A DNA stretch of 64,000 nucleotides, from positions 252,007 to 316,006 of the forward strand of contig NZ_JAPWGO010000001.1 of the NCBI RefSeq assembly GCF_027213785.1. The letters are read 5' to 3'. Each line of letters starts with the position of its first letter. Positions within the stretch are counted from its first letter, which is position 1. Both the position numbers and the translations under genes were made by a program. Below, piece after piece: positions 1 through 64,000 of this stretch. The notes below the pieces were generated by a model. That model saw only the letters and a program-made list of their open reading frames with translations, was not told the origin of the DNA and made no database searches. Source of the stretch: Limimaricola sp. G21655-S1. GTDB lineage: Bacteria > Pseudomonadota > Alphaproteobacteria > Rhodobacterales > Rhodobacteraceae.

Positions 1-314
1 CCGATTTGACCGTAAAGCACTTCTTCAGTGTTTTGCCGTCCAATCGGACGCATGATTTTGACATCGTACAGAGAGAATATATCAGAACCGCCGGTTCGGC
101 CGCGTCAGGTCGGATCCCGGAGCGCCCCAGGGCGCTGCGGAGCAGGCGGTTTTGTTCCAAGTCAAGTACACTAACCTATGTCTTCCCCGTGCCTCGCATG
201 GGCTGGGGAAGGCGGGAAACGTATGACTTTCGGTTCAGAACAGAGCTTTGCTCTTCGTCCTCAAGTAGCCCTCCGGGCGATAGGACGACGAAGAAGCCTT
301 GCTTTTTCTGGATC
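1..314 (+). other. 16S-23S internal transcribed spacer (3' part)
   Basis: No protein gene is supported here. The stretch leads directly into the 23S rRNA and should be the 23S-proximal part of the 16S-23S spacer. The 16S gene and any tRNA-Ile/tRNA-Ala lie upstream of the window; I see no tRNA cloverleaf in the visible part. It holds a stem-loop at 256-287 (outer arms CGTCCT/AGGACG, inner GCCC/GGGC) whose core recurs in two later spacers. From about 297 it enters the 5' strand of the 23S processing stem. The short ORFs overlapping it have no family features. Confidence 0.8.
256..287 (+). repeat. rRNA-spacer hairpin, copy 1
   Basis: Stem-loop with outer arms CGTCCT (256-261) and AGGACG (282-287) around a conserved core resembling CAAGYAGCCCTCCGGGCG. 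The core recurs at 3257-3280 (before 5S) and, in diverged form, at 3477-3500 (before tRNA-fMet). The outer arms change together between copies, which suggests the structure is maintained. Probably a processing or antitermination signal of the rRNA transcript; this role is inferred. Confidence 0.6.
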
Positions 315-3147
<2,833 letters not shown>

Positions 3148-3256
3148 ATCCAGAAACAGCAAGGCTGGATCCGAAAGCATACACGAAACAGGAAATGAAC
3201 CTGACCTGGAACACCGCTCCCCGAAAGGGCAGGGCGGCTGATACCCCTTACTGGCC

Positions 3257-3280
3257 TCAAGCAGCCCTCCGGGCGGTAGG
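3257..3280 (+). repeat. rRNA-spacer hairpin, copy 2
   Basis: TCAAGCAGCCCTCCGGGCGG followed by TAGG, nearly identical to the core at 261-284. Here the outer arms are GGCCT and AGGCC (about 3253-3282) instead of CGTCCT/AGGACG, so paired bases differ but pairing is kept. It lies in the 23S-5S spacer. Confidence 0.6.
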
Positions 3281-3288
3281 CCACTAAG

Positions 3289-3438
3289 GTGATGTTCTTT
3301 CCTCGGTCTGGTGGCCATAGCACGAGCAAAACACCCGATCCCATTCCGAACTCGGCCGTTAAGTGCCGTCGCGCTGATGGTACTGCGTCTCAAGACGTGG
3401 GAGAGTAAGTCACCGCCAGACCTAGAAAAGAACATCAC
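3289..3438 (+). other. 5S rRNA precursor processing stem
   Basis: GTGATGTTCTTT (3289-3300) is perfectly complementary to AAAGAACATCAC (3427-3438), enclosing the 5S gene. Such flanking duplexes are typical substrates for the endonuclease that releases pre-5S rRNA. The complementarity is seen directly; the cleavage role is by analogy. Confidence 0.7.
3306..3421 (+). rRNA. rrf: 5S ribosomal RNA
   Basis: About 116 nt beginning GTCTGGTGGCCATAGC and ending CACCGCCAGAC. The two ends pair to form helix I, and the internal CCGATCCCATTCCGAACTCG block is the conserved loop B/helix III region of bacterial 5S rRNA. It follows the 23S gene by about 160 nt on the same strand, as expected for the rRNA operon. 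Confidence 0.95.
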
Positions 3439-3476
3439 ATTCTCTCTGGACGATCTCGAAAAGCACCATTCGGCCG

Positions 3477-3500
3477 CAAGCAGCCCCCCAAGGCGGCAGG
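3477..3500 (+). repeat. rRNA-spacer hairpin, copy 3 (diverged)
   Basis: CAAGCAGCCCCCCAAGGCGG followed by CAGG, a diverged version of the hairpin core at 261-284 and 3257-3280, with outer arms GGCC/GGCC (3472-3502). It lies between the 5S gene and tRNA-fMet. This makes three related hairpins, one before each downstream RNA of the operon. Confidence 0.45.
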
Positions 3501-3513
3501 CCAGACGAAATGG

Positions 3514-3590
<77 letters not shown>

Positions 3591-3604
3591 ACAAACACGT
3601 ACCG

Positions 3605-3649
3605 AACGCAGAACCGCCGTGTCCCGCAAGGGCGCGGCGGTTCCGCGTT
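3605..3649 (+). terminator. Hairpin after tRNA-fMet, probable rRNA-operon terminator
   Basis: A long GC-rich stem-loop: AACGCAGAACCGCCG pairs with CGGCGGTTCCGCGTT around the TCCCGCAAGGG apex, starting 15 nt after the tRNA. There is no T-tract after it, so it may act with Rho or only as a 3'-end stabiliser. The position fits the end of the rRNA transcript. Confidence 0.55.
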
Positions 3650-3650
3650 G

Positions 3651-4098
3651 CGGTGCCCTCCGAAACGAAGGCCAGAACTGAGACCAAAGTACCTTCGATT
3701 GGCAAGTAGCCCTTCTGTGTTGGGCAGGCTGCCCAGCAGTGTGGCTACCCCTCTGTGATCACTTGCTTGGTCCGTGGTCAGGGAGAAGCGGACGGGGGCG
3801 CTCATGCGTATTGGTGACGGCATGCGACACAGAATTTGTGCCGTCACTAGTGGGGCCGATCAGACGGTCGTGCCTTCATTATGGTCGCAGGCCGGTCGCC
3901 CTACAGGGTGCCTTGGGTCGGTAGCGTCGACCATGAGCGTCTCTCTATCCGAGCTTTTGGGCCCAGATCTTTCATCGGTGAAGAAACAGACGCTTTCATC
4001 GCGCGGCGTTGAGGGGATTGCCTTTCTTCGATGGCTCGGTAGCACTGGGCTTCGGCACGTCGTGCCGGACCCGCGGGCCGGTCTGCCCGTTTCTTCAG
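3651..4098. other. Intergenic stretch with nested inverted repeats, no supported gene
   Basis: About 450 nt between the rRNA operon and the permease. Short ORFs here show no family features. It contains a nested hairpin at 3706-3748 (arms GTAGCC/GGCTAC enclosing TGGGCA-GGC-TGCCCA at 3721-3735). It also contains a 9-bp inverted repeat at 3814-3822/3839-3847 (GTGACGGCA/TGCCGTCAC). These could be parts of a small RNA, a terminator or operator sites for the permease gene; nothing in the sequence decides between them. Confidence 0.5.
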
Positions 4099-5892
4099 AT
4101 GGATCCTGAAGTGATCATCGATCTTGGAGCCGCCGCGCCCTATGCGGCCCTTGCGCTGCTCGCCCTTGTTTTCGTCACCTTCACGCTCGAAATCCGTTCT
4201 GCCGACATGGTCGCCTTCTGCGGTGCCGTGGGCGCCTTGCTGCTCGGGTTGGTGCAGGTGGATGATGTTCTCGGGGCGCTCGCCAATCCGGCGCCGGCCA
4301 CCATTGCCACCATGTTCGTGCTGTCAGCGGCGCTGGTGCGTACCGGAGTGCTGGACAGCGCGAGCACGCTGCTGCGCGGCGGCATGGCAAGATACCCGCG
4401 CCGTACCATCGCTATCTTTCTTGTGACGGCCGCCGTGGCTTCCGCTTTCATGAACAACACGCCCGTGGTGCTGGTACTGATCCCGGTCGTGATCGGGCTC
4501 GCGCGCGAAGCGGGGATGGCGCCGACGCGGTTGCTGATCCCGCTTTCCTACATGGTGATCCTTGGGGGGACCTGCACGCTGATCGGCACCTCGACCAACC
4601 TGCTGATCGACGGCGTGACACGGGATATGGGGCTAGCACCTTTCGGCCTGTTCGAGATCGCGCCGCTGGGCTTCGTCGTGGCCGTGGTGGGCGGTGGATT
4701 TCTGGCGCTGGCCGGGCCCCATCTACTGCCGGCACGACACGGGGGAGCCGCCGTCACGAGCGAAACGGGCGAGAGTTGGCTTGTGCGGATGAAAGTGCCG
4801 GAAGGCTCGGTGTTGATCGGACGCGCGCCCGACGAGGTCGAAGCGTTCCGCCGCAGTGGCACCCATCTGGTCGATCTGTTGCGTGGCGCGGAGTCGCTGC
4901 GTAACCGGATGGCAGAGATCCGGATCGCGGCGGGCGACATGGTCGTGCTGCGCTGCCCGGAAAGCGAGGTGGCGGCGCTGCGCGACGGCCGCGTGCCAGG
5001 GCTGCACCTGCTGGATGAAAGCGGGGAACGGCCGCGCCGCAGCCATGCCGCCAGTCTTCTCGTCGGACCCGTCGCGCGCAGCCTGAACCGGCCGCTGTCG
5101 CGTCTGCAATGGCGCCGCCGCTACGGCGTCTACCTGCTCGCCACCGACCGCTCGGGCGAAGCGCGACCTGAAGCACTAGAGCGGCTCAGGGTGGGCGACA
5201 GGCTTCTTGTTGAGGGACGCCTCGAGGACATCGCCCGAATGACGCACGAGGAGCGGTTGATGTCGCTTGGCAGCTTCGAGGCGCGCGCCTTCCGGCGCGG
5301 CAAGGCGCCGATCGCCATCGCGACCATGGCCGCCGTGGTCGTGCTCGCCGCCTCCGGGGCGGCGCCGATCCTCGCACTTGGACTGGTCGGTGCCGCGGTG
5401 GTGCTGCTCACCGATTGCATCGACGCCGATGAGGGGGTGGGGGCGATCGATGGTCGACTGCTCCTGCTGATCGTGGCGATGCTGGTGATGGGGCAGGCGA
5501 TGGATCGCTCGGGCGCGTTGGTCATGGCGGTCGAGGCGCTGCGCCCGCTGCTGGCCATGGCGCCGCCATTGCTCGCGCTGGCGGCGGTCTATGTGGCCAC
5601 ATCGGTCCTTACCGAAATCGTGACCAACAACGCGGTGGCGGTGCTGATGGCGCCGATCGCGGCGGGGCTTGCCGCGGGACTCGGGCTCGACCCGCGGCCA
5701 TTCTTGGTCGCGGTGATGTTCGGGGCCTCGGCCAGCTTCGCCACACCGATCGGCTATCAGACCAACACGCTCGTCCATGCCGCTGGCGGCTATCGCTTCT
5801 CCGACTTCCTGCGCATCGGCCTGCCGATGAACATCGTTGTCGGCATCGTCACCGTGCTGGTGGTGCCGCTGATCTGGCCATTGCGGGGCTGA
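4099..5892 (+). CDS. SLC13-type (CitT/DASS/ArsB-like) permease with TrkA-C (RCK_C) domains
   Basis: A 597-aa inner-membrane protein, probably a sodium-coupled anion (dicarboxylate or sulfate) transporter; the substrate cannot be read. The N-terminal half has about five hydrophobic segments, including the TNTPVVLVL-like helix (here NNTPVVLVLIPVV) and GTSTNLLI. The cytosolic middle (about residues 215-415) holds two RCK_C-like folds typical of the YfbS-like subgroup. The C-terminal half ends in the signature ATPIGYQTNTLV. An upstream in-frame ATG at 4009 would add 30 residues with no family character, so the ATG at 4099 (MDPEVIIDLG) was preferred, although neither start has a clear ribosome-binding site. 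It stands alone between the rRNA operon and the polysaccharide locus. A 7-bp inverted repeat lies 45 nt downstream. Confidence 0.85.
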   Translation: MDPEVIIDLGAAAPYAALALLALVFVTFTLEIRSADMVAFCGAVGALLLGLVQVDDVLGALANPAPATIATMFVLSAALVRTGVLDSASTLLRGGMARYPRRTIAIFLVTAAVASAFMNNTPVVLVLIPVVIGLAREAGMAPTRLLIPLSYMVILGGTCTLIGTSTNLLIDGVTRDMGLAPFGLFEIAPLGFVVAVVGGGFLALAGPHLLPARHGGAAVTSETGESWLVRMKVPEGSVLIGRAPDEVEAFRRSGTHLVDLLRGAESLRNRMAEIRIAAGDMVVLRCPESEVAALRDGRVPGLHLLDESGERPRRSHAASLLVGPVARSLNRPLSRLQWRRRYGVYLLATDRSGEARPEALERLRVGDRLLVEGRLEDIARMTHEERLMSLGSFEARAFRRGKAPIAIATMAAVVVLAASGAAPILALGLVGAAVVLLTDCIDADEGVGAIDGRLLLLIVAMLVMGQAMDRSGALVMAVEALRPLLAMAPPLLALAAVYVATSVLTEIVTNNAVAVLMAPIAAGLAAGLGLDPRPFLVAVMFGASASFATPIGYQTNTLVHAAGGYRFSDFLRIGLPMNIVVGIVTVLVVPLIWPLRG

Positions 5893-5937
5893 GCCCGGGG
5901 CGAATCATTTCGATCGCCTATCCGTCCGTCATTAACG

Positions 5938-5964
5938 ACAATGCGACCCGGAGAGTGGCATTGT
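5938..5964. repeat. Inverted repeat ACAATGC-N13-GCATTGT
   Basis: Perfect 7-bp arms 45 nt after the permease stop codon, followed by TTTCG. It could be a weak terminator for the permease gene or a dimeric operator in front of the polysaccharide locus. No better assignment can be made from sequence. Confidence 0.4.
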
Positions 5965-6369
5965 TTCGCTATGGCCCCCTCGTTCGAGCGCGCGCCATGA
6001 GAATGCCTCGCTTCCGCCGGCGAGCCGAACGATCTCGGGCAACGGCCGGCGCGGGCCGCGCGCGATGGGAGAGGAAATGGCGCATTGGGAGAGGTCCCGT
6101 TTCCTCTCCGGCGCCAGTTCGCCATGGTGGCCCGGTATGGTGCGGGGGCTATGACAATCCGGCCGGACTTGCGCAGGCCGAAGTCGGGGCAACGCGTCGT
6201 ATCGGCCCGGGAATTTCTCGCAATTACCGAGATTTAGAAGCCCGCGACGTACCGGAATTCTTGGCCGTTGGCGGGGCTGGCCCTAACTTCGACCGGGACG
6301 GTGAAACCGGGACTGATCCGGCGCACCGGTCACGATGTTGCCGCAAACGGCGAGGGCGAAGGGCCTGAG
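5965..6369. other. Leader region of the polysaccharide locus, no supported gene
   Basis: About 400 nt without a credible gene; the overlapping ORF at 5955-6368 is Arg-rich and low-complexity, typical of non-coding high-GC DNA. The main visible structure is a 10-bp inverted repeat at 6068-6077/6100-6109 (GGAGAGGAAA/TTTCCTCTCC) with a second GGGAGAGG copy inside the loop. The promoter of the polysaccharide genes is expected here, but no confident -35/-10 pair was found. Confidence 0.5.
6068..6109. repeat. 10-bp inverted repeat upstream of the sugar transferase
   Basis: GGAGAGGAAA and TTTCCTCTCC are separated by 22 nt, with a further GGGAGAGG direct repeat inside. It is located about 260 nt before the first polysaccharide gene. 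The function is unknown; a regulator-binding site or a 5'-UTR hairpin is plausible. Confidence 0.4.
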
Positions 6370-7098
6370 ATGAAGACCATGGCAGTGAATACCGGACTGA
6401 CGAATCTGCGGCAGGTCATGCCGTCCTCCGAGAGGTTCGTGCGGGATATGGACCCATCGGGGCGTCTGGACCGGGTCGGCCCCGTCAGGTACGGACTCTA
6501 TCGGCGCCGCGCCAAGCGCTGGCTCGACATTGGGCTGACGGTATTGCTCGTCCTGCCGGTCACCCTGATCGTGGCGATCATCGCCCTGCTGGTCGCGATC
6601 GATGGGGGACGGCCCTTTTACGTGCAGTCCCGGGTCGGGCGCGGCGGCCGGACTTTCCCGATGTTCAAGATCCGCACCATGGTGCGCGATGCCGAGGCGG
6701 TGTTGAAGCGTCATCTCGAGGACGACCCGTCGGCCCGCGCCGAGTGGCTCCATCGCCAGAAGCTGCGTCACGATCCGCGCATCACGCCGCTCGGCCGCTT
6801 CCTGCGTCGCACATCGCTCGATGAGCTGCCGCAGTTCTACAACGTGCTGCGCGGCGACATGACCCTCGTGGGCCCGCGTCCGTTCCTGCCAGAGCAGAAG
6901 GCCTATTACGACGGCGAGGAATACTATCTGATGCGACCCGGCATCACCGGCTTCTGGCAGACCTCCGAGCGCAACGAGGCGAGCTTCGTCCAGCGTGTCG
7001 CCTATGACCGGTGCTACTACCACGCGCTGTCGCCGCTCACCGATATTCGAGTGATCGGCCGGACCCTAAAGGTGGTGCTGCGCGGCACCGGCATGTGA
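6370..7098 (+). CDS. Initiating sugar transferase (ExoY/WcaJ-type, PF02397)
   Basis: A 242-aa short-form polyprenyl-phosphate sugar-1-phosphate transferase, which would start the glycan repeat unit by loading a sugar phosphate onto undecaprenyl phosphate at the inner membrane. A single hydrophobic segment (about residues 57-80) follows RRAKRWLDIGLT. The conserved block PMFKIRTM, then DPRITPLGRFLRRTSLDELP, FYNVLRGDMTLVGPRP and RPGITGFWQ match the family catalytic core. The start was placed at 6370 (MKTMAVNTG) because the longer reading from 6268 adds 34 residues upstream of the family domain, and a GAGGGCGAAGGG stretch precedes this ATG. It is the first gene of the + strand polysaccharide run; a 131-nt gap with a hairpin separates it from the polymerase. 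Confidence 0.92.
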   Translation: MKTMAVNTGLTNLRQVMPSSERFVRDMDPSGRLDRVGPVRYGLYRRRAKRWLDIGLTVLLVLPVTLIVAIIALLVAIDGGRPFYVQSRVGRGGRTFPMFKIRTMVRDAEAVLKRHLEDDPSARAEWLHRQKLRHDPRITPLGRFLRRTSLDELPQFYNVLRGDMTLVGPRPFLPEQKAYYDGEEYYLMRPGITGFWQTSERNEASFVQRVAYDRCYYHALSPLTDIRVIGRTLKVVLRGTGM

Positions 7099-7142
7099 GG
7101 CGGTACCCCTTGCGCCGCGTCGGCAACGGGTGTTGCCTGAAC

Positions 7143-7176
7143 CGTGACGCCCGCTGATCGCCATCGCGGCGTCACG
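7143..7176 (+). repeat. 9-bp hairpin between sugar transferase and polymerase genes
   Basis: CGTGACGCC (7143-7151) and GGCGTCACG (7168-7176) form a perfect 9-bp stem with a 16-nt loop in the only sizeable gap near the start of the polysaccharide run. No T-tract follows. It may be an attenuator, an mRNA-stability element or a partial terminator. Confidence 0.4.
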
Positions 7177-7229
7177 ACTTCGTCCGGACATCGTGCCAAG
7201 GTCGGGATGACACGCTGAACAGGGGCCGC

Positions 7230-8624
7230 ATGCCGAACGCCGTCGCTTCGATCGCCCTGCTGGCTTGGCCACTGGTCACGCTGGTGCTGTTCGGGCGCCT
7301 GCGGCCGGGCGTGGCACTGGTGGCGAGCCTGCTGGGGGGCTACCTGCTGCTGCCACCGCTGCCAGCGGAATTCGACCCGCCGCTGCTGCCATCGCTCAAC
7401 AAGGACACGATTCCCAGCCTCTCGGTTCTGCTGGCCGCCCTCATGTTGCGGCGGGTGCAGCTGCGCGGGCTTCTGCCGCGCCAGCGATTGATGCGGCTGG
7501 CACTGGCCGTGTTTCTCCTGTCGCCGTTGATGACCGTGCTGAGCAATGGCGATCCTCTGGTCTTCGGGCCGCTGGTGCTGCCCGGGCTGCGGCTCGCCGA
7601 AGTGCCGGGGCTGCTGATCCAGCAGGGGTTTCTCGTGGTGCCGCTGCTCCTCGCGCGGGTCTTCCTGCGCGAGGAGCGCGAGCACCGCATGATGCTTTGG
7701 GCGCTGGTGGTGGGAGGTCTCGCCTACACCTTGCCGATCCTGGCCGAGGTGCGGCTCAGCCCGCAGCTCAACACCTGGATCTACGGTTATTTCCAGCACA
7801 GCTTCGAGCAGATGATGCGCGGCGATGGGTTCCGCCCGATCGTGTTCCTCTATCACGGACTCTGGGTGGCGTTCTTCATCGCGATGGCGGTGCTCGCCGC
7901 GACGGGGCTGGCGCGCAGCGCAAATAGGGGGCGCGCTCCCCTTCTCTGGGCCTTGGCAGGGCTCCTCGGCGTCGTGCTCGTGCTGTGCAAATCCATGGCG
8001 GCGCTGGTCTATACGATGGTGCTCGTTCCGGCTTTGGCCTTCGCGCCGCGCCGGCTGCAGCTCTTCGGCGCCGCGGCGATGGCGGCGCTGTCCCTGGCCT
8101 ACCCGCTGCTCAAGGGCGCCGATCTGGTGCCGCAGGAGCGGCTTCTCGAATGGGCCGGATCGGTAAGCGCGGACCGGGCCCAGTCGCTCGGCTTTCGCTT
8201 CGACAACGAAGACGTGCTCTTGGAGCGCGCCATGGAGCGGCCGGTTTTCGGCTGGGGAATCTGGGGTCGCAACATGCTTTACGACCGCCAGAGCGGACGC
8301 GAGATCACCGTGACTGACGGGCGTTGGCTGGTGGTGATCGGCGTGTTTGGCTGGGTCGGTTTCCTTGCCGAGTTCGGCCTTCTGGCCTTTCCGGTGCTGC
8401 GACTCTGGGGGGGCTCCGGACGATCGCCGCCCGGTCCCGCCACGGTGACGCTCGCCGTGATCCTCGGCATGAACCTCGTCGACCTGTTGCCCAACGCCAC
8501 GTTGACGCCGCTGACCTTTCTGGCGGCGGGGGCGGTGTTGGGGCTGATCGAGACCGCACCGCGTCATAGGCCGCGGCCCGAGGCTGCGCCCCGCCGGCCT
8601 GCGCCGATCCGGACCGTCCTGTGA
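7230..8624 (+). CDS. Wzy-like O-antigen/exopolysaccharide polymerase
   Basis: A 464-aa polytopic membrane protein with about ten or more hydrophobic segments. A large extracytoplasmic stretch contains RAQSLGFRFDNEDVLLERAM then RPVFGWGIWGRN, the region typical of the Wzy_C/O-antigen ligase superfamily. The expected role is to polymerise lipid-linked repeat units on the periplasmic face, or to ligate them; polymerase is favoured by the neighbouring flippase and chain-length genes. An AGGGG ribosome-binding site sits 4-5 nt before the ATG. Its TGA overlaps the GTG start of the next gene (GTGA), implying translational coupling. The basic Pro/Arg tail (last 25 residues) looks cytosolic. Confidence 0.82.
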   Translation: MPNAVASIALLAWPLVTLVLFGRLRPGVALVASLLGGYLLLPPLPAEFDPPLLPSLNKDTIPSLSVLLAALMLRRVQLRGLLPRQRLMRLALAVFLLSPLMTVLSNGDPLVFGPLVLPGLRLAEVPGLLIQQGFLVVPLLLARVFLREEREHRMMLWALVVGGLAYTLPILAEVRLSPQLNTWIYGYFQHSFEQMMRGDGFRPIVFLYHGLWVAFFIAMAVLAATGLARSANRGRAPLLWALAGLLGVVLVLCKSMAALVYTMVLVPALAFAPRRLQLFGAAAMAALSLAYPLLKGADLVPQERLLEWAGSVSADRAQSLGFRFDNEDVLLERAMERPVFGWGIWGRNMLYDRQSGREITVTDGRWLVVIGVFGWVGFLAEFGLLAFPVLRLWGGSGRSPPGPATVTLAVILGMNLVDLLPNATLTPLTFLAAGAVLGLIETAPRHRPRPEAAPRRPAPIRTVL

Positions 8625-10528
8625 AGGGGCTGGCGGGCCTCGCCGCGCTGCTCCTTTGCGTAGCGCTTGCCGGCCTGCCTGCGCGGGCCGCGCCGCTTCT
8701 GGGCATGAACCTCGCGGGCATCTCGGACTGGTCCACCGAGCATCCGTTTCTCGACCTAATGAAAACCTCGCGGCCCTGGATCGGTCATGGCGATGACCAA
8801 TGGGGCGCGATGAGCGCCGAGCAACTGGTTGCCGAGGGGCATGTCGATCGTAACGGACGCCTGCTCTCGATCCCCGAGGGTATCGCCCGGGTCGGCACGC
8901 TGATCCTTACCGACCAGCCCGAAACGGCGGTCTCGCTCGCGGGGCGCTACGTGCTGCGCTACGACGGACAGGGCGACATCACGGTGAGGGGGCGCGGCCG
9001 CGTGGTCTCGCAGATCCCCGGGGAGATTCGCTTCGACTACGATCCGGGACCGGGCGCGGTCGAGATCGAGGTGGCCGCGATCGACGCGGCGGACCCGCTG
9101 CGCGAGATCACGGTGGTGCGCGAGGACCGGCTCGGCCATGCGGCGGCGGGCGCGCTGTTCAATCCCGATTGGCTGGAGCGGGTCTCGGATCTGCGGCTGT
9201 TGCGCTTCATGGACTGGATGGAGACCAACGGCTCCCCGCAACGTCGCTGGGACGACCGGCCACGCCCCGGGGATCAGCGCTGGGTCGATGCTGTGCCGGT
9301 AGAGGTGATCACCCGGCTCGCCAACGAGATCGGCGTCGATCCATGGGTGACGCTGCCGCACATGGCCGATGACGACTACGTGCGCAGCTTCGCAGCCTAT
9401 ATGCGGGACCATCTCGATCCCCGGCTCATGATCCACGCGGAGTGGTCGAACGAGGTCTGGAATTTCGGGTTCGAACAGGCGCATTGGGCACAGGCCCGCG
9501 CGCGTGATCTCTGGGGCGAGGATGCGCCCGGAGATGCCTGGATGCAGTTTGCGGGATGGCGTGCGGCGCAGGTGGCGGACATCTGGGCGGAAACCTTTGG
9601 CGCGGGCGCCGAGGGGCGGCTGGTGCGGGTCTTCGCCACCCAGACTGGTTGGCCGGGGCTGGAGACCGCGGCCCTCGAAGCGCCGCTGGCCGTGGACGAG
9701 GGGGCGAGCCCGCCCGCCACGAGCTTCGACGCCTATGCCGTCACGGGATATCTCGGCCATGATATCGGCGCTGACGATCACCTCGATGAACTGCGCGCGC
9801 GACTTGTCGACGGCACCGCGCAGGCCCATGCGCTGGCTCTCCTCGAAGACGACCTTGCCGAGTTGACGCAGAGGTTCTGGCCGCATCATGCCGGCGTCGC
9901 GGCCCGGCATGGGCTGCGATTGGTGATGTATGAGGCCGGGCCGCATCTGCTGGCGGGCCCGGCGGGGCGCGACGACGCGGCCGTGACCGACTTTCTGACA
10001 GAGCTGTCCTACGCTCCGGAAATGGCGGCACTGATCGACGATCTCATGGCGGGCTGGCGAGCGGTGGGTGGTACCCAAGCCACAGCCTATCTTGACATCG
10101 CCGCCCCGTCGCGCTGGGGCAGCTGGGGCGCGCTGCGCCATCTCGACGATGCCTCCCCCCGCTGGGACGCTTGGATGCGCCACAATCGCGAGGGTGCGGA
10201 TTGGGAAAGCCGGGCGCCGGGAAGCTTCGACGACGGGGTGACGCTGCAGGGAGGCGACAGGGCGGAGCGGCTGGTCGGTACGCTCGAGGAAGACCTCCTG
10301 CTGGGCGGTGGCGGCGATGATGTGATCCATGCCGGGCCCGGCGATCGTGTCGATGGCGGGGCGGGACATGATCGGGCGGTGCTGCCTGCGGCACTGCGCG
10401 ACCTGCCCGTGACGCGCGAGGGCGAACGGCTGGCGATCGGTGCCGGGCCTTCGCGGCTGCTTCTGGCGGGGATCGAGGAGATCGCCTATGTGGAGCAATC
10501 CGCGACCCTGACGGAGACGCCGCGATGA
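8621..10528 (+). CDS. Secreted glycosidase-like protein with C-terminal RTX-type repeats
   Basis: A 635-aa protein with a Sec signal peptide (cleavage likely after PARAA, about residue 24). The central region contains EWSNEVWN (residues 274-281), an Asn-Glu pair resembling the acid/base motif of clan GH-A glycosidases, and MYEAG with Glu438 as a candidate nucleophile; this is inference from motif geometry. The C-terminus carries a short calcium-binding RTX-like patch (LLLGGGGDDVIHAGPGD, then GGAGHD, about residues 558-585). The likely job is periplasmic or extracellular trimming or binding of the glycan. A GTG start overlaps the polymerase stop; its own stop overlaps the next ATG. Having both a Sec signal and RTX repeats is unusual, since RTX proteins normally leave by type I secretion. 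Confidence 0.7.
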   Translation: MKGLAGLAALLLCVALAGLPARAAPLLGMNLAGISDWSTEHPFLDLMKTSRPWIGHGDDQWGAMSAEQLVAEGHVDRNGRLLSIPEGIARVGTLILTDQPETAVSLAGRYVLRYDGQGDITVRGRGRVVSQIPGEIRFDYDPGPGAVEIEVAAIDAADPLREITVVREDRLGHAAAGALFNPDWLERVSDLRLLRFMDWMETNGSPQRRWDDRPRPGDQRWVDAVPVEVITRLANEIGVDPWVTLPHMADDDYVRSFAAYMRDHLDPRLMIHAEWSNEVWNFGFEQAHWAQARARDLWGEDAPGDAWMQFAGWRAAQVADIWAETFGAGAEGRLVRVFATQTGWPGLETAALEAPLAVDEGASPPATSFDAYAVTGYLGHDIGADDHLDELRARLVDGTAQAHALALLEDDLAELTQRFWPHHAGVAARHGLRLVMYEAGPHLLAGPAGRDDAAVTDFLTELSYAPEMAALIDDLMAGWRAVGGTQATAYLDIAAPSRWGSWGALRHLDDASPRWDAWMRHNREGADWESRAPGSFDDGVTLQGGDRAERLVGTLEEDLLLGGGGDDVIHAGPGDRVDGGAGHDRAVLPAALRDLPVTREGERLAIGAGPSRLLLAGIEEIAYVEQSATLTETPR

Positions 10529-11364
10529 CCGCGCCGATGCCGATGGATATCCTGATTCCGGCCAGCAACGAGGCCGGTCTGATCGAAGGCTGTCTCTCGG
10601 CGCTGGCCGCCAGCGAGCCGCTGCCCGCTCCCGTACGCGTCACCGTCATAGCCAATGGCTGTCGCGACGCCACCGCCGACGTCGCGCGCGCCGCCGGCGC
10701 GGCTCTTGGCGCACGCGACTGGGCGCTGCGGGTGATCGAGCTGGCGCAGGGGTCGAAGATCGCTGCGCTGAACGCGGGCGAGGCGGCGCTGACCCACCCG
10801 GCGATCCGGGTCTACCTCGATGCGGATGTGACGGTATCGCCGCCATTGCTGTTGCAATTGCACCGGGCGCTGGACCGCCCGGAGCCGCTTTATGCCAGCG
10901 GTTTGCCCCGGATCACCGGTCAGGGCCGTATCGCGCGCGCCTATGCGCGGCTCTGGGCGCGGCTGCCCTTCATGACGCATGGGGCGCCGGGTTGTGGCCT
11001 CTTCGCGGTCAATCCCGCCGGGCGGGCCCGCTGGGACATGTTCCCGGACCTCATTTCCGATGACGGTTTCGTGCGGCTGTGCTTCTCGCCGGATGAGCGG
11101 ATTGCCGTGCCGGCGCGCTACGACTGGCCCGTCGCCGAGGGGTTCGCGGCGCTGCTGCGGGTGCGCCGACGGCAGGATGCGGGCATGGCGCAGATCGCGC
11201 GATGTCACCCCGATATGCTGGCACGCGAAGACAAGCCTGCGCTCGGTCCTTGGGGCGTCGCGCGCCTCGCCCTGCGCGATCCGGCAGGGTTCGCGGTCTA
11301 TGGCGCGGTGGCGCTGGGCGTCCGGCTTCGGCCCGCCCCGTCGGACTGGAGCCGCGGCCGGTGA
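10525..11364 (+). CDS. Glycosyltransferase family 2
   Basis: A 279-aa GT-A fold enzyme. It opens with MDILIPASNEAGLIEGCLSA, then TVIANGCRDAT, and has a YLDADVTV segment providing the DxD-type metal/nucleotide-sugar motif. SDDGFVRL later marks the acceptor-side ED/DD motif. It should add one sugar to the lipid-linked repeat; donor and acceptor are unknown. The ATG overlaps the previous stop (ATGA) and its stop overlaps the GTG start of the flippase, so it sits in a continuous coupled run. A hydrophobic stretch near the C-terminus suggests membrane association. Confidence 0.85.
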   Translation: MTAPMPMDILIPASNEAGLIEGCLSALAASEPLPAPVRVTVIANGCRDATADVARAAGAALGARDWALRVIELAQGSKIAALNAGEAALTHPAIRVYLDADVTVSPPLLLQLHRALDRPEPLYASGLPRITGQGRIARAYARLWARLPFMTHGAPGCGLFAVNPAGRARWDMFPDLISDDGFVRLCFSPDERIAVPARYDWPVAEGFAALLRVRRRQDAGMAQIARCHPDMLAREDKPALGPWGVARLALRDPAGFAVYGAVALGVRLRPAPSDWSRGR

Positions 11365-12731
11365 GCGCGGCATTGATCGGTCACCTGCGCTCGCGCGGTA
11401 TCGGTGGTCGGGCGCTGCGCTCGGCCGCGATCATCATCGCGGGTTTCGGGGCGGGGCAGGGTCTGCGCCTCATCTCCAATCTCGCGCTCACCCGGCTGCT
11501 CTTTCCCGAGGCCTTTGGCACCATGGCGATCGTCATGGTCTTCATGATGGCGCTGGGCATGTTCTCGGATGTCGGCATCTCTCCCGCGATCATGCAAAGT
11601 CGGCGTGGCGACGATCCCGATTTCCTCGACACCGCCTGGACGATCCAGATCGGCCGGGGGTTGGGATTGTGGTTTGCGGCGTTGGGCCTCGCCTGGCCCG
11701 TGGCGCAGTGGTATGGCGAGCCCGACCTCGCGCGGTATCTGCCGGTGGCGGCGCTCGCGCTGATCCTCAACGGCTTCAACCCGACCAAGCTCGAAACCGC
11801 GCACCGGCATTTGCGCGCCGGTCGCGTGACACTGATCGAGCTGGCAACCCAAAGCACCCAGCTGGTCACCGGCGTCGTTCTGGCGTGGAGCTGGGGCTCG
11901 ATCTGGGCGCTGGTGGTGGCGGGGCTGGTCGGCGCGATGGCGCAGCTCGTATATCTCAACCTGTTCCTGCCGGGGCCGCGCAACCGGCTGCGCCTCGAAC
12001 CTGCCGCCGCGCGAGAGCTGGTGCATTTCGGCAAGTGGATCTTCCTCTCGACCGTGGCAGGATTCCTGCTGGGCCAGAGCGACCGGGTGCTGCTTGGGGG
12101 CTATCTCTCACTGGCGGATTTCGGGGTCTACAATATCGGCCTGTTCCTCGCGACCTTCCCCCTGCTGCTCGGCCACTTGGTAACCCGACGTGTGCTGATC
12201 CCGGTCTACCGCGAAAGCCCGCCGGCCGAGAGCCGGGCCAATTTCCTGCGGCTTCAAAGGCTCAGGACGCTGGCGACATCGGGCCTCCTCGCGGCGACGG
12301 CGGTGCTGGCGCTGTCGGGCAACCAGCTGATCGGGGTGATGTATGACGGGCGCTACGCGATGGCGGGGGGCGTGGTGGTGCTGATGGCGGTGCTGCAGAT
12401 CCCGGTGCTGGTCGGGCTGACCTACGAGCAGGCGGCACTGGCCTCGGGGCGCTCGCGCCGTTTCTTCGTGCTGCAAGCCTCGCGCGCGGGGCTGACCATC
12501 GCCGGCCTGGCGCTGGGCCTTGCCTTGGGCGGCTTTCTTGGCGGGCTGATCGGGCAGGGCGTGGCCGCGCTGCTGGCCTACCCGGTGCTGGTCTGGGTCG
12601 CACGACGAGAGAAGGCATGGGATCCGCGCCACGACGCCTTGGCTGCTCTGGCCGGAATTGCGATCGCCGCTCTGGCCCTGACATTGAACTGGCCTGCCGT
12701 GGCAGCGCTGGCTGCGGTCGCGCCGGGATAG
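11361..12731 (+). CDS. Wzx-like polysaccharide flippase (MOP superfamily)
   Basis: A 456-aa protein with about 12-14 predicted membrane segments and the PST/MOP-type opening (GQGLRLISNLALTRLLFPEA, then FGTMAIV). It contains the QSDRVLLGGYLSLADFGVYN block that is typical of polysaccharide exporters of the Wzx class. Expected role: translocating undecaprenyl-linked repeat units to the periplasm for the polymerase. The start was taken as the GTG at 11361, which overlaps the preceding TGA; the longer frame from 11202 runs inside the preceding glycosyltransferase. A 92-nt gap then separates it from the PKS. Confidence 0.88.
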   Translation: MSAALIGHLRSRGIGGRALRSAAIIIAGFGAGQGLRLISNLALTRLLFPEAFGTMAIVMVFMMALGMFSDVGISPAIMQSRRGDDPDFLDTAWTIQIGRGLGLWFAALGLAWPVAQWYGEPDLARYLPVAALALILNGFNPTKLETAHRHLRAGRVTLIELATQSTQLVTGVVLAWSWGSIWALVVAGLVGAMAQLVYLNLFLPGPRNRLRLEPAAARELVHFGKWIFLSTVAGFLLGQSDRVLLGGYLSLADFGVYNIGLFLATFPLLLGHLVTRRVLIPVYRESPPAESRANFLRLQRLRTLATSGLLAATAVLALSGNQLIGVMYDGRYAMAGGVVVLMAVLQIPVLVGLTYEQAALASGRSRRFFVLQASRAGLTIAGLALGLALGGFLGGLIGQGVAALLAYPVLVWVARREKAWDPRHDALAALAGIAIAALALTLNWPAVAALAAVAPG

Positions 12732-12810
12732 CCAGCATGTCCGCAAGCCGGTATCCCGTCGGAAAAGTGCCGCATTCGCAGTCTAGCCAGTTTGCGCAAC
12801 CACACGGGGC

Positions 12811-12820
12811 AGGGGAAGAG
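12811..12820 (+). promoter_or_regulatory. Ribosome-binding site that fixes the PKS start
   Basis: AGGGGAAGAG lies 3-10 nt before the ATG at 12824 and is far stronger than anything before the alternative in-frame ATG at 12737, which begins 5 nt after the flippase stop. Confidence 0.5.
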
Positions 12821-12823
12821 ATC

Positions 12824-15800
12824 ATGCAGGAGGCGAAGGAACGGGATACGGGCGATATCGCCATCACCGGCATGGCCGTGGACCTGCCCGGCGCTGACAC
12901 GCTCGAGGCGTTCTGGGGGATGCTGGCGGGAGGACGCAGCGCGATCCGTCGCCTTACCCCCGAAGAACTGGCCCGTGCGGGGGTGAGCGAGTCCGAGAGC
13001 CGCCGCCCCAATTACGTCCCTTTCGGCGCGCCGCTCGCGGGGCATGACCTGTTCGATGCGGGATTCTTCGGCCTGACACCGCGCGAGGCCGAGATCATGG
13101 ATCCGCAGCACCGGCGCTTCATCGAGACGGCCTGGTCGGCGCTGGAGAACGCGGGCCATGTGCCCGAAGCTTTCGCGGGCGCGATCGGAGTCTATGCGGG
13201 CTGCGGTGCCAACGACTATTACATGCGCAACATCATGGGCAATGCGGAGCTGGTGGAGAACACCGGCGCCTTCCTGTTGCGCCATACCGGCAATGACAAG
13301 GATTTCCTCGCCACCCGTCTGGCGCACATGCTCGATCTGACCGGCCCGGCGGTCTCGGTGCAGACCGCATGTTCGACTTCGCTCGTGGCCATCCACATGG
13401 CGGCGCAGGCGCTGCTGACCGGCGAATGCGACATGGCTCTGGCGGGCGGTGTCACGATCGAACAGCCGCATGGCAGGGGCTATCTGTGGCGCGAGGGAGA
13501 GATCCTGTCGCCGGATGGGGCGTGCCGCGCCTTCGATCACCGTGCCGCCGGCACCGTGTTCGGTTCGGGCGCGGCGGCGGTGGTCCTCCGCAGGCTCGAA
13601 GACGCGCTGGCCGATGGCGACCACGTCTGGGCCGTGTTGAAGGGCAGCGCCATCAATAACGACGGTGCCCGTAAGGCCAACTACCTCGCCCCCTCGGTCG
13701 AGGGGCAGGCGCGGGCGGTGGCGATGGCCCAGCGCATGGCGGGCATCGAGGCCGGTTCCATCGGTTTCGTCGAATGCCATGGTACCGGCACGCCTCTGGG
13801 CGATCCGATCGAGGTGGCGGCGCTGACCCGTGCCTTTCGCGAAACGACCGAGGCCGCCGGCTTCTGCCGGATCGGCTCGGTCAAGACCGGGATCGGTCAC
13901 ACCGACACCGCTGCCGGCGCTACGGGACTGATCAAGGCGGCGCTGGCTCTGCACCATCGGACGATTCCCGGCACGCCGGGCTTCGAAGCGCCGAACCCGG
14001 CACTGGCGCTCGACGGATCACCCTTCGAGGTCGCGGCGGAAACGACGCCCTGGCCTCGGGGCGCCACGCCCCGCCGCGCCGGGGTCAATTCGCTCGGGGT
14101 GGGTGGCACCAATGCCCACGCGGTGCTGGAGGAGGCGCCGGAGCCCGTATCCCCGGCCGAAAGCGAGTGGCCGTTCCAGCTGCTCCGGGTCTCCGGCCGC
14201 TCCCGCGCCGCGCTCGATGCCACGGCAGCGCGACTGGCGGCGCATCTGCGCGCGCATCCCGAGCAGCCGCTGGCCGATGTGGCGCATACGCTGGCGGTCG
14301 GGCGCCGGGCGCTGCCGCATCGTCGCGTGCTCGTCGCCGAAAGCCATGCCGAGGCCGCCGCATTGCTCGAACGGTCCGATCCGCGCGCCGCGCCCACGCA
14401 TCTGGCACAGGATATGCCGGAAGTGGTGTTCATGTTCCCCGGCGGCGGCGCGCAGCAACCGGGCATGGGCCGCGATCTCTACGAAACCGAGCCGGTGTTT
14501 CGAGACTGGATCGATCGCGGCTTCGCCGCCATGGGCGCCGAGGGCAAGACGTTGCGTGCGCTGTGGGACCCGGCACCCGGCGACGAGGCGCAGGCCGAGG
14601 CCATGCTGCGCCGCCCTTCGCTGCAACTGCCGCTGCTTCTGATCGTCGAGCACGCGCTGGCGCAGCTCTGGATCGGCTGGGGCGTGATGCCGGACCGGCT
14701 GGTCGGTCATTCGATGGGCGAGAACACAGCGGCGGTGCTCGCCGGTGTCATGTCCTTCGAAGAGGGTCTGGAACTGGTGCGGATGCGCGGCACGCTGTTC
14801 GAGCGGACCGAGCCCGGCGCGATGCTTTCGGTGGCGCTCGGCGCAGATGCGCTGCGCGAGGAGTTGGGCCCCGATCTCGATCTCGCGGCGATCAACGCGC
14901 CCGGTCTCTGCGTCGCCTCGGGGCCGGTGGCCGCGATCGAGGACCTTGCGGCGCGGCTCGAGCTTCGGGGAATCGAGAGCCGTCGTGTGCCGATCGAAGT
15001 CGCCGCCCATAGCCGCCTGCTCGATCCGATCCTGCCGCGCTTCGAGGCGCATCTGCGAAGCATGACGTTGTCGCCCCCGCGCATCCCGATCATCTCTAAC
15101 CGCAGCGGCCACCTCCTGACCGATGCGGAGGCGACCGATCCCGCGTACTGGGTCGGCCATCTCCGCCATGCCGTCGATTTCGACGGGGCACTCCACAACA
15201 TGGGCGAGGCCGCGCGGATCTGCATCGAGATGGGCCCCGGCGGCGTGCTTGGCATGCTGGCCGGGCAACAACCCGGGATCGGTCATGAGCGGGTGCTGCC
15301 GGGACTGCGGCCGCCGCAGGAGCCGGGCGGCGATGACCGCTGGATGGTCTTGGCGCTGGGTCGCCTATGGGCGATGGGCGGCCGCTTCGACGAGGCGCAG
15401 CTCGCGGGCGCCGGTCGCCGCCGCCTGCCGTTGCCGGGCTATGCCTTCGAGCGGACGCGTCATCATGTCGAACCGGTCCGCTCCGTGGCTGCCCCGGCCG
15501 TGGCGCCGCCGGTGCCGCGAGAGGAGGATGTCGCGCGCTGGGCCTGGCAGCCTGCTTGGGTGCGCCGCTATCCCGAGGGCACATTCGAGGCAGGGGACGA
15601 CCTCGCGGAACTGCCGCCCGAGACCTGGCTCATCTTTCTCGATCGCACCGGGCTGGGGGCCGCCCTTGCGACGCGGCTGCGGGCTACGGGGCACCGTGTC
15701 GCGACCGTGACGGCGGCCGGGTTCGAGGCGCGCGCCGGCAGCGATAGCTGGCAGCTGCCGCCGGAGGCGGGCCAAGCGCCCGTCGAGCGCCTCTTGACGG

Positions 15801-18800
15801 CGCTTGAGCGCGAAGATCTGCTGCCGGACCGGGTGCTGCACCTGTGGAGCGTCACCGAGGCCACCGGTCCGGACCTGTCGCCGCTGCACGTCCAGTTGCT
15901 GCAGGAGCGCGGCTTCCTGAGCCTCATGCATCTCGCGCAGGCTTGGCACGCCACGCAGGGCGACAGGCCATTGCGTCTTTTGGCGGTAAGCAGCGGTGCG
16001 CATGCCGTGCGCCCGGGCGAGCGGCCCGATCCGGCCAAGGCGATGCTCGACGGGCCCGCGCTGGTGATCCCGAGGGAACTGCCGGGACTTGCCTGTTCGC
16101 GGCTCGATCTCGCGCCGCCGCGCCGCGCCACGCTTCGATCTCAGGTCGAGGCGGTGCTGGAAGAGGCGCTATCGCCGCCCGAATCCGCGCCGGTGGCTTG
16201 GCGCGACGGCATTCGCCGGGTCCGGACGCCGCAGCGCGCCGCACTCCCCGCGACGCCCAGGCTACCATTGCGTCGCGGCGGTGCGGTACTGATCACCGGC
16301 GGCCTTGGCGGTATCGGCCTGACCTTGGCCGAAACCCTGATCCGCGATTGGGACGCGCCAGTTGCGATCATCTCGCGCAGACCCCTGCCTGCGCGCGAAG
16401 ATTGGTCCAGCCATGTCGCCACGGGCGGTCCGATGTCCGAGTCGCTGCGTGCGCTGCTGCGGCTCGAGGCCTTGGGCGGGCGGATCGAAAGCTATTGCGC
16501 CGATATCACCGATCCCGATGCGATGCGCACCGCCCTTGCCGAGGCCGAGGCAAGGCTCGGTCCGATCAGCGGCGTGATCCATGCTGCCGGACGTCTTGAC
16601 GACGCGCCGGTGCTGGGCCGCGCGGCCGAGGCGAGCGAGGCGGTGATCGCGCCCAAGCTGCAAGGGCTGATGGTGCTCGACACGCTGTTCCCCGATGGTC
16701 GGCTCGACTGGATGGCCCTCTGCGCCTCCAGTTCGGCCTGGACCACTCCGGCGGGGCAGGCGGATTACGTTGCCGCAAACGCCGCACTCGACGCCTTTGC
16801 GCTGGCCCGCTCGGGCGGCGCGACTCGTGTGGTGGCGATCGACTGGGGCATCTGGGCCGATACCGGCATGGCAGCCGGGGCGGCCGTGCCGGATGCGGGA
16901 GAGGCGGCGGGCGCGCCCACTGCCCTGCCGATGCTGGAGCGTCGCGAGATCATCGAGACCGCGATCGGCGAGGAAACTGTCTTCACGGCTCGGTGGACGC
17001 CTTCCGAGCGTTGGTTTCTCGACCAGCATCGGACAAGGGCGGGTGACGCCTTGCTGCCCGGCGCGGGCTATGCCGAGCTTCTGGCCGAGGCGGTCGGCCC
17101 CGAGGGCTTCACGCCGTTCGAACTGCGCGATCTGCGGTTCTTGGCCCCGCTGCGCACGCCCGATGGCGGCGCGACCCGGCTGCGGCTGCGGCTGTCGCCG
17201 GGCGACGACGCAGGCAGGGTCGAGGTCGAGGCCGCGCCACCGGGCGAGCCATGGGGACCTGTCGCCATGGCCCGGCTGCTGGCGACAGGTGGCACACCGG
17301 GCCGCATCGATCCGGCGGCCATCGCAGCGCGGCTGCCGGCGCCCGGACCGCTGAGCCTGCCGCAGGCGGTGCATCTCGATTTCGGGGCGCAGTGGCAGGT
17401 CACGGGCGAGGCGGCGCTGAGCGAGGATGAAGGGCTGGCTCGGCTTCGGCTGCCGCCGGATGCCAGCACCGGCCTCGCGCTGCATCCGGGGCTCTTGGAC
17501 ATCGCAACCGGCTGGGCGATCGGAATGATCGCGGGCTATGATCCGGCGCGGCTCTGGGTGCCGGCGGGCTATGCGCGGCTGAGCGTCCATGCGCCGTTGC
17601 CTTCGGAGATCCTGAGCCATGTCCGGCTGGTCGAACAGGCGACCGGCAGGGCCCGGTTCGACATCGTGCTGGCCACCCTCGAGGGCGAGATTTGTGCCGA
17701 TATGTCCGGCTTCGAGCTGCACCTGCTGCCGGCGGAGGCCGGTTTTGCCGCCGGCGCGACGGCCATGACCTTGGAACAGCCAGTGCCGCAGGACCGGCTG
17801 AGCGATGCCCGCCGCCATGGCATCCGGCGCGAGGAGGGCGGGCGCGCCTTCATCGCGGCGATGGGGGCGGGGCTGTCGCAGGTCGCCATGACGGCGCAGC
17901 CGTTGCCCGCGCTGATCGGGGAGGCGGCGGTGTCGCCTCCGGCTTCGGAACCGGTCGCGCCCGCCGATCCTGTCGCCGCCGGGTTCGAGACCGAGATGGA
18001 AGCGCGGCTCGCCGCGCAATGGAGCGCGCTGCTCGGCGTGGCCGATATCGGTCCAGATGACAGCTTCTTCGACCTTGGTGGACATTCACTGATCGCGGTT
18101 CGGCTCTTCGCGGCGATAAGGCGGGAAACCGGTACCGCGCTGCCGATCTCGGCGCTGTTCGAAACGCCGACGATCCGCGGCCTCGCGGCGCGGCTTGCAG
18201 GAGACGCCTCCGCTCCGGCAGCAGTGGAGGCGACCGGAAGGCCGGGCGCGGCCCCGGCGATGATCTCCGGCCTAGGCGACGCGGTGCATCTCGTGCCGCT
18301 GAGCCAAGGCGGCCCGGGGGCGCCGCTTTTCCTCGCGGCGGGCATGTTCGGCAACGTGATGAACCTGCGTCATCTCGCGCAGCATCTGGGCGAAGACCGG
18401 CCGGTCTGGGGTCTGCAGGCACGCGGCGTCGCCGGCGATGTCCCGCCGCATCAGGATTTCGTCGCGGCGGCACGCGATTGCCTTGCCGAAATGCGTCGCG
18501 TTCATCCCGACGGGCCTTGGTTGCTAGGCGGCTATTCGGGCGGTGGCATCACGGCACTCGAAATCGCCCGGCAGCTGCGCGCAGAAGGCGACAAGGCGGA
18601 GGCGTTGCTGTTGCTCGATACGCCGCTGCCGGTCCGGCCGTCGCTAAGTCTGCGTGACCGGATCGCGATCCAGGCGATCGAGCTGCGCAGGGGAGGGCTG
18701 CGCTATCCAGCGCAGTGGGCATCGCGGCGCCTGCGCTGGGAGATCGACCGCCGCCGCTTTGGGCGAGACGCCGCGCGCCCGGTCGAAAATCAAGCGGACG

Positions 18801-19120
18801 CCGCTCTGGAAACCGCCTTCTACGTCGCCTCCGCCGCCTATAGATTGGAGCCTTGGGACGGGCCCATGACGCTGTTCCGACCGCCGCTGAAGGGGCAATG
18901 GCGATTGCCGGGCGGGCGACTAGTGAACAAGGAACGGCAATACGTGGTGCATGACAATTACTGGGGCGAATGGGCGTCCGCGCTCGAAGTGGTCGAAGTG
19001 CCGGGCGATCACGACACCATGGTGCTCGAACCCAATGCGCGCGCTCTCGCGGCCCGGATGAAGGCGGCGCTCGAAAGCGCCGTCGCTGGGGACGTGCCGA
19101 AACTACATGCGGCGGAGTAG
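12824..19120 (+). CDS. Type I polyketide synthase, KS-AT-KR-DH-ACP-TE
   Basis: A 2098-aa single-module PKS. The KS (about 10-430) has the Cys183-His319-His359 triad (TACSTS, HGTGT, GIGHTDTAAG). The AT (about 530-830) has GHSMGE with Ser630, and VAAHSR in place of HAFH/YASH, so its extender unit cannot be assigned. The KR (about 1150-1350) has the NADPH loop TGGLGGIG, Tyr1315, and LDD in AGRLDDAPV, the signature of B-type stereochemistry. A DH-like double hot-dog region (about 1385-1660) has His1402 and Asp1559, but spacing HRTRAGDALLP and Gly where DxxxQ normally ends. The ACP Ser1755 is in DLGGHSL; the thioesterase Ser1905 is in GYSGG with a late His in GDHDT. The usual reducing order places DH before KR, so this order is atypical. 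The TE suggests that it releases its own product. ATG 12824 was chosen for its strong Shine-Dalgarno site. Confidence 0.93.
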   Translation: MQEAKERDTGDIAITGMAVDLPGADTLEAFWGMLAGGRSAIRRLTPEELARAGVSESESRRPNYVPFGAPLAGHDLFDAGFFGLTPREAEIMDPQHRRFIETAWSALENAGHVPEAFAGAIGVYAGCGANDYYMRNIMGNAELVENTGAFLLRHTGNDKDFLATRLAHMLDLTGPAVSVQTACSTSLVAIHMAAQALLTGECDMALAGGVTIEQPHGRGYLWREGEILSPDGACRAFDHRAAGTVFGSGAAAVVLRRLEDALADGDHVWAVLKGSAINNDGARKANYLAPSVEGQARAVAMAQRMAGIEAGSIGFVECHGTGTPLGDPIEVAALTRAFRETTEAAGFCRIGSVKTGIGHTDTAAGATGLIKAALALHHRTIPGTPGFEAPNPALALDGSPFEVAAETTPWPRGATPRRAGVNSLGVGGTNAHAVLEEAPEPVSPAESEWPFQLLRVSGRSRAALDATAARLAAHLRAHPEQPLADVAHTLAVGRRALPHRRVLVAESHAEAAALLERSDPRAAPTHLAQDMPEVVFMFPGGGAQQPGMGRDLYETEPVFRDWIDRGFAAMGAEGKTLRALWDPAPGDEAQAEAMLRRPSLQLPLLLIVEHALAQLWIGWGVMPDRLVGHSMGENTAAVLAGVMSFEEGLELVRMRGTLFERTEPGAMLSVALGADALREELGPDLDLAAINAPGLCVASGPVAAIEDLAARLELRGIESRRVPIEVAAHSRLLDPILPRFEAHLRSMTLSPPRIPIISNRSGHLLTDAEATDPAYWVGHLRHAVDFDGALHNMGEAARICIEMGPGGVLGMLAGQQPGIGHERVLPGLRPPQEPGGDDRWMVLALGRLWAMGGRFDEAQLAGAGRRRLPLPGYAFERTRHHVEPVRSVAAPAVAPPVPREEDVARWAWQPAWVRRYPEGTFEAGDDLAELPPETWLIFLDRTGLGAALATRLRATGHRVATVTAAGFEARAGSDSWQLPPEAGQAPVERLLTALEREDLLPDRVLHLWSVTEATGPDLSPLHVQLLQERGFLSLMHLAQAWHATQGDRPLRLLAVSSGAHAVRPGERPDPAKAMLDGPALVIPRELPGLACSRLDLAPPRRATLRSQVEAVLEEALSPPESAPVAWRDGIRRVRTPQRAALPATPRLPLRRGGAVLITGGLGGIGLTLAETLIRDWDAPVAIISRRPLPAREDWSSHVATGGPMSESLRALLRLEALGGRIESYCADITDPDAMRTALAEAEARLGPISGVIHAAGRLDDAPVLGRAAEASEAVIAPKLQGLMVLDTLFPDGRLDWMALCASSSAWTTPAGQADYVAANAALDAFALARSGGATRVVAIDWGIWADTGMAAGAAVPDAGEAAGAPTALPMLERREIIETAIGEETVFTARWTPSERWFLDQHRTRAGDALLPGAGYAELLAEAVGPEGFTPFELRDLRFLAPLRTPDGGATRLRLRLSPGDDAGRVEVEAAPPGEPWGPVAMARLLATGGTPGRIDPAAIAARLPAPGPLSLPQAVHLDFGAQWQVTGEAALSEDEGLARLRLPPDASTGLALHPGLLDIATGWAIGMIAGYDPARLWVPAGYARLSVHAPLPSEILSHVRLVEQATGRARFDIVLATLEGEICADMSGFELHLLPAEAGFAAGATAMTLEQPVPQDRLSDARRHGIRREEGGRAFIAAMGAGLSQVAMTAQPLPALIGEAAVSPPASEPVAPADPVAAGFETEMEARLAAQWSALLGVADIGPDDSFFDLGGHSLIAVRLFAAIRRETGTALPISALFETPTIRGLAARLAGDASAPAAVEATGRPGAAPAMISGLGDAVHLVPLSQGGPGAPLFLAAGMFGNVMNLRHLAQHLGEDRPVWGLQARGVAGDVPPHQDFVAAARDCLAEMRRVHPDGPWLLGGYSGGGITALEIARQLRAEGDKAEALLLLDTPLPVRPSLSLRDRIAIQAIELRRGGLRYPAQWASRRLRWEIDRRRFGRDAARPVENQADAALETAFYVASAAYRLEPWDGPMTLFRPPLKGQWRLPGGRLVNKERQYVVHDNYWGEWASALEVVEVPGDHDTMVLEPNARALAARMKAALESAVAGDVPKLHAAE

Positions 19121-19126
19121 CGCGCG

Positions 19127-20095
19127 ATGACATCTGTTCTGACGGTGATCCTGAACTGGCGCACGCCGGAGATGACACTGCGCGCCGCCGAAAGCGCGGT
19201 GGCCGCGATGGCCGGGATCGAGGGCGGGATCGTGATCGTCGACAACGATTCCGGCGATGGCTCGGAAGAGCGGCTGCGCGCCGGCGTGGCCGCGCGCGGC
19301 TGGGGGGACCGGGTGCGCGTGGTGCAATCCGGCCGCAATGGTGGCTTCGGCGCGGGCAACAACGCGGGCATCCGCGACGCCCTCGCCAAGGGCGAGCGTC
19401 CGGACCTTGTCTACATCCTCAACTCCGACGCCTTTCCCGAGCCCGGGGCGATCGCCGCTCTCGTCAAGCACTTGGCGGACCATCCCGCGGCTGGTCTTGC
19501 CGGGAGCCTGATAAGCGATCCGGACGGCACGCCGCATCTCGCGGCCTTCCGCTTTCCCTCGCTCTTGTCCGAGATCGAGGGACCGTTGCGTTTCGGCCCT
19601 GTCTCGCGGCTTTTGTCGCGACGAAGGGTATGGATGGAGGTGCCGGAGCAGACCTGTCGGGTGGACTGGGTCTCGGGGGCCAGCCTGATGATCCGGCACG
19701 AACTGTTCGAGCGGATCGGCGGTTTCGACGAAACCTTCTTTCTCTACTTCGAGGAAACCGACCTTTGTCGCCGCGCGCGCGACGCGGGCTTCGAGACCCA
19801 TTTCGTGCGCGAAAGCCGCGTCACCCATATCGGATCGGTCTCGACCAGGATGAACGAGTGGCGCCGCGTTCCCGACTACTGGTTCGAGTCGCGCCGGCAC
19901 TATTTCCGCAAGCATCACGGCGATGCGGGTGCGGCCGTAGCGACGCTGCTGCATCTCGCGGCAGGGGGGCTTCACCGGCTTCGCTGCGTTGCGATGCGGC
20001 GCGATCCGGGCGATCCGCCGCGATATCTGCGCGACTTGCTGCGTCACGAATTGCGTCATTTGCGGGCGACCCGGGCAAGGGAGGAGGCGGCATGA
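19127..20095 (+). CDS. Glycosyltransferase family 2 (rhamnosyltransferase-like) between PKS and NRPS
   Basis: A 322-aa enzyme beginning MTSVLTVILNWRTPEMTLRA. It has VIVDNDSGDGS and YILNSDAFPEPGAIA (NSD replacing DxD), and the acceptor/base motif GGFDETFFLYFEETDLCRRA that is common in dTDP-rhamnosyl and related transferases. It starts 6 nt after the PKS stop behind a GGAG site, and its stop overlaps the NRPS start (ATGA). Such tight placement between the PKS and NRPS suggests that it glycosylates the product of one of them or acts on the same repeat unit, which is inference. Confidence 0.87.
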   Translation: MTSVLTVILNWRTPEMTLRAAESAVAAMAGIEGGIVIVDNDSGDGSEERLRAGVAARGWGDRVRVVQSGRNGGFGAGNNAGIRDALAKGERPDLVYILNSDAFPEPGAIAALVKHLADHPAAGLAGSLISDPDGTPHLAAFRFPSLLSEIEGPLRFGPVSRLLSRRRVWMEVPEQTCRVDWVSGASLMIRHELFERIGGFDETFFLYFEETDLCRRARDAGFETHFVRESRVTHIGSVSTRMNEWRRVPDYWFESRRHYFRKHHGDAGAAVATLLHLAAGGLHRLRCVAMRRDPGDPPRYLRDLLRHELRHLRATRAREEAA

Positions 20096-23000
20096 GCGGC
20101 AGCGTTGCACTGATCGGCGCCACCGCGTTGAGCCTCGAGGCCGCGCGGTCGCTGCGCGAAGCGGGTTTTCGGCTGGCGCTGGTGGCGAGCCGCTACCCGG
20201 AACTGGATGCCTTCGCCGAGGAGCACGGCATTCCCCGGCACGATCCCGACCGGCTCGACGACCTGCCCGAGGGCATCGACTGGCTTCTCAGCGCCGGGAA
20301 TCTCGACTTGGTGCCGGCCCCCGCGCTGGCGCGCTTCGCCGCAGGCGCCATCAATTTTCATGATGGACCGCTGCCCGAGAGGGTCGGGCGCAATGCGCCG
20401 GTCTGGGCGCTGCTCGAAGGCGCACGTCGCCATGCGGTGACGTGGCACATGATGACGCCGGGCGTGGATGCGGGGGACATCCTGATCCGTCGGGATTTCG
20501 ACATCGACCCGGACGAGACCGCGCAGAGCCTCAATGCCCGTTGCTTTGCGCTGGCGCTCGAAACCCTGCCGGAGTTGATCGATCAGATGCGCCACGGGCT
20601 CCGGCGCCGACCGCAGCCTGCGATGGAAGGCCGGATGCACCGCGCCGCCGACCGGCCGGATGCAGATGCGCTGATCGACGGGCGTGGCCCGGTCGATGCG
20701 GCACTGCGATTAGTCCGGGCGCTCGATCACGGTGCGCATCCGAACCCGCTCTGCTGCCCCAAGCTCTCGCATGAAGGTCGGTTGCTGCTGATCGGCACGG
20801 CGCAGCTGCTGGAGTCAAGGGCGCAGCCCGAACCGCCCGGCACGATCCGCGCGGCCATGGGCGACGCGTTGGAGCTGGTCTTCGAAGACGGTGTGCTGCG
20901 GCTTTCGGGACTATCTCGGCCAGATGGGGCGCCAGTCGCGCTGCCCAAGGCCGGTACCCGGTTGGCGCCGATCCGCGACGCTGCGGCGCTCACCATGCGT
21001 ATGCAGCATGTCGCACGGGCCGAGCAGGGCTGGCGAAGGCGATTGGAGGCGCTGCGTCCGGTGCCGCTGCCCGGCCTCGCGACGGCTCTTCCGATGCGTC
21101 CCGACATGGCTGAGGAGCGCCGGGCGCTCGAACCGCGTGGGTCGGCGCGCCTTCGCGCCGCGGCCTGGGCGCTGCTGGCGGCGCGGCTCTGCGACGGTGC
21201 GGCCGATCTGGCGCTGGTTCGGCCCGCCGCAGAAGACCCTCATGTGGCGGGCTGGGTTCCCCTGCGTGTCATTCCGGAACCGGGAGAAAGCCTGTCGCGC
21301 TTCGCCGACCGGTTCGACGCGGAAATGCGCGCCGCATGCGCCGAAGACGGTTTCGCGGCGGATCTGCCGATGCGGCTGGGCCTCGTCCCGCCCGCCTTGG
21401 CACTGGGGCCGACGCGGCCGCCCGGGGCGCGTCTCGGCTTCGATCCCGAGTCTGGCATCCTGCGAGCGGCGGGCGGCACGCTGCTACCCGGTGCGCTGGA
21501 TCTGCTCGCGGCGCGGCTCATGGCCATGATCGATGCCGATCCCGATACGGCCTGCACGGCGCTGCCCGCGATGTCGCCGGGCGAACGCGCTTTGCTTCTC
21601 GAGGACTGGAACGACACTGCGGGTCCGGTGCCCGAGGGGACGATTCACGCCGCCATCGCCCGTCGCGCCGCCACCGCGCCGGAGGCCGTCGCGCTGGTCT
21701 TCGGTGAGGAGCGCCTCACCCATGCGGAACTGGAGGCGCGCTCCAACCGCATGGCGCGGGTGCTGCGCGAAATGGGGGCGGGCCCGGGCATGCGCGTCGG
21801 GCTGCATATGGGCCGCTCGACCGAGATGGTGGTGGCGGCGCTGGCGGTCATGAAGTCCGGCGCCGCCTATCTGCCGCTCGACCCGGCCTATCCGCGCGAA
21901 CGGCTCGCGCTCTATCTCGAAGACAGCTCTGCCGCGATCGTGGTCAGCGCCCCCGAGATCGCGTCGGATCTGCCGGCCGGCGAGGCGGCATTGCTGCGGC
22001 TCGACGACCCGCGACTGGACACGGCCGAGGCCGCGCCGCTCGATGAGGCCGCCACGGGTTCGGATCTTGCCTATCTGATCTATACCTCGGGCTCCACGGG
22101 CCGCCCCAAGGGGGTGATGATCGAGCACCGCCACGTGCTGAATTTCTTCGAAGGGATGGACGAGCGGGTGCCGCACCGTCCCGGCGACGCGCTGCTCGCC
22201 GTCACCTCGATCTCTTTCGATATCTCGGTGCTCGAACTGTTCTGGTCCTTGTCGCGCGGCCTCAAGGTCGTGGTCCAGGGCGACGAAGAGCGGCTCTTGA
22301 CCTCCTCGGAGACGACGCCGGTGACCGCTGTGGCCGGGCCGTCGCTGAGCCTGTTCTACTGGGGCCACGAGGCGGGGGACACGGACGACTATTCCCTGTT
22401 GCTCGACGGGGCCCGCTTTGCCGACGCGCATGGGTTCGAGGCGGTCTGGACGCCCGAGCGGCATTTCCACGGCTTCGGCGCGGCCTATCCCAACCCGGCG
22501 GTGACCGGTGCGGCGGTGGCGGCCGTCACCTCGTATGTGGCGATCCGCGCGGGCAGCTGCGTCGCGCCGCTGCACCACCCGGCGCGGATCGCCGAGGACT
22601 GGGCGGTGATCGACCGGCTGTCGGGCGGGCGTGCAGGGGTGGCGCTGGCGGCGGGCTGGCAGCCTCAGGACTTCGTGCTGCGCCCCGAGGCGGCGCCGCC
22701 CGCCAACCGCAAGGCGCTGCGCGACGCGGCCGATGCCGTGCGCCGTCTGTGGCGGGGCGAAGCGGTGGCCTTTCCCGACGCGGCAGGCGATATGCAGGAG
22801 GTTCTGACCCGACCGCGCCCGGTCTCGTCAGAGCTGCCCTTGTGGATCACCGTTGCGGGCAACCCCGCGAGCTGGCGCGAGGCGGGGCTGGCGGGCGCCA
22901 ACGTGCTGACGCATCTTCTGGGCCAGAGCGTCGCGGATCTGTCCTCGCGGATCGCCGAATGGCGCGCTGCGCTGGTCGAGGCTGGGCACGATCCGGCGTC

Positions 23001-24663
23001 GCGGCGGGTGACGGTGATGCTGCACACCTATCTCGCCGAGAGCCGCGCCGCCGCCCTCGAGGTGGCGCGCGGCCCGATGATCGATTACCTGCGCTCGGCC
23101 AACGGGCTCATTGCGCGACATGCCGCGGAATTCCCGGCGTTTCGTCGTGGAAGGGGCGATGCGGTCGACCCCGGCGCCTTGACTCCCGAAGAGGAAACGG
23201 CGGTCCTCGACCACGCCTTCGAACGGTATTTCGAAGAGCAGGGGCTTTTCGGCACAGTCGAAGACGGCTTGGCCCGGATCAAGATGCTGCAGGCTGCCGG
23301 GGTGGACGAGATCGCCTGCCTGATCGATTTCGGGATCGCACCGGCTCAGGTGATGGAGGGGCTGCCGCGCCTCGCGGCGCTGGCGCAGCCGGGACGTCCT
23401 GCGGTCGATGATGCCGGGCCACCCCCGAGCGACCGGTCGATCGCGGCGCAGATCCGCCGCCATGGTATCACCCATCTGCAATGCACCCCCTCGATGGCCC
23501 GGATGCTTGCCGCCGACGCGGTGAGCCGCGCCGCGCTGGGAGGTTTGCGGCACATGCTCGTGGGCGGCGAGGCGCTGCCCGCCGCGCTGGTCGAGGAATT
23601 GCGCGGAGCCGGGGTCATGCATCTGGAAAACATGTACGGTCCGACCGAGACCACGATCTGGTCCACCAGCGCCACGATAGAGGCGGGTCTGCCGGCCTCG
23701 GTGATCGGTCGGCCGATCCGCAACACCCGGACCTATGTACTCGACGCGCAGATGTCGCCCTGCCCGGTGGGGGCGGAAGGCGAGCTGTGGATCGGCGGCG
23801 CGGGCGTGGCGCGCGGTTATTGGGAGCGGGCCGAACTGACCGCCGAGCGGTTCCGCCCCGACCCCTTCCGGCCGGGCGAGCGGATCTACCGAACCGGGGA
23901 TCTCGCACGCTGGCGCTCCGATGGGGTGCTCGATTTCATCGGCCGCGCCGATGGGCAGGTGAAGCTTCGCGGCCACCGGATCGAGTTGGGCGAGGTCGAA
24001 GCGGCCCTCGACGCGATCTCGGGTTTTGGCCCCTGCGTCGCCGTGATGCGCGAGGACACTCCCGGCGATACGCGGCTCGTGGCATATCTGGAGACCACGG
24101 AGACAATCGACGAGGCGGAGTTGCGACGCGAACTGGCGACGCGTCTGCCGGCGATCATGGTGCCGACGCGGATCGTTGCTCTCGAGCGGTTTCCGCTGAC
24201 GCCCAATCGCAAGACCGACCGCGCCGCCTTGCCGCCGCCGCCGGCACACCGTGCCGCAGTCTCGTCCACGCCCATGCCCGCAGACCCTGCGCCGAGCCCG
24301 GCAACCATCAAGGTCGCGGGCTTGCGTCGCGGTGCCGCCGCAACCGAGATCGCGGAGATCTGGCGGGAGCTTCTGGGGATCGAGGCCGTTTCGCCGAACG
24401 ATAGTTTCTTCGATCTCGGCGGCCATTCCCTGCTGGCGGTGCGGGCGCATCGCGAAATTCGCGATCGGCTCGGCCTGCCGGATCTGAGGATCACCGATAT
24501 CTTCGGCCTGCCGCGCCTGGCCGATCTCGCGGCCCGGATCGAGGCGGAGCTGACCGCGCCCGAGGCCGCCGAACCGGTCGCACCGCTCGCTTCGGCGAAT
24601 GCACGGGACGAGATCATGGCGCGCCGCAGGCAGCTGCGGGCCCGGCGCCAAGGTCTTGGTTGA
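20092..24663 (+). CDS. NRPS: formyltransferase - partial C - A(split by luciferase-like monooxygenase) - PCP
   Basis: A 1523-aa protein of the Atu3671/MupA-like architecture. Residues 1-200 resemble methionyl-tRNA formyltransferase, with the Asn88-His90-Asp126 catalytic set (INFHDGPLP, TPGVDAGD). Residues about 300-500 look like the second half of a condensation domain, with no HHxxxDG. The adenylation domain starts near 530 (YIYTSGSTG-type core LIYTSGSTGRPKGV near 662). It is interrupted after the SISFDISVLELFW segment by a luciferase-like flavin monooxygenase (about 744-1110) and resumes to MYGPTETTIW near 1181. The carrier Ser1446 lies in GGHSLLAV. There is no TE. Hand alignment of specificity residues gives D-I-L-Q-L-G-M-I-W-K, close to known glycine codes. 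The ATG overlaps the previous gene's TGA and has a GGGAGGAGG site upstream. Confidence 0.9.
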   Translation: MSGSVALIGATALSLEAARSLREAGFRLALVASRYPELDAFAEEHGIPRHDPDRLDDLPEGIDWLLSAGNLDLVPAPALARFAAGAINFHDGPLPERVGRNAPVWALLEGARRHAVTWHMMTPGVDAGDILIRRDFDIDPDETAQSLNARCFALALETLPELIDQMRHGLRRRPQPAMEGRMHRAADRPDADALIDGRGPVDAALRLVRALDHGAHPNPLCCPKLSHEGRLLLIGTAQLLESRAQPEPPGTIRAAMGDALELVFEDGVLRLSGLSRPDGAPVALPKAGTRLAPIRDAAALTMRMQHVARAEQGWRRRLEALRPVPLPGLATALPMRPDMAEERRALEPRGSARLRAAAWALLAARLCDGAADLALVRPAAEDPHVAGWVPLRVIPEPGESLSRFADRFDAEMRAACAEDGFAADLPMRLGLVPPALALGPTRPPGARLGFDPESGILRAAGGTLLPGALDLLAARLMAMIDADPDTACTALPAMSPGERALLLEDWNDTAGPVPEGTIHAAIARRAATAPEAVALVFGEERLTHAELEARSNRMARVLREMGAGPGMRVGLHMGRSTEMVVAALAVMKSGAAYLPLDPAYPRERLALYLEDSSAAIVVSAPEIASDLPAGEAALLRLDDPRLDTAEAAPLDEAATGSDLAYLIYTSGSTGRPKGVMIEHRHVLNFFEGMDERVPHRPGDALLAVTSISFDISVLELFWSLSRGLKVVVQGDEERLLTSSETTPVTAVAGPSLSLFYWGHEAGDTDDYSLLLDGARFADAHGFEAVWTPERHFHGFGAAYPNPAVTGAAVAAVTSYVAIRAGSCVAPLHHPARIAEDWAVIDRLSGGRAGVALAAGWQPQDFVLRPEAAPPANRKALRDAADAVRRLWRGEAVAFPDAAGDMQEVLTRPRPVSSELPLWITVAGNPASWREAGLAGANVLTHLLGQSVADLSSRIAEWRAALVEAGHDPASRRVTVMLHTYLAESRAAALEVARGPMIDYLRSANGLIARHAAEFPAFRRGRGDAVDPGALTPEEETAVLDHAFERYFEEQGLFGTVEDGLARIKMLQAAGVDEIACLIDFGIAPAQVMEGLPRLAALAQPGRPAVDDAGPPPSDRSIAAQIRRHGITHLQCTPSMARMLAADAVSRAALGGLRHMLVGGEALPAALVEELRGAGVMHLENMYGPTETTIWSTSATIEAGLPASVIGRPIRNTRTYVLDAQMSPCPVGAEGELWIGGAGVARGYWERAELTAERFRPDPFRPGERIYRTGDLARWRSDGVLDFIGRADGQVKLRGHRIELGEVEAALDAISGFGPCVAVMREDTPGDTRLVAYLETTETIDEAELRRELATRLPAIMVPTRIVALERFPLTPNRKTDRAALPPPPAHRAAVSSTPMPADPAPSPATIKVAGLRRGAAATEIAEIWRELLGIEAVSPNDSFFDLGGHSLLAVRAHREIRDRLGLPDLRITDIFGLPRLADLAARIEAELTAPEAAEPVAPLASANARDEIMARRRQLRARRQGLG

Positions 24664-25312
24664 GCTTGCCGCCCTGATCGAGAGGCTTGGCGGTACTGGC
24701 ACCGCCGCCGCGGTGGTGCGCATCGGTGCCGGACATGTGCTCTGGCCCGAAGAGGCGCCAGCCATGGCGCGGGCCCGTCCCGCCCGGCAAGCGGAGTTCG
24801 CCGCCGGGCGGGCGGCGGCGCGGCTGGCGATGGAACGGCTCGACCTGCCGCCGCGGGCGGTCCCGATGGGACCGGATCGCGCGCCTGTCTGGCCCCAGGG
24901 GATGCACGGCTCGATCAGCCATGATGACGGCCTCGCGGTGGCCGCTCTATGCCGGGGGGGCGATCTCGGTCTGGATCTGTCCGCCGCCTTGCCGCTGGAG
25001 CCCGCGCTCTGGCCCGAGATCGTCCTTCCGGGCGAAATCGAGGTCACCGGGCTGGAGCCGGGCCTTGCGGCCCGGCTCGTCTTCGGGGCCAAGGAGGCTG
25101 CCTACAAGGCGCAATATCCTCGGAGCCGTGCCCTGCTCGGCTTCGATGCCATGCGCGTTCAGGTCACGGGCGAGGGCCTTGCGGCACGGCTGTTGCGAAC
25201 GGCCGGACCTTATGGGGCCGGGACCGTATTTCGCGGGGGGTGGGGGATATGTTCCGATCGCCTGATCGTGGTCATGCGGGCGCCGCCCGGGTTTCGCGGC
25301 CTGCAACAGTGA
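24656..25312 (+). CDS. 4'-phosphopantetheinyl transferase (EntD/Sfp-like)
   Basis: About 218 aa. It should convert the apo carrier domains (PKS Ser1755, NRPS Ser1446) to holo form by adding the CoA phosphopantetheine arm. Motifs are RQAEFAAGRAAARLAM, HGSISHDDGLAVAAL, LGLDLS (Mg-binding Asp within the usual GIDIE position) and FGAKEAAYKAQYP (the FSxKEAxYK signature). The start is uncertain: the frame opens well inside the NRPS gene, and the nearest start is TTG at 24656, overlapping the NRPS TGA by 8 nt; GTG at 24715 is an alternative. Its position directly after the NRPS marks it as dedicated to this cluster. Confidence 0.85.
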   Translation: MVELAALIERLGGTGTAAAVVRIGAGHVLWPEEAPAMARARPARQAEFAAGRAAARLAMERLDLPPRAVPMGPDRAPVWPQGMHGSISHDDGLAVAALCRGGDLGLDLSAALPLEPALWPEIVLPGEIEVTGLEPGLAARLVFGAKEAAYKAQYPRSRALLGFDAMRVQVTGEGLAARLLRTAGPYGAGTVFRGGWGICSDRLIVVMRAPPGFRGLQQ

Positions 25313-25432
25313 GTTGACCGGGCGGTTCGCCATGGTCAGATGATGCCCGAGGCCCTAGATTGTGGCTTGGGTGTGGCGGAAATTGGACCGGCGCGGGTGG
25401 CCTTCGGCCCTCGCGACGAACGGGAGCTGGTC

Positions 25433-26701
25433 ATGGAACATCTTGCCTCACTGCGCGACCTGCGCGGCGCGCTGCGCCGCCGGGCTTGGGCCATCGCCCT
25501 TGTCTGCGTTCTGGGAATTCCATTCGTTCTCTGGTTCGCGATGACGCGTCCGCCGGTCTTTCAGGCAACGGCGGTGATCCAGATCGAGACGCCGCTGGTC
25601 GATGCCGGGGGCGACGCCGCCGTCATCGCCGACACGCAGCTCGACCTGATCGAGCAGCAGGTGATGGCGCGCGAGAAGATCCTCGAACTGGCCGAGCGGT
25701 TCGATCTGTTCGCCCTCTTGCCGCCGCATGAGCGGCTGGTGCAGACCCGCGCCTCGATCGAGATCACCAAGCTGGTGAACCCGGCCTTGGCCTGGCGCCC
25801 CGAAACCGTGCCCTCCGGCTTGTCGATCACGGTCGAACTCGACGAGCCACAGCTGGCTGCCGATCTCGCCAATGCCCTGTTGCAAGAGATCGTTACCGCC
25901 GCGCAGAGCCGGCGCGAGGGCCGCACGGCGCGCACGCTCGATTTCTTCGAAAGCGAGGAGGCGCGGCTCGGCGCGGAACTGGCCGCGCTCGAGGAGGAGT
26001 TCGCGCGGTTCCAAGAGGCCCGCTTCGACTCGCTGCCCGGCAGCCTTCCGGCCCAGCGCGAACAGCTCTCGGGGCTCGTGGCGCAGCGGATCGACCTCGA
26101 ACAGCAGATCATCGCCTTCGAGACCAGTTCGGACCGGCTGCGGGAGGACGAGCTGACGCGTCGCCGCAGCCTGCTCGAACAGCAACGGCAGCTGATCGCC
26201 GACAATATCGCCCGGATCGAGGCGGCACTCGCGGCCGCGCCTGAGACCGAGCGCCGCTACAACGATTTCGTGCGCCGCCGCGAACAGCTGCAGCAGGCGC
26301 TCTCGGCGGTCACCGCCCGGCGCACAGAGGCCGCGATGGCGCAGCTGCTCGAAAGCCGTGACGAGACCACGCGCTTCGAGATCCTCGAACGGGCGGTGCC
26401 GCCCGATTACGCGGTCTCCTCCTCGCGCCGAAAGATCGCGGTCGCAGGCGGGTTCGGCGTGCTTCTGGCGGCGCTCGGCCTCGCGCTTTCGCTCGAGGCG
26501 GTGAACCCGCAGATCCGCACCGCCGCGCAGATGGAGCGGGCGCTCGGCGTGCGGCCCGTCGTGGTGATTCCCGAATTGGATCGGCGTCAGGCGCGGCGTC
26601 GCGCCCGGGCAGCGCAGCGGCGGGATGCCGGGCGTTTTCTGGGGATTTGGGGCCGGCTGCGCAGCGGCATGCGGGGGTGGTGGCGCCGGTTGCCGATCTG
26701 A
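25433..26701 (+). CDS. GumC/Wzz-like polysaccharide chain-length/co-polymerase protein
   Basis: A 422-aa inner-membrane protein with a Wzz-type arrangement: TM1 at about residues 18-40 (AWAIALVCVLGIPFVLWFA), a long periplasmic coiled coil (about 140-330, rich in EEARLGAEL-like heptads), and TM2 near 368-390 after PPDYAVSSSRRK. It has no fused kinase domain; the tail after TM2 is short and strongly basic. It should control glycan length together with the polymerase and the convergent ATPase gene. The start at 25433 follows GGGAGCTGGTC; the upstream ATG at 25340 adds 31 residues outside the family domain. It ends 4 nt before the end of the opposite-strand ATPase gene. Confidence 0.85.
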   Translation: MEHLASLRDLRGALRRRAWAIALVCVLGIPFVLWFAMTRPPVFQATAVIQIETPLVDAGGDAAVIADTQLDLIEQQVMAREKILELAERFDLFALLPPHERLVQTRASIEITKLVNPALAWRPETVPSGLSITVELDEPQLAADLANALLQEIVTAAQSRREGRTARTLDFFESEEARLGAELAALEEEFARFQEARFDSLPGSLPAQREQLSGLVAQRIDLEQQIIAFETSSDRLREDELTRRRSLLEQQRQLIADNIARIEAALAAAPETERRYNDFVRRREQLQQALSAVTARRTEAAMAQLLESRDETTRFEILERAVPPDYAVSSSRRKIAVAGGFGVLLAALGLALSLEAVNPQIRTAAQMERALGVRPVVVIPELDRRQARRRARAAQRRDAGRFLGIWGRLRSGMRGWWRRLPI

Positions 26702-26705
26702 TCTC

Positions 26706-27635
26706 CTAGCCGCTGCCCGAGGCGCGGTCCTCCTCGGCACGGTTCAGGATCATGCCGAGGATCGGCTTGTCCTCGCCGATGCGGCGCACGGCTTCGCGGA
26801 TCTGCTCGGCGCTGTTGTGGCCGCCGCCCACTACCATCAACACGCAGTCGTAGCGGCTTCGGAACGCGGTCACGTCGTCCTGGCTCAGCGCGGGGGGCAG
26901 GTCGAACAGCACCGCGTCGGGGGCGATCTCCTCTTGCATCTGGTCGAGCACGGCCGCGGTCTTGGGGTCCTGCAGCAGCTCGGCCGCATAGGTCTCGGAA
27001 CGGTCGTTGAGGCCGACCGCGAGCCCGCCGATGCCAAGCAGGTTCTGCCCGACGCGCTGCAACTGGGTGCTGCTGGACGTGGCACCGCGCAACCAGTCGG
27101 CGATCGGTCCCGGCGCCGGTGCGCCCAGAACCTCGGCGAGTCCCGGCGCCCTCAGGTCGAGATCGAGCAGCACGGTGCGGCGGTTTTCATAGCGCGACAA
27201 GGCGATGGCGAGATTGGCGGCGGTGAAGGTCTTGCCACAGCCCCGCGTCGGTGACGTGATCGCCACACGCTTCCAACCATGCTCGTCGAGCGCCTGCAGC
27301 AGGCGGGTCCGCAGCAGGTCGAAGGCGGTATGGGCGGGGTCGCGGCGACTTGCGGTGATGACGAGGTTGCTCTCGAGGACGGCTTCGTTCACCGGAATCC
27401 GGCGCAGGCTGCCCCACAGGTCATGCAGCTGCGGCAGCCGGACTTCGTCCTTGCCCAGCACGGCGGCGCGCAGCGCCCGGGTGGTGTCGTCGGTCTCGGC
27501 CGGGGCTGGCCCGGCGGGCGAGGGAGACGCGGGCTTTGGCTGCAGCGCCGCGATCCGGTCGAGAATCGCCGTGCGCGCCCCGGGCTCAAGCCGCCTCCGT
27601 CCGTCGCGCCTGCTGCGTTCGCTCATCTCCGCCAT
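26706..27635 (-). CDS. CpsD/BY-kinase-like ATPase of the polysaccharide locus
   Basis: About 309 aa. It has an extended Walker A (SPTRGCGKTFTAANLA), Walker A' (TVLLDLDLRAPGLAEVLG) and Walker B-like VLFDLPPAL, in the order found in bacterial tyrosine kinases that partner with Wzz/GumC proteins. The first about 120 residues are a Pro/Ala-rich linker and a short conserved part (LWGSLRRIPVNEAVLESN). There is no C-terminal tyrosine cluster: the tail is NRAEEDRASGSG, so classical autophosphorylation may be absent. It is transcribed convergently with its presumed partner gene. The start is ambiguous among GTG 27644, ATG 27635 and ATG 27626. Confidence 0.8.
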   Translation of the reverse strand: MAEMSERSRRDGRRRLEPGARTAILDRIAALQPKPASPSPAGPAPAETDDTTRALRAAVLGKDEVRLPQLHDLWGSLRRIPVNEAVLESNLVITASRRDPAHTAFDLLRTRLLQALDEHGWKRVAITSPTRGCGKTFTAANLAIALSRYENRRTVLLDLDLRAPGLAEVLGAPAPGPIADWLRGATSSSTQLQRVGQNLLGIGGLAVGLNDRSETYAAELLQDPKTAAVLDQMQEEIAPDAVLFDLPPALSQDDVTAFRSRYDCVLMVVGGGHNSAEQIREAVRRIGEDKPILGMILNRAEEDRASGSG

Positions 27636-27720
27636 TCCCGTCACCGGCCAAATCGGCGCGAGGATAGACCGGAAACGGGGGCGAGAATAAGCCCCGATCG
27701 GGCCGTGCCCGGCGCGGTGG

Positions 27721-28695
27721 CTAGCGGTACTCGATCAGTCGCATTTCGCGTTTGCGCAGACGACGCAGCCGGTAGGTCAGCATGCCCTGCGCATTCGGAA
27801 ACTTCGACAGGACCAAGAGCCCTGCAAGGCCGAGGGCGCGCCGACGCGGCTGGCCCGTCCGCCGCAGCCTCAGCGCGCTGCGCCCCCAGCTCACCGCCAA
27901 CAATGCCGTCGCGATCAGAAGCGCCGCCGCGCCCCATGCGATCATTCCGGCCAGAGCCGCCGCAGGGAGCGCCATTCCCCATAGCCGCACCCGGCGTCGC
28001 TCGGCCCTGAAATGTCCGGGGTGGCGGTCGCCCACCTCGGCAAAGCCGTGGCCCGCGCGTACCGCGCGACGCCACCACTGGCCCAAACGGGTCATCGCGA
28101 TGTCGTGGCGGGTCATGACTCGCGGCAGGCGGTGCACGCGCAGACCGAGGCCCCGCACCCGCAGGCACAGATCCTCGTCCTCCGAGCAGATGATCGCGCC
28201 GTCGAAGCCGCCGATCCGCTCGAACAGCTCGGTGCGCAGCATCATGTCGCCGCCGCAGGCCGGGATGTCGCCGGCAGGGCGGTGCCACTCCCATTCGGCC
28301 ATGGCATTGTAGACCGTGGCCTCGGGGGCGATCTCGCTGCGCCAGCCGGTCACGATGCCGATGCCCGGATCGGCGACAAGTGCCGACGCGCCCGCCTCCA
28401 GCCAGCCCTGTTCGAGCGTGCAATCGCCATCGACGAACTGCACGAACTCGGGCAGACCTGCCTCCCGCAATGCTTCGAAGCCTGCATTGCGGGCGCGGGC
28501 CGCGGTGAAGGGGGCTCCGGCGTCGAGTTCGATGATCCGCGCTCCGGCCGCGCGGGCGATGTCGAGGCTGCCATCGGTCGATCCGGAATCGACATAGACC
28601 ACCCGCGACCCGCTGTTTTCGAGCGAGGCGAGGCAGGCGCCGAGCCGCGCGCCTTCGTTTCGGCCGATGACCACGACGCCGGTCCGCGCGGTCAT
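27721..28695 (-). CDS. Glycosyltransferase family 2
   Basis: A 324-aa enzyme: TGVVVIGRNEGARLGACLAS, then VVYVDSGSTDGS, VQFVDGDCTLEQGWL (DxD), an acceptor motif around IICSEDEDLCLRVR, and two hydrophobic segments near the C-terminus (MALPAAALAGMIAWGAAALL). It is likely a membrane-bound transferase of the same glycan pathway. The start was placed at the ATG at 28695, which overlaps the stop of the preceding - strand glycosyltransferase gene (ATGA); an upstream start at 28737 would add 14 Arg/Pro-rich residues. It is the last gene of a four-gene - strand run reading Gfo/Idh, epimerase, GT4, GT2. Confidence 0.86.
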   Translation of the reverse strand: MTARTGVVVIGRNEGARLGACLASLENSGSRVVYVDSGSTDGSLDIARAAGARIIELDAGAPFTAARARNAGFEALREAGLPEFVQFVDGDCTLEQGWLEAGASALVADPGIGIVTGWRSEIAPEATVYNAMAEWEWHRPAGDIPACGGDMMLRTELFERIGGFDGAIICSEDEDLCLRVRGLGLRVHRLPRVMTRHDIAMTRLGQWWRRAVRAGHGFAEVGDRHPGHFRAERRRVRLWGMALPAAALAGMIAWGAAALLIATALLAVSWGRSALRLRRTGQPRRRALGLAGLLVLSKFPNAQGMLTYRLRRLRKREMRLIEYR

Positions 28696-29933
28696 GCGAT
28701 CGGCTCCGGGCGGACCGGTCCGCCGGGGCCGTCGCACAGCAGTCGCGCCAGCCGCGCCACCTCGCTGGCGGCGTCGAACTCGGCCAGCACCCGGGCCCGC
28801 CCCTCGGCCCCCATCGCGCTACGGCGCGCCGCGTCGCCCGCGAGAGCGACCATTGCCACTGCCAGCGGCATCTCGGCTCCCGGCGGCACCAGAAGGCCGG
28901 AACGGCCGTCATCGACCAGTTCGGTCACGCCGCCCACCTGGGTGGCGATCACCGGCCGGCCAGCGGCCATCGCCTCCATCAGCACCACCGGTACCCCTTC
29001 GGCGAAAGAGGGAAGGATCAGAACGCCCGTCTCCTTCAGAATCCGTGCCACCTCGGCCTGTCCCTTGTAGCCGTGGAACCGCACCGCGGCTTCGAGGCCG
29101 AGTTGGCGAGCCATGGCCTCGAACGCCGCGCGGTTCTCTCCGTCGCCCACGAGGTCGAGCGTCAGCTCCGGTCGCCTAGCCCTTGACTGCGCCAGAGCCT
29201 CCAACAGCACCGGCACGCCCTTGACCGCCGTCAGCCGACCGATGAAGAGCATCCGGTCCTCGGGCGGGGGCGGAGCATCTGCATAGAGATCCGGGTCAAC
29301 GCCGCAATGCACCACGTGCAGCTTGTGCCAGTGGGCGGGGTCCGAGAACAGCATTGCCTGCGACCGCGCGAAATCCGAGATGCAGGCAACGAAGCGCGCA
29401 CGCGCGATCTTCTCGCCCAAGGCCCAGTGTTCCGGGGCGAAGAAGATGTCCGGGCCGTGCAGGGTGAAGCTGTGCGGAATGCCCGATATCTCGGAAGCGA
29501 GCATCGCGACGGTGCCGGAGGATTTGGCGATGTGGTTGTGCAGATGGGTGATGCCGCGCGCCTTCATGCGTTGTGCCAGGACCAGCGCCTCACCGAAATA
29601 GATCAGGTTGTAGATGCGGCCCCGCAGCCCCTTGGGGGCCGTGCGCCATGCCAGCGCCAAGGCACGCAGGAAACGGCCCGGGTTCCGCAATGCCGACAGC
29701 TTGGCCCGGGTCATGCGCCACGGGTTCAGCGCGGCCTCCAACAGGTGAAAGGTTGCCGCGGCCTCGGCGCGCTGCTCGGGGCCGACATGGTGCGACGGGT
29801 CGGTGCGCCGCACCGAGGCGGTCTCGACCGCGACACCGAGGTGGCGCAGCGCCGCGACCTCGCGCTGGATGAAGGTGTCGGTGGCGCGGGGGTACTCCCC
29901 GGTAAGCCACATCACCGGTCCGAGGCCGGTCAT
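28692..29933 (-). CDS. Glycosyltransferase family 4 (WcaL/AmsK-like)
   Basis: A 413-aa GT-B retaining enzyme. The N-terminal half has MWLTGEYPRATDTFIQREV and HNHIAKSSGTVAM. The C-terminal nucleotide-sugar half has LFIGRLTAVKGVPVLLEAL, LVGDGENRAAFE and the E-x7-E motif in SFAEGVPVVLMEAMAAGRPV. It closely resembles colanic-acid-type transferases that act on lipid-linked oligosaccharides. Overlaps of four bases on both sides (ATGA with the epimerase gene upstream and the GT2 gene downstream) indicate a coupled operon. Confidence 0.9.
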   Translation of the reverse strand: MTGLGPVMWLTGEYPRATDTFIQREVAALRHLGVAVETASVRRTDPSHHVGPEQRAEAAATFHLLEAALNPWRMTRAKLSALRNPGRFLRALALAWRTAPKGLRGRIYNLIYFGEALVLAQRMKARGITHLHNHIAKSSGTVAMLASEISGIPHSFTLHGPDIFFAPEHWALGEKIARARFVACISDFARSQAMLFSDPAHWHKLHVVHCGVDPDLYADAPPPPEDRMLFIGRLTAVKGVPVLLEALAQSRARRPELTLDLVGDGENRAAFEAMARQLGLEAAVRFHGYKGQAEVARILKETGVLILPSFAEGVPVVLMEAMAAGRPVIATQVGGVTELVDDGRSGLLVPPGAEMPLAVAMVALAGDAARRSAMGAEGRARVLAEFDAASEVARLARLLCDGPGGPVRPEPIA

Positions 29934-30871
29934 GCCCGGGCCCGCCGCGCATCAGCCACCGCCACCTCGAACCCGGCTTCGGCCTGGAAGCCCAGCGCAT
30001 GGGCGCGGGCATTGGCGTATCGCAGCGGCATCAGCCGCGCGCGCAGTACCTCGCGTCGCAGCAGCCCCGGCGGGCGCGAGCCCAGCGGTGTCAACGCGCG
30101 GGCCGCCATGTCAAATCCGCGCCAGCCCAGCGGCAGGCCGCGCCGGCCTAGCGCTGCAAGGAAGCGCGCCCTGTCGGGGCGATCATCGTCGAGCGCATGG
30201 ATCGGTTCGATTGTCTGCGCCTGTGGCCGGGTCGCCGCGAGCACGAGGATCTGCGCGGCATGCGGCAGCCAGCACAGCGGCAACTCGCCCGCGTGGCGCG
30301 GCCCGAGGACCAGCCGCCCCAGTTCGATCCCCATATGCGCGTTCCACAGCCGACCCGGCCCGAAAATCGCCCCGGGCCGGACGATCCGAAGCTGCGCGCC
30401 GTATCGCGCCGAGATTTCGCACGCGTCTCTCTCCTGCGCGAGCTTGGCGCGGGTATAGGCGTCGCGCCGCTCGGGGTGTGGCTCGACGGGCGTCGCCTCG
30501 TCCACGAGGGCAAATGGCGCGAGATCTTGGGTTCCCAGCACCGAGATCGAGCTGACCAGAACCAGCCTTGCGCCGGCCTGCGCGGCCCGCTGCAACAGCG
30601 CGGCACTCGGCGTTACCGTATCACGGGCCTGCGCCGCGTCATCGCCCGACATCCGCGCGGCGGCATGGATCACCGCCGCCGCGCCGTCGAGCGGTGGCAG
30701 CTCGCGGCGCAGATCGGCGCGGATCACCTCGATGCCGGGATCGGTCGCCCAGGCCTCGGGTGGATCGCCGCGCAGGATCGCACGCACCGGAAAGTTCTCT
30801 TCCCGTGCCCGCGCGACCACGGCGCGGCCCAGGAACCCACCCGCCCCGGTGACGGCGATCACGTCGCCCAC
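29930..30871 (-). CDS. NAD-dependent epimerase/dehydratase (extended SDR)
   Basis: A 313-aa protein with Rossmann motif AVTGAGGFLGRAVVARA, VIHAAARMSG, and SSISVLGTQ followed by DAYTRAKLAQE, which gives the Ser-Tyr-xxx-Lys set (the Tyr is in DAYTRAK). RPGAIFGPG is the usual extended-SDR substrate-side motif. It probably modifies a nucleotide sugar for this locus, but the substrate is not readable. The start is GTG (30871), and its 5' end overlaps the Gfo/Idh gene by 13 nt. Confidence 0.85.
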   Translation of the reverse strand: MGDVIAVTGAGGFLGRAVVARAREENFPVRAILRGDPPEAWATDPGIEVIRADLRRELPPLDGAAAVIHAAARMSGDDAAQARDTVTPSAALLQRAAQAGARLVLVSSISVLGTQDLAPFALVDEATPVEPHPERRDAYTRAKLAQERDACEISARYGAQLRIVRPGAIFGPGRLWNAHMGIELGRLVLGPRHAGELPLCWLPHAAQILVLAATRPQAQTIEPIHALDDDRPDRARFLAALGRRGLPLGWRGFDMAARALTPLGSRPPGLLRREVLRARLMPLRYANARAHALGFQAEAGFEVAVADARRARA

Positions 30872-31971
30872 GGCATCGGCTCCATGGGTTCGCAGCGCGT
30901 TTTCATGTCGCGCACGGCCCCCTCCTGGATCGCCAGCGTCACCTCGGTCAGGTGCAGCGCGTAGTCTCCGGCGAGGCGGCTCTCGCGGCCTGCCGCGATG
31001 GCGTCGAGCATCTCGGCGGGCCCAAGCGCGAAGTCCATCCGCGCCGCACCACGGCGGCGGGGCTTCGGCTGATGCGTGCCCTTGAGCGATACGTCGCGCG
31101 CCAGCGGGCTTTCCAGCAGGCGGCGACGCAGCCGCATCCGTCGGCGAAACCGCACCGGCGCGTGGTTGTCCCAGGCACGGCCCACTTCGATCACGCCCTC
31201 ATCGCCGAAGATCCGTAGCCGATGGTCGTGCGGCGCCGCGATCGAGCAGGTGAGCCGCGCCACCGGGCCGCTTTCGAAGAACAGCGCCGCGACCGAGAAG
31301 TCCGGCGCCGCATGCCGCAGCCCGGGCTTGTCGGGAACGACCTCGGCCGCAGCCGAGACCACGCGGCGCACCGGCCCCAGATGCGCGATCAGCCAGGACA
31401 GCCAGTAGCCCGCATGTTCCAGCGTGCAGCCGGTGGCGAACTCGTCCTCGGCGGGCCAGGGCGCCCCGCTCTCGCTCTTCCAGTCGCGATAGGGCGCCTG
31501 CGGGATGAAGCCGTCATCGAGCTCGGCATAGATCAGCCGCGGCGTACCGCCGACGCCCATGCGCAGCGCCCGTCCCAGCCCCTGCGCGGACTGCGACAAT
31601 ACCGACGAGGGTGCCGAGGCCAGCTGCCGACCGCGGGAGCGGGCGAGATCGTGCAGCGACTGGGCGGTCTCCATGTCGGTGACCAGCGGCTTTTCGGACC
31701 AGACGTGGCGGCGGGCGCGCAGGCAGCCGCGAATGATCGTCTCGTGGCTCTTGGGATTGGTCAGGTTCAACACGAGCCCCTCGGCGGGCAGTGCCTCGCA
31801 GGCCGCGGCCGGGTCCGGCAGCGGCGTCAGGCCCCAATGTGCACAGAAGGCAGCCTGTCGCGCGGCGTCGCGGTCATGCGCCCCCAGCACCCGGATTTCG
31901 GGATGCGCCGTCAGGCTGCGCATGTAGAGATCGGCGACATAGCCGCATCCGATCACTGTAACGTCCTTCAT
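30859..31971 (-). CDS. Gfo/Idh/MocA-family oxidoreductase
   Basis: A 370-aa NAD(P)-dependent sugar dehydrogenase-like protein: MKDVTVIGCGYVADLYMRSL at the N-terminus (Rossmann), and VWSEKPLVTD containing the catalytic-type Lys of the EKP motif. The C-terminal part is the usual alpha/beta domain. It would oxidise a nucleotide sugar or an inositol-like substrate; within this locus, precursor supply for the glycan is most likely. The start at 31971 was chosen because the frame upstream (to 32112) has low-complexity composition. It is the first gene of the - strand run and is divergent from the WecG-like gene, with 181 nt between them where promoters for both would lie. Confidence 0.85.
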   Translation of the reverse strand: MKDVTVIGCGYVADLYMRSLTAHPEIRVLGAHDRDAARQAAFCAHWGLTPLPDPAAACEALPAEGLVLNLTNPKSHETIIRGCLRARRHVWSEKPLVTDMETAQSLHDLARSRGRQLASAPSSVLSQSAQGLGRALRMGVGGTPRLIYAELDDGFIPQAPYRDWKSESGAPWPAEDEFATGCTLEHAGYWLSWLIAHLGPVRRVVSAAAEVVPDKPGLRHAAPDFSVAALFFESGPVARLTCSIAAPHDHRLRIFGDEGVIEVGRAWDNHAPVRFRRRMRLRRRLLESPLARDVSLKGTHQPKPRRRGAARMDFALGPAEMLDAIAAGRESRLAGDYALHLTEVTLAIQEGAVRDMKTRCEPMEPMPWAT

Positions 31972-32152
31972 CGCGGCGCGGCTCCGTTGTGTCGCATCGG
32001 GCTCTGGCACGCTTGCCGGTCCGGAGCCGCTCGGTACAGAAGGGAGATGGCGACAATCGGGCGGCCAAGGTTCCCCGCCCGTATCGCTAAGCGAGTGCGG
32101 CGGGCGCGCCAAGGGGCCGGATCGCGATCCGGCGGAGCCAGAGGAAAGAGCG
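31972..32152. promoter_or_regulatory. Divergent intergenic region, presumed promoters for both operons
   Basis: 181 nt between the Gfo/Idh gene (- strand) and the WecG-like gene (+ strand). A good ribosome-binding site (GAGGAAAGAG) precedes the + strand ATG. I see no convincing -35/-10 pairs or operator palindromes, so the regulatory role is inferred from gene direction only. Confidence 0.35.
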
Positions 32153-32905
32153 ATGGAATTCGATCACGGCGCCGGGCTGGTCCGGGTGAACATCACCGAT
32201 CAGGCGGCGCTCTTGGCCGAAATCGGTGCGCGTTTCGCGGCGCGACGCGGCTTCGCGCTGGCTACGCTCAACCTCGACCATCTGGTGAAGCTGCGTGCTG
32301 ACGCGGGCTTTCGCGCAGCCTATGCGGCTCAGGACCTCGTGACGGCCGACGGCAACCCGGTGGTCTGGCTGTCGCGTCTGGCAGGTTGCCAAGTGGCGCT
32401 TCTACCCGGTGCCGACCTGATCGTGCCGCTCGCGCGATTGGCGGCGGCTCGGGGCGTTCGGGTGGCCTTTATCGGTAGTACGGAGGACAGCCTCCGGCGG
32501 GCGGCGGATGCGTTGGCGCGGCAGGTGCCGGGATTGGAGGTGGTGGAGCGAATCGCGCCGCCGATGGGCTTCGATCCCGACGGGGAGGCTGCCGATGCCG
32601 CGCTTGATTCGGTGGCCCGGAGCGGCGCCGGTCTCGTGTTTCTCGCGTTGGGCGCGCCCAAGCAGGAGCGGCTGGCGGCGCGGGGCCGGGCGCGGCATCC
32701 GCAGCTGGGCTTCGTCTCGATCGGCGCCGGGCTCGATTTCCTCGCGGGCCACCAGCGTCGGGCGCCATCATTGGTGCGGCGGCTGGCGCTCGAATGGCTC
32801 TGGCGCGCGGCCTCAAACCCCTCCCGCCTTGCCGGGCGATATGCGCGCTGCGCCGCGATCCTGCCGGGCGAGGCGTTCAGGGCGTGGCGGCTGCGAAGCC
32901 GTTGA
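32153..32905 (+). CDS. WecG/TagA/CpsF-family glycosyltransferase
   Basis: A 250-aa GT26 enzyme with the typical sequence [29 protein letters not shown] (Thr-Ala-Asp motif), [27 protein letters not shown] and [14 protein letters not shown]. The family transfers N-acetylmannosaminuronic acid or similar sugars to the lipid-linked repeat. A GAGGAAAGAG site sits 3 nt before the ATG. It is probably the last enzyme of the polysaccharide locus; the following ABC transporter could still belong to it. Confidence 0.88.
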
Positions 32906-33032
32906 GAGGCGTTCCCATCGGTTCCGGCCGACAGCCCTGTGCGCTGATGCGCGGAGATCGCGGTATCGCCGGGGTTTCGTGTGCAACGGCCCGCCGTTAT
33001 CGTCCCGGCAATTCCATAGAAGGCTCCGTAGC

Positions 33033-33962
33033 ATGGCCCCCATCGTGTCGGTCCGTGACCTGACCAAGACCTATGCGGGCGGTTTCACCGCCCTCGACGG
33101 CGTGTCGCTCGATATCGAGGAGGGCGAAATCATCGCGCTGCTCGGACCGAACGGTGCTGGCAAGACGACGCTGATCTCGACGATCTGCGGCATCACCATG
33201 CCCACGGGCGGCACCGTCGAGGTCGGCGGCCACGACGTGGTGCGCGACTGGCGGCAGGCCCGCGACCTGATCGGGCTGGTGCCGCAGGAGATCGCGCTCG
33301 AGCCGTTTTCGACCGTGTGGAACAACGTGCGCTTCACCCGCGGCCTGTTCGACCGGCCGCGCGACGATGCGCATCTGGAGCGGCTGCTGCGCGACCTGTC
33401 GCTCTGGGAAAAGCGCGACGCCAAGGTGATGGAACTGTCGGGCGGCATGAAGCGCCGGGTGCTGATCGCCAAGGCGCTGAGCCATGGCCCACGAATACTG
33501 TTTCTCGACGAGCCGACGGCCGGCGTCGACGTGGAACTCAGGCGCGACATGTGGCGCGTGGTCGAACGGCTGCGCGGGGAGGGGGTCACGATCATCCTCA
33601 CCACCCATTACATCGAGGAGGCCGAGGCCATCGCCGACCGGATCGGCGTCATCTCCAAGGGCCGGATCATGCTGGTCGAACGGACCGAGGACCTGATGCG
33701 GCGGCTGGGCCGCAAGGAGCTCCGGATCGAGCTGGCCGAGCCGGTGGAGGCGCTGCCCGACACGTTGCGCCGCGAAGGGCTGGAGCGGGTCGATGGCGGC
33801 CAGGCGCTGGTCTATACCTATGACACGCATGCCGAGCGCACCGGCATCACCGCGCTTCTCGCCGATCTGCAGGCGGCCGGTCTGCAGCTGGCCGATCTCT
33901 CCACATCCAATTCTAGCCTCGAAGAGATTTTCGTCGGACTGGTGAAGGAGGACGCGGCATGA
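33033..33962 (+). CDS. ABC-2 type transporter, ATP-binding subunit
   Basis: A 309-aa nucleotide-binding subunit: Walker [11 protein letters not shown]-loop [10 protein letters not shown], signature LSGGMKRRV, Walker [13 protein letters not shown] and H-loop TTHYIEEAE. The C-terminal about 80 residues form the extra domain seen in NodI/YadG-like exporters. Its stop overlaps the ATG of the permease gene (ATGA), so the two make one exporter. Export of a glycan or other compound from the neighbouring locus is possible, but this pair also occurs as a stand-alone system. The start at 33033 was chosen at the family N-terminus ([14 protein letters not shown]), with AGAAGG upstream. Confidence 0.93.
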
Positions 33963-34720
33963 ACTTCGGCGCCGTATCCGCGATCTACAGGGCCGAGATG
34001 GCTCGCTTCTTCCGTACGCTGCTGCAGAGCTTCATCTCGCCGGTGATTTCGACTTCGCTCTATTTCGTGGTGTTCGGCTCAGCCATCGGCGGCCGCATCC
34101 AGGAGGTCGAGGGCATCGCCTATGCCGCCTTCATCGTGCCGGGGCTCGTCATGCTCTCGGTGATGACGCAGGCCACCTCGAATGCCAGCTTCGCGATCTA
34201 TTTCCCGAAGTTCATCGGCACGATGTACGAGTATCTCTCGGCCCCGATCAGCTTCTTCGAGATCACGCTGGGCTTCGTGGGCGCGGCGGCGACCAAGGCG
34301 CTGTTCATCGGGCTGGTGATCCTCGCCACCGCGACGCTCTTCGTCGATCTCACGATCCTGCATCCGGTCTCGATGCTGGCCTTCCTGATCCTGACCTGCA
34401 TCAGCTTCTCGCTATTGGGCTTCATCATCGGCATATGGGCCAAGAATTTCGAGCAGCTTCAGCTGATCCCGCTTCTGGTGATCACGCCGCTCGTCTTCCT
34501 CGGCGGCAGTTTCTACTCGATCTCGATGCTGCCTCCGGCTTGGCAGGTGGTCACCCGCTTCAACCCCGTGGTGTATCTGATCTCCGGCTTCCGCTGGTCC
34601 TTCTTCGGGCAGGCCGACGTGCCGATCGGGGTGAGCCTTCTGGCGATCTCGGGCTTCACCGCGCTGTGCCTCGGGATCATCTGGCTGATCTTCCGCACTG
34701 GCTGGCGGATCCGCTCCTGA
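33959..34720 (+). CDS. ABC-2 type transporter permease (YadH-like)
   Basis: A 253-aa inner-membrane protein with six hydrophobic segments and the ABC-2 opening [20 protein letters not shown], then [20 protein letters not shown], the conserved ABC-2 motif region. The [16 protein letters not shown] segment near residue 180 is characteristic of the YadH/NodJ group. Translationally coupled to its ATPase gene by a four-base overlap. Confidence 0.92.
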
Positions 34721-34758
34721 CCTTGTGATGGGGCAGGGCGGGGCCTAGATGTCGGAGC

Positions 34759-35553
34759 ATGATGCACTGGCTGCCGTTCCGCCCCAAGGGCCCCGTCGTT
34801 TCCGTCATTCGCCTGCAGGGCGCCATCGGCATCGCCGGGCGTGGCCTCGACGATGCGGGCACGGCCGCGATGATCGAGAAGGCGTTCAAGCGCGGCAAGC
34901 CCGCCGCCGTCGCCATCGAGATCAACTCGCCCGGCGGCTCGCCGGTGCAATCGGCGCTGATCGCCGCGCGAATCCGCCGGCTGTCGGAGGAAAAGGGCGT
35001 GCCGGTGCTGGCTTTCGTCGAGGACGTCGCGGCCTCGGGCGGCTACTGGCTCGCGGCGGCGGCGGACGAGATTTTCGCCGATCGCGGCTCGATTATAGGC
35101 TCGATCGGGGTGATATCTGCGGGCTTCGGCGCGCATGAGCTGCTCGAGCGCAAGGGCATCGAGCGGCGCGTGCATACCGCCGGCAAGTCGAAGAGCTTTC
35201 TCGACCCGTTCCGCCCCGAAAAGCCCGAGGATGTGGCCCGGCTGGAGCGCTGGCTCTCCGAGATGCACGACTACTTCATCGACCACGTGAAGAGCCGTCG
35301 TGGCGCCCGGATCGCCGATGACCCGGACCTGTTCACCGGCGAGATATGGATCGGCCAGAAGGCGGTCGAGAAGGGGCTTGCCGACGGGATCGGCCATCTC
35401 GTGCCGACCCTCAAGGCGCGGTTCGGCGACAAGGTGCGGCTGCGGCGCTATGCCAAGCGGCGGCCCTTCCTGAGCCGCTTCGGCGCGGCGCTGGCCGGGG
35501 AGACGATGGGCATGATCGAGGAGCGCGCGGGTTTCGCCCGCTTCGGTCTTTGA
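34759..35553 (+). CDS. S49-family signal-peptide-peptidase-like serine protease (SppA/SohB type)
   Basis: A 264-aa short-form S49 peptidase: INSPGGSPVQS, then VAASGGYWLAAAAD with nucleophile Ser93, SIIGSIGVISAGF, and AGKSKSFLDPFRP with Lys143/Lys145 as general-base candidates. It has no obvious N-terminal membrane anchor, like other short members. It should cleave leftover signal peptides or membrane-protein fragments. A TCGGAG site precedes the ATG. The stop overlaps the next small gene (TGATG), and that gene overlaps the antiporter, giving a tight operon. Confidence 0.9.
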   Translation: MMHWLPFRPKGPVVSVIRLQGAIGIAGRGLDDAGTAAMIEKAFKRGKPAAVAIEINSPGGSPVQSALIAARIRRLSEEKGVPVLAFVEDVAASGGYWLAAAADEIFADRGSIIGSIGVISAGFGAHELLERKGIERRVHTAGKSKSFLDPFRPEKPEDVARLERWLSEMHDYFIDHVKSRRGARIADDPDLFTGEIWIGQKAVEKGLADGIGHLVPTLKARFGDKVRLRRYAKRRPFLSRFGAALAGETMGMIEERAGFARFGL

Positions 35554-35732
35554 TGCTGATCAAGATCGTCACGCTGTTTCTGGTGGGCATGGTGGTGCTC
35601 GCGATGTTCGGAAAGCTGCGGCTCCCGAAGCCCAAGGGTCCGAAGGGCCTGCTCGGGCGGGGGAACTGCGCCGCCTGCGGGCGGCCGAGGATAGGCAAGG
35701 GGCCCTGCCCCTGCGGAAAGGACAGGACCTGA
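35553..35732 (+). CDS. Small membrane protein with a Cys-rich tail (unknown)
   Basis: A 59-aa protein: one hydrophobic helix (MLIKIVTLFLVGMVVLAMFG), a basic Pro/Lys/Gly linker, then NCAACGRPRIGKGPCPCGKD with CxxC and CPC pairs that could bind one zinc. It overlaps the S49 peptidase stop at its start and the antiporter start at its end by one base each (TGATG and TGATGG), so translation is coupled. I do not recognise a named family. It looks like a membrane-anchored zinc-ribbon-like adaptor of the S49/antiporter operon. Confidence 0.7.
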   Translation: MLIKIVTLFLVGMVVLAMFGKLRLPKPKGPKGLLGRGNCAACGRPRIGKGPCPCGKDRT

Positions 35733-36682
35733 TGGATTGGCTGATGGTGGCGGCGGGGCTGGTGCTCCTCGTCTTCGCGGGCGACGCTTTGGTGAAGGGC
35801 GCGGTGAATTTGGCGCTGCGCCTAGGCATACCGGCGTTGATCGTGTCGCTGACCGTGGTGGCCTTCGGCACCTCGGCGCCGGAGCTGCTGGTTTCCGTGG
35901 ACGCGATCCTCAAGGGCACTCCCGGCATCGCGCTGGGCAATGTCGTCGGCTCGAACGTCGCCAACGTGCTGCTGGTCCTCGGCATTCCCGCCCTGATCAC
36001 CACGCTGCACGCCAGCGGCGGCTCGGACACCCGGTCAAGCTTCCTGCAGATGATGGGGGCCACCTTCCTGTTCATGGCGCTGGCCTTCACCGGCGTGCTG
36101 TCCTGGGGCGCGGGCCTGCTGCTGCTGGCGGCGCTGGCGGCGATGCTGATCTATGCCGCCCGCGTGGCGCACAAGCACCGCAACGGCAATGGCGGCGAGC
36201 TCTCCGAGGAGGAGGTCGAGGGCGCCGACCCGAGGATGCGCGGCTGGAAGGTCGCGGCCTATCTGCTGGCGGGTGTCATCGGTCTGCCGGTGGGCGCCGA
36301 CCTGCTGGTGACGGGCGCGGTGTCCATCGCCGAGACCTTCGGCGTCTCGGATGCCGCCATCGGTCTCACCCTCGTCGCGATCGGCACATCTCTACCGGAG
36401 CTTGCAACGACCGTCATGGCCGCTATCCGTCGGGAAGCCGATGTGGCGATGGGCAACGTGATTGGATCGAACATGTTCAACCTTCTTGGAATTCTGGGCG
36501 TGGCGAGCCTCGTGGGACCGATCCCCGTGGGCGCCGAGTTCCTCGGCTTCGACCTGTGGGTGATGCTGGCGGCCTCGCTGCTGCTGGTGCCCTTCGTCTA
36601 CTGGGGGCGCGACGTGACGCGCGGCTGGGGCGTTGCGCTGACCGCGCTCTACGTCGCCTATGGCGTGACGGTGCTGGCATGA
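35732..36682 (+). CDS. Calcium/sodium antiporter (CaCA family, YrbG-like)
   Basis: A 316-aa protein with ten hydrophobic segments in two inverted halves, each with an alpha-repeat: VAFGTSAPELLVSVDA (first) and VAIGTSLPELATTVMA (second), plus GNVVGSNVANVL and GNVIGSNMFNLLG. The acidic residues in these repeats bind the exchanged cations. The hydrophilic loop between the halves carries SEEEVEG. Its ATG overlaps the preceding stop. The SDR gene overlaps its end by four bases. Confidence 0.93.
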   Translation: MDWLMVAAGLVLLVFAGDALVKGAVNLALRLGIPALIVSLTVVAFGTSAPELLVSVDAILKGTPGIALGNVVGSNVANVLLVLGIPALITTLHASGGSDTRSSFLQMMGATFLFMALAFTGVLSWGAGLLLLAALAAMLIYAARVAHKHRNGNGGELSEEEVEGADPRMRGWKVAAYLLAGVIGLPVGADLLVTGAVSIAETFGVSDAAIGLTLVAIGTSLPELATTVMAAIRREADVAMGNVIGSNMFNLLGILGVASLVGPIPVGAEFLGFDLWVMLAASLLLVPFVYWGRDVTRGWGVALTALYVAYGVTVLA

Positions 36683-37461
36683 AGGCGCGGGCACTCGTCA
36701 CCGGCGCGGGCGCGCGGTTGGGCCGCGCCATGGCGCTCGATCTGGGGCGCCGCGGCTTCGACGTGATCGTGCATTACAACACCTCCAGGGGCCCCGCCGA
36801 GGAGGTGGTGGCCGAGATTCGCGCCATGGGCCGCGAGGCGCATGCGCTGGAGGCCGACCTGCTCGACGAGGCGGCGACCCAGGCGCTGGTGCCGCGTGCC
36901 GTGGAGGCGCTGGGCGGGCCGATCACCTGCCTCGTCAACTCCGCCTCGATCTTCGAATATGACAGCATCGAGAGCGCGACCCGCGAAAGCTGGGACCGCC
37001 ATATCGAAAGCAACCTGCGCGCGCCCTTCGTGCTGACCCAGAGGGTCGCCGAGGGGATCACCGCGCCGGGCCGCGATGCGCGGGGCGAGCCGGTGGCGCA
37101 GGGCCTCGTCGTCAACATCATCGACCAGCGGGTGCGCAAGCTGACGCCGGATTTCATGTCCTACACCATCGCCAAGATGGGGCTCTGGGCCTTCACCCGC
37201 ACCGCCGCGCAGGCGCTGGCACCGCGGCTGCGCGTCAACGCCATAGGCCCCGGCCCGACGCTGCAGGGTGCGAAGCAGAGCGACGAGCACTATGCCGCGC
37301 AGCGCGCCAACACCGTGCTACAGCGCGGCTCCAACCCCGAGGACATCTGCGCGGCGCTGGGCTACTTCCTCGACGCGCCCGGCGTCACCGGGCAGCTTCT
37401 CTGCGTCGATGGCGGCCAGCATCTGGGCTGGCAGACGCCCGATATCCAAGGTCACAACTGA
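36679..37461 (+). CDS. Short-chain dehydrogenase/reductase (FolM/pteridine-reductase-like)
   Basis: A 260-aa SDR: ALVTGAGARLGRAMALDL (the RLG variant of the cofactor loop is common in pteridine reductases), LVNSASIFEYD, Tyr in DFMSYTIAKMG (YxxxK), and NAIGPGPTLQG. Pteridine or dihydromonapterin reduction is a reasonable guess, not proven. The start ATG overlaps the antiporter stop (ATGA). A large hairpin follows three nucleotides after its stop codon. Confidence 0.82.
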   Translation: MKARALVTGAGARLGRAMALDLGRRGFDVIVHYNTSRGPAEEVVAEIRAMGREAHALEADLLDEAATQALVPRAVEALGGPITCLVNSASIFEYDSIESATRESWDRHIESNLRAPFVLTQRVAEGITAPGRDARGEPVAQGLVVNIIDQRVRKLTPDFMSYTIAKMGLWAFTRTAAQALAPRLRVNAIGPGPTLQGAKQSDEHYAAQRANTVLQRGSNPEDICAALGYFLDAPGVTGQLLCVDGGQHLGWQTPDIQGHN

Positions 37462-37463
37462 TC

Positions 37464-37510
37464 TTGCGCACGGCCCCGTCCACCGGTTCGTCCACCGGGG
37501 CTGTGCGCAA
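37464..37510 (+). terminator. 15-bp hairpin after the SDR gene
   Basis: TTGCGCACGGCCCCG (37464-37478) pairs with CGGGGCTGTGCGCAA (37496-37510) with one G-T wobble; the 17-nt loop holds part of a tandem CGTCCACCGG repeat. It starts three nt after the SDR stop. No T-tract follows, so it may terminate with Rho or protect the 3' end of the operon transcript. Confidence 0.5.
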
Positions 37511-37651
37511 TCCATCCGATCGCGGCGTGGGGATGAAATCTTCGCGATCCCCTCGGGTTTCCCCTGCGAAAACAGCGGATTGGCGGCGCCCAAAAAACAG
37601 GCATATTCATCAACCCCCTGACTCTCCAAGCCGAATCCACACCCTCCCGGC

Positions 37652-37688
37652 GCTGTCCACCAGCTTATCCCCAGAAACGGTGGACAGC
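37652..37688. repeat. 10-bp inverted repeat upstream of uvrC
   Basis: GCTGTCCACC and GGTGGACAGC flank a 17-nt centre that contains TTATCCCCA, one mismatch from the DnaA-box consensus. GTCCACC occurs three times in this 280-nt gap. It lies about 55-90 nt before the uvrC ATG, in the position of an operator. Confidence 0.4.
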
Positions 37689-37741
37689 TTTGCACATGGC
37701 GTTGGGACAACTAGATTGCAGGGCCCGCGCATGATGCCGAT

Positions 37742-39625
37742 ATGGACCGCATGACCGAGACCCAGACCGATACCCCGAAGGCACCACTGACCGGACATGA
37801 GCTGATCCGCTCGCAGCTGCGGCTGATCGACGGCTCGCCCGGCGTCTACCGGATGCTCGATGCCGAAAGCCGGGTGCTCTATGTCGGCAAGGCGCGCAAC
37901 CTGCGGGCCCGGGTGTCGAGTTATGCCCGCCCCAGCGGGCATTCGGGCCGGATCGCGCGGATGATCCGCGAGACCGCCTCGATGATGTTTCTCACCACGC
38001 GGACCGAGACCGAGGCGCTGCTGCTGGAGCAGAACCTCATCAAGCAGCTCAAGCCGCGCTACAACGTGCTCCTGCGCGATGACAAGTCGTTCCCCAACAT
38101 CCACATTTCGGATCACGCGTTTCCGCAGATCGGCAAGCATCGCGGCGCCCGCAAGGGGCCGGGGCAGTTCTTCGGACCCTTCGCCAGCGCCGGCGCGGTG
38201 AACCGGACGCTGAACCAGCTGCAGAAGGCGTTCCTCCTGCGCAACTGCACGGATTCGGTGTTCGAGGGCCGCACCCGACCCTGCCTGCTGCACCAGATCA
38301 AGCGCTGTTCGGCGCCCTGCACCGGCGAGATCAACGCCGAGGATTACGCGCGTTCGGTCGATGACGCGGTGCGGTTCCTGTCGGGCAAGTCGACCCAGGT
38401 GCAGGAGGTGCTCGGCCGCCAGATGGCCGAGGCCTCGGAGAACATGGAGTTCGAGCGCGCCGCCGCCCTGCGCGACCGGATCCGGGCGCTGACGCAGGTG
38501 CAAACCGCGCAGGGTATCAACCCGCGCGGCGTTTCCGAGGCCGACGTGATCGCGCTTCATCTCGAGGGCGGACAGGCCTGCGTGCAAGTGTTCTTCATTC
38601 GCGGCAACCAGAACTGGGGCAACCGCGACTACTACCCCCGCGTTTCGGGGGAGGAGGACCCTGCCGAGGTGATGCAGGCCTTCGTGGGCCAGTTCTACGC
38701 GGACCGCGAACCGCCGCGCCAGCTGATCCTGAGCCATGGGCTCGACGATCCCGATCTGGTGGTCGAGGCGCTGAGCGAGAAGCTTGGCCGCAAGGTCGAG
38801 GTTCTGGTGCCGCAGCGGGGCGAGAAGGCCGAGCTTGTCGAGGGCGCCCAGCGCAACGCCCGCGAGAGCCTCGCGCGGCGGATGTCCGAGACGGCGACGC
38901 AGGCAAAGCTGCTGCGCGGCCTCGCCGAGGCTTTCGGTCTCGACGAGGCGCCGCGCCGGATCGAGGTCTACGACAACTCTCATATCATGGGCACCGACGC
39001 GGTCGGCGGCATGATCGTCGCGGGACCCGAGGGCTTCGAGAAGAGCCAGTACCGCAAGTTCAACATCAAGGGCACCGAGATCACGCCGGGCGACGATTTC
39101 GGCATGATGAAGGAGGTGCTGACGCGTCGTTTCTCGCGGCTGCTCAAGGAGGATCCGAACCGCGAGAGCCCGTCTTGGCCGGACCTGCTGCTGATCGATG
39201 GCGGTGCCGGGCAGGTCAGCGCGGTGCAGCAGATCCTCGACGAGTTGGGTGTCGACGACGTGGCGATGATCGGCGTCGCCAAGGGGGTGGATCGCGATCA
39301 CGGCAAGGAGGAGTTCCACCGCACCGGCATGCGGCCCTTCGCGTTGCCGCGCAACGACCCGGTGCTCTACTTCATCCAGCGGCTGCGCGACGAGGCGCAC
39401 CGTTTCGCCATCGGCACGCACCGTGCCAAGCGGTCCAAATCCGTGGGCGCGACGCCACTGGACGAAATCGCCGGCGTGGGCGCCACGCGCAAGCGCGCGC
39501 TGCTGGCGCATTTCGGCTCGGCCAAGGCGGTGAGCCGCGCCAACCTCGCCGATCTCAAGGCGGTGCAAGGCATCTCGGAAAGCCTCGCGGAGAAGATCTA
39601 CGGCCATTTCCACGAGAACGGCTGA
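37742..39625 (+). CDS. uvrC: UvrABC excinuclease subunit C
   Basis: A 627-aa nucleotide-excision-repair nuclease that cuts on both sides of a UvrB-bound lesion. It shows the GIY-YIG domain (about 30-115: [20 protein letters not shown]), a cysteine/KQ region ([18 protein letters not shown]), a UVR domain (about 205-245), the RNase H-like domain ([30 protein letters not shown]) and tandem helix-hairpin-helix motifs at the end ([31 protein letters not shown]). The length is normal for the family. A palindromic repeat separates it from pgsA. Confidence 0.97.
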
Positions 39626-39636
39626 TCGCTTCGCAG

Positions 39637-39738
39637 CGACTTTGTTCCGAAAATACGCCCGCCGGAGGCGGACACCCGGCTCACCACGGGCACGCTCCTG
39701 ACCGGCCGGGCGCCATGCGTATTTGAAGAACAAAGTCG
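39637..39738. repeat. Long imperfect palindrome between uvrC and pgsA
   Basis: Arms CGACTTTGTTC + AAATACGC (39637-39647, 39651-39658) and GCGTATTT + GAACAAAGTCG (39717-39724, 39728-39738) give 19 paired bases with a symmetric 3-nt internal loop, enclosing about 58 GC-rich nt with smaller hairpins (CCGCC-GGA-GGCGG). Terminal inverted repeats of a 102-bp unit with no ORF are the shape of a REP/MITE-like intergenic element; it could also be a terminator for uvrC. Confidence 0.55.
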
Positions 39739-39811
39739 GGGCATGGCGCGCCAGCCATCGATCGGCCGCTGGCTATGGCAAGACCGGGGGGAGCGCGCTA
39801 TCTCTTGGCCC

Positions 39812-40507
39812 ATGACATGGACCCTGCCCAATATCCTCACCGTGCTTCGCCTGTTCGCCGCGCCCGGCGTCGCGGTGATGTTCCTCTTCTTCATCCGGCC
39901 ATGGGCCGACTGGTTCGCGCTGGTGCTTTTCGTCACCGCGGCGGTGACCGATTTCGTCGATGGCTACCTTGCCCGCGCCTGGAAACAGGAATCGAAGTTC
40001 GGCGCGATGCTCGACCCGATCGCCGACAAGGCGATGGTGATCATCGCGCTTCTGGTCATCACCGGCTTTTCGGGAATGAACCCGTGGATCCTGCTGCCCG
40101 CGACGCTGATCCTGTTCCGCGAGGTCTTCGTCTCGGGGCTGCGCGAGTTTCTGGGCTCCAAGGCGGGGCTGTTGAAGGTGACGAAGCTTGCCAAGTGGAA
40201 GACCACCGCGCAGATGGTGGCCATCGCTGTTCTGTTCTCTACCGGTGCCTTCGAGCATTATTTCGTCATGGAGAGCATCGGCATGGACGAGACCATGGTC
40301 GAGTCGATCTTGTCGGGTGGCACGCCTGACGAGGTCGGGCTGGTCTGGAAATACTGGGGCATGATCATCAGCTGGTGGACCGGCATCGTGCTCTTGTGGC
40401 TGGCGGCGATCCTGACGCTGATGACCGGCTGGGACTACTTCTCGAAGGCGCTGCCTTTCCTGCGCGACGCGCCGCAGCCCGACCCGTCCGAGAGGCATGC
40501 GCCATGA
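39812..40507 (+). CDS. pgsA: CDP-diacylglycerol-glycerol-3-phosphate 3-phosphatidyltransferase
   Basis: A 231-aa membrane enzyme making phosphatidylglycerophosphate, the first committed step to phosphatidylglycerol. The CDP-alcohol phosphotransferase signature D-x2-D-G-x2-A-R-x8-G-x3-D-x3-D is present (DFVDGYLARAW, KFGAMLDPIADK). The family N-terminus is MTWTLPNILTVLRL, so the start at 39812 was preferred over 39743, although neither has a strong ribosome-binding site. The ATG of moaD overlaps its stop. It has a somewhat long hydrophilic insertion between the last helices (HYFVMESIGMDETMVESILS). Confidence 0.95.
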   Translation: MTWTLPNILTVLRLFAAPGVAVMFLFFIRPWADWFALVLFVTAAVTDFVDGYLARAWKQESKFGAMLDPIADKAMVIIALLVITGFSGMNPWILLPATLILFREVFVSGLREFLGSKAGLLKVTKLAKWKTTAQMVAIAVLFSTGAFEHYFVMESIGMDETMVESILSGGTPDEVGLVWKYWGMIISWWTGIVLLWLAAILTLMTGWDYFSKALPFLRDAPQPDPSERHAP

Positions 40508-40752
40508 TCGACGTCGTCTATTTCGCTTGGGTGCGCGAACGCATCGGCCTGCCGCGTGAGCGGATCGAGACCGAGGCCGCCACCGTCGCCGATCTGGTCG
40601 AGGAGCTGCGGGGCCGCGAAGAGCGCTACGCCGCGGCCTTCGCCGACACCTCGGCGCTGCGGGTGGCGCTCGACCAGGAGCTGTCGGAGTTCGACGCGGA
40701 CCTCGCCGGCGTGCGCGAGGTCGCCTTCTTCCCGCCGATGACCGGGGGCTGA
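40504..40752 (+). CDS. moaD: Molybdopterin synthase small subunit
   Basis: An 82-aa ubiquitin-fold sulfur carrier that ends in the required Gly-Gly (FFPPMTGG), the residue thiocarboxylated for molybdopterin synthesis. It starts by overlapping the pgsA stop (ATGA) and is followed after one nucleotide by moaE, its partner. Confidence 0.95.
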   Translation: MIDVVYFAWVRERIGLPRERIETEAATVADLVEELRGREERYAAAFADTSALRVALDQELSEFDADLAGVREVAFFPPMTGG

Positions 40753-40753
40753 G

Positions 40754-41194
40754 ATGAAGATCTCGGTGCAGGAGGGGCCGTTCGACGCGGGCGCCGAGCT
40801 CGATGCCTTCAGCCATGGCCGTCACGAGGTCGGGGCCATCGTCAGCTTTACCGGAATCGTGCGCGACCGCGCAGGCGGGCTGGTGCGCATGGAGATCGAG
40901 CATTACCCGGGCATGACCGAGAAGGCGATCGCCGAGATCGCCGAACAGGCCAAGGCGCGCTGGCAGCTTGCGGACCTCTTGGTGATCCACCGCCACGGGG
41001 CGCTGCCGCTGGGCCAGCCGATCATGATGGTGGCGACGGCGGCGGCGCATCGCCGCGCCGCTTTCGACGCCGCAGAATACCTGATGGACTATCTCAAATC
41101 CCGCGCGCCCTTCTGGAAGAAGGAGGTGACGCGAACCGGCGAGCATTGGGTCGAGGCCACGCCTGAGGACGAGGACGCGTTGTCGCGCTGGTAG
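40754..41194 (+). CDS. moaE: Molybdopterin synthase catalytic subunit
   Basis: A 146-aa protein: MKISVQEGPFDAGAELDAFS, GAIVSFTGIVRD, LEIEHYPGM-like MEIEHYPGMTEKA, VIHRHGALPLGQP, and PFWKKEVTRTGEHWV with the conserved Lys residues. With MoaD it makes molybdopterin from precursor Z. It follows moaD by one nucleotide. A mobA-like gene for the later guanylylation step lies at 54132-54746. Confidence 0.96.
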   Translation: MKISVQEGPFDAGAELDAFSHGRHEVGAIVSFTGIVRDRAGGLVRMEIEHYPGMTEKAIAEIAEQAKARWQLADLLVIHRHGALPLGQPIMMVATAAAHRRAAFDAAEYLMDYLKSRAPFWKKEVTRTGEHWVEATPEDEDALSRW

Positions 41195-41261
41195 TACCGT
41201 TTACCCGGTATTAGGACGGAATCCGGCAGGATCGCGGAGCCATCCCAGTCAGGGGCTCGCC

Positions 41262-42068
41262 ATGCAGTCCGAGGCCGACCCGCCCGCCGATCCCTTCGCC
41301 CATGCCATGGCGCTCGACGCGGCCGACATCCCACAGCTCGTGCGCGCCGCGCTGGCCGACCGGCGCACCGAGCTTGCCTATCAGCCGGTGATCGTGGCGA
41401 AGACCGGGGCCACCGTCTTTCACGAGGGGCTGATCCGGCTGCGCGACCAAGCCGGGCGGCTGCTGCCGGCACGGCATTTCCTGCCGGGGGTCGAGGAAAC
41501 GGATCTGGGCCGCGATCTCGATCGCGCGGCGTTGCGAGAGGGACTTGAGGCGCTGCGACGCGACACGCATCTCAGGCTTTCGATCAACATGTCGGCCCGT
41601 TCGATCGGCGATGGGCGCTGGCGTCGGACGCTGCAGGACGGGCTCGACCGCGGGCCCGATCTCGGGGAGCGGCTGATCCTCGAGATCTCGGAAGGCTCGG
41701 CGATGATCCTGCCCGAACTGGTCGGCCGCTTCATGAGCGAGATACGGCCCCGCGGGGTGAGCTTTGTCCTCGACGAATTCGGAGCAGGTCGTACGGCATT
41801 CCGGCACCTGCGCGGCTTCCTGTTCGACATCGCCAAGATCGATCCGCATTTCGTGCGTGGCATCGGCGGCGACCCCGACAATCAGGTGCTTTGCGGCGCG
41901 CTGGTCGCCGTGGCGCGGCAGCTTGGCATGGCCTCGATCGCCTGCGGTGTCGAAACCGAAGCGGAGGCACGGATGCTGGGTCGGATCGGCGTGGACTGCA
42001 TGCAGGGCTATCTCTGGGGGCGTCCGGCCAGGCAGCCCCGCCCGGCGGTCCGAATGCCGTTGCCCTGA
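41262..42068 (+). CDS. EAL-domain protein, cyclic-di-GMP phosphodiesterase-like (altered motif)
   Basis: A 268-aa EAL domain without a GGDEF or sensor part. The catalytic EAL reads EGL (Glu55 in FHEGLIRL). Asn in SINMSAR, Glu in LEISEGSA, Lys in IAKIDPHF, Glu in GVETEAEA and the QGY motif are kept, but DDFG is DEFG (second Asp to Glu). Activity is therefore uncertain: it may be a slow phosphodiesterase or a c-di-GMP sensor. It stands alone between moaE and phaA with its own 67-nt leader. Control of the exopolysaccharide or motility is a possible role. Confidence 0.82.
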   Translation: MQSEADPPADPFAHAMALDAADIPQLVRAALADRRTELAYQPVIVAKTGATVFHEGLIRLRDQAGRLLPARHFLPGVEETDLGRDLDRAALREGLEALRRDTHLRLSINMSARSIGDGRWRRTLQDGLDRGPDLGERLILEISEGSAMILPELVGRFMSEIRPRGVSFVLDEFGAGRTAFRHLRGFLFDIAKIDPHFVRGIGGDPDNQVLCGALVAVARQLGMASIACGVETEAEARMLGRIGVDCMQGYLWGRPARQPRPAVRMPLP

Positions 42069-42143
42069 CGGCAGAGGCTGGTAGGCTCGGCTCCGATCCG
42101 GGTTCCCCGGCGTGAGCCGGCCCCGCCTGTCAGGGAGAGTTTC

Positions 42144-43319
42144 ATGACCAATGTCGTAATCGCCTCGGCCGCTCGCACCGCGGTGGGCAGCTTCGGTGGC
42201 GCTTTTGCCAACACCCCCGCGCACCAGCTCGGCGCGGCCGTGCTCGAGGAGGTCGTGTCGCGCGCCGGCGTCGACAAGTCCGAGGTGAGCGAGACGATCC
42301 TGGGGCAGGTGCTGACCGCCGCGCAGGGCCAGAACCCGGCCCGGCAGGCGCATATCCTCGCCGGCCTGCCGCAGGAATCGGCGGCTTGGGGGCTGAACCA
42401 GGTCTGCGGCTCGGGGCTGCGCGCGGTGGCGCTCGGCGCCCAGCACATCCAGCTCGGCGATGCCGGGATCGTCTGTGCAGGCGGACAGGAGAGCATGTCG
42501 ATGGCGCCGCATGCCCAGACCCTGCGCCAAGGCCAGAAGATGGGCGACATGAAGCTCGTCGACACGATGATCAAGGACGGCCTCTGGGACGCCTTCAACG
42601 ACTACCACATGGGCACCACTGCCGAGAACGTGGCGAGCCGTCACCAGATCACCCGCGACATGCAGGACGAGTTCGCGGTGAAAAGCCAGAACAAGGCCGA
42701 GGCGGCGCAGAAGGACGGCCGGTTCAAGGACGAGATCGTCCCATTCACCGTCAAGACCCGCAAGGGCGACATCGTCACCGATGCCGACGAATACATCCGC
42801 CACGGCGCCACGATCGACGCCATGGCCAAGCTGCGCCCGGCCTTTGCCAAGGACGGTTCGGTCACCGCGGGCAACGCCTCGGGCCTCAATGACGGTGCTG
42901 CCGCGACCCTGCTGATGTCGCTCGACGAGGCGAACCGGCGCGGGATCAAGCCGCTCGGCCGCATCGCCGCCTACGCCACCGCCGGTCTCGACCCGGCCTA
43001 TATGGGCGAGGGTCCGATCTATGCCTCGAAGAAGGCGCTGGAAAAGGCGGGCTGGTCGGTTGACGACCTCGACCTGATCGAGGCCAACGAGGCCTTCGCC
43101 GCGCAGGCCCTCGCCGTGAACAAGGAGATGGGCTGGGATCCCGAGAAGGTGAACGTCAATGGCGGCGCCATCGCCATCGGCCACCCGATCGGCGCCAGCG
43201 GCTGCCGGGTGCTGGTCACCTTGCTGCACGAAATGGCGCGCCGCGATGCCAAGAAAGGCCTCGCCACGCTCTGCATCGGCGGCGGCATGGGCGTCGCTCT
43301 TTGCATCGAGCGCGATTGA
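42144..43319 (+). CDS. phaA: Acetyl-CoA acetyltransferase (beta-ketothiolase)
   Basis: A 391-aa thiolase joining two acetyl-CoA into acetoacetyl-CoA, the first step of polyhydroxybutyrate synthesis. The nucleophile is Cys88 in [13 protein letters not shown]; the [22 protein letters not shown] (His) and [10 protein letters not shown] (Cys) motifs are intact. It starts behind GGGAGAG. Its stop codon overlaps the ATG of a patatin-like gene (TGATG), and phaB follows. Confidence 0.95.
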
Positions 43320-44146
43320 TGCCTTGGACCGCCCCCCGACAGCTCGTTTTCTCGGGGGGCGGTCTGCGCTGCTTCTGGCAGGGTGGCTTCATGGAGGTCC
43401 TCGGCCGCCATGCCAGCATCGCGCCGCAGCGTATCGCCGGCGTTTCGGGCGGCGCCTTGTCGGCGGCCTGCCATGTCGCGGGACGCGAAAGGGTTCTGCT
43501 CGACGCGATGTGCGAGGCGTTCGAGGAGCAGGACAGCAATCTGTTCGATCGCGAGGCGGGCGGCATCAGCCCGCATCAACGGATATACTGCAAGGTCGTC
43601 TCCAAGGTGCTCGACGAGGAGGCCGCACGGAAGGTGGCCGAGGGACCGCAGCTGCAGATTCTGATCGCGCATCCGCCGGCGGGCGGGCTGCCCAAGATCA
43701 GCGGCGTCGCGGCCACCGTCGCCTATGAGGCGGAACTTCACCTGATCAATTCACCGCATTTTTCCTGGGCCGCGAAGCTCGGTCTCGAACACGGGCTCGT
43801 CGATGCGCGGGCGGCCGCGCGCGACGGACGGCTGGTCGATCTGGTTTGTGCGGCGGCGGTGATTCCGCCGATTTTCGAGCCGCCCGATTGGGATGGCCGC
43901 CCGGTCGTCGACGGTGGCATGGCCGACCAGGCGCCGATGCCGGAGCCCGATGAAGGCGAGACTCTCGTGCTCCTCACCCGTCACTACCGCAGGTTGCCGG
44001 ATGTGCCGGGGCGGCGCTACGTGATGCCCACCGACGAAACGCCTGCCGACAAGATCGATTTCACCGATCCCGAGAAGCTGCGCCGCACCTGGGATCAGGG
44101 AATGCGCGACGGCGAGGCCTTTTGCGACGAGCTTGGGCTTGCTTGA
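43319..44146 (+). CDS. Patatin-like phospholipase in the phaA-phaB operon
   Basis: A 275-aa patatin-family hydrolase: oxyanion GGGLRC near residue 12, Ser43 in GVSGG, and Asp198 in VVDGGMADQ, forming the Ser-Asp dyad. The ATG overlaps the phaA stop and phaB follows 58 nt later, so it sits inside the PHB-synthesis pair. It could hydrolyse lipid or polyester; a PHB-granule role is inference from position. The start at 43301 would overlap phaA further and was rejected. Confidence 0.85.
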   Translation: MPWTAPRQLVFSGGGLRCFWQGGFMEVLGRHASIAPQRIAGVSGGALSAACHVAGRERVLLDAMCEAFEEQDSNLFDREAGGISPHQRIYCKVVSKVLDEEAARKVAEGPQLQILIAHPPAGGLPKISGVAATVAYEAELHLINSPHFSWAAKLGLEHGLVDARAAARDGRLVDLVCAAAVIPPIFEPPDWDGRPVVDGGMADQAPMPEPDEGETLVLLTRHYRRLPDVPGRRYVMPTDETPADKIDFTDPEKLRRTWDQGMRDGEAFCDELGLA

Positions 44147-44204
44147 CCCAGCGTGATGCGAGAGGGTCAATATAGACCACTTTGCAAGGCGAGGGAGAGC
44201 GGAC

Positions 44205-44930
44205 ATGGCACGCACGGCATTGGTGACAGGGGGCAGCCGGGGAATCGGCGCCGCCATTTCGAAGGCGCTCAAGGCGGAAGGATATAATGTCGTCGCAACC
44301 TACGCGGGCAACGACGAAAAGGCGCGTGCCTTCACTGACGAGACCGGGATTGCCACCTACAAATGGGATGTCGGCGACTACGAGGCCTGCAAGGCCGGCA
44401 TCGCCCATGTCGAGGAAGAGCACGGTCCGGTCGACATCCTTGTGAACAACGCCGGCATCACCCGCGACGCGCCATTCCACAAGATGACGCCGCAGCAATG
44501 GCGCGAGGTGATCGACACCAACCTGACGGGTCTGTTCAACATGACGCATTGCGTCTGGCCGGGTCTGCGCGAGCGCAAGTTCGGTCGCATCGTCAACATC
44601 TCCTCGATCAACGGGCAGAAGGGTCAGTTCGCGCAGGCCAATTACGCCGCCGCCAAGGCCGGCGACATCGGCTTCACCAAGGCGTTGGCGCAGGAGGGCG
44701 CGCGCGCCGGCATCACCGTGAACGCGATCTGCCCGGGCTACATCAACACCGAGATGATGAGCACCATTCCTGAAAAGGTGATGAACGAGGTGATCCTGCC
44801 GCAGATCCCGGTGGGCCGTCTCGGCGAAGCCGAGGAAATCGCGCGTTGCGTGGTGTTCCTTGCCTCGGAGCAGGCGGGCTTCATCACCGGCTCGACGCTC
44901 TCGGCGAATGGCGGTCAGTACCTGGCCTGA
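44205..44930 (+). CDS. phaB: Acetoacetyl-CoA reductase
   Basis: A 241-aa NADPH-dependent SDR reducing acetoacetyl-CoA to (R)-3-hydroxybutyryl-CoA. The motifs TGGSRGIGAAIS, NNAGITRDA, NISSINGQKGQFAQANYAAAKAG (read as Ser, Tyr-xxx-Lys) and CPGYINTEM match the PhaB group. A GGGAGAG site precedes the ATG. The PHB synthase phaC is not in this window. Confidence 0.95.
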   Translation: MARTALVTGGSRGIGAAISKALKAEGYNVVATYAGNDEKARAFTDETGIATYKWDVGDYEACKAGIAHVEEEHGPVDILVNNAGITRDAPFHKMTPQQWREVIDTNLTGLFNMTHCVWPGLRERKFGRIVNISSINGQKGQFAQANYAAAKAGDIGFTKALAQEGARAGITVNAICPGYINTEMMSTIPEKVMNEVILPQIPVGRLGEAEEIARCVVFLASEQAGFITGSTLSANGGQYLA

Positions 44931-44950
44931 GATCCTGCCGACCGGAACAT

Positions 44951-44977
44951 CGGGCGGGCGCCGGCGGCGCCTGCCCG
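44951..44977 (+). terminator. Hairpin after phaB
   Basis: CGGGCGGGCGCC and GGCGCCTGCCCG form a GC-rich stem 20 nt after the phaB stop. No T-tract follows, so a Rho-assisted or stabilising role is more likely than intrinsic termination. Confidence 0.45.
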
Positions 44978-45083
44978 AGCGCGGATGCGCACAACGATGC
45001 CTGCCAGAGGTCGCTCAGCGTCGCATGGCCGGAAATCGTCGCTGACAGGCAAAGCGGGCCCACCAGCGAGTTCACCCCTGCAA

Positions 45084-45124
45084 AGAAAAACGGGCGCCCG
45101 TTGCTCTGCCGCGGGCACCCGTCG
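45084..45124 (-). terminator. Intrinsic terminator of ydcH
   Basis: Read on the minus strand: stem ACGGGTGCCCG/CGGGCGCCCGT (45114-45124 with 45092-45102) followed by TTTTTCTTT (45084-45092). This is a textbook terminator 85 nt beyond the stop codon of the small minus-strand gene. Confidence 0.75.
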
Positions 45125-45208
45125 ATACGTGGATTAGCCGGATTTCCAGTACAGGCCATCCGATCGCGGGGAGGATGCGCGGCGGGGCGTCGCCGCCGCG
45201 CGGTAGCG

Positions 45209-45376
45209 CTAGTGCGGGCTGAGCCGCGTGATTTCTTCCTTAAGCATGAGCTTGCGCTTCTTCATCTGAGCGATCTCGAAGTCGCTGGTCGCAGGCGACC
45301 TCTGCGCCATCTCCACTTCCTGTGACAGGGTTTGATGTTTCCGGCGAAGTTCTTCCAGATGCGATGTCAGGCTCAT
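45209..45376 (-). CDS. ydcH: YdcH-family small protein (DUF465)
   Basis: A 55-aa protein (MSLTSHLEELRRKHQTLSQE, then EVEM..., DFEIAQMKKRKLMLKEEI, ending RLSPH) of the DUF465/YdcH family: two helices with LxxKHxxL and KKxKLxLKDEI motifs. The role of the family is not established. A GGGAG site lies 8 nt upstream of the ATG, and a good intrinsic terminator follows. It is transcribed alone. Confidence 0.9.
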   Translation of the reverse strand: MSLTSHLEELRRKHQTLSQEVEMAQRSPATSDFEIAQMKKRKLMLKEEITRLSPH

Positions 45377-45503
45377 GGACGTACTCCCGTGTCTGGTTTC
45401 GACCCTCCCAGTCGAGCACGGTTTTACAATTCTGTCACCTACGGGATGCGACGGATTGAACCAATGTTCAGGTAACCGGCGAAATTTTGCGTATCTTCAG
45501 CGT

Positions 45504-46268
45504 TCAGAGGCGCAATTTTTCCCCATGACGAAGAATTGCTTCGGCCTCGGGGGTGAAATCGGCCGAGTCGGACAGGTGCCGCGCTCCGGCATGGAGCACC
45601 AGCGGCGCGGCCAGCCGGAACGCCGCGCGGCCGCTCTGGCGCGCCGTGACGAGTACCCGTTCCGTATCGCGCCCCGCCCGTGACACCAGCGGTCGCACCG
45701 CGAGACCGCCCATGCGGCCATGCAGCGCCGCCACGATCTCGGGCAACCGCTCCGCGCGCTGGATCAGCGTCAGCCGCCCCAAGGGCGCCACCCGGCGCGC
45801 CATGGCGTCGATCCAGTCCGCGAGCGGCAGCGGCGCCCCGAAGGCGGTCTCCTTCGTCGCATCGGGGGCGGGGTGGGAATGGGCGCGGTCGAAATAGGGC
45901 GGGTTCGCGATGACATGGTCGTATCGCTTGGCGCGGATCTCGGGCGGCAGCCCGCGCAGATCGGCGGTGTGAATCGCCGCCGCCATGCCGTTCAGCACCG
46001 CGTTGCGCCGCGCCAGATCCGCATAGGGGGGCTGGATCTCGACGCCGGTGAGGTCGAGACTCGGCACCCGCGCCGCGAGGCACATCAGCGCCGCACCCGC
46101 GCCGCAACCGAGTTCGAGCACGCTTTGACCCGGCTCGGCAGGCACGGCAGCGGCAAGCAGCACCGGATCGGTCCCGGCCCGGTAGCCGCGCCGCGGTTGC
46201 AGCAGCACCACCCGCCCGCCAAGAAAGGCGTCGCGGGTCAGCGCCTCCTCAGCCCAGGTCGATGTCAT
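45504..46268 (-). CDS. TrmN6-like methyltransferase
   Basis: A 254-aa class I SAM-dependent methyltransferase related to tRNA1(Val) (adenine37-N6)-methyltransferase. LELGCGAGAALMCLA is the SAM loop; IANPPYFD gives the NPPY catalytic motif of N6-adenine methyltransferases. FLGGRVVLLQPRRGYRAGTDPVLLAAAV is the typical N-terminus (segments read from residue 16 on). It overlaps the DUF2007 gene upstream on the same strand by 20 nt. Confidence 0.9.
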   Translation of the reverse strand: MTSTWAEEALTRDAFLGGRVVLLQPRRGYRAGTDPVLLAAAVPAEPGQSVLELGCGAGAALMCLAARVPSLDLTGVEIQPPYADLARRNAVLNGMAAAIHTADLRGLPPEIRAKRYDHVIANPPYFDRAHSHPAPDATKETAFGAPLPLADWIDAMARRVAPLGRLTLIQRAERLPEIVAALHGRMGGLAVRPLVSRAGRDTERVLVTARQSGRAAFRLAAPLVLHAGARHLSDSADFTPEAEAILRHGEKLRL

Positions 46269-46461
46269 TGTCGCGCATCGCCCGCCGCGCCGCGGCCAGA
46301 TCGGCCTCGCGCACCATCAGACGGCGGGGCAGGATTCCGATCGAGCCTTCGAGGATGCTCGTGTTTACGTCCAACTCGAAGCAGTCTATACCCTCGCCGT
46401 TCAGAAGGGCGGTGGCAAAGGCGATGACCGTCGGGTCGTTGCTGCGCAGAAGCTCTTTCAT
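46249..46461 (-). CDS. DUF2007-domain protein
   Basis: A 70-aa protein (MKELLRSNDPTVIAFATALL, then LNGEGIDCFELDVNTSILEG ... RRLMV) matching the DUF2007 'putative signal-transducing protein' fold, a ferredoxin-like small domain. The start is ATG 46461; a TTG two codons earlier is unlikely. It overlaps the TrmN6-like gene, so the pair is coupled. It is divergent from ispB, with 50 nt between the starts. Confidence 0.85.
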   Translation of the reverse strand: MKELLRSNDPTVIAFATALLNGEGIDCFELDVNTSILEGSIGILPRRLMVREADLAAARRAMRDNDIDLG

Positions 46462-46511
46462 CCGCAACCAGCTAGGACGTTCCGGCGTCCTTGTCGAGAA
46501 GACCGCCGCCC

Positions 46512-47510
46512 ATGGATCTCGCCACCGATACCGCCAAGCCGCATGACCGCCTGTCCGAGGCCCTCTCGGATGACATGAGGGCGGTGAACGCGATGATCCG
46601 CGAGCGCATGGCCTCAGAGCACGCGCCGCGCATTCCCGAGGTCACGGCGCATCTGGTCGAGGCCGGGGGCAAGCGGCTCAGGCCGATGCTGACGCTCGCC
46701 GCCGCGCGGCTGTGTGGCTATGACGGGCCCCATCACGTGCATCTCGCCGCGACGGTGGAGTTCATCCATACCGCGACGCTGCTGCATGACGACGTGGTCG
46801 ACGACAGCAAGCAGCGGCGCGGCCGCCCCACGGCGAACCTGTTGTGGGACAACACCTCCTCGGTGCTGGTCGGAGACTACCTCTTCGCGCGCTCGTTCCA
46901 GCTGATGGTCGAAACCGGCTCGCTGCGGGTGCTCGACATCCTCGCCAATGCCTCGGCCACCATCGCAGAGGGCGAGGTGCTGCAGCTCACCGCCTCGCGC
47001 AATCTCGATACCACAGAGGATACCTATCTGCGGGTGGTGCGTGGCAAGACCGCGGCGCTGTTCTCGGCGGCGACCGAGGTCGGCGGTATCATTGCCGGCA
47101 CGTCGGAGGCACGCGTCGCTGCGCTCAGAGCCTATGGCGACGCGCTCGGCATCGCGTTCCAGATCGTCGACGACCTGCTCGATTACGGCGGCACGGCGGC
47201 GATCGGAAAATCGGTCGGCGACGATTTCCGCGAGGGCAAGCTGACGCTGCCGGTGATCCGTGCCGTGGCGCAGGCCGACGAGACGGAGCGCGCCTTCTGG
47301 ACCCGCTGCATCGGCCGGGGCCGGATCGACGAGGGCGATCTCGCGCAGGCGCAGGCGCTGCTGACCAAGCACGGCACGCTCGAGAGCACCCGGCTGACCG
47401 CGCTCGACTGGGCCGGCCGTGCGCGCCGGAGCCTGCGGGACCTGCCGGATCATGAGCTGCGCGAGATGCTCGAGGATCTCGCCGATTACGTGGTCGAGCG
47501 GATCAGCTGA
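46512..47510 (+). CDS. ispB: Polyprenyl diphosphate synthase (octa/decaprenyl)
   Basis: A 332-aa trans-prenyltransferase for the ubiquinone side chain. The first Asp-rich motif LLHDDVVDD and the second QIVDDLLDY are intact, with GGKRLRPML upstream and the KTAALFSAATEVG segment in between. Chain length (C40/C50) cannot be set from sequence; ubiquinone-10 is usual in this group. The start ATG 46512 was chosen over TTG 46491. It converges with ispE, the stops overlapping by 8 nt. Confidence 0.92.
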   Translation: MDLATDTAKPHDRLSEALSDDMRAVNAMIRERMASEHAPRIPEVTAHLVEAGGKRLRPMLTLAAARLCGYDGPHHVHLAATVEFIHTATLLHDDVVDDSKQRRGRPTANLLWDNTSSVLVGDYLFARSFQLMVETGSLRVLDILANASATIAEGEVLQLTASRNLDTTEDTYLRVVRGKTAALFSAATEVGGIIAGTSEARVAALRAYGDALGIAFQIVDDLLDYGGTAAIGKSVGDDFREGKLTLPVIRAVAQADETERAFWTRCIGRGRIDEGDLAQAQALLTKHGTLESTRLTALDWAGRARRSLRDLPDHELREMLEDLADYVVERIS

Positions 47511-48363
47511 GCAGCGGCGCCGGGGCGACCCACCAGCCCATTTCCGACAGCTGGATCGCGCGGGCCACCTGCCGCGCGCGGCCCATGTCGCGGGTCAGGC
47601 CGATGCAGGTCGCGCCGGACCCCGACATCAGCGCCAGGTCGACGCCGGGCATGGCGCGCAGCCGCTTCAGCGCGCGGGCGATCTCCGGCGCGATGGCTTC
47701 TGCGGGGGCCTGCAGATCGTTGCGCTGCGCGCCCAGCCATTCGACGAAGCCCGGGTAATCGAGAGCCTCGGGCAACTCGTCCATGCCGGCATTGTCCGAG
47801 CGTTCCAGCTTGTCGAAGACCCGGCCGGTGGGCACCTCGACGCCGGGATTGACCAACACGAGGCCGCAGGCGGGCAGGGCAGGCAACGGCTCGAGCACCT
47901 CGCCGATGCCGCGCATCCGCGCCGGGTGGGGGGCATGCAGGCAGACCGGAACGTCGGCGCCGAGTTCCAGCACCTCCGGGTCATTGGGCGCGAAGTTCTC
48001 GACCCCCCAGATCTGCGACAGCAGTCGCAGGGTCGCCGCCGCATCAGACGAGCCGCTGCCAATGCCGGCGGCATGCGGTAGCGTCTTGGTCAGCTTGAGC
48101 TTTGCCCCCTGCGCCACGCCGCGCGCCTCCTGCAGCATCCGTGCCGCGCGCAGGACCGAGTTGGTCTCGTCGGCGGGGACGCCGCGCGAGAACGGGCCCG
48201 TCACCTCCAGCGATAGTTCGGACGCCGGCAGCGCGGTGAGCTGATCGCCGACGCCGGCGAAGGCCACGATGCTGTCGAGCAGGTGATAGCCGCCGGCCCG
48301 CACCCCCGTGACGTGAAGCGCGAGGTTGATCTTGGCGGGCGCGAGCCCCTTGTCGAGCGGCAT
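47503..48363 (-). CDS. ispE: 4-diphosphocytidyl-2-C-methyl-D-erythritol kinase
   Basis: A 286-aa GHMP kinase of the MEP isoprenoid pathway, phosphorylating CDP-ME. PAKINLALHVTGVRAGGYHLL is the typical N-terminal substrate motif (Lys/Asn/His), and PHAAGIGSGSSDAAATLRLL is the ATP-binding GHMP loop. MSGSGATCIGL is the third motif. The ATG overlaps the stop of the TPR gene by one base (TGATG), so they are coupled. Confidence 0.95.
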   Translation of the reverse strand: MPLDKGLAPAKINLALHVTGVRAGGYHLLDSIVAFAGVGDQLTALPASELSLEVTGPFSRGVPADETNSVLRAARMLQEARGVAQGAKLKLTKTLPHAAGIGSGSSDAAATLRLLSQIWGVENFAPNDPEVLELGADVPVCLHAPHPARMRGIGEVLEPLPALPACGLVLVNPGVEVPTGRVFDKLERSDNAGMDELPEALDYPGFVEWLGAQRNDLQAPAEAIAPEIARALKRLRAMPGVDLALMSGSGATCIGLTRDMGRARQVARAIQLSEMGWWVAPAPLLS

Positions 48364-50057
48364 CAACGGTTCTCCGCGACCTGCCTGAGGGGGGTGCCGC
48401 CTTCGGAGGCGAGAACGGCGTCAAGCCCTTCGGCGAGCTTGCGGCGCAGGCGCTCGGCGTTTTCCGGCGTCGGCCCGAAGGACAGGGCGCGCTGCCACTG
48501 GAAGCGGGCCTCGGTCATCCGGCCCACGGCCCAGTAGCTGTCGCCGAGATGGTCGTTGACGATCGGATCGACCGGTTCGAGTTCGGCGGCGCGCTCGAGA
48601 TTGCCGACCGCCTCGCGGTAGTGGCCAAGCTTGAACTGGGCCCAGCCGAGGCTGTCGACGATCGCGCCATTGTCGGGCTGGGCGCGGACGGCGCGCTCGA
48701 TCATCTCGAGCGCCTCCTCCAGCTTCTCGCCGCGTTCGACCAGAGAGTAGCCGAGGAAGTTCAGCACTTCGGCGCGATCGGCATCGACTTCGAGCGCGGC
48801 GCGGAAATCGGCTTCGGCACCGGCCCAGTCATCCTGCGCATGGCGGGTTACGCCGCGCATGTAGTAGAGCCACCAGGCCGCATCGGCACCGGCGATGTCA
48901 ATGGCGCGGCCATAGGCGGCCTCGGCCTCGGCAGGCGCGCTCTCGGACCGACGCAGATCGCCCAGTGCCACCTGCACCTCGGCAAGACCGGGGGCGGTGC
49001 GGGCCAATTCTTCGAGAACGGCGAGCGCGCGTTCGGGCTGGCCGGCGCGGCGCAGCACCTCGGCTCGACCAAGCTCGGCGGTGACATGGGCGGGATGCGT
49101 GGCGGGCACGCGCTCATAGACCGACTGGGCGAGGTCGTGGCGCTGCGACCGCTCCAGCAGACCGGCCGCGAGCAGCAGCCCGTCGACCCGGTCCGGATCG
49201 AGCTCCAGCGCCGCACGGGCGTAGAGAAGGACGTAGGAGTCGGGCACCTCGTTGCTGAGCGCACCCGCGACGGAGATGTAGAGTTCCGACAGGCCGTCGG
49301 CCGGAGCGGTCACGCAGTCCCAATCGACCGGCGCGCCGGATGCGATCTTGTCGCGCATCGCATCGAGTACCGGCGACCCGCGACCGGCTTCGTCGAGAAG
49401 CGCCAGCGCATCGTCGCGACGGTCGAGTTGCGACAGCACCTGCGCATGCGCAAGCAGCACCGGCTCGCTCACCGGCAGGCCGTTTTCAGGGGCGGCGGCG
49501 AGGACCGTGTCGGCGCCCTCGAAATCACCGGCCGAAGCCAGCGCTAGCGCCTTGTGATAGAGACCGAAGCCGCGCAGGCCCGGGGTCTCGATCACCTCCT
49601 CAAGCGCCGAGAGCGCCTGATCCATGCGGCCCTGGCCGATCCGGGCCCAGACCCGGGTCAGCCCGTCCACGAGGGGGCCGACGCCACGATCGGCTTCGAG
49701 CAGTTCGAAGATCTCGCCCCAGGCACCGCGCTCGGCGGCATCAAGCTGGAGCACCATGTTGGCGACCTGGCTCGCCGCCCCGGTCTCGCGCATGCGCTGC
49801 GCCAGGGGCAACGCTTCGGACACCTCGCCCGCGGCGAGCAGTCCGGCGATGGCACCTTCGAGGAGGATGGGATTTCTGGGATCCGCGCCTAGCGCGGTCT
49901 GGAACCAATCTGCGGCTGCGGAGTAATCCTGTGCGGCTGCGGCGGCGCGTGCGGCGAGATAGGGACCCGCCTCGGTGTGGCTCGTTTGCGCGGCCACAGG
50001 CGTGGTTGCGACGAGCCCGGTCACGATGGCCAAGGCTCGCAGTCTTTGGATCACCAT
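48363..50057 (-). CDS. Exported tetratricopeptide-repeat protein
   Basis: A 564-aa protein with a Sec signal peptide (LRALAIVTGLVATTPVAAQ) and tandem TPR helices over most of its length, clearest near the C-terminus (AEVLNFLGYSLVERGEKLEE, GAIVDSLGWAQFKLGHYREA, NDHLGDSYWAVGRMTEARFQ). Such proteins act as periplasmic scaffolds. The ATG 50057 follows GGCAGGAGCAAATCT; the longer frame to 50126 has no ribosome-binding site. It is coupled to ispE downstream. Confidence 0.88.
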   Translation of the reverse strand: MVIQRLRALAIVTGLVATTPVAAQTSHTEAGPYLAARAAAAAQDYSAAADWFQTALGADPRNPILLEGAIAGLLAAGEVSEALPLAQRMRETGAASQVANMVLQLDAAERGAWGEIFELLEADRGVGPLVDGLTRVWARIGQGRMDQALSALEEVIETPGLRGFGLYHKALALASAGDFEGADTVLAAAPENGLPVSEPVLLAHAQVLSQLDRRDDALALLDEAGRGSPVLDAMRDKIASGAPVDWDCVTAPADGLSELYISVAGALSNEVPDSYVLLYARAALELDPDRVDGLLLAAGLLERSQRHDLAQSVYERVPATHPAHVTAELGRAEVLRRAGQPERALAVLEELARTAPGLAEVQVALGDLRRSESAPAEAEAAYGRAIDIAGADAAWWLYYMRGVTRHAQDDWAGAEADFRAALEVDADRAEVLNFLGYSLVERGEKLEEALEMIERAVRAQPDNGAIVDSLGWAQFKLGHYREAVGNLERAAELEPVDPIVNDHLGDSYWAVGRMTEARFQWQRALSFGPTPENAERLRRKLAEGLDAVLASEGGTPLRQVAENR

Positions 50058-50159
50058 AGATTTGCTCCTGCCGTTTCCGGTGCTCACATTGGCGGGCACG
50101 CTAGTGATCGTAACGTGATCGCGCAATGTGAGTTCCGGATGACCGGCGGATATCCGCGA

Positions 50160-51830
50160 TCACATGTTCGGGTAATTGGGTCCGTCGCCGCCCTGCGGAA
50201 CCGTCCAGACGATGTTCTGAGTGGGATCCTTGATGTCGCAGGTCTTGCAGTGAACGCAGTTCTGGAAGTTGATCACGAACTCGGGTCCGCCTTCCTTTTC
50301 AACCACTTCGTACACACCGGCCGGGCAGTAGCGCTGTGCCGGTTCGGCATAGACAGGCAGGTTGTGAGCGATCGGGACGTTTGGGTCCTTCAATTTTAGG
50401 TGACAGGGCTGACTTTCTTCGTGATTTGTGCCCGAAAAACTCACGTTGGTGAGTCGGTCGAAGCTCAGCACGCCATCGGGCTTCGGATAGACGATCTCCA
50501 CGTGATCCTTCGCCGGCTCGGTCGCCTCGGCATCGGACTTTCCATGGCCGAGGGTGCCCAGAAGCGAAAAGCCCAGCGTGTTGGTCCACATGTCGAAGCC
50601 GCCCAGCGCCATGGAGGCGGTAAGCCCCCAGCGCGACCAGATCGGCTTCACGTTGCGCACCTTCTTGAGGTCCTTGCCGATCGCGCCCTCGCGCACCGCC
50701 GTGTCGTAGCTCTCCAGCACGTCGCCGGCACGGCCCGCGCCAATCGCCTCGAAGGCGGCTTCGGCGGCGTGAATGCCCGAGAGCATGGCGTTGTGATTGC
50801 CCTTGATGCGCGGCACGTTGACCATGCCCGCCGAACAGCCCAGCAGCGCGCCGCCCGGGAAGGCGGTCTTCGGCAGCGACTGCCAGCCGCCCTCGGTGAT
50901 CGCGCGCGCTCCGTAGGCCACGCGCTTGCCGCCCTTCAGCAGCTCGGCCACCATCGGGTGGTGCTTGAAGCGCTGGAACTCCTGATAGGGGCGCAGATAG
51001 GGGTTCTTGTAGCCCAGATGCACGACGAAGCCGACATAGACCTGGTTGTTGTCGAGGTGGTAGATGAACGAGCCGCCGCCGGCGTTCTTCTCGAGCGGCC
51101 AGCCCATGGTATGGACGACGCGGCCCTCCGAGTGCTTGGCCGGGTCGATCTCCCAGATCTCCTTCATGCCGAGGCCGTATTTCTGCGGCTCGCGGCCTTC
51201 GGCCAGGGCGAAGCGTTCGATAACCTGCTTCGACAGCGATCCGCGCACACCTTCGCCGAGGAAGACGTACTTGCCCAAGAGCTCCATGCCCGGCTCGTAG
51301 CCCGGCCCGGGCGTGCCGTCGGGGTTCTTGCCGAACTCGCCCGCGACGACGCCGGCGACGCGACCATCCTCGCCCCAGACGATCTCGGAGCAGGACATGC
51401 CCGGGAACACCTCGACGCCCAGCTCCTCGGCCTTTTCGGCCATCCAGCGGCAGACATTGCCCATCGAGACGATGTAGTTGCCGTGGTTGTTCATCAGCGG
51501 CGGCATGATCGCGTTGGGCAGGCGCATCGAGCCGCTTTCGCCCAGCATGTAGAAGCGGTCGTCGCGCACCGGCACGGTGATCGGCGCGCCCATCTCGCGC
51601 CAGTCGGGCAGCAGCCGGTCGAGACCGCAGGGGTCGAGCACGGCGCCCGACAGGATATGCGCGCCCACCTCGGAGCCCTTCTCCAACACCACCACCGAGA
51701 TCTCGGGGTCGAGCTGCTTCAGGCGGATCGCCGCCGACAGCCCTGCGGGGCCCGCGCCGACGATCACCACGTCGTATTCCATCGCCTCGCGCTCGGGGCG
51801 GTTCTCGGTCTGGCTGGCGGTATCGCTCAT
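50160..51830 (-). CDS. Electron transfer flavoprotein-ubiquinone oxidoreductase
   Basis: A 556-aa inner-membrane-associated flavoprotein that passes electrons from ETF to ubiquinone. The FAD motif EYDVVIVGAGPAGLSAAIRL is near residue 20. The C-terminal 4Fe-4S domain holds QRYCPAGVYEV and NCVHCKTCDIKDPTQNI, supplying the four cysteines. The start at 51830 follows AGGGACCATAAC. It is divergent from greA. Confidence 0.95.
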   Translation of the reverse strand: MSDTASQTENRPEREAMEYDVVIVGAGPAGLSAAIRLKQLDPEISVVVLEKGSEVGAHILSGAVLDPCGLDRLLPDWREMGAPITVPVRDDRFYMLGESGSMRLPNAIMPPLMNNHGNYIVSMGNVCRWMAEKAEELGVEVFPGMSCSEIVWGEDGRVAGVVAGEFGKNPDGTPGPGYEPGMELLGKYVFLGEGVRGSLSKQVIERFALAEGREPQKYGLGMKEIWEIDPAKHSEGRVVHTMGWPLEKNAGGGSFIYHLDNNQVYVGFVVHLGYKNPYLRPYQEFQRFKHHPMVAELLKGGKRVAYGARAITEGGWQSLPKTAFPGGALLGCSAGMVNVPRIKGNHNAMLSGIHAAEAAFEAIGAGRAGDVLESYDTAVREGAIGKDLKKVRNVKPIWSRWGLTASMALGGFDMWTNTLGFSLLGTLGHGKSDAEATEPAKDHVEIVYPKPDGVLSFDRLTNVSFSGTNHEESQPCHLKLKDPNVPIAHNLPVYAEPAQRYCPAGVYEVVEKEGGPEFVINFQNCVHCKTCDIKDPTQNIVWTVPQGGDGPNYPNM

Positions 51831-52076
51831 GTTATGGTCCCTGCTGGCTCTCCTGCTGCGGGCCAATGGCTAGCGCATGCGCTGCGGCGGCACAATCGCG
51901 ACAGGGTGACACCGCGTCAGGCGCCGGCGTGACCGGCGCGCTCTTTGTACGCGGGCGGGCGGGCTGGGGGACAGGCCAAGGGGACAGGCTGGGGCGGGCT
52001 TGACTTCGGCCCTTGGGGCGGGGTTAGAACGTCCGGTGTTGCACGGGCCCCGGGACCGGGGGAAAGGCTGTAGAAA
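51831..52076. promoter_or_regulatory. Divergent region ETF-QO/greA with a candidate greA promoter
   Basis: A 246-nt GC-rich gap. A possible + strand sigma-70-like pair is TTGACT (52000-52005) and TAGAAC (52025-52030), spacing 19 nt. The match is modest. GGGAAAGGC near the greA ATG serves as ribosome-binding site. Confidence 0.3.
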
Positions 52077-52547
52077 ATGGAAAAGATCCCGCTGACGCGC
52101 GCCGGTTTCGCCAAGATCGACGCGGAACTGAAGCACCTGAAGACGGTCGAGCGCCCGGCGATCATCGCGGCGATCTCGGAGGCGCGCGCGCATGGCGACC
52201 TCTCGGAGAACGCCGAGTACCATTCGGCCAAGGAGAAGCAGAGCTTCATCGAGGGCCGGATCAAGGAACTCGAAGGCGTGATCGGTCTGGCCGACGTGAT
52301 CGACCCGTCGAAGATGTCGGGCTCGATCAAGTTCGGTGCCACCGTGAAGCTGGTCGACGAGGACACCGACGAGGAGAAGACCTACCAGATCGTCGGCGAA
52401 TACGAGGCCGACATCGAGGCGGGCCGCCTCAACATCAAGTCGCCGCTGGCGCGGGCGCTGATCGGCAAGGACGAGGGCGACAGCGTCGAGGTCCGGACCC
52501 CGGGCGGCGAGAAATCCTACGAGATCCTGAGCGTCAGCTATTCGTGA
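52077..52547 (+). CDS. greA: Transcription elongation factor GreA
   Basis: A 156-aa protein: an N-terminal coiled coil with the tip acidic motif [16 protein letters not shown] and a C-terminal FKBP-like domain with [10 protein letters not shown] and [16 protein letters not shown]. It rescues backtracked RNA polymerase by stimulating transcript cleavage. Normal length. Confidence 0.97.
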
Positions 52548-52575
52548 GGCCGCGGACGCGGCCCCAGGGGGCGGT

Positions 52576-53550
52576 ATGAGCGACGATCCCGACAGCCCGG
52601 AGATCCGGCCCGTGGCCGCGCCCGCGACCGGGTCGGCCACGGGGCGCGAGGCCGATGCTCCCGCGCCGTGGGAGCTGATGGGCCGCGCCGAGCGCATCGC
52701 CGCCGGTGTCAGCCTGGGCTGGGTCGTGATCGCCGGCGCCGCCATGGCGATCGGCGGCCAGCCCCTGGTCGGGCCGGTGCTGGTCATCGTGGTGCCGGTG
52801 GCGCTGCTCTGGATGGGGCTGTTCGCCAGCCATGCCTCGCGCAGCGCCCGCGAGGAGGCGCATCGGTTGCGGGCCGAGATCCAGACATTGCAGCGCAGCC
52901 TGCGCACCCAGTCGCGCGGTGGGCTGCCGCCCGAGATGGACCGCAGGCTCGCGGCGATCGAGCGCGCGGCGCGGCAGACCGAGACCGCCCTGGCAGGGTT
53001 CGGCGTGAGCCGCCCGAGCGAGCCGGAGCCCGAGCCGGAACCGGCCGAGGAGGCACCCGCCGCGCCTGCCGCCCCGGCGCTGAGCCGTATCGAGATGGCG
53101 CGGGCGCTGAACTTTCCCGACAACGACCAGGATCTCGAGGGCTTCGCGGCGCTGCGCGCGGCGCTGCGCGACACCCGTGCCCGCCAGCTGATCCAGGCGA
53201 GCCAGGACGTGCTGACCCTGCTGAGCCAGGACGGTATCTACATGGACGATCTCGCGCCGCCACAGGCGCCCGCCGAAGCCTGGCGCGCCCTGGCCCGCGG
53301 GGAGCGCGGCGCGCCGCTCGAGCGATTGGCCTACGGGCTCGACGAGGATGGTTTCGCCGGGATCGCCGCAGCGCGGCTCTCCTCGGACACGATCTTCCGC
53401 GACACGGTGCAGCATTTCCTGCGGCTGTTCGACCGGATGCTCGACGAGTATTGCGACGGCGCCGACGACGACGAGATCGCGCTTCTGGCCGAAACCCGGA
53501 CCGGTCGCGCCTTCCGCCTGCTCGGGGCGGCCGCCGGCAACTTCTCCTGA
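52576..53550 (+). CDS. Conserved membrane protein of unknown function
   Basis: A 324-aa protein with two hydrophobic helices (about residues 42-60 and 66-85), then a helical region with SARSAREEAHRLRAEIQTL-type coiled coil, a Glu/Pro linker (EPEPEPEPAEEAP), and a helical C-terminal domain (LRDTRARQLIQASQDVLTLL, TIFRDTVQHFLRLFDRML). I do not recognise a characterised family. It follows greA by 28 nt and may be cotranscribed. Confidence 0.8.
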   Translation: MSDDPDSPEIRPVAAPATGSATGREADAPAPWELMGRAERIAAGVSLGWVVIAGAAMAIGGQPLVGPVLVIVVPVALLWMGLFASHASRSAREEAHRLRAEIQTLQRSLRTQSRGGLPPEMDRRLAAIERAARQTETALAGFGVSRPSEPEPEPEPAEEAPAAPAAPALSRIEMARALNFPDNDQDLEGFAALRAALRDTRARQLIQASQDVLTLLSQDGIYMDDLAPPQAPAEAWRALARGERGAPLERLAYGLDEDGFAGIAAARLSSDTIFRDTVQHFLRLFDRMLDEYCDGADDDEIALLAETRTGRAFRLLGAAAGNFS

Positions 53551-53553
53551 AGC

Positions 53554-54135
53554 TCAGCCGAGCCTGCGAATCATCGTCGTGGCGGCGCGGAACCCGAACA
53601 GCAGCCGCAGCACTCCCAGCGGGCGCCGCCCGGCGGCGGTGAAGCCGCGCCGCTCGTAGAGCGCCCGGGCGCGCGGGTTCTCGTCGATCACCTCTAGGCG
53701 GATCTCGACATAGCCGCGCTGTCGCGCCTCCTGCGCCAGCGCTTCGATCAGGCGCGAGCCGACACCGCGACCACGCGCCTCGGGGGCGACGAAGATGCCG
53801 TCGATCAGGAACCTGCGATTGTCGGTGTCGGTCTCGAGAAGCGTCAGCAACCCGGCCCGCCAGAGCGCGCCGGCCTCGCCATAGGCGCTGCGCATGCCGC
53901 GCAGGCCGCCCGAAACCAGCGCACCCTGCGCGGTCTTGAAGCCGGCCACCCCCAGAAGCGTGCCGTCGCCGTCCCGGGCGCAGAGCGCGTGATCGGGATC
54001 AAGCGCGCGCTCGACGAAGCGCAGCGCCAGCCGCCGCGGGCCGAGCACCCGGCCGAGCTTGGCGCCGAAGGCGTCCCAGTAAAGCTCCGCGATGCGCTTG
54101 CGCTCGGCTTCGTCGAAGCCCGGGGCGATCTTCAC
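53554..54135 (-). CDS. GNAT-family N-acetyltransferase
   Basis: A 193-aa protein with the acetyl-CoA loop VAPEARGRGVGSRLIEAL and the C-terminal NPRARALYERRGF motif typical of GNAT enzymes. The acceptor is unknown. The GTG start (54135) overlaps the mobA stop (GTGA); the longer frame runs inside mobA. It converges with the preceding + strand gene 3 nt away. Confidence 0.88.
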   Translation of the reverse strand: MKIAPGFDEAERKRIAELYWDAFGAKLGRVLGPRRLALRFVERALDPDHALCARDGDGTLLGVAGFKTAQGALVSGGLRGMRSAYGEAGALWRAGLLTLLETDTDNRRFLIDGIFVAPEARGRGVGSRLIEALAQEARQRGYVEIRLEVIDENPRARALYERRGFTAAGRRPLGVLRLLFGFRAATTMIRRLG

Positions 54136-54746
54136 GCAGCCCCCGCTGAAAGGGTTTCCGCCCGTGCGAAATCCTCCGGCGTGTTGAGGTTGGCGAAAGG
54201 GTCCGGTTCGCCGCTGGGAAACGGCGCGCGCGCCGCGCCCTGCGACAGCGCCCAGTCGCCGACGCGCCGCGCCCCCGCCGCGATGTCGGCGGCGAGCCGG
54301 TCCGCCAGCGCCACCGGCCAGAGGCCGCAGACCGGGTGCAGCCGTCCGCCGGATTCGGCCAGCGCCAAGCCATCCGCGTCCTCGGCGGCCATGATCAGAC
54401 GGGGCACGAGATCGCCGGGCAGCCATGGCGTGTCGCCCGGCACGGTCAGCACCCAAGGCGCGCCGCGCGCCCCGGCCCAGCCGATCGCCGCCAGAACGCC
54501 GGCCAGCGGGCCGGGATGGTCGGGCAGGGTGTCGGGGATCACGTCGAGGCCGAACTCGGCGAAGCGCGCGGGATCGCCATTGGCGTTGAGCGCGAGGGCG
54601 GGAACCTGCGGTGCCAGACGGTCGATGACATGCCCGAGCAGGGGCCGACCGGCAAACGGCACCAGCCCCTTGTCGCCGCCGCCCATTCGCCGCGACAAAC
54701 CACCGGCGAGGATCACCCCCGGCGGCGCCTCGATCGGCTGCTGCAT
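54132..54746 (-). CDS. mobA: Molybdenum cofactor guanylyltransferase
   Basis: A 204-aa nucleotidyltransferase attaching GMP to molybdopterin. PPGVILAGGLSRRMGGGDKG is the GTP-binding N-terminal loop; LTVPGDTPWLPGDLV holds the metal-binding Asp, and PFANLNTPEDFARA is the C-terminal motif. ATG 54746 with a CGGGAG site was chosen over 54770. No mobB follows. Confidence 0.92.
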   Translation of the reverse strand: MQQPIEAPPGVILAGGLSRRMGGGDKGLVPFAGRPLLGHVIDRLAPQVPALALNANGDPARFAEFGLDVIPDTLPDHPGPLAGVLAAIGWAGARGAPWVLTVPGDTPWLPGDLVPRLIMAAEDADGLALAESGGRLHPVCGLWPVALADRLAADIAAGARRVGDWALSQGAARAPFPSGEPDPFANLNTPEDFARAETLSAGAA

Positions 54747-54827
54747 CGCCCCGCTCCCGCGCTGTATCATCGTGATCTCGATAGATAACGGGCGCCGCGC
54801 CTTCGAGCCAGCGCCGCGTGGGGGCGT

Positions 54828-55439
54828 TCAGCTTTCCAGTTGCCTGGCGATGGCGCGCCGCGCGTCGCGCAGGCTGTCGCTGTCATTCTCGTTGTGTTCG
54901 GTGGTGACCACGCCGGGCAGGGTGCCAAAACGCGCCGAGAGCTTGTCGGGAAACCACGTGGTGCCGAGACCCTCGAAGCCGGGCAGCTCGCCAAGGATCT
55001 TCGAGATGGCGCGGGTGCAATAGGCCTGCGGCACCGGACCCGCGACGAGGGCCAGCCGGTAGGCGCGCTCGGCGGTTTCGGGCGGCACCTCGATATACTG
55101 CTCCACCGTCACGTAGGATTCGCGCGAGTGGTAGGAGACATAGCTGGCCACGACCGAAGGTGTCATCCCGAACAGCACGTCGTTGCGCTCGGGGATCGAC
55201 GCATGGCCGAAGCTTCCGGCCGGGTCGAACAGCACCCGCTCGGACGCATTGATCAGCAGCGCCGAATGCGCACCGTTTCCGGTGCCGAGATTGTTGACGG
55301 TGTAGAGGGTCAGGGCCGGCGGCCCGGCATGGCGGTAGCGCGCCCGCTCGACCGCCGCGTCGGGGGCCCAGACCGCTTCACCATTGCCGCAACCGGCCAG
55401 CGCCAGCGGCGCGGCCATCAGAAAGACGCGCCGCTGCAT
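54828..55439 (-). CDS. Predicted lipoprotein with possible His/Cys active site
   Basis: A 203-aa protein with a type II signal peptide (MQRRVFLMAAPLALAGC, lipobox LAGC, Cys17). The mature part contains GAHSALLIN and SYHSRESYVTVEQYIEV, with PQAYCTRAISKIL near residue 140; His and Cys in these places recall permuted NlpC/P60 or DUF4105-like hydrolases/acyltransferases, which is only a resemblance. A small coxIV gene lies 4 nt upstream on the same strand. Confidence 0.7.
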   Translation of the reverse strand: MQRRVFLMAAPLALAGCGNGEAVWAPDAAVERARYRHAGPPALTLYTVNNLGTGNGAHSALLINASERVLFDPAGSFGHASIPERNDVLFGMTPSVVASYVSYHSRESYVTVEQYIEVPPETAERAYRLALVAGPVPQAYCTRAISKILGELPGFEGLGTTWFPDKLSARFGTLPGVVTTEHNENDSDSLRDARRAIARQLES

Positions 55440-55442
55440 GGA

Positions 55443-55592
55443 TCAGGCGTTGACCAGGGCGAGCAGGATCAGGGCGACGATGATCGCGATGGTGCCACGG
55501 GTCACCAGCGTCATGAACCCCGCGAAGGTGCGTTCCTGATCGGTGATGTCCATGGTGCCCTGGACGTGGTGGTGCTGCTGGTCATCGGCCAT
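55443..55592 (-). CDS. aa3-type cytochrome c oxidase subunit IV
   Basis: A 49-aa protein MADDQQHHHVQGTMDITDQE... with the family core HxxGTMDIxxQERTFAGFM followed by one membrane helix (IAIIVALILLALVNA). It matches the small alphaproteobacterial CoxIV subunit that associates with the aa3 oxidase. GAGGAG lies 8 nt before the ATG. The other oxidase genes are not in this window. Confidence 0.9.
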   Translation of the reverse strand: MADDQQHHHVQGTMDITDQERTFAGFMTLVTRGTIAIIVALILLALVNA

Positions 55593-55650
55593 CTCGGGCT
55601 CCTCGCATCTGGCGTATCCGGGCGGGGGTTAGCCCGAATCCCGTCGCTTG

Positions 55651-56181
55651 TCACGATGTCTCGGCCGCGGCATCGGGTCCCTGTGGCGCGCCTTCCTCGT
55701 CGGCCGCGTCGGCTTTGTCGGCCTCGTCCTCCTCGAGTTCGCGCGCCAGCCGGAAGCCGATCCGTTCGGGCGGCGTCTCGGGGCGGGGCCGGGGCAGGGC
55801 GCGCAGGATCACCGACAATTGGGTGACGTGCTGGATCAGCTGCGTCTTGGCGCCCGAGGGATCGGTGCCGTAGAAGGTCACGATGTCGGGATCGAAATAG
55901 CCCAGCCCACCGATCCGAAGCACCCCCGAATGACCGCCCGTCATCGCCATGGCGACCTCTTCGCCGGGCTCCAGCCCGTCCTCGAAGCGCTTGATGTAGT
56001 GGATCAGCCGTTCATAGGCCCAGCGCGCCGGGCTCTTGCTCTCCGCCGGCTTGCGCAGCGCCGGCGGCAACACGGTGGCGGCGCCGCAATCCTCGGTCGC
56101 GTCCGTGTGGACCTCGCGCAGCCGGGGCAGCGCCTCGGCCTCGAGCGCCTCGGCTGCGGTGGCGATGATGTCGTCGCTCAT
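55651..56181 (-). CDS. DUF6173-like conserved protein
   Basis: A 176-aa soluble protein with the conserved block [74 protein letters not shown] and [17 protein letters not shown], and an acidic tail. I associate this pattern with DUF6173 in Rhodobacterales; function unknown. ATG 56181 follows GCAGGAGGAAAC, a strong ribosome-binding site. It is divergent from accA. Confidence 0.75.
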
Positions 56182-56308
56182 GGCGGTCGTTTCCTCCTGC
56201 GGCACCCGAAGGGTGGCACGGCCGGGCGCGGCGTCAAGCGGCGGCGAGTTGCATGGCCCCGCCCGACGCGTCATATACGGCCTCACGAGCAACCGCAGGG
56301 GCCTTTGC

Positions 56309-57271
56309 ATGACCATCTACCTCGAATTCGAGAAGCCGCTTGCCGAGATCGAGGGCCAGGCCGAGGAGCTGCGTGCGCTGGCCCGGCGCAGCCCCGAGAT
56401 GGATGTCGAGAAGGAGGCCGCGGCGCTCGACCGCAAGAGCCACGACATGTTGGCCCAGCTCTATGGCAACCTGACGCCCTGGCGCAAATGCCAGGTGGCG
56501 CGCCATCCCGAGCGGCCGCATTGCAAGGACTACATCGATCGGCTCTTCACCGAGTACACGCCGCTCGCCGGCGACCGCAACTTCGCCGACGACCATTCGG
56601 TGATGGGCGGGCTGGCGCGGCTCAACGGCCGTGCCGTGGTGGTGATCGGCCACGAGAAGGGCAACGATACCAAGTCGCGCATCGAGCGCAATTTCGGCAT
56701 GGCCCGGCCCGAGGGCTATCGCAAGGCGATCCGGCTGATGGATCTCGCGCATCGCTTCGGCCTGCCGGTGGTGACGCTGGTCGACACGCCCGGCGCCTAT
56801 CCCGGCAAGGGCGCGGAGGAGCGCGGCCAGTCCGAGGCGATCGCGCGCTCGACCGAGAAATGCCTGCAGATCGAGGTGCCGCTGGTTTCCGTCATCATCG
56901 GCGAGGGTGGCTCGGGCGGCGCGGTGGCGTTCGCCACGGCGAACCGCGTGGCGATGCTGGAGCATTCGATCTACTCGGTGATCTCTCCCGAAGGCTGTGC
57001 CTCGATCCTGTGGAAAGATGCCGAGAAGATGCGCGAGGCCGCCGAGGCGCTGCGCCTCACCGCGCAGGAGCTCAAGGAGCTGGGCGTCTGCGACCGCATC
57101 GTCGCCGAGCCGCTGGGCGGCGCGCATCGTGACGCGAGCGCGGCGATCGACGCGGTGGGCCGCGAGATCGGCAAGATGCTCGACGAACTCAAGGGCATGG
57201 ACGGCAAGGCGATCCGCGCCGACCGCCGCAAGAAATATCTCGACCTCGGCTCCAAGGGGCTGGCCGCCTGA
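56309..57271 (+). CDS. accA: Acetyl-CoA carboxylase carboxyltransferase subunit alpha
   Basis: A 320-aa subunit of the first enzyme of fatty-acid synthesis. The segment [58 protein letters not shown] and [16 protein letters not shown] match the family through the whole length (E. coli AccA has 319 residues). The start is the ATG at 56309; the upstream frame is spurious. Zinc-binding AccD is encoded elsewhere. Confidence 0.97.
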
Positions 57272-57311
57272 GCGCGCCGCCCCCGGCCAAACTTACCTGA
57301 ATATAGGGGAG

Positions 57312-57331
57312 GCCCGGCGAGATCGCCGGGC
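57312..57331. terminator. Shared hairpin between accA and the convergent flavin-protein gene
   Basis: GCCCGGCG-AGAT-CGCCGGGC, an 8-bp perfect stem between convergent genes, 40 nt after accA and ending 2 nt before the stop of the other gene. It could serve both directions; there is no T-tract. Confidence 0.45.
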
Positions 57332-57332
57332 G

Positions 57333-57938
57333 TCACCACATGCTGGTCTTCGCCCGCTCCGGCCATTCCCGGTCATAGGCGTCGCCGTCGAAGCCCGCCA
57401 TGGCCTCGGCCACCATCTCGCCGACGCTGGGCAGCTCCGTGCTCTCGTCGCCGGGTGTCCACAGCCCCGAGCGCATCACCGCGCGGGCGCATTGCGGATA
57501 GATCTCGGCCACCGTCACCACGATCACCGAGCGCGGATGCTTGCCCTCATGGGCGAAGCGCCCGGTCATATCGGGGTCGTCGCTGACCACGGCGCGGCCG
57601 TTGACGCGCATCACGCCGGTGGCGCCGGGGACGAGGAACATCAGGCTCACCCGCCCGTCGTGGACGATGTTGCGCAACGAATCCATGCGGTTGTTGCCGC
57701 GCCAGTCGGGCAGCAGCAGCGTCCGTTCATCGGCGATCTGCACCACCGGGCCGTCATCGCCGCGCGGGCTGGCATCGGTGCCCTCGGGACCCACGGTGCT
57801 GAGCACGCAGAACCGCGACGCGGCGATCCAGCGCGCTTGCGCGGGCATCAGCCGGTCGGTCACCTTGTCGAGCGCCGCGCCCGAAGGCCGGCGGTCATAC
57901 AGGGCTTCGAGCGCCTCGATGGATTCGACGATGCGCAT
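57333..57938 (-). CDS. Pyridoxamine 5'-phosphate oxidase-fold protein
   Basis: A 201-aa split-barrel flavin-binding protein: FCVLSTVGPEGTDASPRGDD, LLLPDWRGNNRMDSLRNIV, VSLMFLVPGATGVMRVNGRA and HPRSVIVVTVAEIYPQCARA. This is the family often annotated as MSMEG_1061-like, presumed FMN reductases/oxidases; the true substrate is unknown. Its ATG overlaps the plsC stop by one base (TGATG), so it is the downstream member of a plsC-led - strand operon. Confidence 0.85.
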   Translation of the reverse strand: MRIVESIEALEALYDRRPSGAALDKVTDRLMPAQARWIAASRFCVLSTVGPEGTDASPRGDDGPVVQIADERTLLLPDWRGNNRMDSLRNIVHDGRVSLMFLVPGATGVMRVNGRAVVSDDPDMTGRFAHEGKHPRSVIVVTVAEIYPQCARAVMRSGLWTPGDESTELPSVGEMVAEAMAGFDGDAYDREWPERAKTSMW

Positions 57939-58690
57939 CAGCGCTCCTTCACGACGATGGGAAACCCGGCCTCGGCCATCAACGCATCGGACCGGGTTTC
58001 GATCTCGGCCTCGAGCCGCGACATGAACTCGGCCGAGGGCAGGCCCGCCGGGATCTCGGGCAGGAACTCGACGATGGCGGTGCCGGGGCGGCGCATCACG
58101 CCGCGCTTGGGCCAGAACACGCCGACATTGCAGGCCACCGGTACGCAGGGCTGGTCCAGTTCGCGGTAGAGCGCGGCGGTGCCCATCTTGTAGGGGGCGG
58201 CGACGCCCGGGGCGACGCGGGTGCCCTGCGGATAGATGATCAGCTGGCCCGGATCGGCGCGGCCCGCGCGCACATCCGCCGTCATCTGCTTCACGGCTGC
58301 GCCGCGCCGGCCGCGATCGACCGGCACGCAGCCGATCCGAAGCGCGATCTGGCCGAGGATCGGGGCGTAGACCAGTTCCTTCTTCATGATGAACTTGCCG
58401 CGCGGCACCGCGCCGTAGATCAGGATGATGTCGAGAAAGCTCTGGTGCTTAGCCGCGATCATCACCTCGCTGGTGGGGGGCGTGCCGCGCACTTGCGTGC
58501 GCAGCCCAAGAAGCACCCGCGCCAGCCAGGTCACGAAGCGGCACCAGCGATGGGCGGCGGCGACGGCACCGTCGCGGCTGGCGATGGCCCATGGCAGATA
58601 GGCCAGCCCGATCGGCAGCATCGCGGCGTAGATCAGCACGCTGAACAGCAGGCTCCTGAGCCAGCGCCAGGCATAGGCCAGCCCGTTCAT
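57938..58690 (-). CDS. plsC: 1-acyl-sn-glycerol-3-phosphate acyltransferase
   Basis: A 250-aa membrane acyltransferase with an N-terminal hydrophobic hairpin, the catalytic HxxxxD motif in AAKHQSFLDIILI, FIMKKELVYAPILG, and YPQGTRVAPG in place of the EGTR acyl-acceptor motif (Gln for Glu, a known variant). It makes phosphatidic acid. The ATG overlaps the ftsX stop (ATGA). Confidence 0.93.
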   Translation of the reverse strand: MNGLAYAWRWLRSLLFSVLIYAAMLPIGLAYLPWAIASRDGAVAAAHRWCRFVTWLARVLLGLRTQVRGTPPTSEVMIAAKHQSFLDIILIYGAVPRGKFIMKKELVYAPILGQIALRIGCVPVDRGRRGAAVKQMTADVRAGRADPGQLIIYPQGTRVAPGVAAPYKMGTAALYRELDQPCVPVACNVGVFWPKRGVMRRPGTAIVEFLPEIPAGLPSAEFMSRLEAEIETRSDALMAEAGFPIVVKER

Positions 58691-59595
58691 GACTGCCGCT
58701 CCAGCATGCGCCGCGCCGCGCCGCGCGTCGCGGCAAAGGCCACGGCGGCGGCCAGCGGCGGGATCAGCGGCAGCCAGAGCCAGTCGGCACCGGAAAAGCC
58801 GATGCCAGTGAGCACGCTGCTCCCGTCCTCGGCCCCGCCTGGCAGCAGCGCCACCAGAATCGCGCCGATGACGGTGCCCGCCGCCGCGCCCGACAGCGCC
58901 CGCAGCGTGAAGCGGCGCACGAAGGCGCGGGCGATATAGGCATCGCGCGCACCGACCAGCCGCAGCACCCGGATCACCTGCGCGTTGGCCGAGAGCGCCG
59001 ATTGCGCCGCGAGCGTGATCATCGCGGCGGTCGAGGCACCGATCAGCACGATCGCCAGCGCGCCCAGGCCCCGCAGCTTGCCGGCGGCGGCGACCAGCGG
59101 CTCGCGCCAGCGGGTATGATCGTCGAGCACCGCGCCGGGCACCTCGGCCTGCAGCCGCGCCCGCAGGCCGGTGGCGTCGTAGCCGCGCCCCTCGGCCTCG
59201 ATTTCGATCAGCCGGGGGATCGGCAGGGCGTCGAGCGGCAGGTCGGGTCCGAACCACGGGGTCAGCAAGGCCTGTTCCTCTTCCTCGGTCAGGGCGCGGG
59301 CCGAGGCGATGCCCGGCGTGGTGCGCAGCACCTCCAGCGCGGCGGCGGTCTGCGCCGCCATCTGCTCGGCCGGGGCCGAGATGCGCAGCGTCGAGGTCTG
59401 CGCCAGCTCGTCGGACCAGCGCGCGGCGAGCCGCCCCGCCGCCAGCGACAGCGACAGCGCGAAGACGGCGAGAAGCGCCATCGCGGCGGCGGTGAACAGC
59501 GTCAGCCGCGCGGTGAAGCCGGTGGGCGGCACGCTGCGATCGGCCTGGGCGTCTCCGGCGAGCAGCGACAGCGCGGTCCAGATCGCGCGCTTCAC
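58687..59595 (-). CDS. ftsX: Cell-division protein FtsX-like permease
   Basis: A 302-aa protein with four membrane helices (one N-terminal, three C-terminal) and a periplasmic loop (about residues 60-165). Motifs include NAQVIRVLRLVGARDAYIAR, typical of the FtsX/MacB permease domain. With FtsE it activates division-site hydrolases. The GTG start overlaps the ftsE stop (GTGA). Confidence 0.9.
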   Translation of the reverse strand: MKRAIWTALSLLAGDAQADRSVPPTGFTARLTLFTAAAMALLAVFALSLSLAAGRLAARWSDELAQTSTLRISAPAEQMAAQTAAALEVLRTTPGIASARALTEEEEQALLTPWFGPDLPLDALPIPRLIEIEAEGRGYDATGLRARLQAEVPGAVLDDHTRWREPLVAAAGKLRGLGALAIVLIGASTAAMITLAAQSALSANAQVIRVLRLVGARDAYIARAFVRRFTLRALSGAAAGTVIGAILVALLPGGAEDGSSVLTGIGFSGADWLWLPLIPPLAAAVAFAATRGAARRMLERQS

Positions 59596-60266
59596 AGATC
59601 GGCCCCCGCCGCGAGGAGTTGCCGGTCCTTGAGCCTGAGCGTGCGCACCGCGACCTGCGCCTTGGCGCTGCGGATCAGGTTCAGGTCGTGGGTGGCGATC
59701 AGCACCGCCTTGCCCATGCGGTTCAGCTCCACCAGCAGCGCCAGCAGCCGTTGCGACATCTCCCAGTCGATGTTGCCGGTGGGCTCGTCGGCGATGATCA
59801 CCTCGGGCGACATGATGACGGCGCGGGCCAGCGCCGCCCGCTGCCGCTCGCCGCCAGACAGCTCGGGCGGGCGGCGGTCCACATGGCGCGTCAGCCCGAC
59901 CCAGGCCAAGAGGTCGGGCAGGTAGGCCGCGGCCTCGTGGTGGCGCCCGGCGACGGTCAGCGGCAGCGCCACGTTGTCGCCAAGCGGCAGGTGGTCGAGG
60001 AACTGGCAGTCCTGATGCACCACGCCGATGCGGCGGCGGTTGAGCGCGAGCCCGTCGCGGGCCATGCCGGTCGTGGGCTCGCCCCAGAGCGCGACTTCGC
60101 CCGATGTGGGCACGAGATCGCCGTAGCACAGCTTCAGCAGCGTCGTCTTGCCGGCGCCGGAGGGGCCGGTGAGAAAGTGGAAAGACCCCGGCGCAAGCGC
60201 CAGCGACAGGCCGGAGAACAGCTCTCCGCCGCCGTAACTATAGGCCACGTCCCGAAGCTCGATCAC
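59592..60266 (-). CDS. ftsE: Cell-division ATP-binding protein FtsE
   Basis: A 224-aa ABC ATPase: TGPSGAGKTTLLKL (Walker A), VVHQDCQFLDHLPLGDNVAL (the Q-loop typical of FtsE), LSGGERQRAALARA (signature), VIIADEPTGNID (Walker B) and THDL. GTG 60266 was chosen as start (VIELRDVAYSYGG); the longer frame adds a 17-residue basic, low-complexity stretch. It leads the ftsE-ftsX-plsC-flavoprotein operon. Confidence 0.92.
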   Translation of the reverse strand: MIELRDVAYSYGGGELFSGLSLALAPGSFHFLTGPSGAGKTTLLKLCYGDLVPTSGEVALWGEPTTGMARDGLALNRRRIGVVHQDCQFLDHLPLGDNVALPLTVAGRHHEAAAYLPDLLAWVGLTRHVDRRPPELSGGERQRAALARAVIMSPEVIIADEPTGNIDWEMSQRLLALLVELNRMGKAVLIATHDLNLIRSAKAQVAVRTLRLKDRQLLAAGADL

Positions 60267-60430
60267 CTGCCGTCCCCCGTTTGCGCCCCTTTTGCCCGAG
60301 CGGGGCCGGGGTTGCAATTGCAGCGCTGCATCATGCGGCGGCGGCCGGATCGCGTGTTCTTGGCGGCGCGGCGCCGGGCCGCTAGGTTGAACCGGCAGTG
60401 GCCCTGCCCGGGCGCGAGGGGATGAGACGG

Positions 60431-62395
60431 ATGCGACTGACCTGCCCGAATTGCGGGGCGCAATACGAGGTGGCCCGAGATGCGGTCCCGCCCGAGGGGC
60501 GCGACGTGCAGTGCTCGAACTGCGGCGTGACCTGGCTTGCCATGCCGGAACCCGCGACCGAACCGCAGGGGACGGTGTCGCCGTCCGCGCCGCGTAGCAC
60601 GATCACGCCGGAGATCGCCGAGATCCTGCGGGCCGAGGCCGAGCGCGAGGCCGCCGCGCGCCGGCGCGACGGCACGGCAGGAGTGCCACCCGCGACCGCG
60701 CAGCCCTCGCAGCCCGGCGCCAGCCCCTTCGAAGAGGACGACGACGACACCGAGATCGACTTCACCCCGGATGATGGCGGGCTGAACAGGGGCGCGGGGG
60801 CCGGCCGCCGCCTCGAGAGCCGCGAGATCTGGGACGAGGAGGAAGATGACGGCGATTTCGACTGGGCGGGTTTTGCCGCGGCCCAGTCGGCCACGCCGAA
60901 CGCACCCGCCCCTGAAGCCGAAGCCGCCGAACCGGCCGGGCCGTCCGGCGAGGCGGAAGCGCAAGTGACGGGCGCCGGCGAAGAGGCGGCGCTTGACGAG
61001 CCCGGAGAGGTCTCGGCGCCGGATGAACCGCCGATGGAGGCGGCCCAACCCGACACGACCGATGTGCCGGAAGACGCTCGCCCGGGTGAGGATGAGGACG
61101 CCTTCGGCGGGCCGGACATGGAAATGGGCGGCGCTGCGCCCCGGGAGCCTGATCCCGAAGACGAGGACCCCTTCGCCTCGGCGTTGGACGATGACATGTC
61201 CGATACGGCCTTCGACGAGGGCAAATTGGAAAGCCACCCCGCCTCGACCGATCACGAGCCGGAGAACGAGGCGGCGCCTTTCGCCGCTGTGGACGACCCG
61301 GACGATGACGACACCGAGATCGAACAGGATCCGTTCCTCCATGACGAGCCGGAGGAGTTCACCGAGCCCGGCCTTCCGGCGGAGGAGGTCGATGATCTGG
61401 ATGCCGACGCCCCGCCCTTCGACCATCCGGCCGAGGACCGCGGCACGCAGCGGCTCGCCGCTCTCGCGGCAGATGAACAGCCGGACGACGACCGCGTCGA
61501 CAGCGCCCATGTCGACGAGGAACCGGTCGAGACGACGCAGCTGGACTGGCCAGCCCCGTCGAGACCGGCCGTGACCGGGTCCGACGATTTGGACGAAACG
61601 GAAGAGGACGACCCTTTCGGCCGGGCCATGGCGGAGGCCGCAAGGAATGGCAAAGGACGTGCCGTCGCGCCGCGAGACGAGGAGCCGGAGGATGATCCTT
61701 TCGAGAGTGCTCCATATGACAATGACACGGTCGATGGCACGCGGTCCGAAGGGCAGGATGCCCTGAGGCCGGCCGTGACCGAGCGTGAGGCTTTCGACGC
61801 GACGGAGGAGGACGACCCCTTTGCGCGGGTTCTGGCGGAGGTCACGGAAGACAACTCCGACAGACCGCTCGATGCGCGGGACGAGGCGTCGGAGGGTGAT
61901 CCCTTCGCGGAGGCGGCCTCGACCTCGCAAGACGACCCGTTCGCGGCGGAAACCGAGGCGTCGATCGGCGATGATCCCGACGATGCCCGGCATCGGCCGG
62001 AGGAGTCGGACGCTCAGGACGAGTGGGAGGATCCGCATGCGGCGGCGCGGCAGCGGGCGACGCTGGCGGCGGCTTCGACCGGGGCGGTGACGCGGCGCGA
62101 CCTGCTGCCGGATATCGAGGAGATCAATTCCAGCCTGCGCAGCACCTCCATGCGCGGCGGTCCGGCCCGGCCGGTCGAGGCCGAGGACGTGCAGCGCGGC
62201 CGGGGCTTCAGGTTGGGCTTCGGGGTGGCGCTGCTTCTCGCAGCGGCGCTGGCGCTGGTCTATTCCCATGCCGAACGCATCGGCATGGCGCTGCCGCCCC
62301 TGGCGTCGGCGCTCGACGCCTATGCCGGGGCGGTCGACGCGATGCGGATCGGGCTCGACAACTGGCTGCGCGGGCTGATCGACGCGCTGGGCTGA
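60431..62395 (+). CDS. Zinc-ribbon protein with long acidic DPF-repeat region and C-terminal helix
   Basis: A 654-aa protein. The N-terminal MJ0042-type zinc finger has LTCPNCGAQYEV and VQCSNCGVTW. A very acidic, probably disordered region (about residues 95-555) contains seven DPF triplets, most in EDDPF or EEDDPF context. A single membrane helix (FRLGFGVALLLAAALALVYS) lies near the end. It is divergent from ftsE. The start at ATG 60431 matches the typical MRLTCPNCG opening; ATG 60422 is possible. Function unknown; the neighbour suggests an envelope-linked role. Confidence 0.8.
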   Translation: MRLTCPNCGAQYEVARDAVPPEGRDVQCSNCGVTWLAMPEPATEPQGTVSPSAPRSTITPEIAEILRAEAEREAAARRRDGTAGVPPATAQPSQPGASPFEEDDDDTEIDFTPDDGGLNRGAGAGRRLESREIWDEEEDDGDFDWAGFAAAQSATPNAPAPEAEAAEPAGPSGEAEAQVTGAGEEAALDEPGEVSAPDEPPMEAAQPDTTDVPEDARPGEDEDAFGGPDMEMGGAAPREPDPEDEDPFASALDDDMSDTAFDEGKLESHPASTDHEPENEAAPFAAVDDPDDDDTEIEQDPFLHDEPEEFTEPGLPAEEVDDLDADAPPFDHPAEDRGTQRLAALAADEQPDDDRVDSAHVDEEPVETTQLDWPAPSRPAVTGSDDLDETEEDDPFGRAMAEAARNGKGRAVAPRDEEPEDDPFESAPYDNDTVDGTRSEGQDALRPAVTEREAFDATEEDDPFARVLAEVTEDNSDRPLDARDEASEGDPFAEAASTSQDDPFAAETEASIGDDPDDARHRPEESDAQDEWEDPHAAARQRATLAAASTGAVTRRDLLPDIEEINSSLRSTSMRGGPARPVEAEDVQRGRGFRLGFGVALLLAAALALVYSHAERIGMALPPLASALDAYAGAVDAMRIGLDNWLRGLIDALG

Positions 62396-62407
62396 GGCCC
62401 ACCGGGA

Positions 62408-64000
62408 TCAGAACAGGTCGAGCAGCCGCTCGAGATAGTCGCGCTCGGCCTGCGGGCGTTCGCGCTCGGCGGCGCGGCGGCGGATCTCGCCCAGAAGCTC
62501 CTCGGCCCGCCGCGCCGGATCGGTGCCGTCGAGCATCGAATCGTCGCTGCCCGCACCACCCCGCTCGGCGGTATCGCGACCCAGCGGATCACGCTGGCCG
62601 GCCCCGGCGCCGCGGGTTTCGCCGGCGCCGGGCGTGCCGGGCTCGCCTTCCTCGCCGCGCGCCAGCGCCTCGCCGAGATCGCGCGCGGCGCCGCGCAGCG
62701 CCTCGGTCGCCTCGGCTTGCCGGTCGATGGCACCCGCCAGATCGTCGCGGCGCAGCGCATCCTCGGCCTCGTCCATGGCGCGACCGGCGCGGTCGAGCGC
62801 CTCGCCCGCGCGCCGGGCCGCCTCGCCCTCCAGCCGCGGCAGGGCGCCGCGCTGCCGCGCCAGCTCGTCACGCAGGGCGCGCTGCCGATCGGCGAGGCTG
62901 CCTTCGCCCGGCTGCTGTCCGGCTCCCGGTTGCTGGCCATCGCCGGGCTGGCCCGGCTGACCCGGCTGGCCCTGACCCGGTTGGCCCTGACCGGGCTGCC
63001 CCTGTCCCGGCTCGCGACCGTTGAAGCGGTCCTGCAGGTCGCGGAACGCCTCGTCCGACAGATCCTGCTGGTCGCGCAGCGACTCTTGCAGGTCCTGCAT
63101 CGATTGCTGACCCGGGGTGCGCGGGCCGCTGCCGCCTTCGCCCTGCGCCACCTGCAGGTTCTCCATCATCCGGTTGAGCTGCTCCATCAGCTCGGCGGCC
63201 TCGGCCATCCGGCCCTCTTCCATCAGCTCCTGAATCCGGTCCATCAGCGCCTGCAGCTCGTCCTGGGTGACCTGCATGCTCTCGCCCTGTCCGGTCTGCG
63301 GCTCGTCGATGCCGTCCTCGGCGGGCTGGGCGTTCTCGGCGAGCATGCGCAGATACTCGTCGGTGGCAGCCCGCAGCTCATCCATCAGCTCGGCGATCTC
63401 GTCGGGGCTGGCGCCGTCGCGCATCGCCTGTGCCAGCCGCTCCTGCGCCCGGCGCAACCGTTCGCGGGCATCGGCAAGCGTGCCGTCCTCGAGCTGCACG
63501 GCGAGGTCCCAGAGCGCCTGAGCGATCTCGGCCTGCGCATCCTCGGACAGCCCGTCCGGCGCGCGGCGCAGCGTATCGAGCCGGCGCAGCGCCACGCGCA
63601 GTCGCAGATATGTGGTCTGGTTCGGAAACACTTCGCCGGGGCGGTGCGACACGGCGCGCAGCAGATCGACCACGCGGCCGGCATTGTCGCGCGACCAAAG
63701 CAGATCGCGCCGCTGCTCGGCCACGGCGCGCGCCACCGGCTGGAAGAAGCGGCGGCCCGGCAGGGTGGTGGGGTAGGGTCCCGAGGCGCCGGTCTGCCCG
63801 GCGGCATCGGTCACCTGCAGCGTGATCCGCACCGGCATGTTGGCGAAGGGATGCTCGGAGAAGTCGCCCGCGAGGATCTCCTCGATCTCGGCCCGGTCAC
63901 CGGTGAAGGGCATCGGCAGATCGACGGTCAGCGCCGGTCGCGGATCGGGTTCGACATCCAGACCGTGGCGCCGCTCGACCGCCTCGGCATCGAGCGCGAT
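62408..64000 (-). CDS. TIGR02302-like protein (DUF4175), 3' part only
   Basis: 530 codons are visible and the frame stays open to the window edge, so the N-terminus, including the expected membrane helices, is missing. It shows PNQTTYLRLRVALRRLDTLR, then ELMEEGRMAEAAELMEQLNR, long charged helices, and a Gly/Pro/Gln-rich linker (PGQGQPGQGQPGQ, about 62925-63005), ending ERDYLERLLDLF. These are the marks of the alphaproteobacterial TIGR02302 family. Its role is unknown. It converges with the zinc-ribbon gene 12 nt away. Confidence 0.88.
   Translation of the reverse strand: MALDAEAVERRHGLDVEPDPRPALTVDLPMPFTGDRAEIEEILAGDFSEHPFANMPVRITLQVTDAAGQTGASGPYPTTLPGRRFFQPVARAVAEQRRDLLWSRDNAGRVVDLLRAVSHRPGEVFPNQTTYLRLRVALRRLDTLRRAPDGLSEDAQAEIAQALWDLAVQLEDGTLADARERLRRAQERLAQAMRDGASPDEIAELMDELRAATDEYLRMLAENAQPAEDGIDEPQTGQGESMQVTQDELQALMDRIQELMEEGRMAEAAELMEQLNRMMENLQVAQGEGGSGPRTPGQQSMQDLQESLRDQQDLSDEAFRDLQDRFNGREPGQGQPGQGQPGQGQPGQPGQPGDGQQPGAGQQPGEGSLADRQRALRDELARQRGALPRLEGEAARRAGEALDRAGRAMDEAEDALRRDDLAGAIDRQAEATEALRGAARDLGEALARGEEGEPGTPGAGETRGAGAGQRDPLGRDTAERGGAGSDDSMLDGTDPARRAEELLGEIRRRAAERERPQAERDYLERLLDLF

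Follow-up and report, generated by a model that had tools for sequence, protein, structure and literature searches.

By annotation, the region of Limimaricola sp. G21655-S1 described here is an orphan PKS/NRPS cluster adjoining an ordinary exopolysaccharide locus. Within the window (the whole stretch of DNA that was analyzed, 64,000 nucleotides), genes for a PKS, a family 2 glycosyltransferase (GT2), an NRPS, and a 4'-phosphopantetheinyl transferase (PPTase) occupy positions 12824-25312, all on the plus strand, between a Wzx gene and a Wzz/GumC-like gene.

Organization of the Locus

The following genes were distinguished:

6268-7098, plus: phosphoglycosyltransferase (Bac_transf; WbaP/EPS_sugtrans-like); Pfam PF02397, 3.7e-55; TIGR03022, 252.6 bits, below cut-off
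7230-8624, plus: membrane protein with a WaaL/Wzy-type fold (fold comparison)
8621-10528, plus: large protein with an RTX repeat, fold unknown (HemolysinCabind match only)
10525-11364, plus: glycosyltransferase family 2 (Pfam)
11361-12731, plus: Wzx-type flippase (Polysacc_synt_3, 1.3e-47)
12824-19120, plus: type I PKS (Pfam; active sites in 109 rows)
19127-20095, plus: GT2 between PKS and NRPS, taken as a polysaccharide glycosyltransferase (Pfam; neighborhood; sister-locus relatives)
20092-24663, plus: NRPS, putative loading module FT-half C-A(MOx)-T (domain matches, profiles, Foldseek)
24656-25312, plus: PPTase (4PPT_N, 3.2e-23; ACPS domain 23.5 bits, below the cut-off of 25)
25433-26701, plus: Wzz/GumC-type chain-length protein (PF02706, 27.6 bits, cut-off 25.5; TIGR03007, 4.8e-25, below cut-off)
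26706-27644, minus: CpsD-like tyrosine autokinase/ATPase partner (CbiA; TIGR03018, 4.5e-25, below cut-off)
27721-28692, minus: glycosyltransferase family 2 (domain match)
28692-29933, minus: glycosyltransferase family 4, EpsE-like (domain match; NF041876, 215.9 bits, below cut-off)
29930-30871, minus: NAD-dependent epimerase/dehydratase (PF01370)
30859-32112, minus: Gfo/Idh/MocA oxidoreductase (PF01408)
32153-32905, plus: WecG/TagA/CpsF glycosyltransferase (PF03808, 3.6e-44)

The order, coordinates, and single strand of the flippase-to-chain-length block, as given in an earlier note made from the sequence alone, were confirmed. Its description of the genes as mostly overlapping holds for the GT2/NRPS (4 nt) and NRPS/PPTase (8 nt) junctions, but it is only partly exact, because three of the five junctions are gaps (Wzx/PKS 92 nt, PKS/GT2 6 nt, and PPTase/GumC 120 nt). 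The PPTase gene has a TTG start, and a further in-frame ATG of the PKS lies at 12617. A scan of positions 6001-26000 for promoters (0 sites) and terminators (10 versus 7.6 expected) was uninformative.

Of the Wzx/Wzy pathway, the locus contains an initiating phosphoglycosyltransferase, the Wzx flippase, and a chain-length protein with its tyrosine kinase partner. The 6268-7098 product is probably the initiator acting on undecaprenyl phosphate, and the 7230-8624 product is probably the polymerase (or a ligase); for the latter, a profile search against PDB sequences gave no match and only the fold comparison was informative. A Wza-type outer-membrane export gene was not recognized in the locus, and four Poly_export matches are found on other contigs of the genome. 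The WecG/TagA/CpsF cluster occurs in 54 of 118 stretches (counting the window, and with two stretches from a single genome taken separately), and the ATPase cluster of an ABC pair located at 32508-34720 in eight of them. Among the genes constant across the loci, no sugar acyltransferase was recognized (the recurrent unannotated clusters being scanned in part), and an acyltransferase-3 cluster is present in nine of the 118 stretches.

Domain Architecture of the PKS and NRPS

Pfam matches place the PKS domains, with KR ahead of DH, as follows:

12854-14134, plus: KS
14426-15247, plus: AT
16280-16861, plus: KR
16952-17740, plus: DH
18005-18196, plus: ACP
18323-19024, plus: TE

Judged from these matches, the PKS constitutes one module ending in a TE. 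The earlier note reported intact catalytic residues; the window does have them, and almost every one of the 109 PKS and 114 NRPS rows (window included in both) retains them. For the PKS, these are C/H/H of KS (109/109 each), S (109/109), Y (108/109), and N (108/109) of KR, H (109/109) and D (108/109) of DH, and S (106/109) and H (105/109) of TE. In the second DH motif, 103 of the 109 rows have G at the usual Q/H position.

The NRPS comprises the following parts:

20092-20961, plus: formyltransferase (FT) domain with its own C-terminal domain, FMT/ArnA-like (profile, Foldseek, residues)
21109-21636, plus: C-terminal half of a condensation (C) domain and linker, N-terminal half missing (profile)
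21634-22311, plus: A domain, N-terminal part, to just past motif A4 (AMP-binding match)
22345-23382, plus: luciferase-like monooxygenase (MOx) inside the A domain (TIGR04020; PuwE 6ket, 1e-92)
23428-24246, plus: A domain, C-terminal part (domain match)
24346-24540, plus: thiolation (T) domain (domain match)

The N-terminus matches Formyl_trans_N, its profile hits 5uai (3.5e-33) and ArnA (1.4e-31) in the PDB, and Foldseek also returned FMT/ArnA (E about 1e-20); residues N88, H90, and D126 are kept in 114, 113, and 112 of the 114 rows, respectively. Upstream of the A domain a complete C domain is absent, since profile positions 340-548 align with EntF 239-477 (E 1.6e-07), i.e., with the C-terminal half only. 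The AMP-binding match is split in two by the Bac_luciferase/TIGR04020 insert (438.9 bits, cut-off 244.45). This domain content identifies the NRPS as a predicted loading module (FT-A-MOx-T) without a complete condensation domain. Its A-domain code, read by eye, is D-I-L-Q-L-G-M-I-W-K, one letter away from the glycine code DILQLGLIWK. All 114 rows share D, I, L, Q, G, and W; M (111), I (108), and K (112) are nearly invariant, and the fifth position is variable (M 60, L 29, F 19). The earlier note had mentioned neither the monooxygenase insert and half C domain nor the WaaL-like fold of the 7230-8624 product.

Conservation and Co-Inheritance in Rhodobacteraceae

The comparison of synteny across relatives, proposed in the earlier note, gave a positive outcome: the PKS-GT2-NRPS arrangement is kept in 55 of the 59 fetched Rhodobacteraceae loci (of 62 near-full-length places, 57 genomes; three on short contigs were left out). 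Culturable relatives that carry the locus include Ruegeria conchae, Paracoccus marcusii, Shimia marina, Salipiger abyssi, and Tropicibacter naphthalenivorans. Alignment A2 was made without loci L009 and L014, which were wrongly oriented in A1. Two loci of a lineage inside Rhodobacterales (L092 and L096) carry the pair without an adjacent GT2.

The NRPS is present in 73 of 198 genomes (matches of at least 300 bits, some partial; 90 genomes match at 1e-50). The joint distributions, for which match thresholds differ from gene to gene, were:

GT2: both 70 (G118, G147, and G185 with a divergent GT2 only), NRPS only 3, GT2 only 3, neither 122
Wzy-like: both 68, NRPS only 5, Wzy-like only 7, neither 118
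Wzx: both 67, NRPS only 6, Wzx only 4, neither 121
RTX protein: both 65, NRPS only 8, RTX only 5, neither 120

Polysaccharide genes closing up without the block in most relatives, named in the earlier note as a finding that would speak against it, were not observed, as the NRPS accompanies the Wzy-like gene in 68 of the 75 genomes that possess the latter. A CitMHS gene (4009-5892) was rejected as a co-occurrence control; because it is near-universal (190/198 genomes), a tree-based simulation was used instead. On a UvrC tree with 101 tips chosen from the 198 genomes (51 with and 50 without the NRPS), only 3 (GT2), 7 (Wzy-like), 7 (Wzx), and 7 (RTX) tips were discordant, against simulated means of about 50, and none of 2000 simulations was as low, so that the co-occurrence exceeds independent gain and loss. 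Parsimony required 25 changes (shuffled labels: mean 34.1, lowest 26), a number inflated by tree error, because the tree is based on one gene. Joint transfer of the cluster could be the source of part of the co-occurrence.

Among 61 positioned genomes (the 73 less 12 in which the NRPS was partial or fragmented, with one copy each taken for G126 and G132), 60 have the GT2 no more than 40 kb from the NRPS; the Wzy-like gene is near the NRPS in 50/60 (a partial match at 22 kb in G082), Wzx in 48/59, and RTX in 42/58 genomes, where "other contig" in a draft assembly does not necessarily mean distant. On the same contig, Wzx was found 1.49 Mb (G034) and 1.87 Mb (G055), the Wzy-like gene 178 kb (G088) and 419 kb (G072), and RTX 165-586 kb (G034, G175, and G121) from the NRPS. 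Joint presence thus survives dispersal of the flippase, Wzy-like, and RTX genes; a distant flippase or RTX protein with an identity of 46-50% may be a paralog.

As judged from these gene distributions, the PKS and NRPS share their inheritance with the flippase, the Wzy-like protein, and the GT2. Synteny, co-occurrence, and the tree-aware test agree in assigning the block to the polysaccharide system, as the earlier note had proposed. Because they are jointly inherited, the PKS/NRPS and exopolysaccharide genes may be read as one pathway in dozens of genera, and it is highly probable that PKS, GT2, NRPS, PPTase, and the polysaccharide genes form one functional system.

The PKS-NRPS Pair Beyond Rhodobacteraceae

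In a Rhizobiales group with a different gene order and on a Deinococcus plasmid, polysaccharide genes also surround the PKS and NRPS. NRPS and PKS share a strand, with the PKS second, in L147, L148, L150, L156, L170, L181, L187, and L194; in L151 one other gene separates them. One set of homologs comprised the best 80 of 593 matches. In a further tree, the one with these loci, some "noEPS" labels reflect a short contig or the narrowness of the marker list (L146, L155): despite that label, UGD, GalE, and a polysaccharide protein are present at L147, and at L082 Wzy-like and Wzx genes lie about 8-16 kb away. The earlier note regarded a PKS-NRPS occurring alone elsewhere as evidence against its proposal, and such pairs were found in some distant phyla: those of Rhodopirellula, Acanthopleuribacter, and Ardenticatenaceae lack recognized polysaccharide neighbors (3, 3, and 2 neighbors scanned, respectively), which implies that the pair can work without a glycan.

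Putative Role of the PKS-NRPS Product

Since the line is inherited with polysaccharide genes across genera, the sugar coat probably carries a small, unseen chemical group. That the repeat unit of a Wzx/Wzy-type polysaccharide bears a small acyl group from the two-protein line is a proposal for which we see the probabilities as evenly balanced, and covalent attachment of the product to the glycan stands at the same midpoint. In the best reading, the acyl group made by the pair would be derived from N-formylglycine. Glycine would be loaded on the T domain of the NRPS and N-formylated by the FT, and the inserted monooxygenase would oxidize its alpha carbon. The PKS would then extend the chain with malonate (one round, if not iterative), reduce and perhaps dehydrate it, both carrier domains being activated by the PPTase. 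Transfer by the TE to a sugar on a nucleotide or lipid carrier is assumed, because no constant sugar acyltransferase was recognized in the loci. The GT2 would add a sugar, possibly the acylated one; the unit would be flipped by Wzx and polymerized by the WaaL-fold protein, with chain length set by Wzz/CpsD. That the chemistry is exactly as proposed is rather doubtful. More broadly, and with a likelihood slightly short of even, a dedicated line (FT-A(Gly)-MOx-T to KS-AT-KR-DH-ACP-TE) may be a general way to decorate polysaccharides in about a third of the sampled Rhodobacteraceae genera, the oxidized formylglycine providing the glycan with a group that binds metal or is reactive (an N-acyl-hemiaminal or glyoxylyl) and so could serve in chelation or crosslinking within the matrix. 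If the group is on the glycan, it would represent a polysaccharide substituent of a new kind, whose precursors (glycine, a formyl unit, and malonate) can be predicted, and suggest a function for a PKS/NRPS family spanning several phyla.

The likeliest alternative, in itself improbable, is a free small molecule (e.g., a metal ligand or signal) retained in or used by the polysaccharide matrix, co-inherited but not covalently bound. An FT and a monooxygenase acting on an amino acid could yield an N-formyl-hydroxylamine chelator, the TE of the PKS could serve for release, and the pairs without recognized polysaccharide neighbors fit this. However, 55 of the 59 loci have a GT2 of the polysaccharide type embedded between the PKS and NRPS genes, joint presence and absence with the flippase, polymerase-like, and RTX genes recurs even where these are dispersed, and neither an exporter nor a siderophore receptor stood out on inspection of the recurrent clusters.

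Considerably less probable is a product that serves the polysaccharide as an anchor or initiator, in the form of a lipid-like or starter moiety. The RkpA/WcbR-type PKSs of capsule loci have been assigned such a role. Against this, a WbaP-like phosphoglycosyltransferase for priming is already in the locus, an amino-acid-loading NRPS and one KR/DH module without ER predict a short polar chain, and KpsC/KpsS had no match among the locus proteins scanned.

Of the seven divergent sister loci that lack PKS/NRPS, six (L206-L209, L211, and L212) keep a relative of the GT2 (32-38% identity) near the Wzy-like gene, and because of this the GT2 is probably a glycan glycosyltransferase. No close relative was seen between the Rhizobiales PKS and NRPS or adjoining the pair in other phyla; in Agrobacterium L144, different GT2s lie between the two genes. 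The other option of the earlier note, that the GT2 glycosylates the polyketide-peptide, with the polysaccharide neighbors incidental, is thus disfavored and very unlikely, despite the near-constant position of the GT2 between and near the two genes, and the tree-aware co-occurrence argues that these neighbors are not incidental.

Comparison with Known Systems

In the open-licence literature searched, no description of a PKS-NRPS inside a Wzx/Wzy locus was recognized; three papers mention roseobacter PKS/NRPS genes with no tie to polysaccharide (PMC4062626, PMC3910554, PMC11225332). The arrangement, called unusual in the earlier note, is so with respect to this literature, but within Rhodobacteraceae it is the rule for such loci.

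Like GumC/CpsD-type Wzx/Wzy loci, the one analyzed here has a phosphoglycosyltransferase, Wzx, a WaaL/Wzy-fold protein, Wzz/GumC, CpsD, and several glycosyltransferases, but the PKS, NRPS, and PPTase are near-constant in it and a Wza-type gene was not recognized. Type I PKS genes (wcbR/rkpA) likewise lie among polysaccharide biosynthesis/export genes in capsule clusters of Alpha- and Betaproteobacteria (PMC3908369). In contrast to these, the block described here includes an FT/monooxygenase NRPS, a GT2, and a PPTase, and its PKS has its own TE; Wzx, a WaaL/Wzy-fold protein, and Wzz are encoded in the surrounding locus.

As in the glycine modules of the myxothiazol/melithiazol synthetases, the MOx sits inside the A domain, which is followed by T; PMC11342130 deals with Calpha hydroxylation and a T-bound glyoxylate in this context. 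Those modules end the chain and release an amine/amide, whereas the module described here is apparently a start module, with an FT, only half a C domain, and a PKS partner. The initiation module of linear gramicidin (LgrA) shares the N-terminal FT with N/H/D, followed by A and T. Here, however, the FT is closer to full FMT/ArnA with a C-terminal domain, half a C domain lies between, the MOx is placed in the A domain, and the partner is a PKS.

Organization of the PKS-NRPS block

Inspection of the window confirmed that the PKS, GT2, NRPS and PPTase genes lie on a single strand, with a Wzx-type flippase on one side and a Wzz/GumC-type protein on the other, as the earlier note had described:

7230-8624, Wzy-like protein with a WaaL fold
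8621-10528, RTX protein
11361-12731, Wzx flippase
12824-19120 (+), PKS
19127-20095 (+), GT2
20092-24663 (+), NRPS
24656-25312 (+), PPTase
25433-26701, Wzz/GumC-like protein

The PKS domain order is KS-AT-KR-DH-ACP-TE, and active sites are conserved. The NRPS reported in the earlier note is likewise present, but its architecture is more unusual than described there. Its N-terminus is an FMT/ArnA-like formyltransferase (FT), including the C-terminal domain of that enzyme. Next comes a condensation domain of which only the C-terminal half is present, profile positions 340-548 aligning to EntF 239-477. A luciferase-like monooxygenase (MOx) of family TIGR04020, for which PuwE is the nearest solved sequence, splits the adenylation (A) domain downstream of motif A4, and a thiolation (T) domain completes the protein. 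As domain analysis of the NRPS found neither a complete condensation domain nor a thioesterase (TE), the protein reads, judged by its sequence, as a putative loading module. Its specificity residues, read by eye (D-I-L-Q-L-G-M-I-W-K), differ by a single letter from the glycine code; the fifth of the ten positions varies across 114 NRPS rows, and the other nine are invariant or close to it.

Conservation of the block in Rhodobacteraceae

In a family sample (n = 198) with each genus represented by roughly one genome, NRPS matches were found in 90 genomes at 1e-50 and in 73 at ≥300 bits, and 59 of the 62 near-full-length NRPS places were fetched. The synteny comparison called for in the earlier note revealed PKS-GT2-NRPS on the same strand and in the same order in 55 of these 59 loci; at least one polysaccharide marker was present in the stretch in 55, and a PPTase resembling that of the window in 49. 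Two layouts predominated: in 23 loci the flippase lies immediately upstream, as in the window, and in 27 loci the Wzy-like gene is nearby on the same strand. In several loci of the latter type, the PPTase is followed by a hypothetical protein (e.g., locus L117, 21315-22253), which has no Pfam or NCBIfam match and clusters with the RTX protein family.

Co-occurrence with polysaccharide genes

Across the 198 genomes, presence tables (both/NRPS only/other gene only/neither) gave 70/3/3/122 for GT2, 68/5/7/118 for the Wzy-like gene, 67/6/4/121 for Wzx and 65/8/5/120 for RTX. Since the Fisher test is blind to kinship, a tree of 101 selected tips was built from UvrC and independent traits were simulated on it: 3-7 tips were discordant, versus about 50 in simulation, and none of 2000 simulations was as low. 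Some partners co-occur with the NRPS yet lie far from it, i.e., Wzx at 1.49 Mb (G034) and 1.87 Mb (G055), and the Wzy-like gene at 178 kb (G088) and 419 kb (G072), although these distant flippases share 46-49% identity with that of the window and may thus be paralogues. The link seems to exceed physical neighbourhood, although joint transfer of a cluster still accounts for some of it; plasmid-borne copies in Ruegeria and Paracoccus suggest a route by which it could move. It is very probable, in our view, that the block and the polysaccharide genes form one functional system.

The RTX-tailed protein (635 aa) has no other known domain; of the 73 NRPS-bearing genomes, 65 encode it, sometimes at a distant site. 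The WaaL-fold membrane protein family, recognised by no Pfam or NCBIfam model, is present in 75 of the 198 genomes.

Distribution beyond the family

A scan of genome contigs, in which the best 80 of at least 593 NRPS relatives were kept, revealed among the matches listed FT-A-MOx-T followed by a PKS in Rhodopirellula maiorica, Chloroflexi, Comamonadaceae and others, and with one gene between in Acanthopleuribacter pedis. None of the Pfam-scanned neighbours of the NRPS-PKS pair in Rhodopirellula, Acanthopleuribacter and Ardenticatenaceae was a polysaccharide gene; a GT4 was found near it in Ruegeria (L187) and a PMT-type transferase in Comamonadaceae (L181). In a 56-row tree, a 45-row group (SH-aLRT 100) contains 38 of the 39 polysaccharide-labelled rows, and 10 of the 17 stand-alone-labelled rows fall outside it. 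In R. maiorica, a ferrochelatase gene (L150, 7916-8986) lies directly upstream of the stand-alone pair.

The pair also occurs among polysaccharide genes, in a gene order other than the window's, in Shinella, Aminobacter, Agrobacterium, Rhizobium and Aureimonas, with no close relative of the window's GT2 between PKS and NRPS in these loci. On a Deinococcus plasmid (L124, 8639-15024), the FT is a separate gene before an A-MOx-T protein and the PKS, with capsule genes around; a FemAB/GNAT-like gene adjoins this set. In a class sample, 7 of 385 genomes matched at 1e-150, five of them Rhodobacteraceae, the window's own included.

Proposed product

According to PMC11342130, the MOx in glycine A domains hydroxylates the alpha-carbon; cleavage of the N-C bond then leaves glyoxylate on the T domain. 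The starter here may be a formylated, oxidised glycine, which the PKS would extend with malonate and then reduce, whereupon the TE would move the short acyl chain onto a sugar destined for the repeat unit. We regard this exact chemistry as tentative and rather unlikely in all its details, while the chances that the product covalently decorates the glycan are about even. The main rival reading is that the product is a small molecule not bound to the glycan and inherited together with the matrix. Should the acyl group prove glycan-bound, the block would come close to being a new type of pathway for making glycan substituents.

That capsule loci can carry PKS genes is known from RkpA/WcbR (PMC3908369), and here too the PKS lies in a polysaccharide locus. 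An RkpA/WcbR-like anchor is a less likely product than a free small molecule. Glycine A-MOx modules and FT initiation modules are each already known. We found no description in the open-licence literature of their near-constant combination with a PKS in a Wzx/Wzy locus, though one may exist elsewhere in print.

Role of the GT2

The position of the GT2 between PKS and NRPS had led the earlier note to propose, as one option, that it glycosylates the polyketide-peptide. Seven genomes (G077, G104, G092, G137, G080, G174 and G189) with the NRPS below threshold carry a divergent Wzy-like gene; the fetched surroundings of this gene (L206-L212, about 20 kb each) showed no PKS/NRPS, and six of the seven have a relative of the window's GT2 nearby (the exception is L210). 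This is a divergent sister polysaccharide locus, in which the GT2 family works without the block, which argues against that option and makes a glycosylated natural product less likely.

A small Rhodobacterales clade of NRPS-PKS copies (L092 of G185, L096 of G126, and L153) has no adjoining GT2; divergent Wzx, GT2 and Wzy-like genes lie 13-21 kb off on the same contig in G126 and on another contig in G185.
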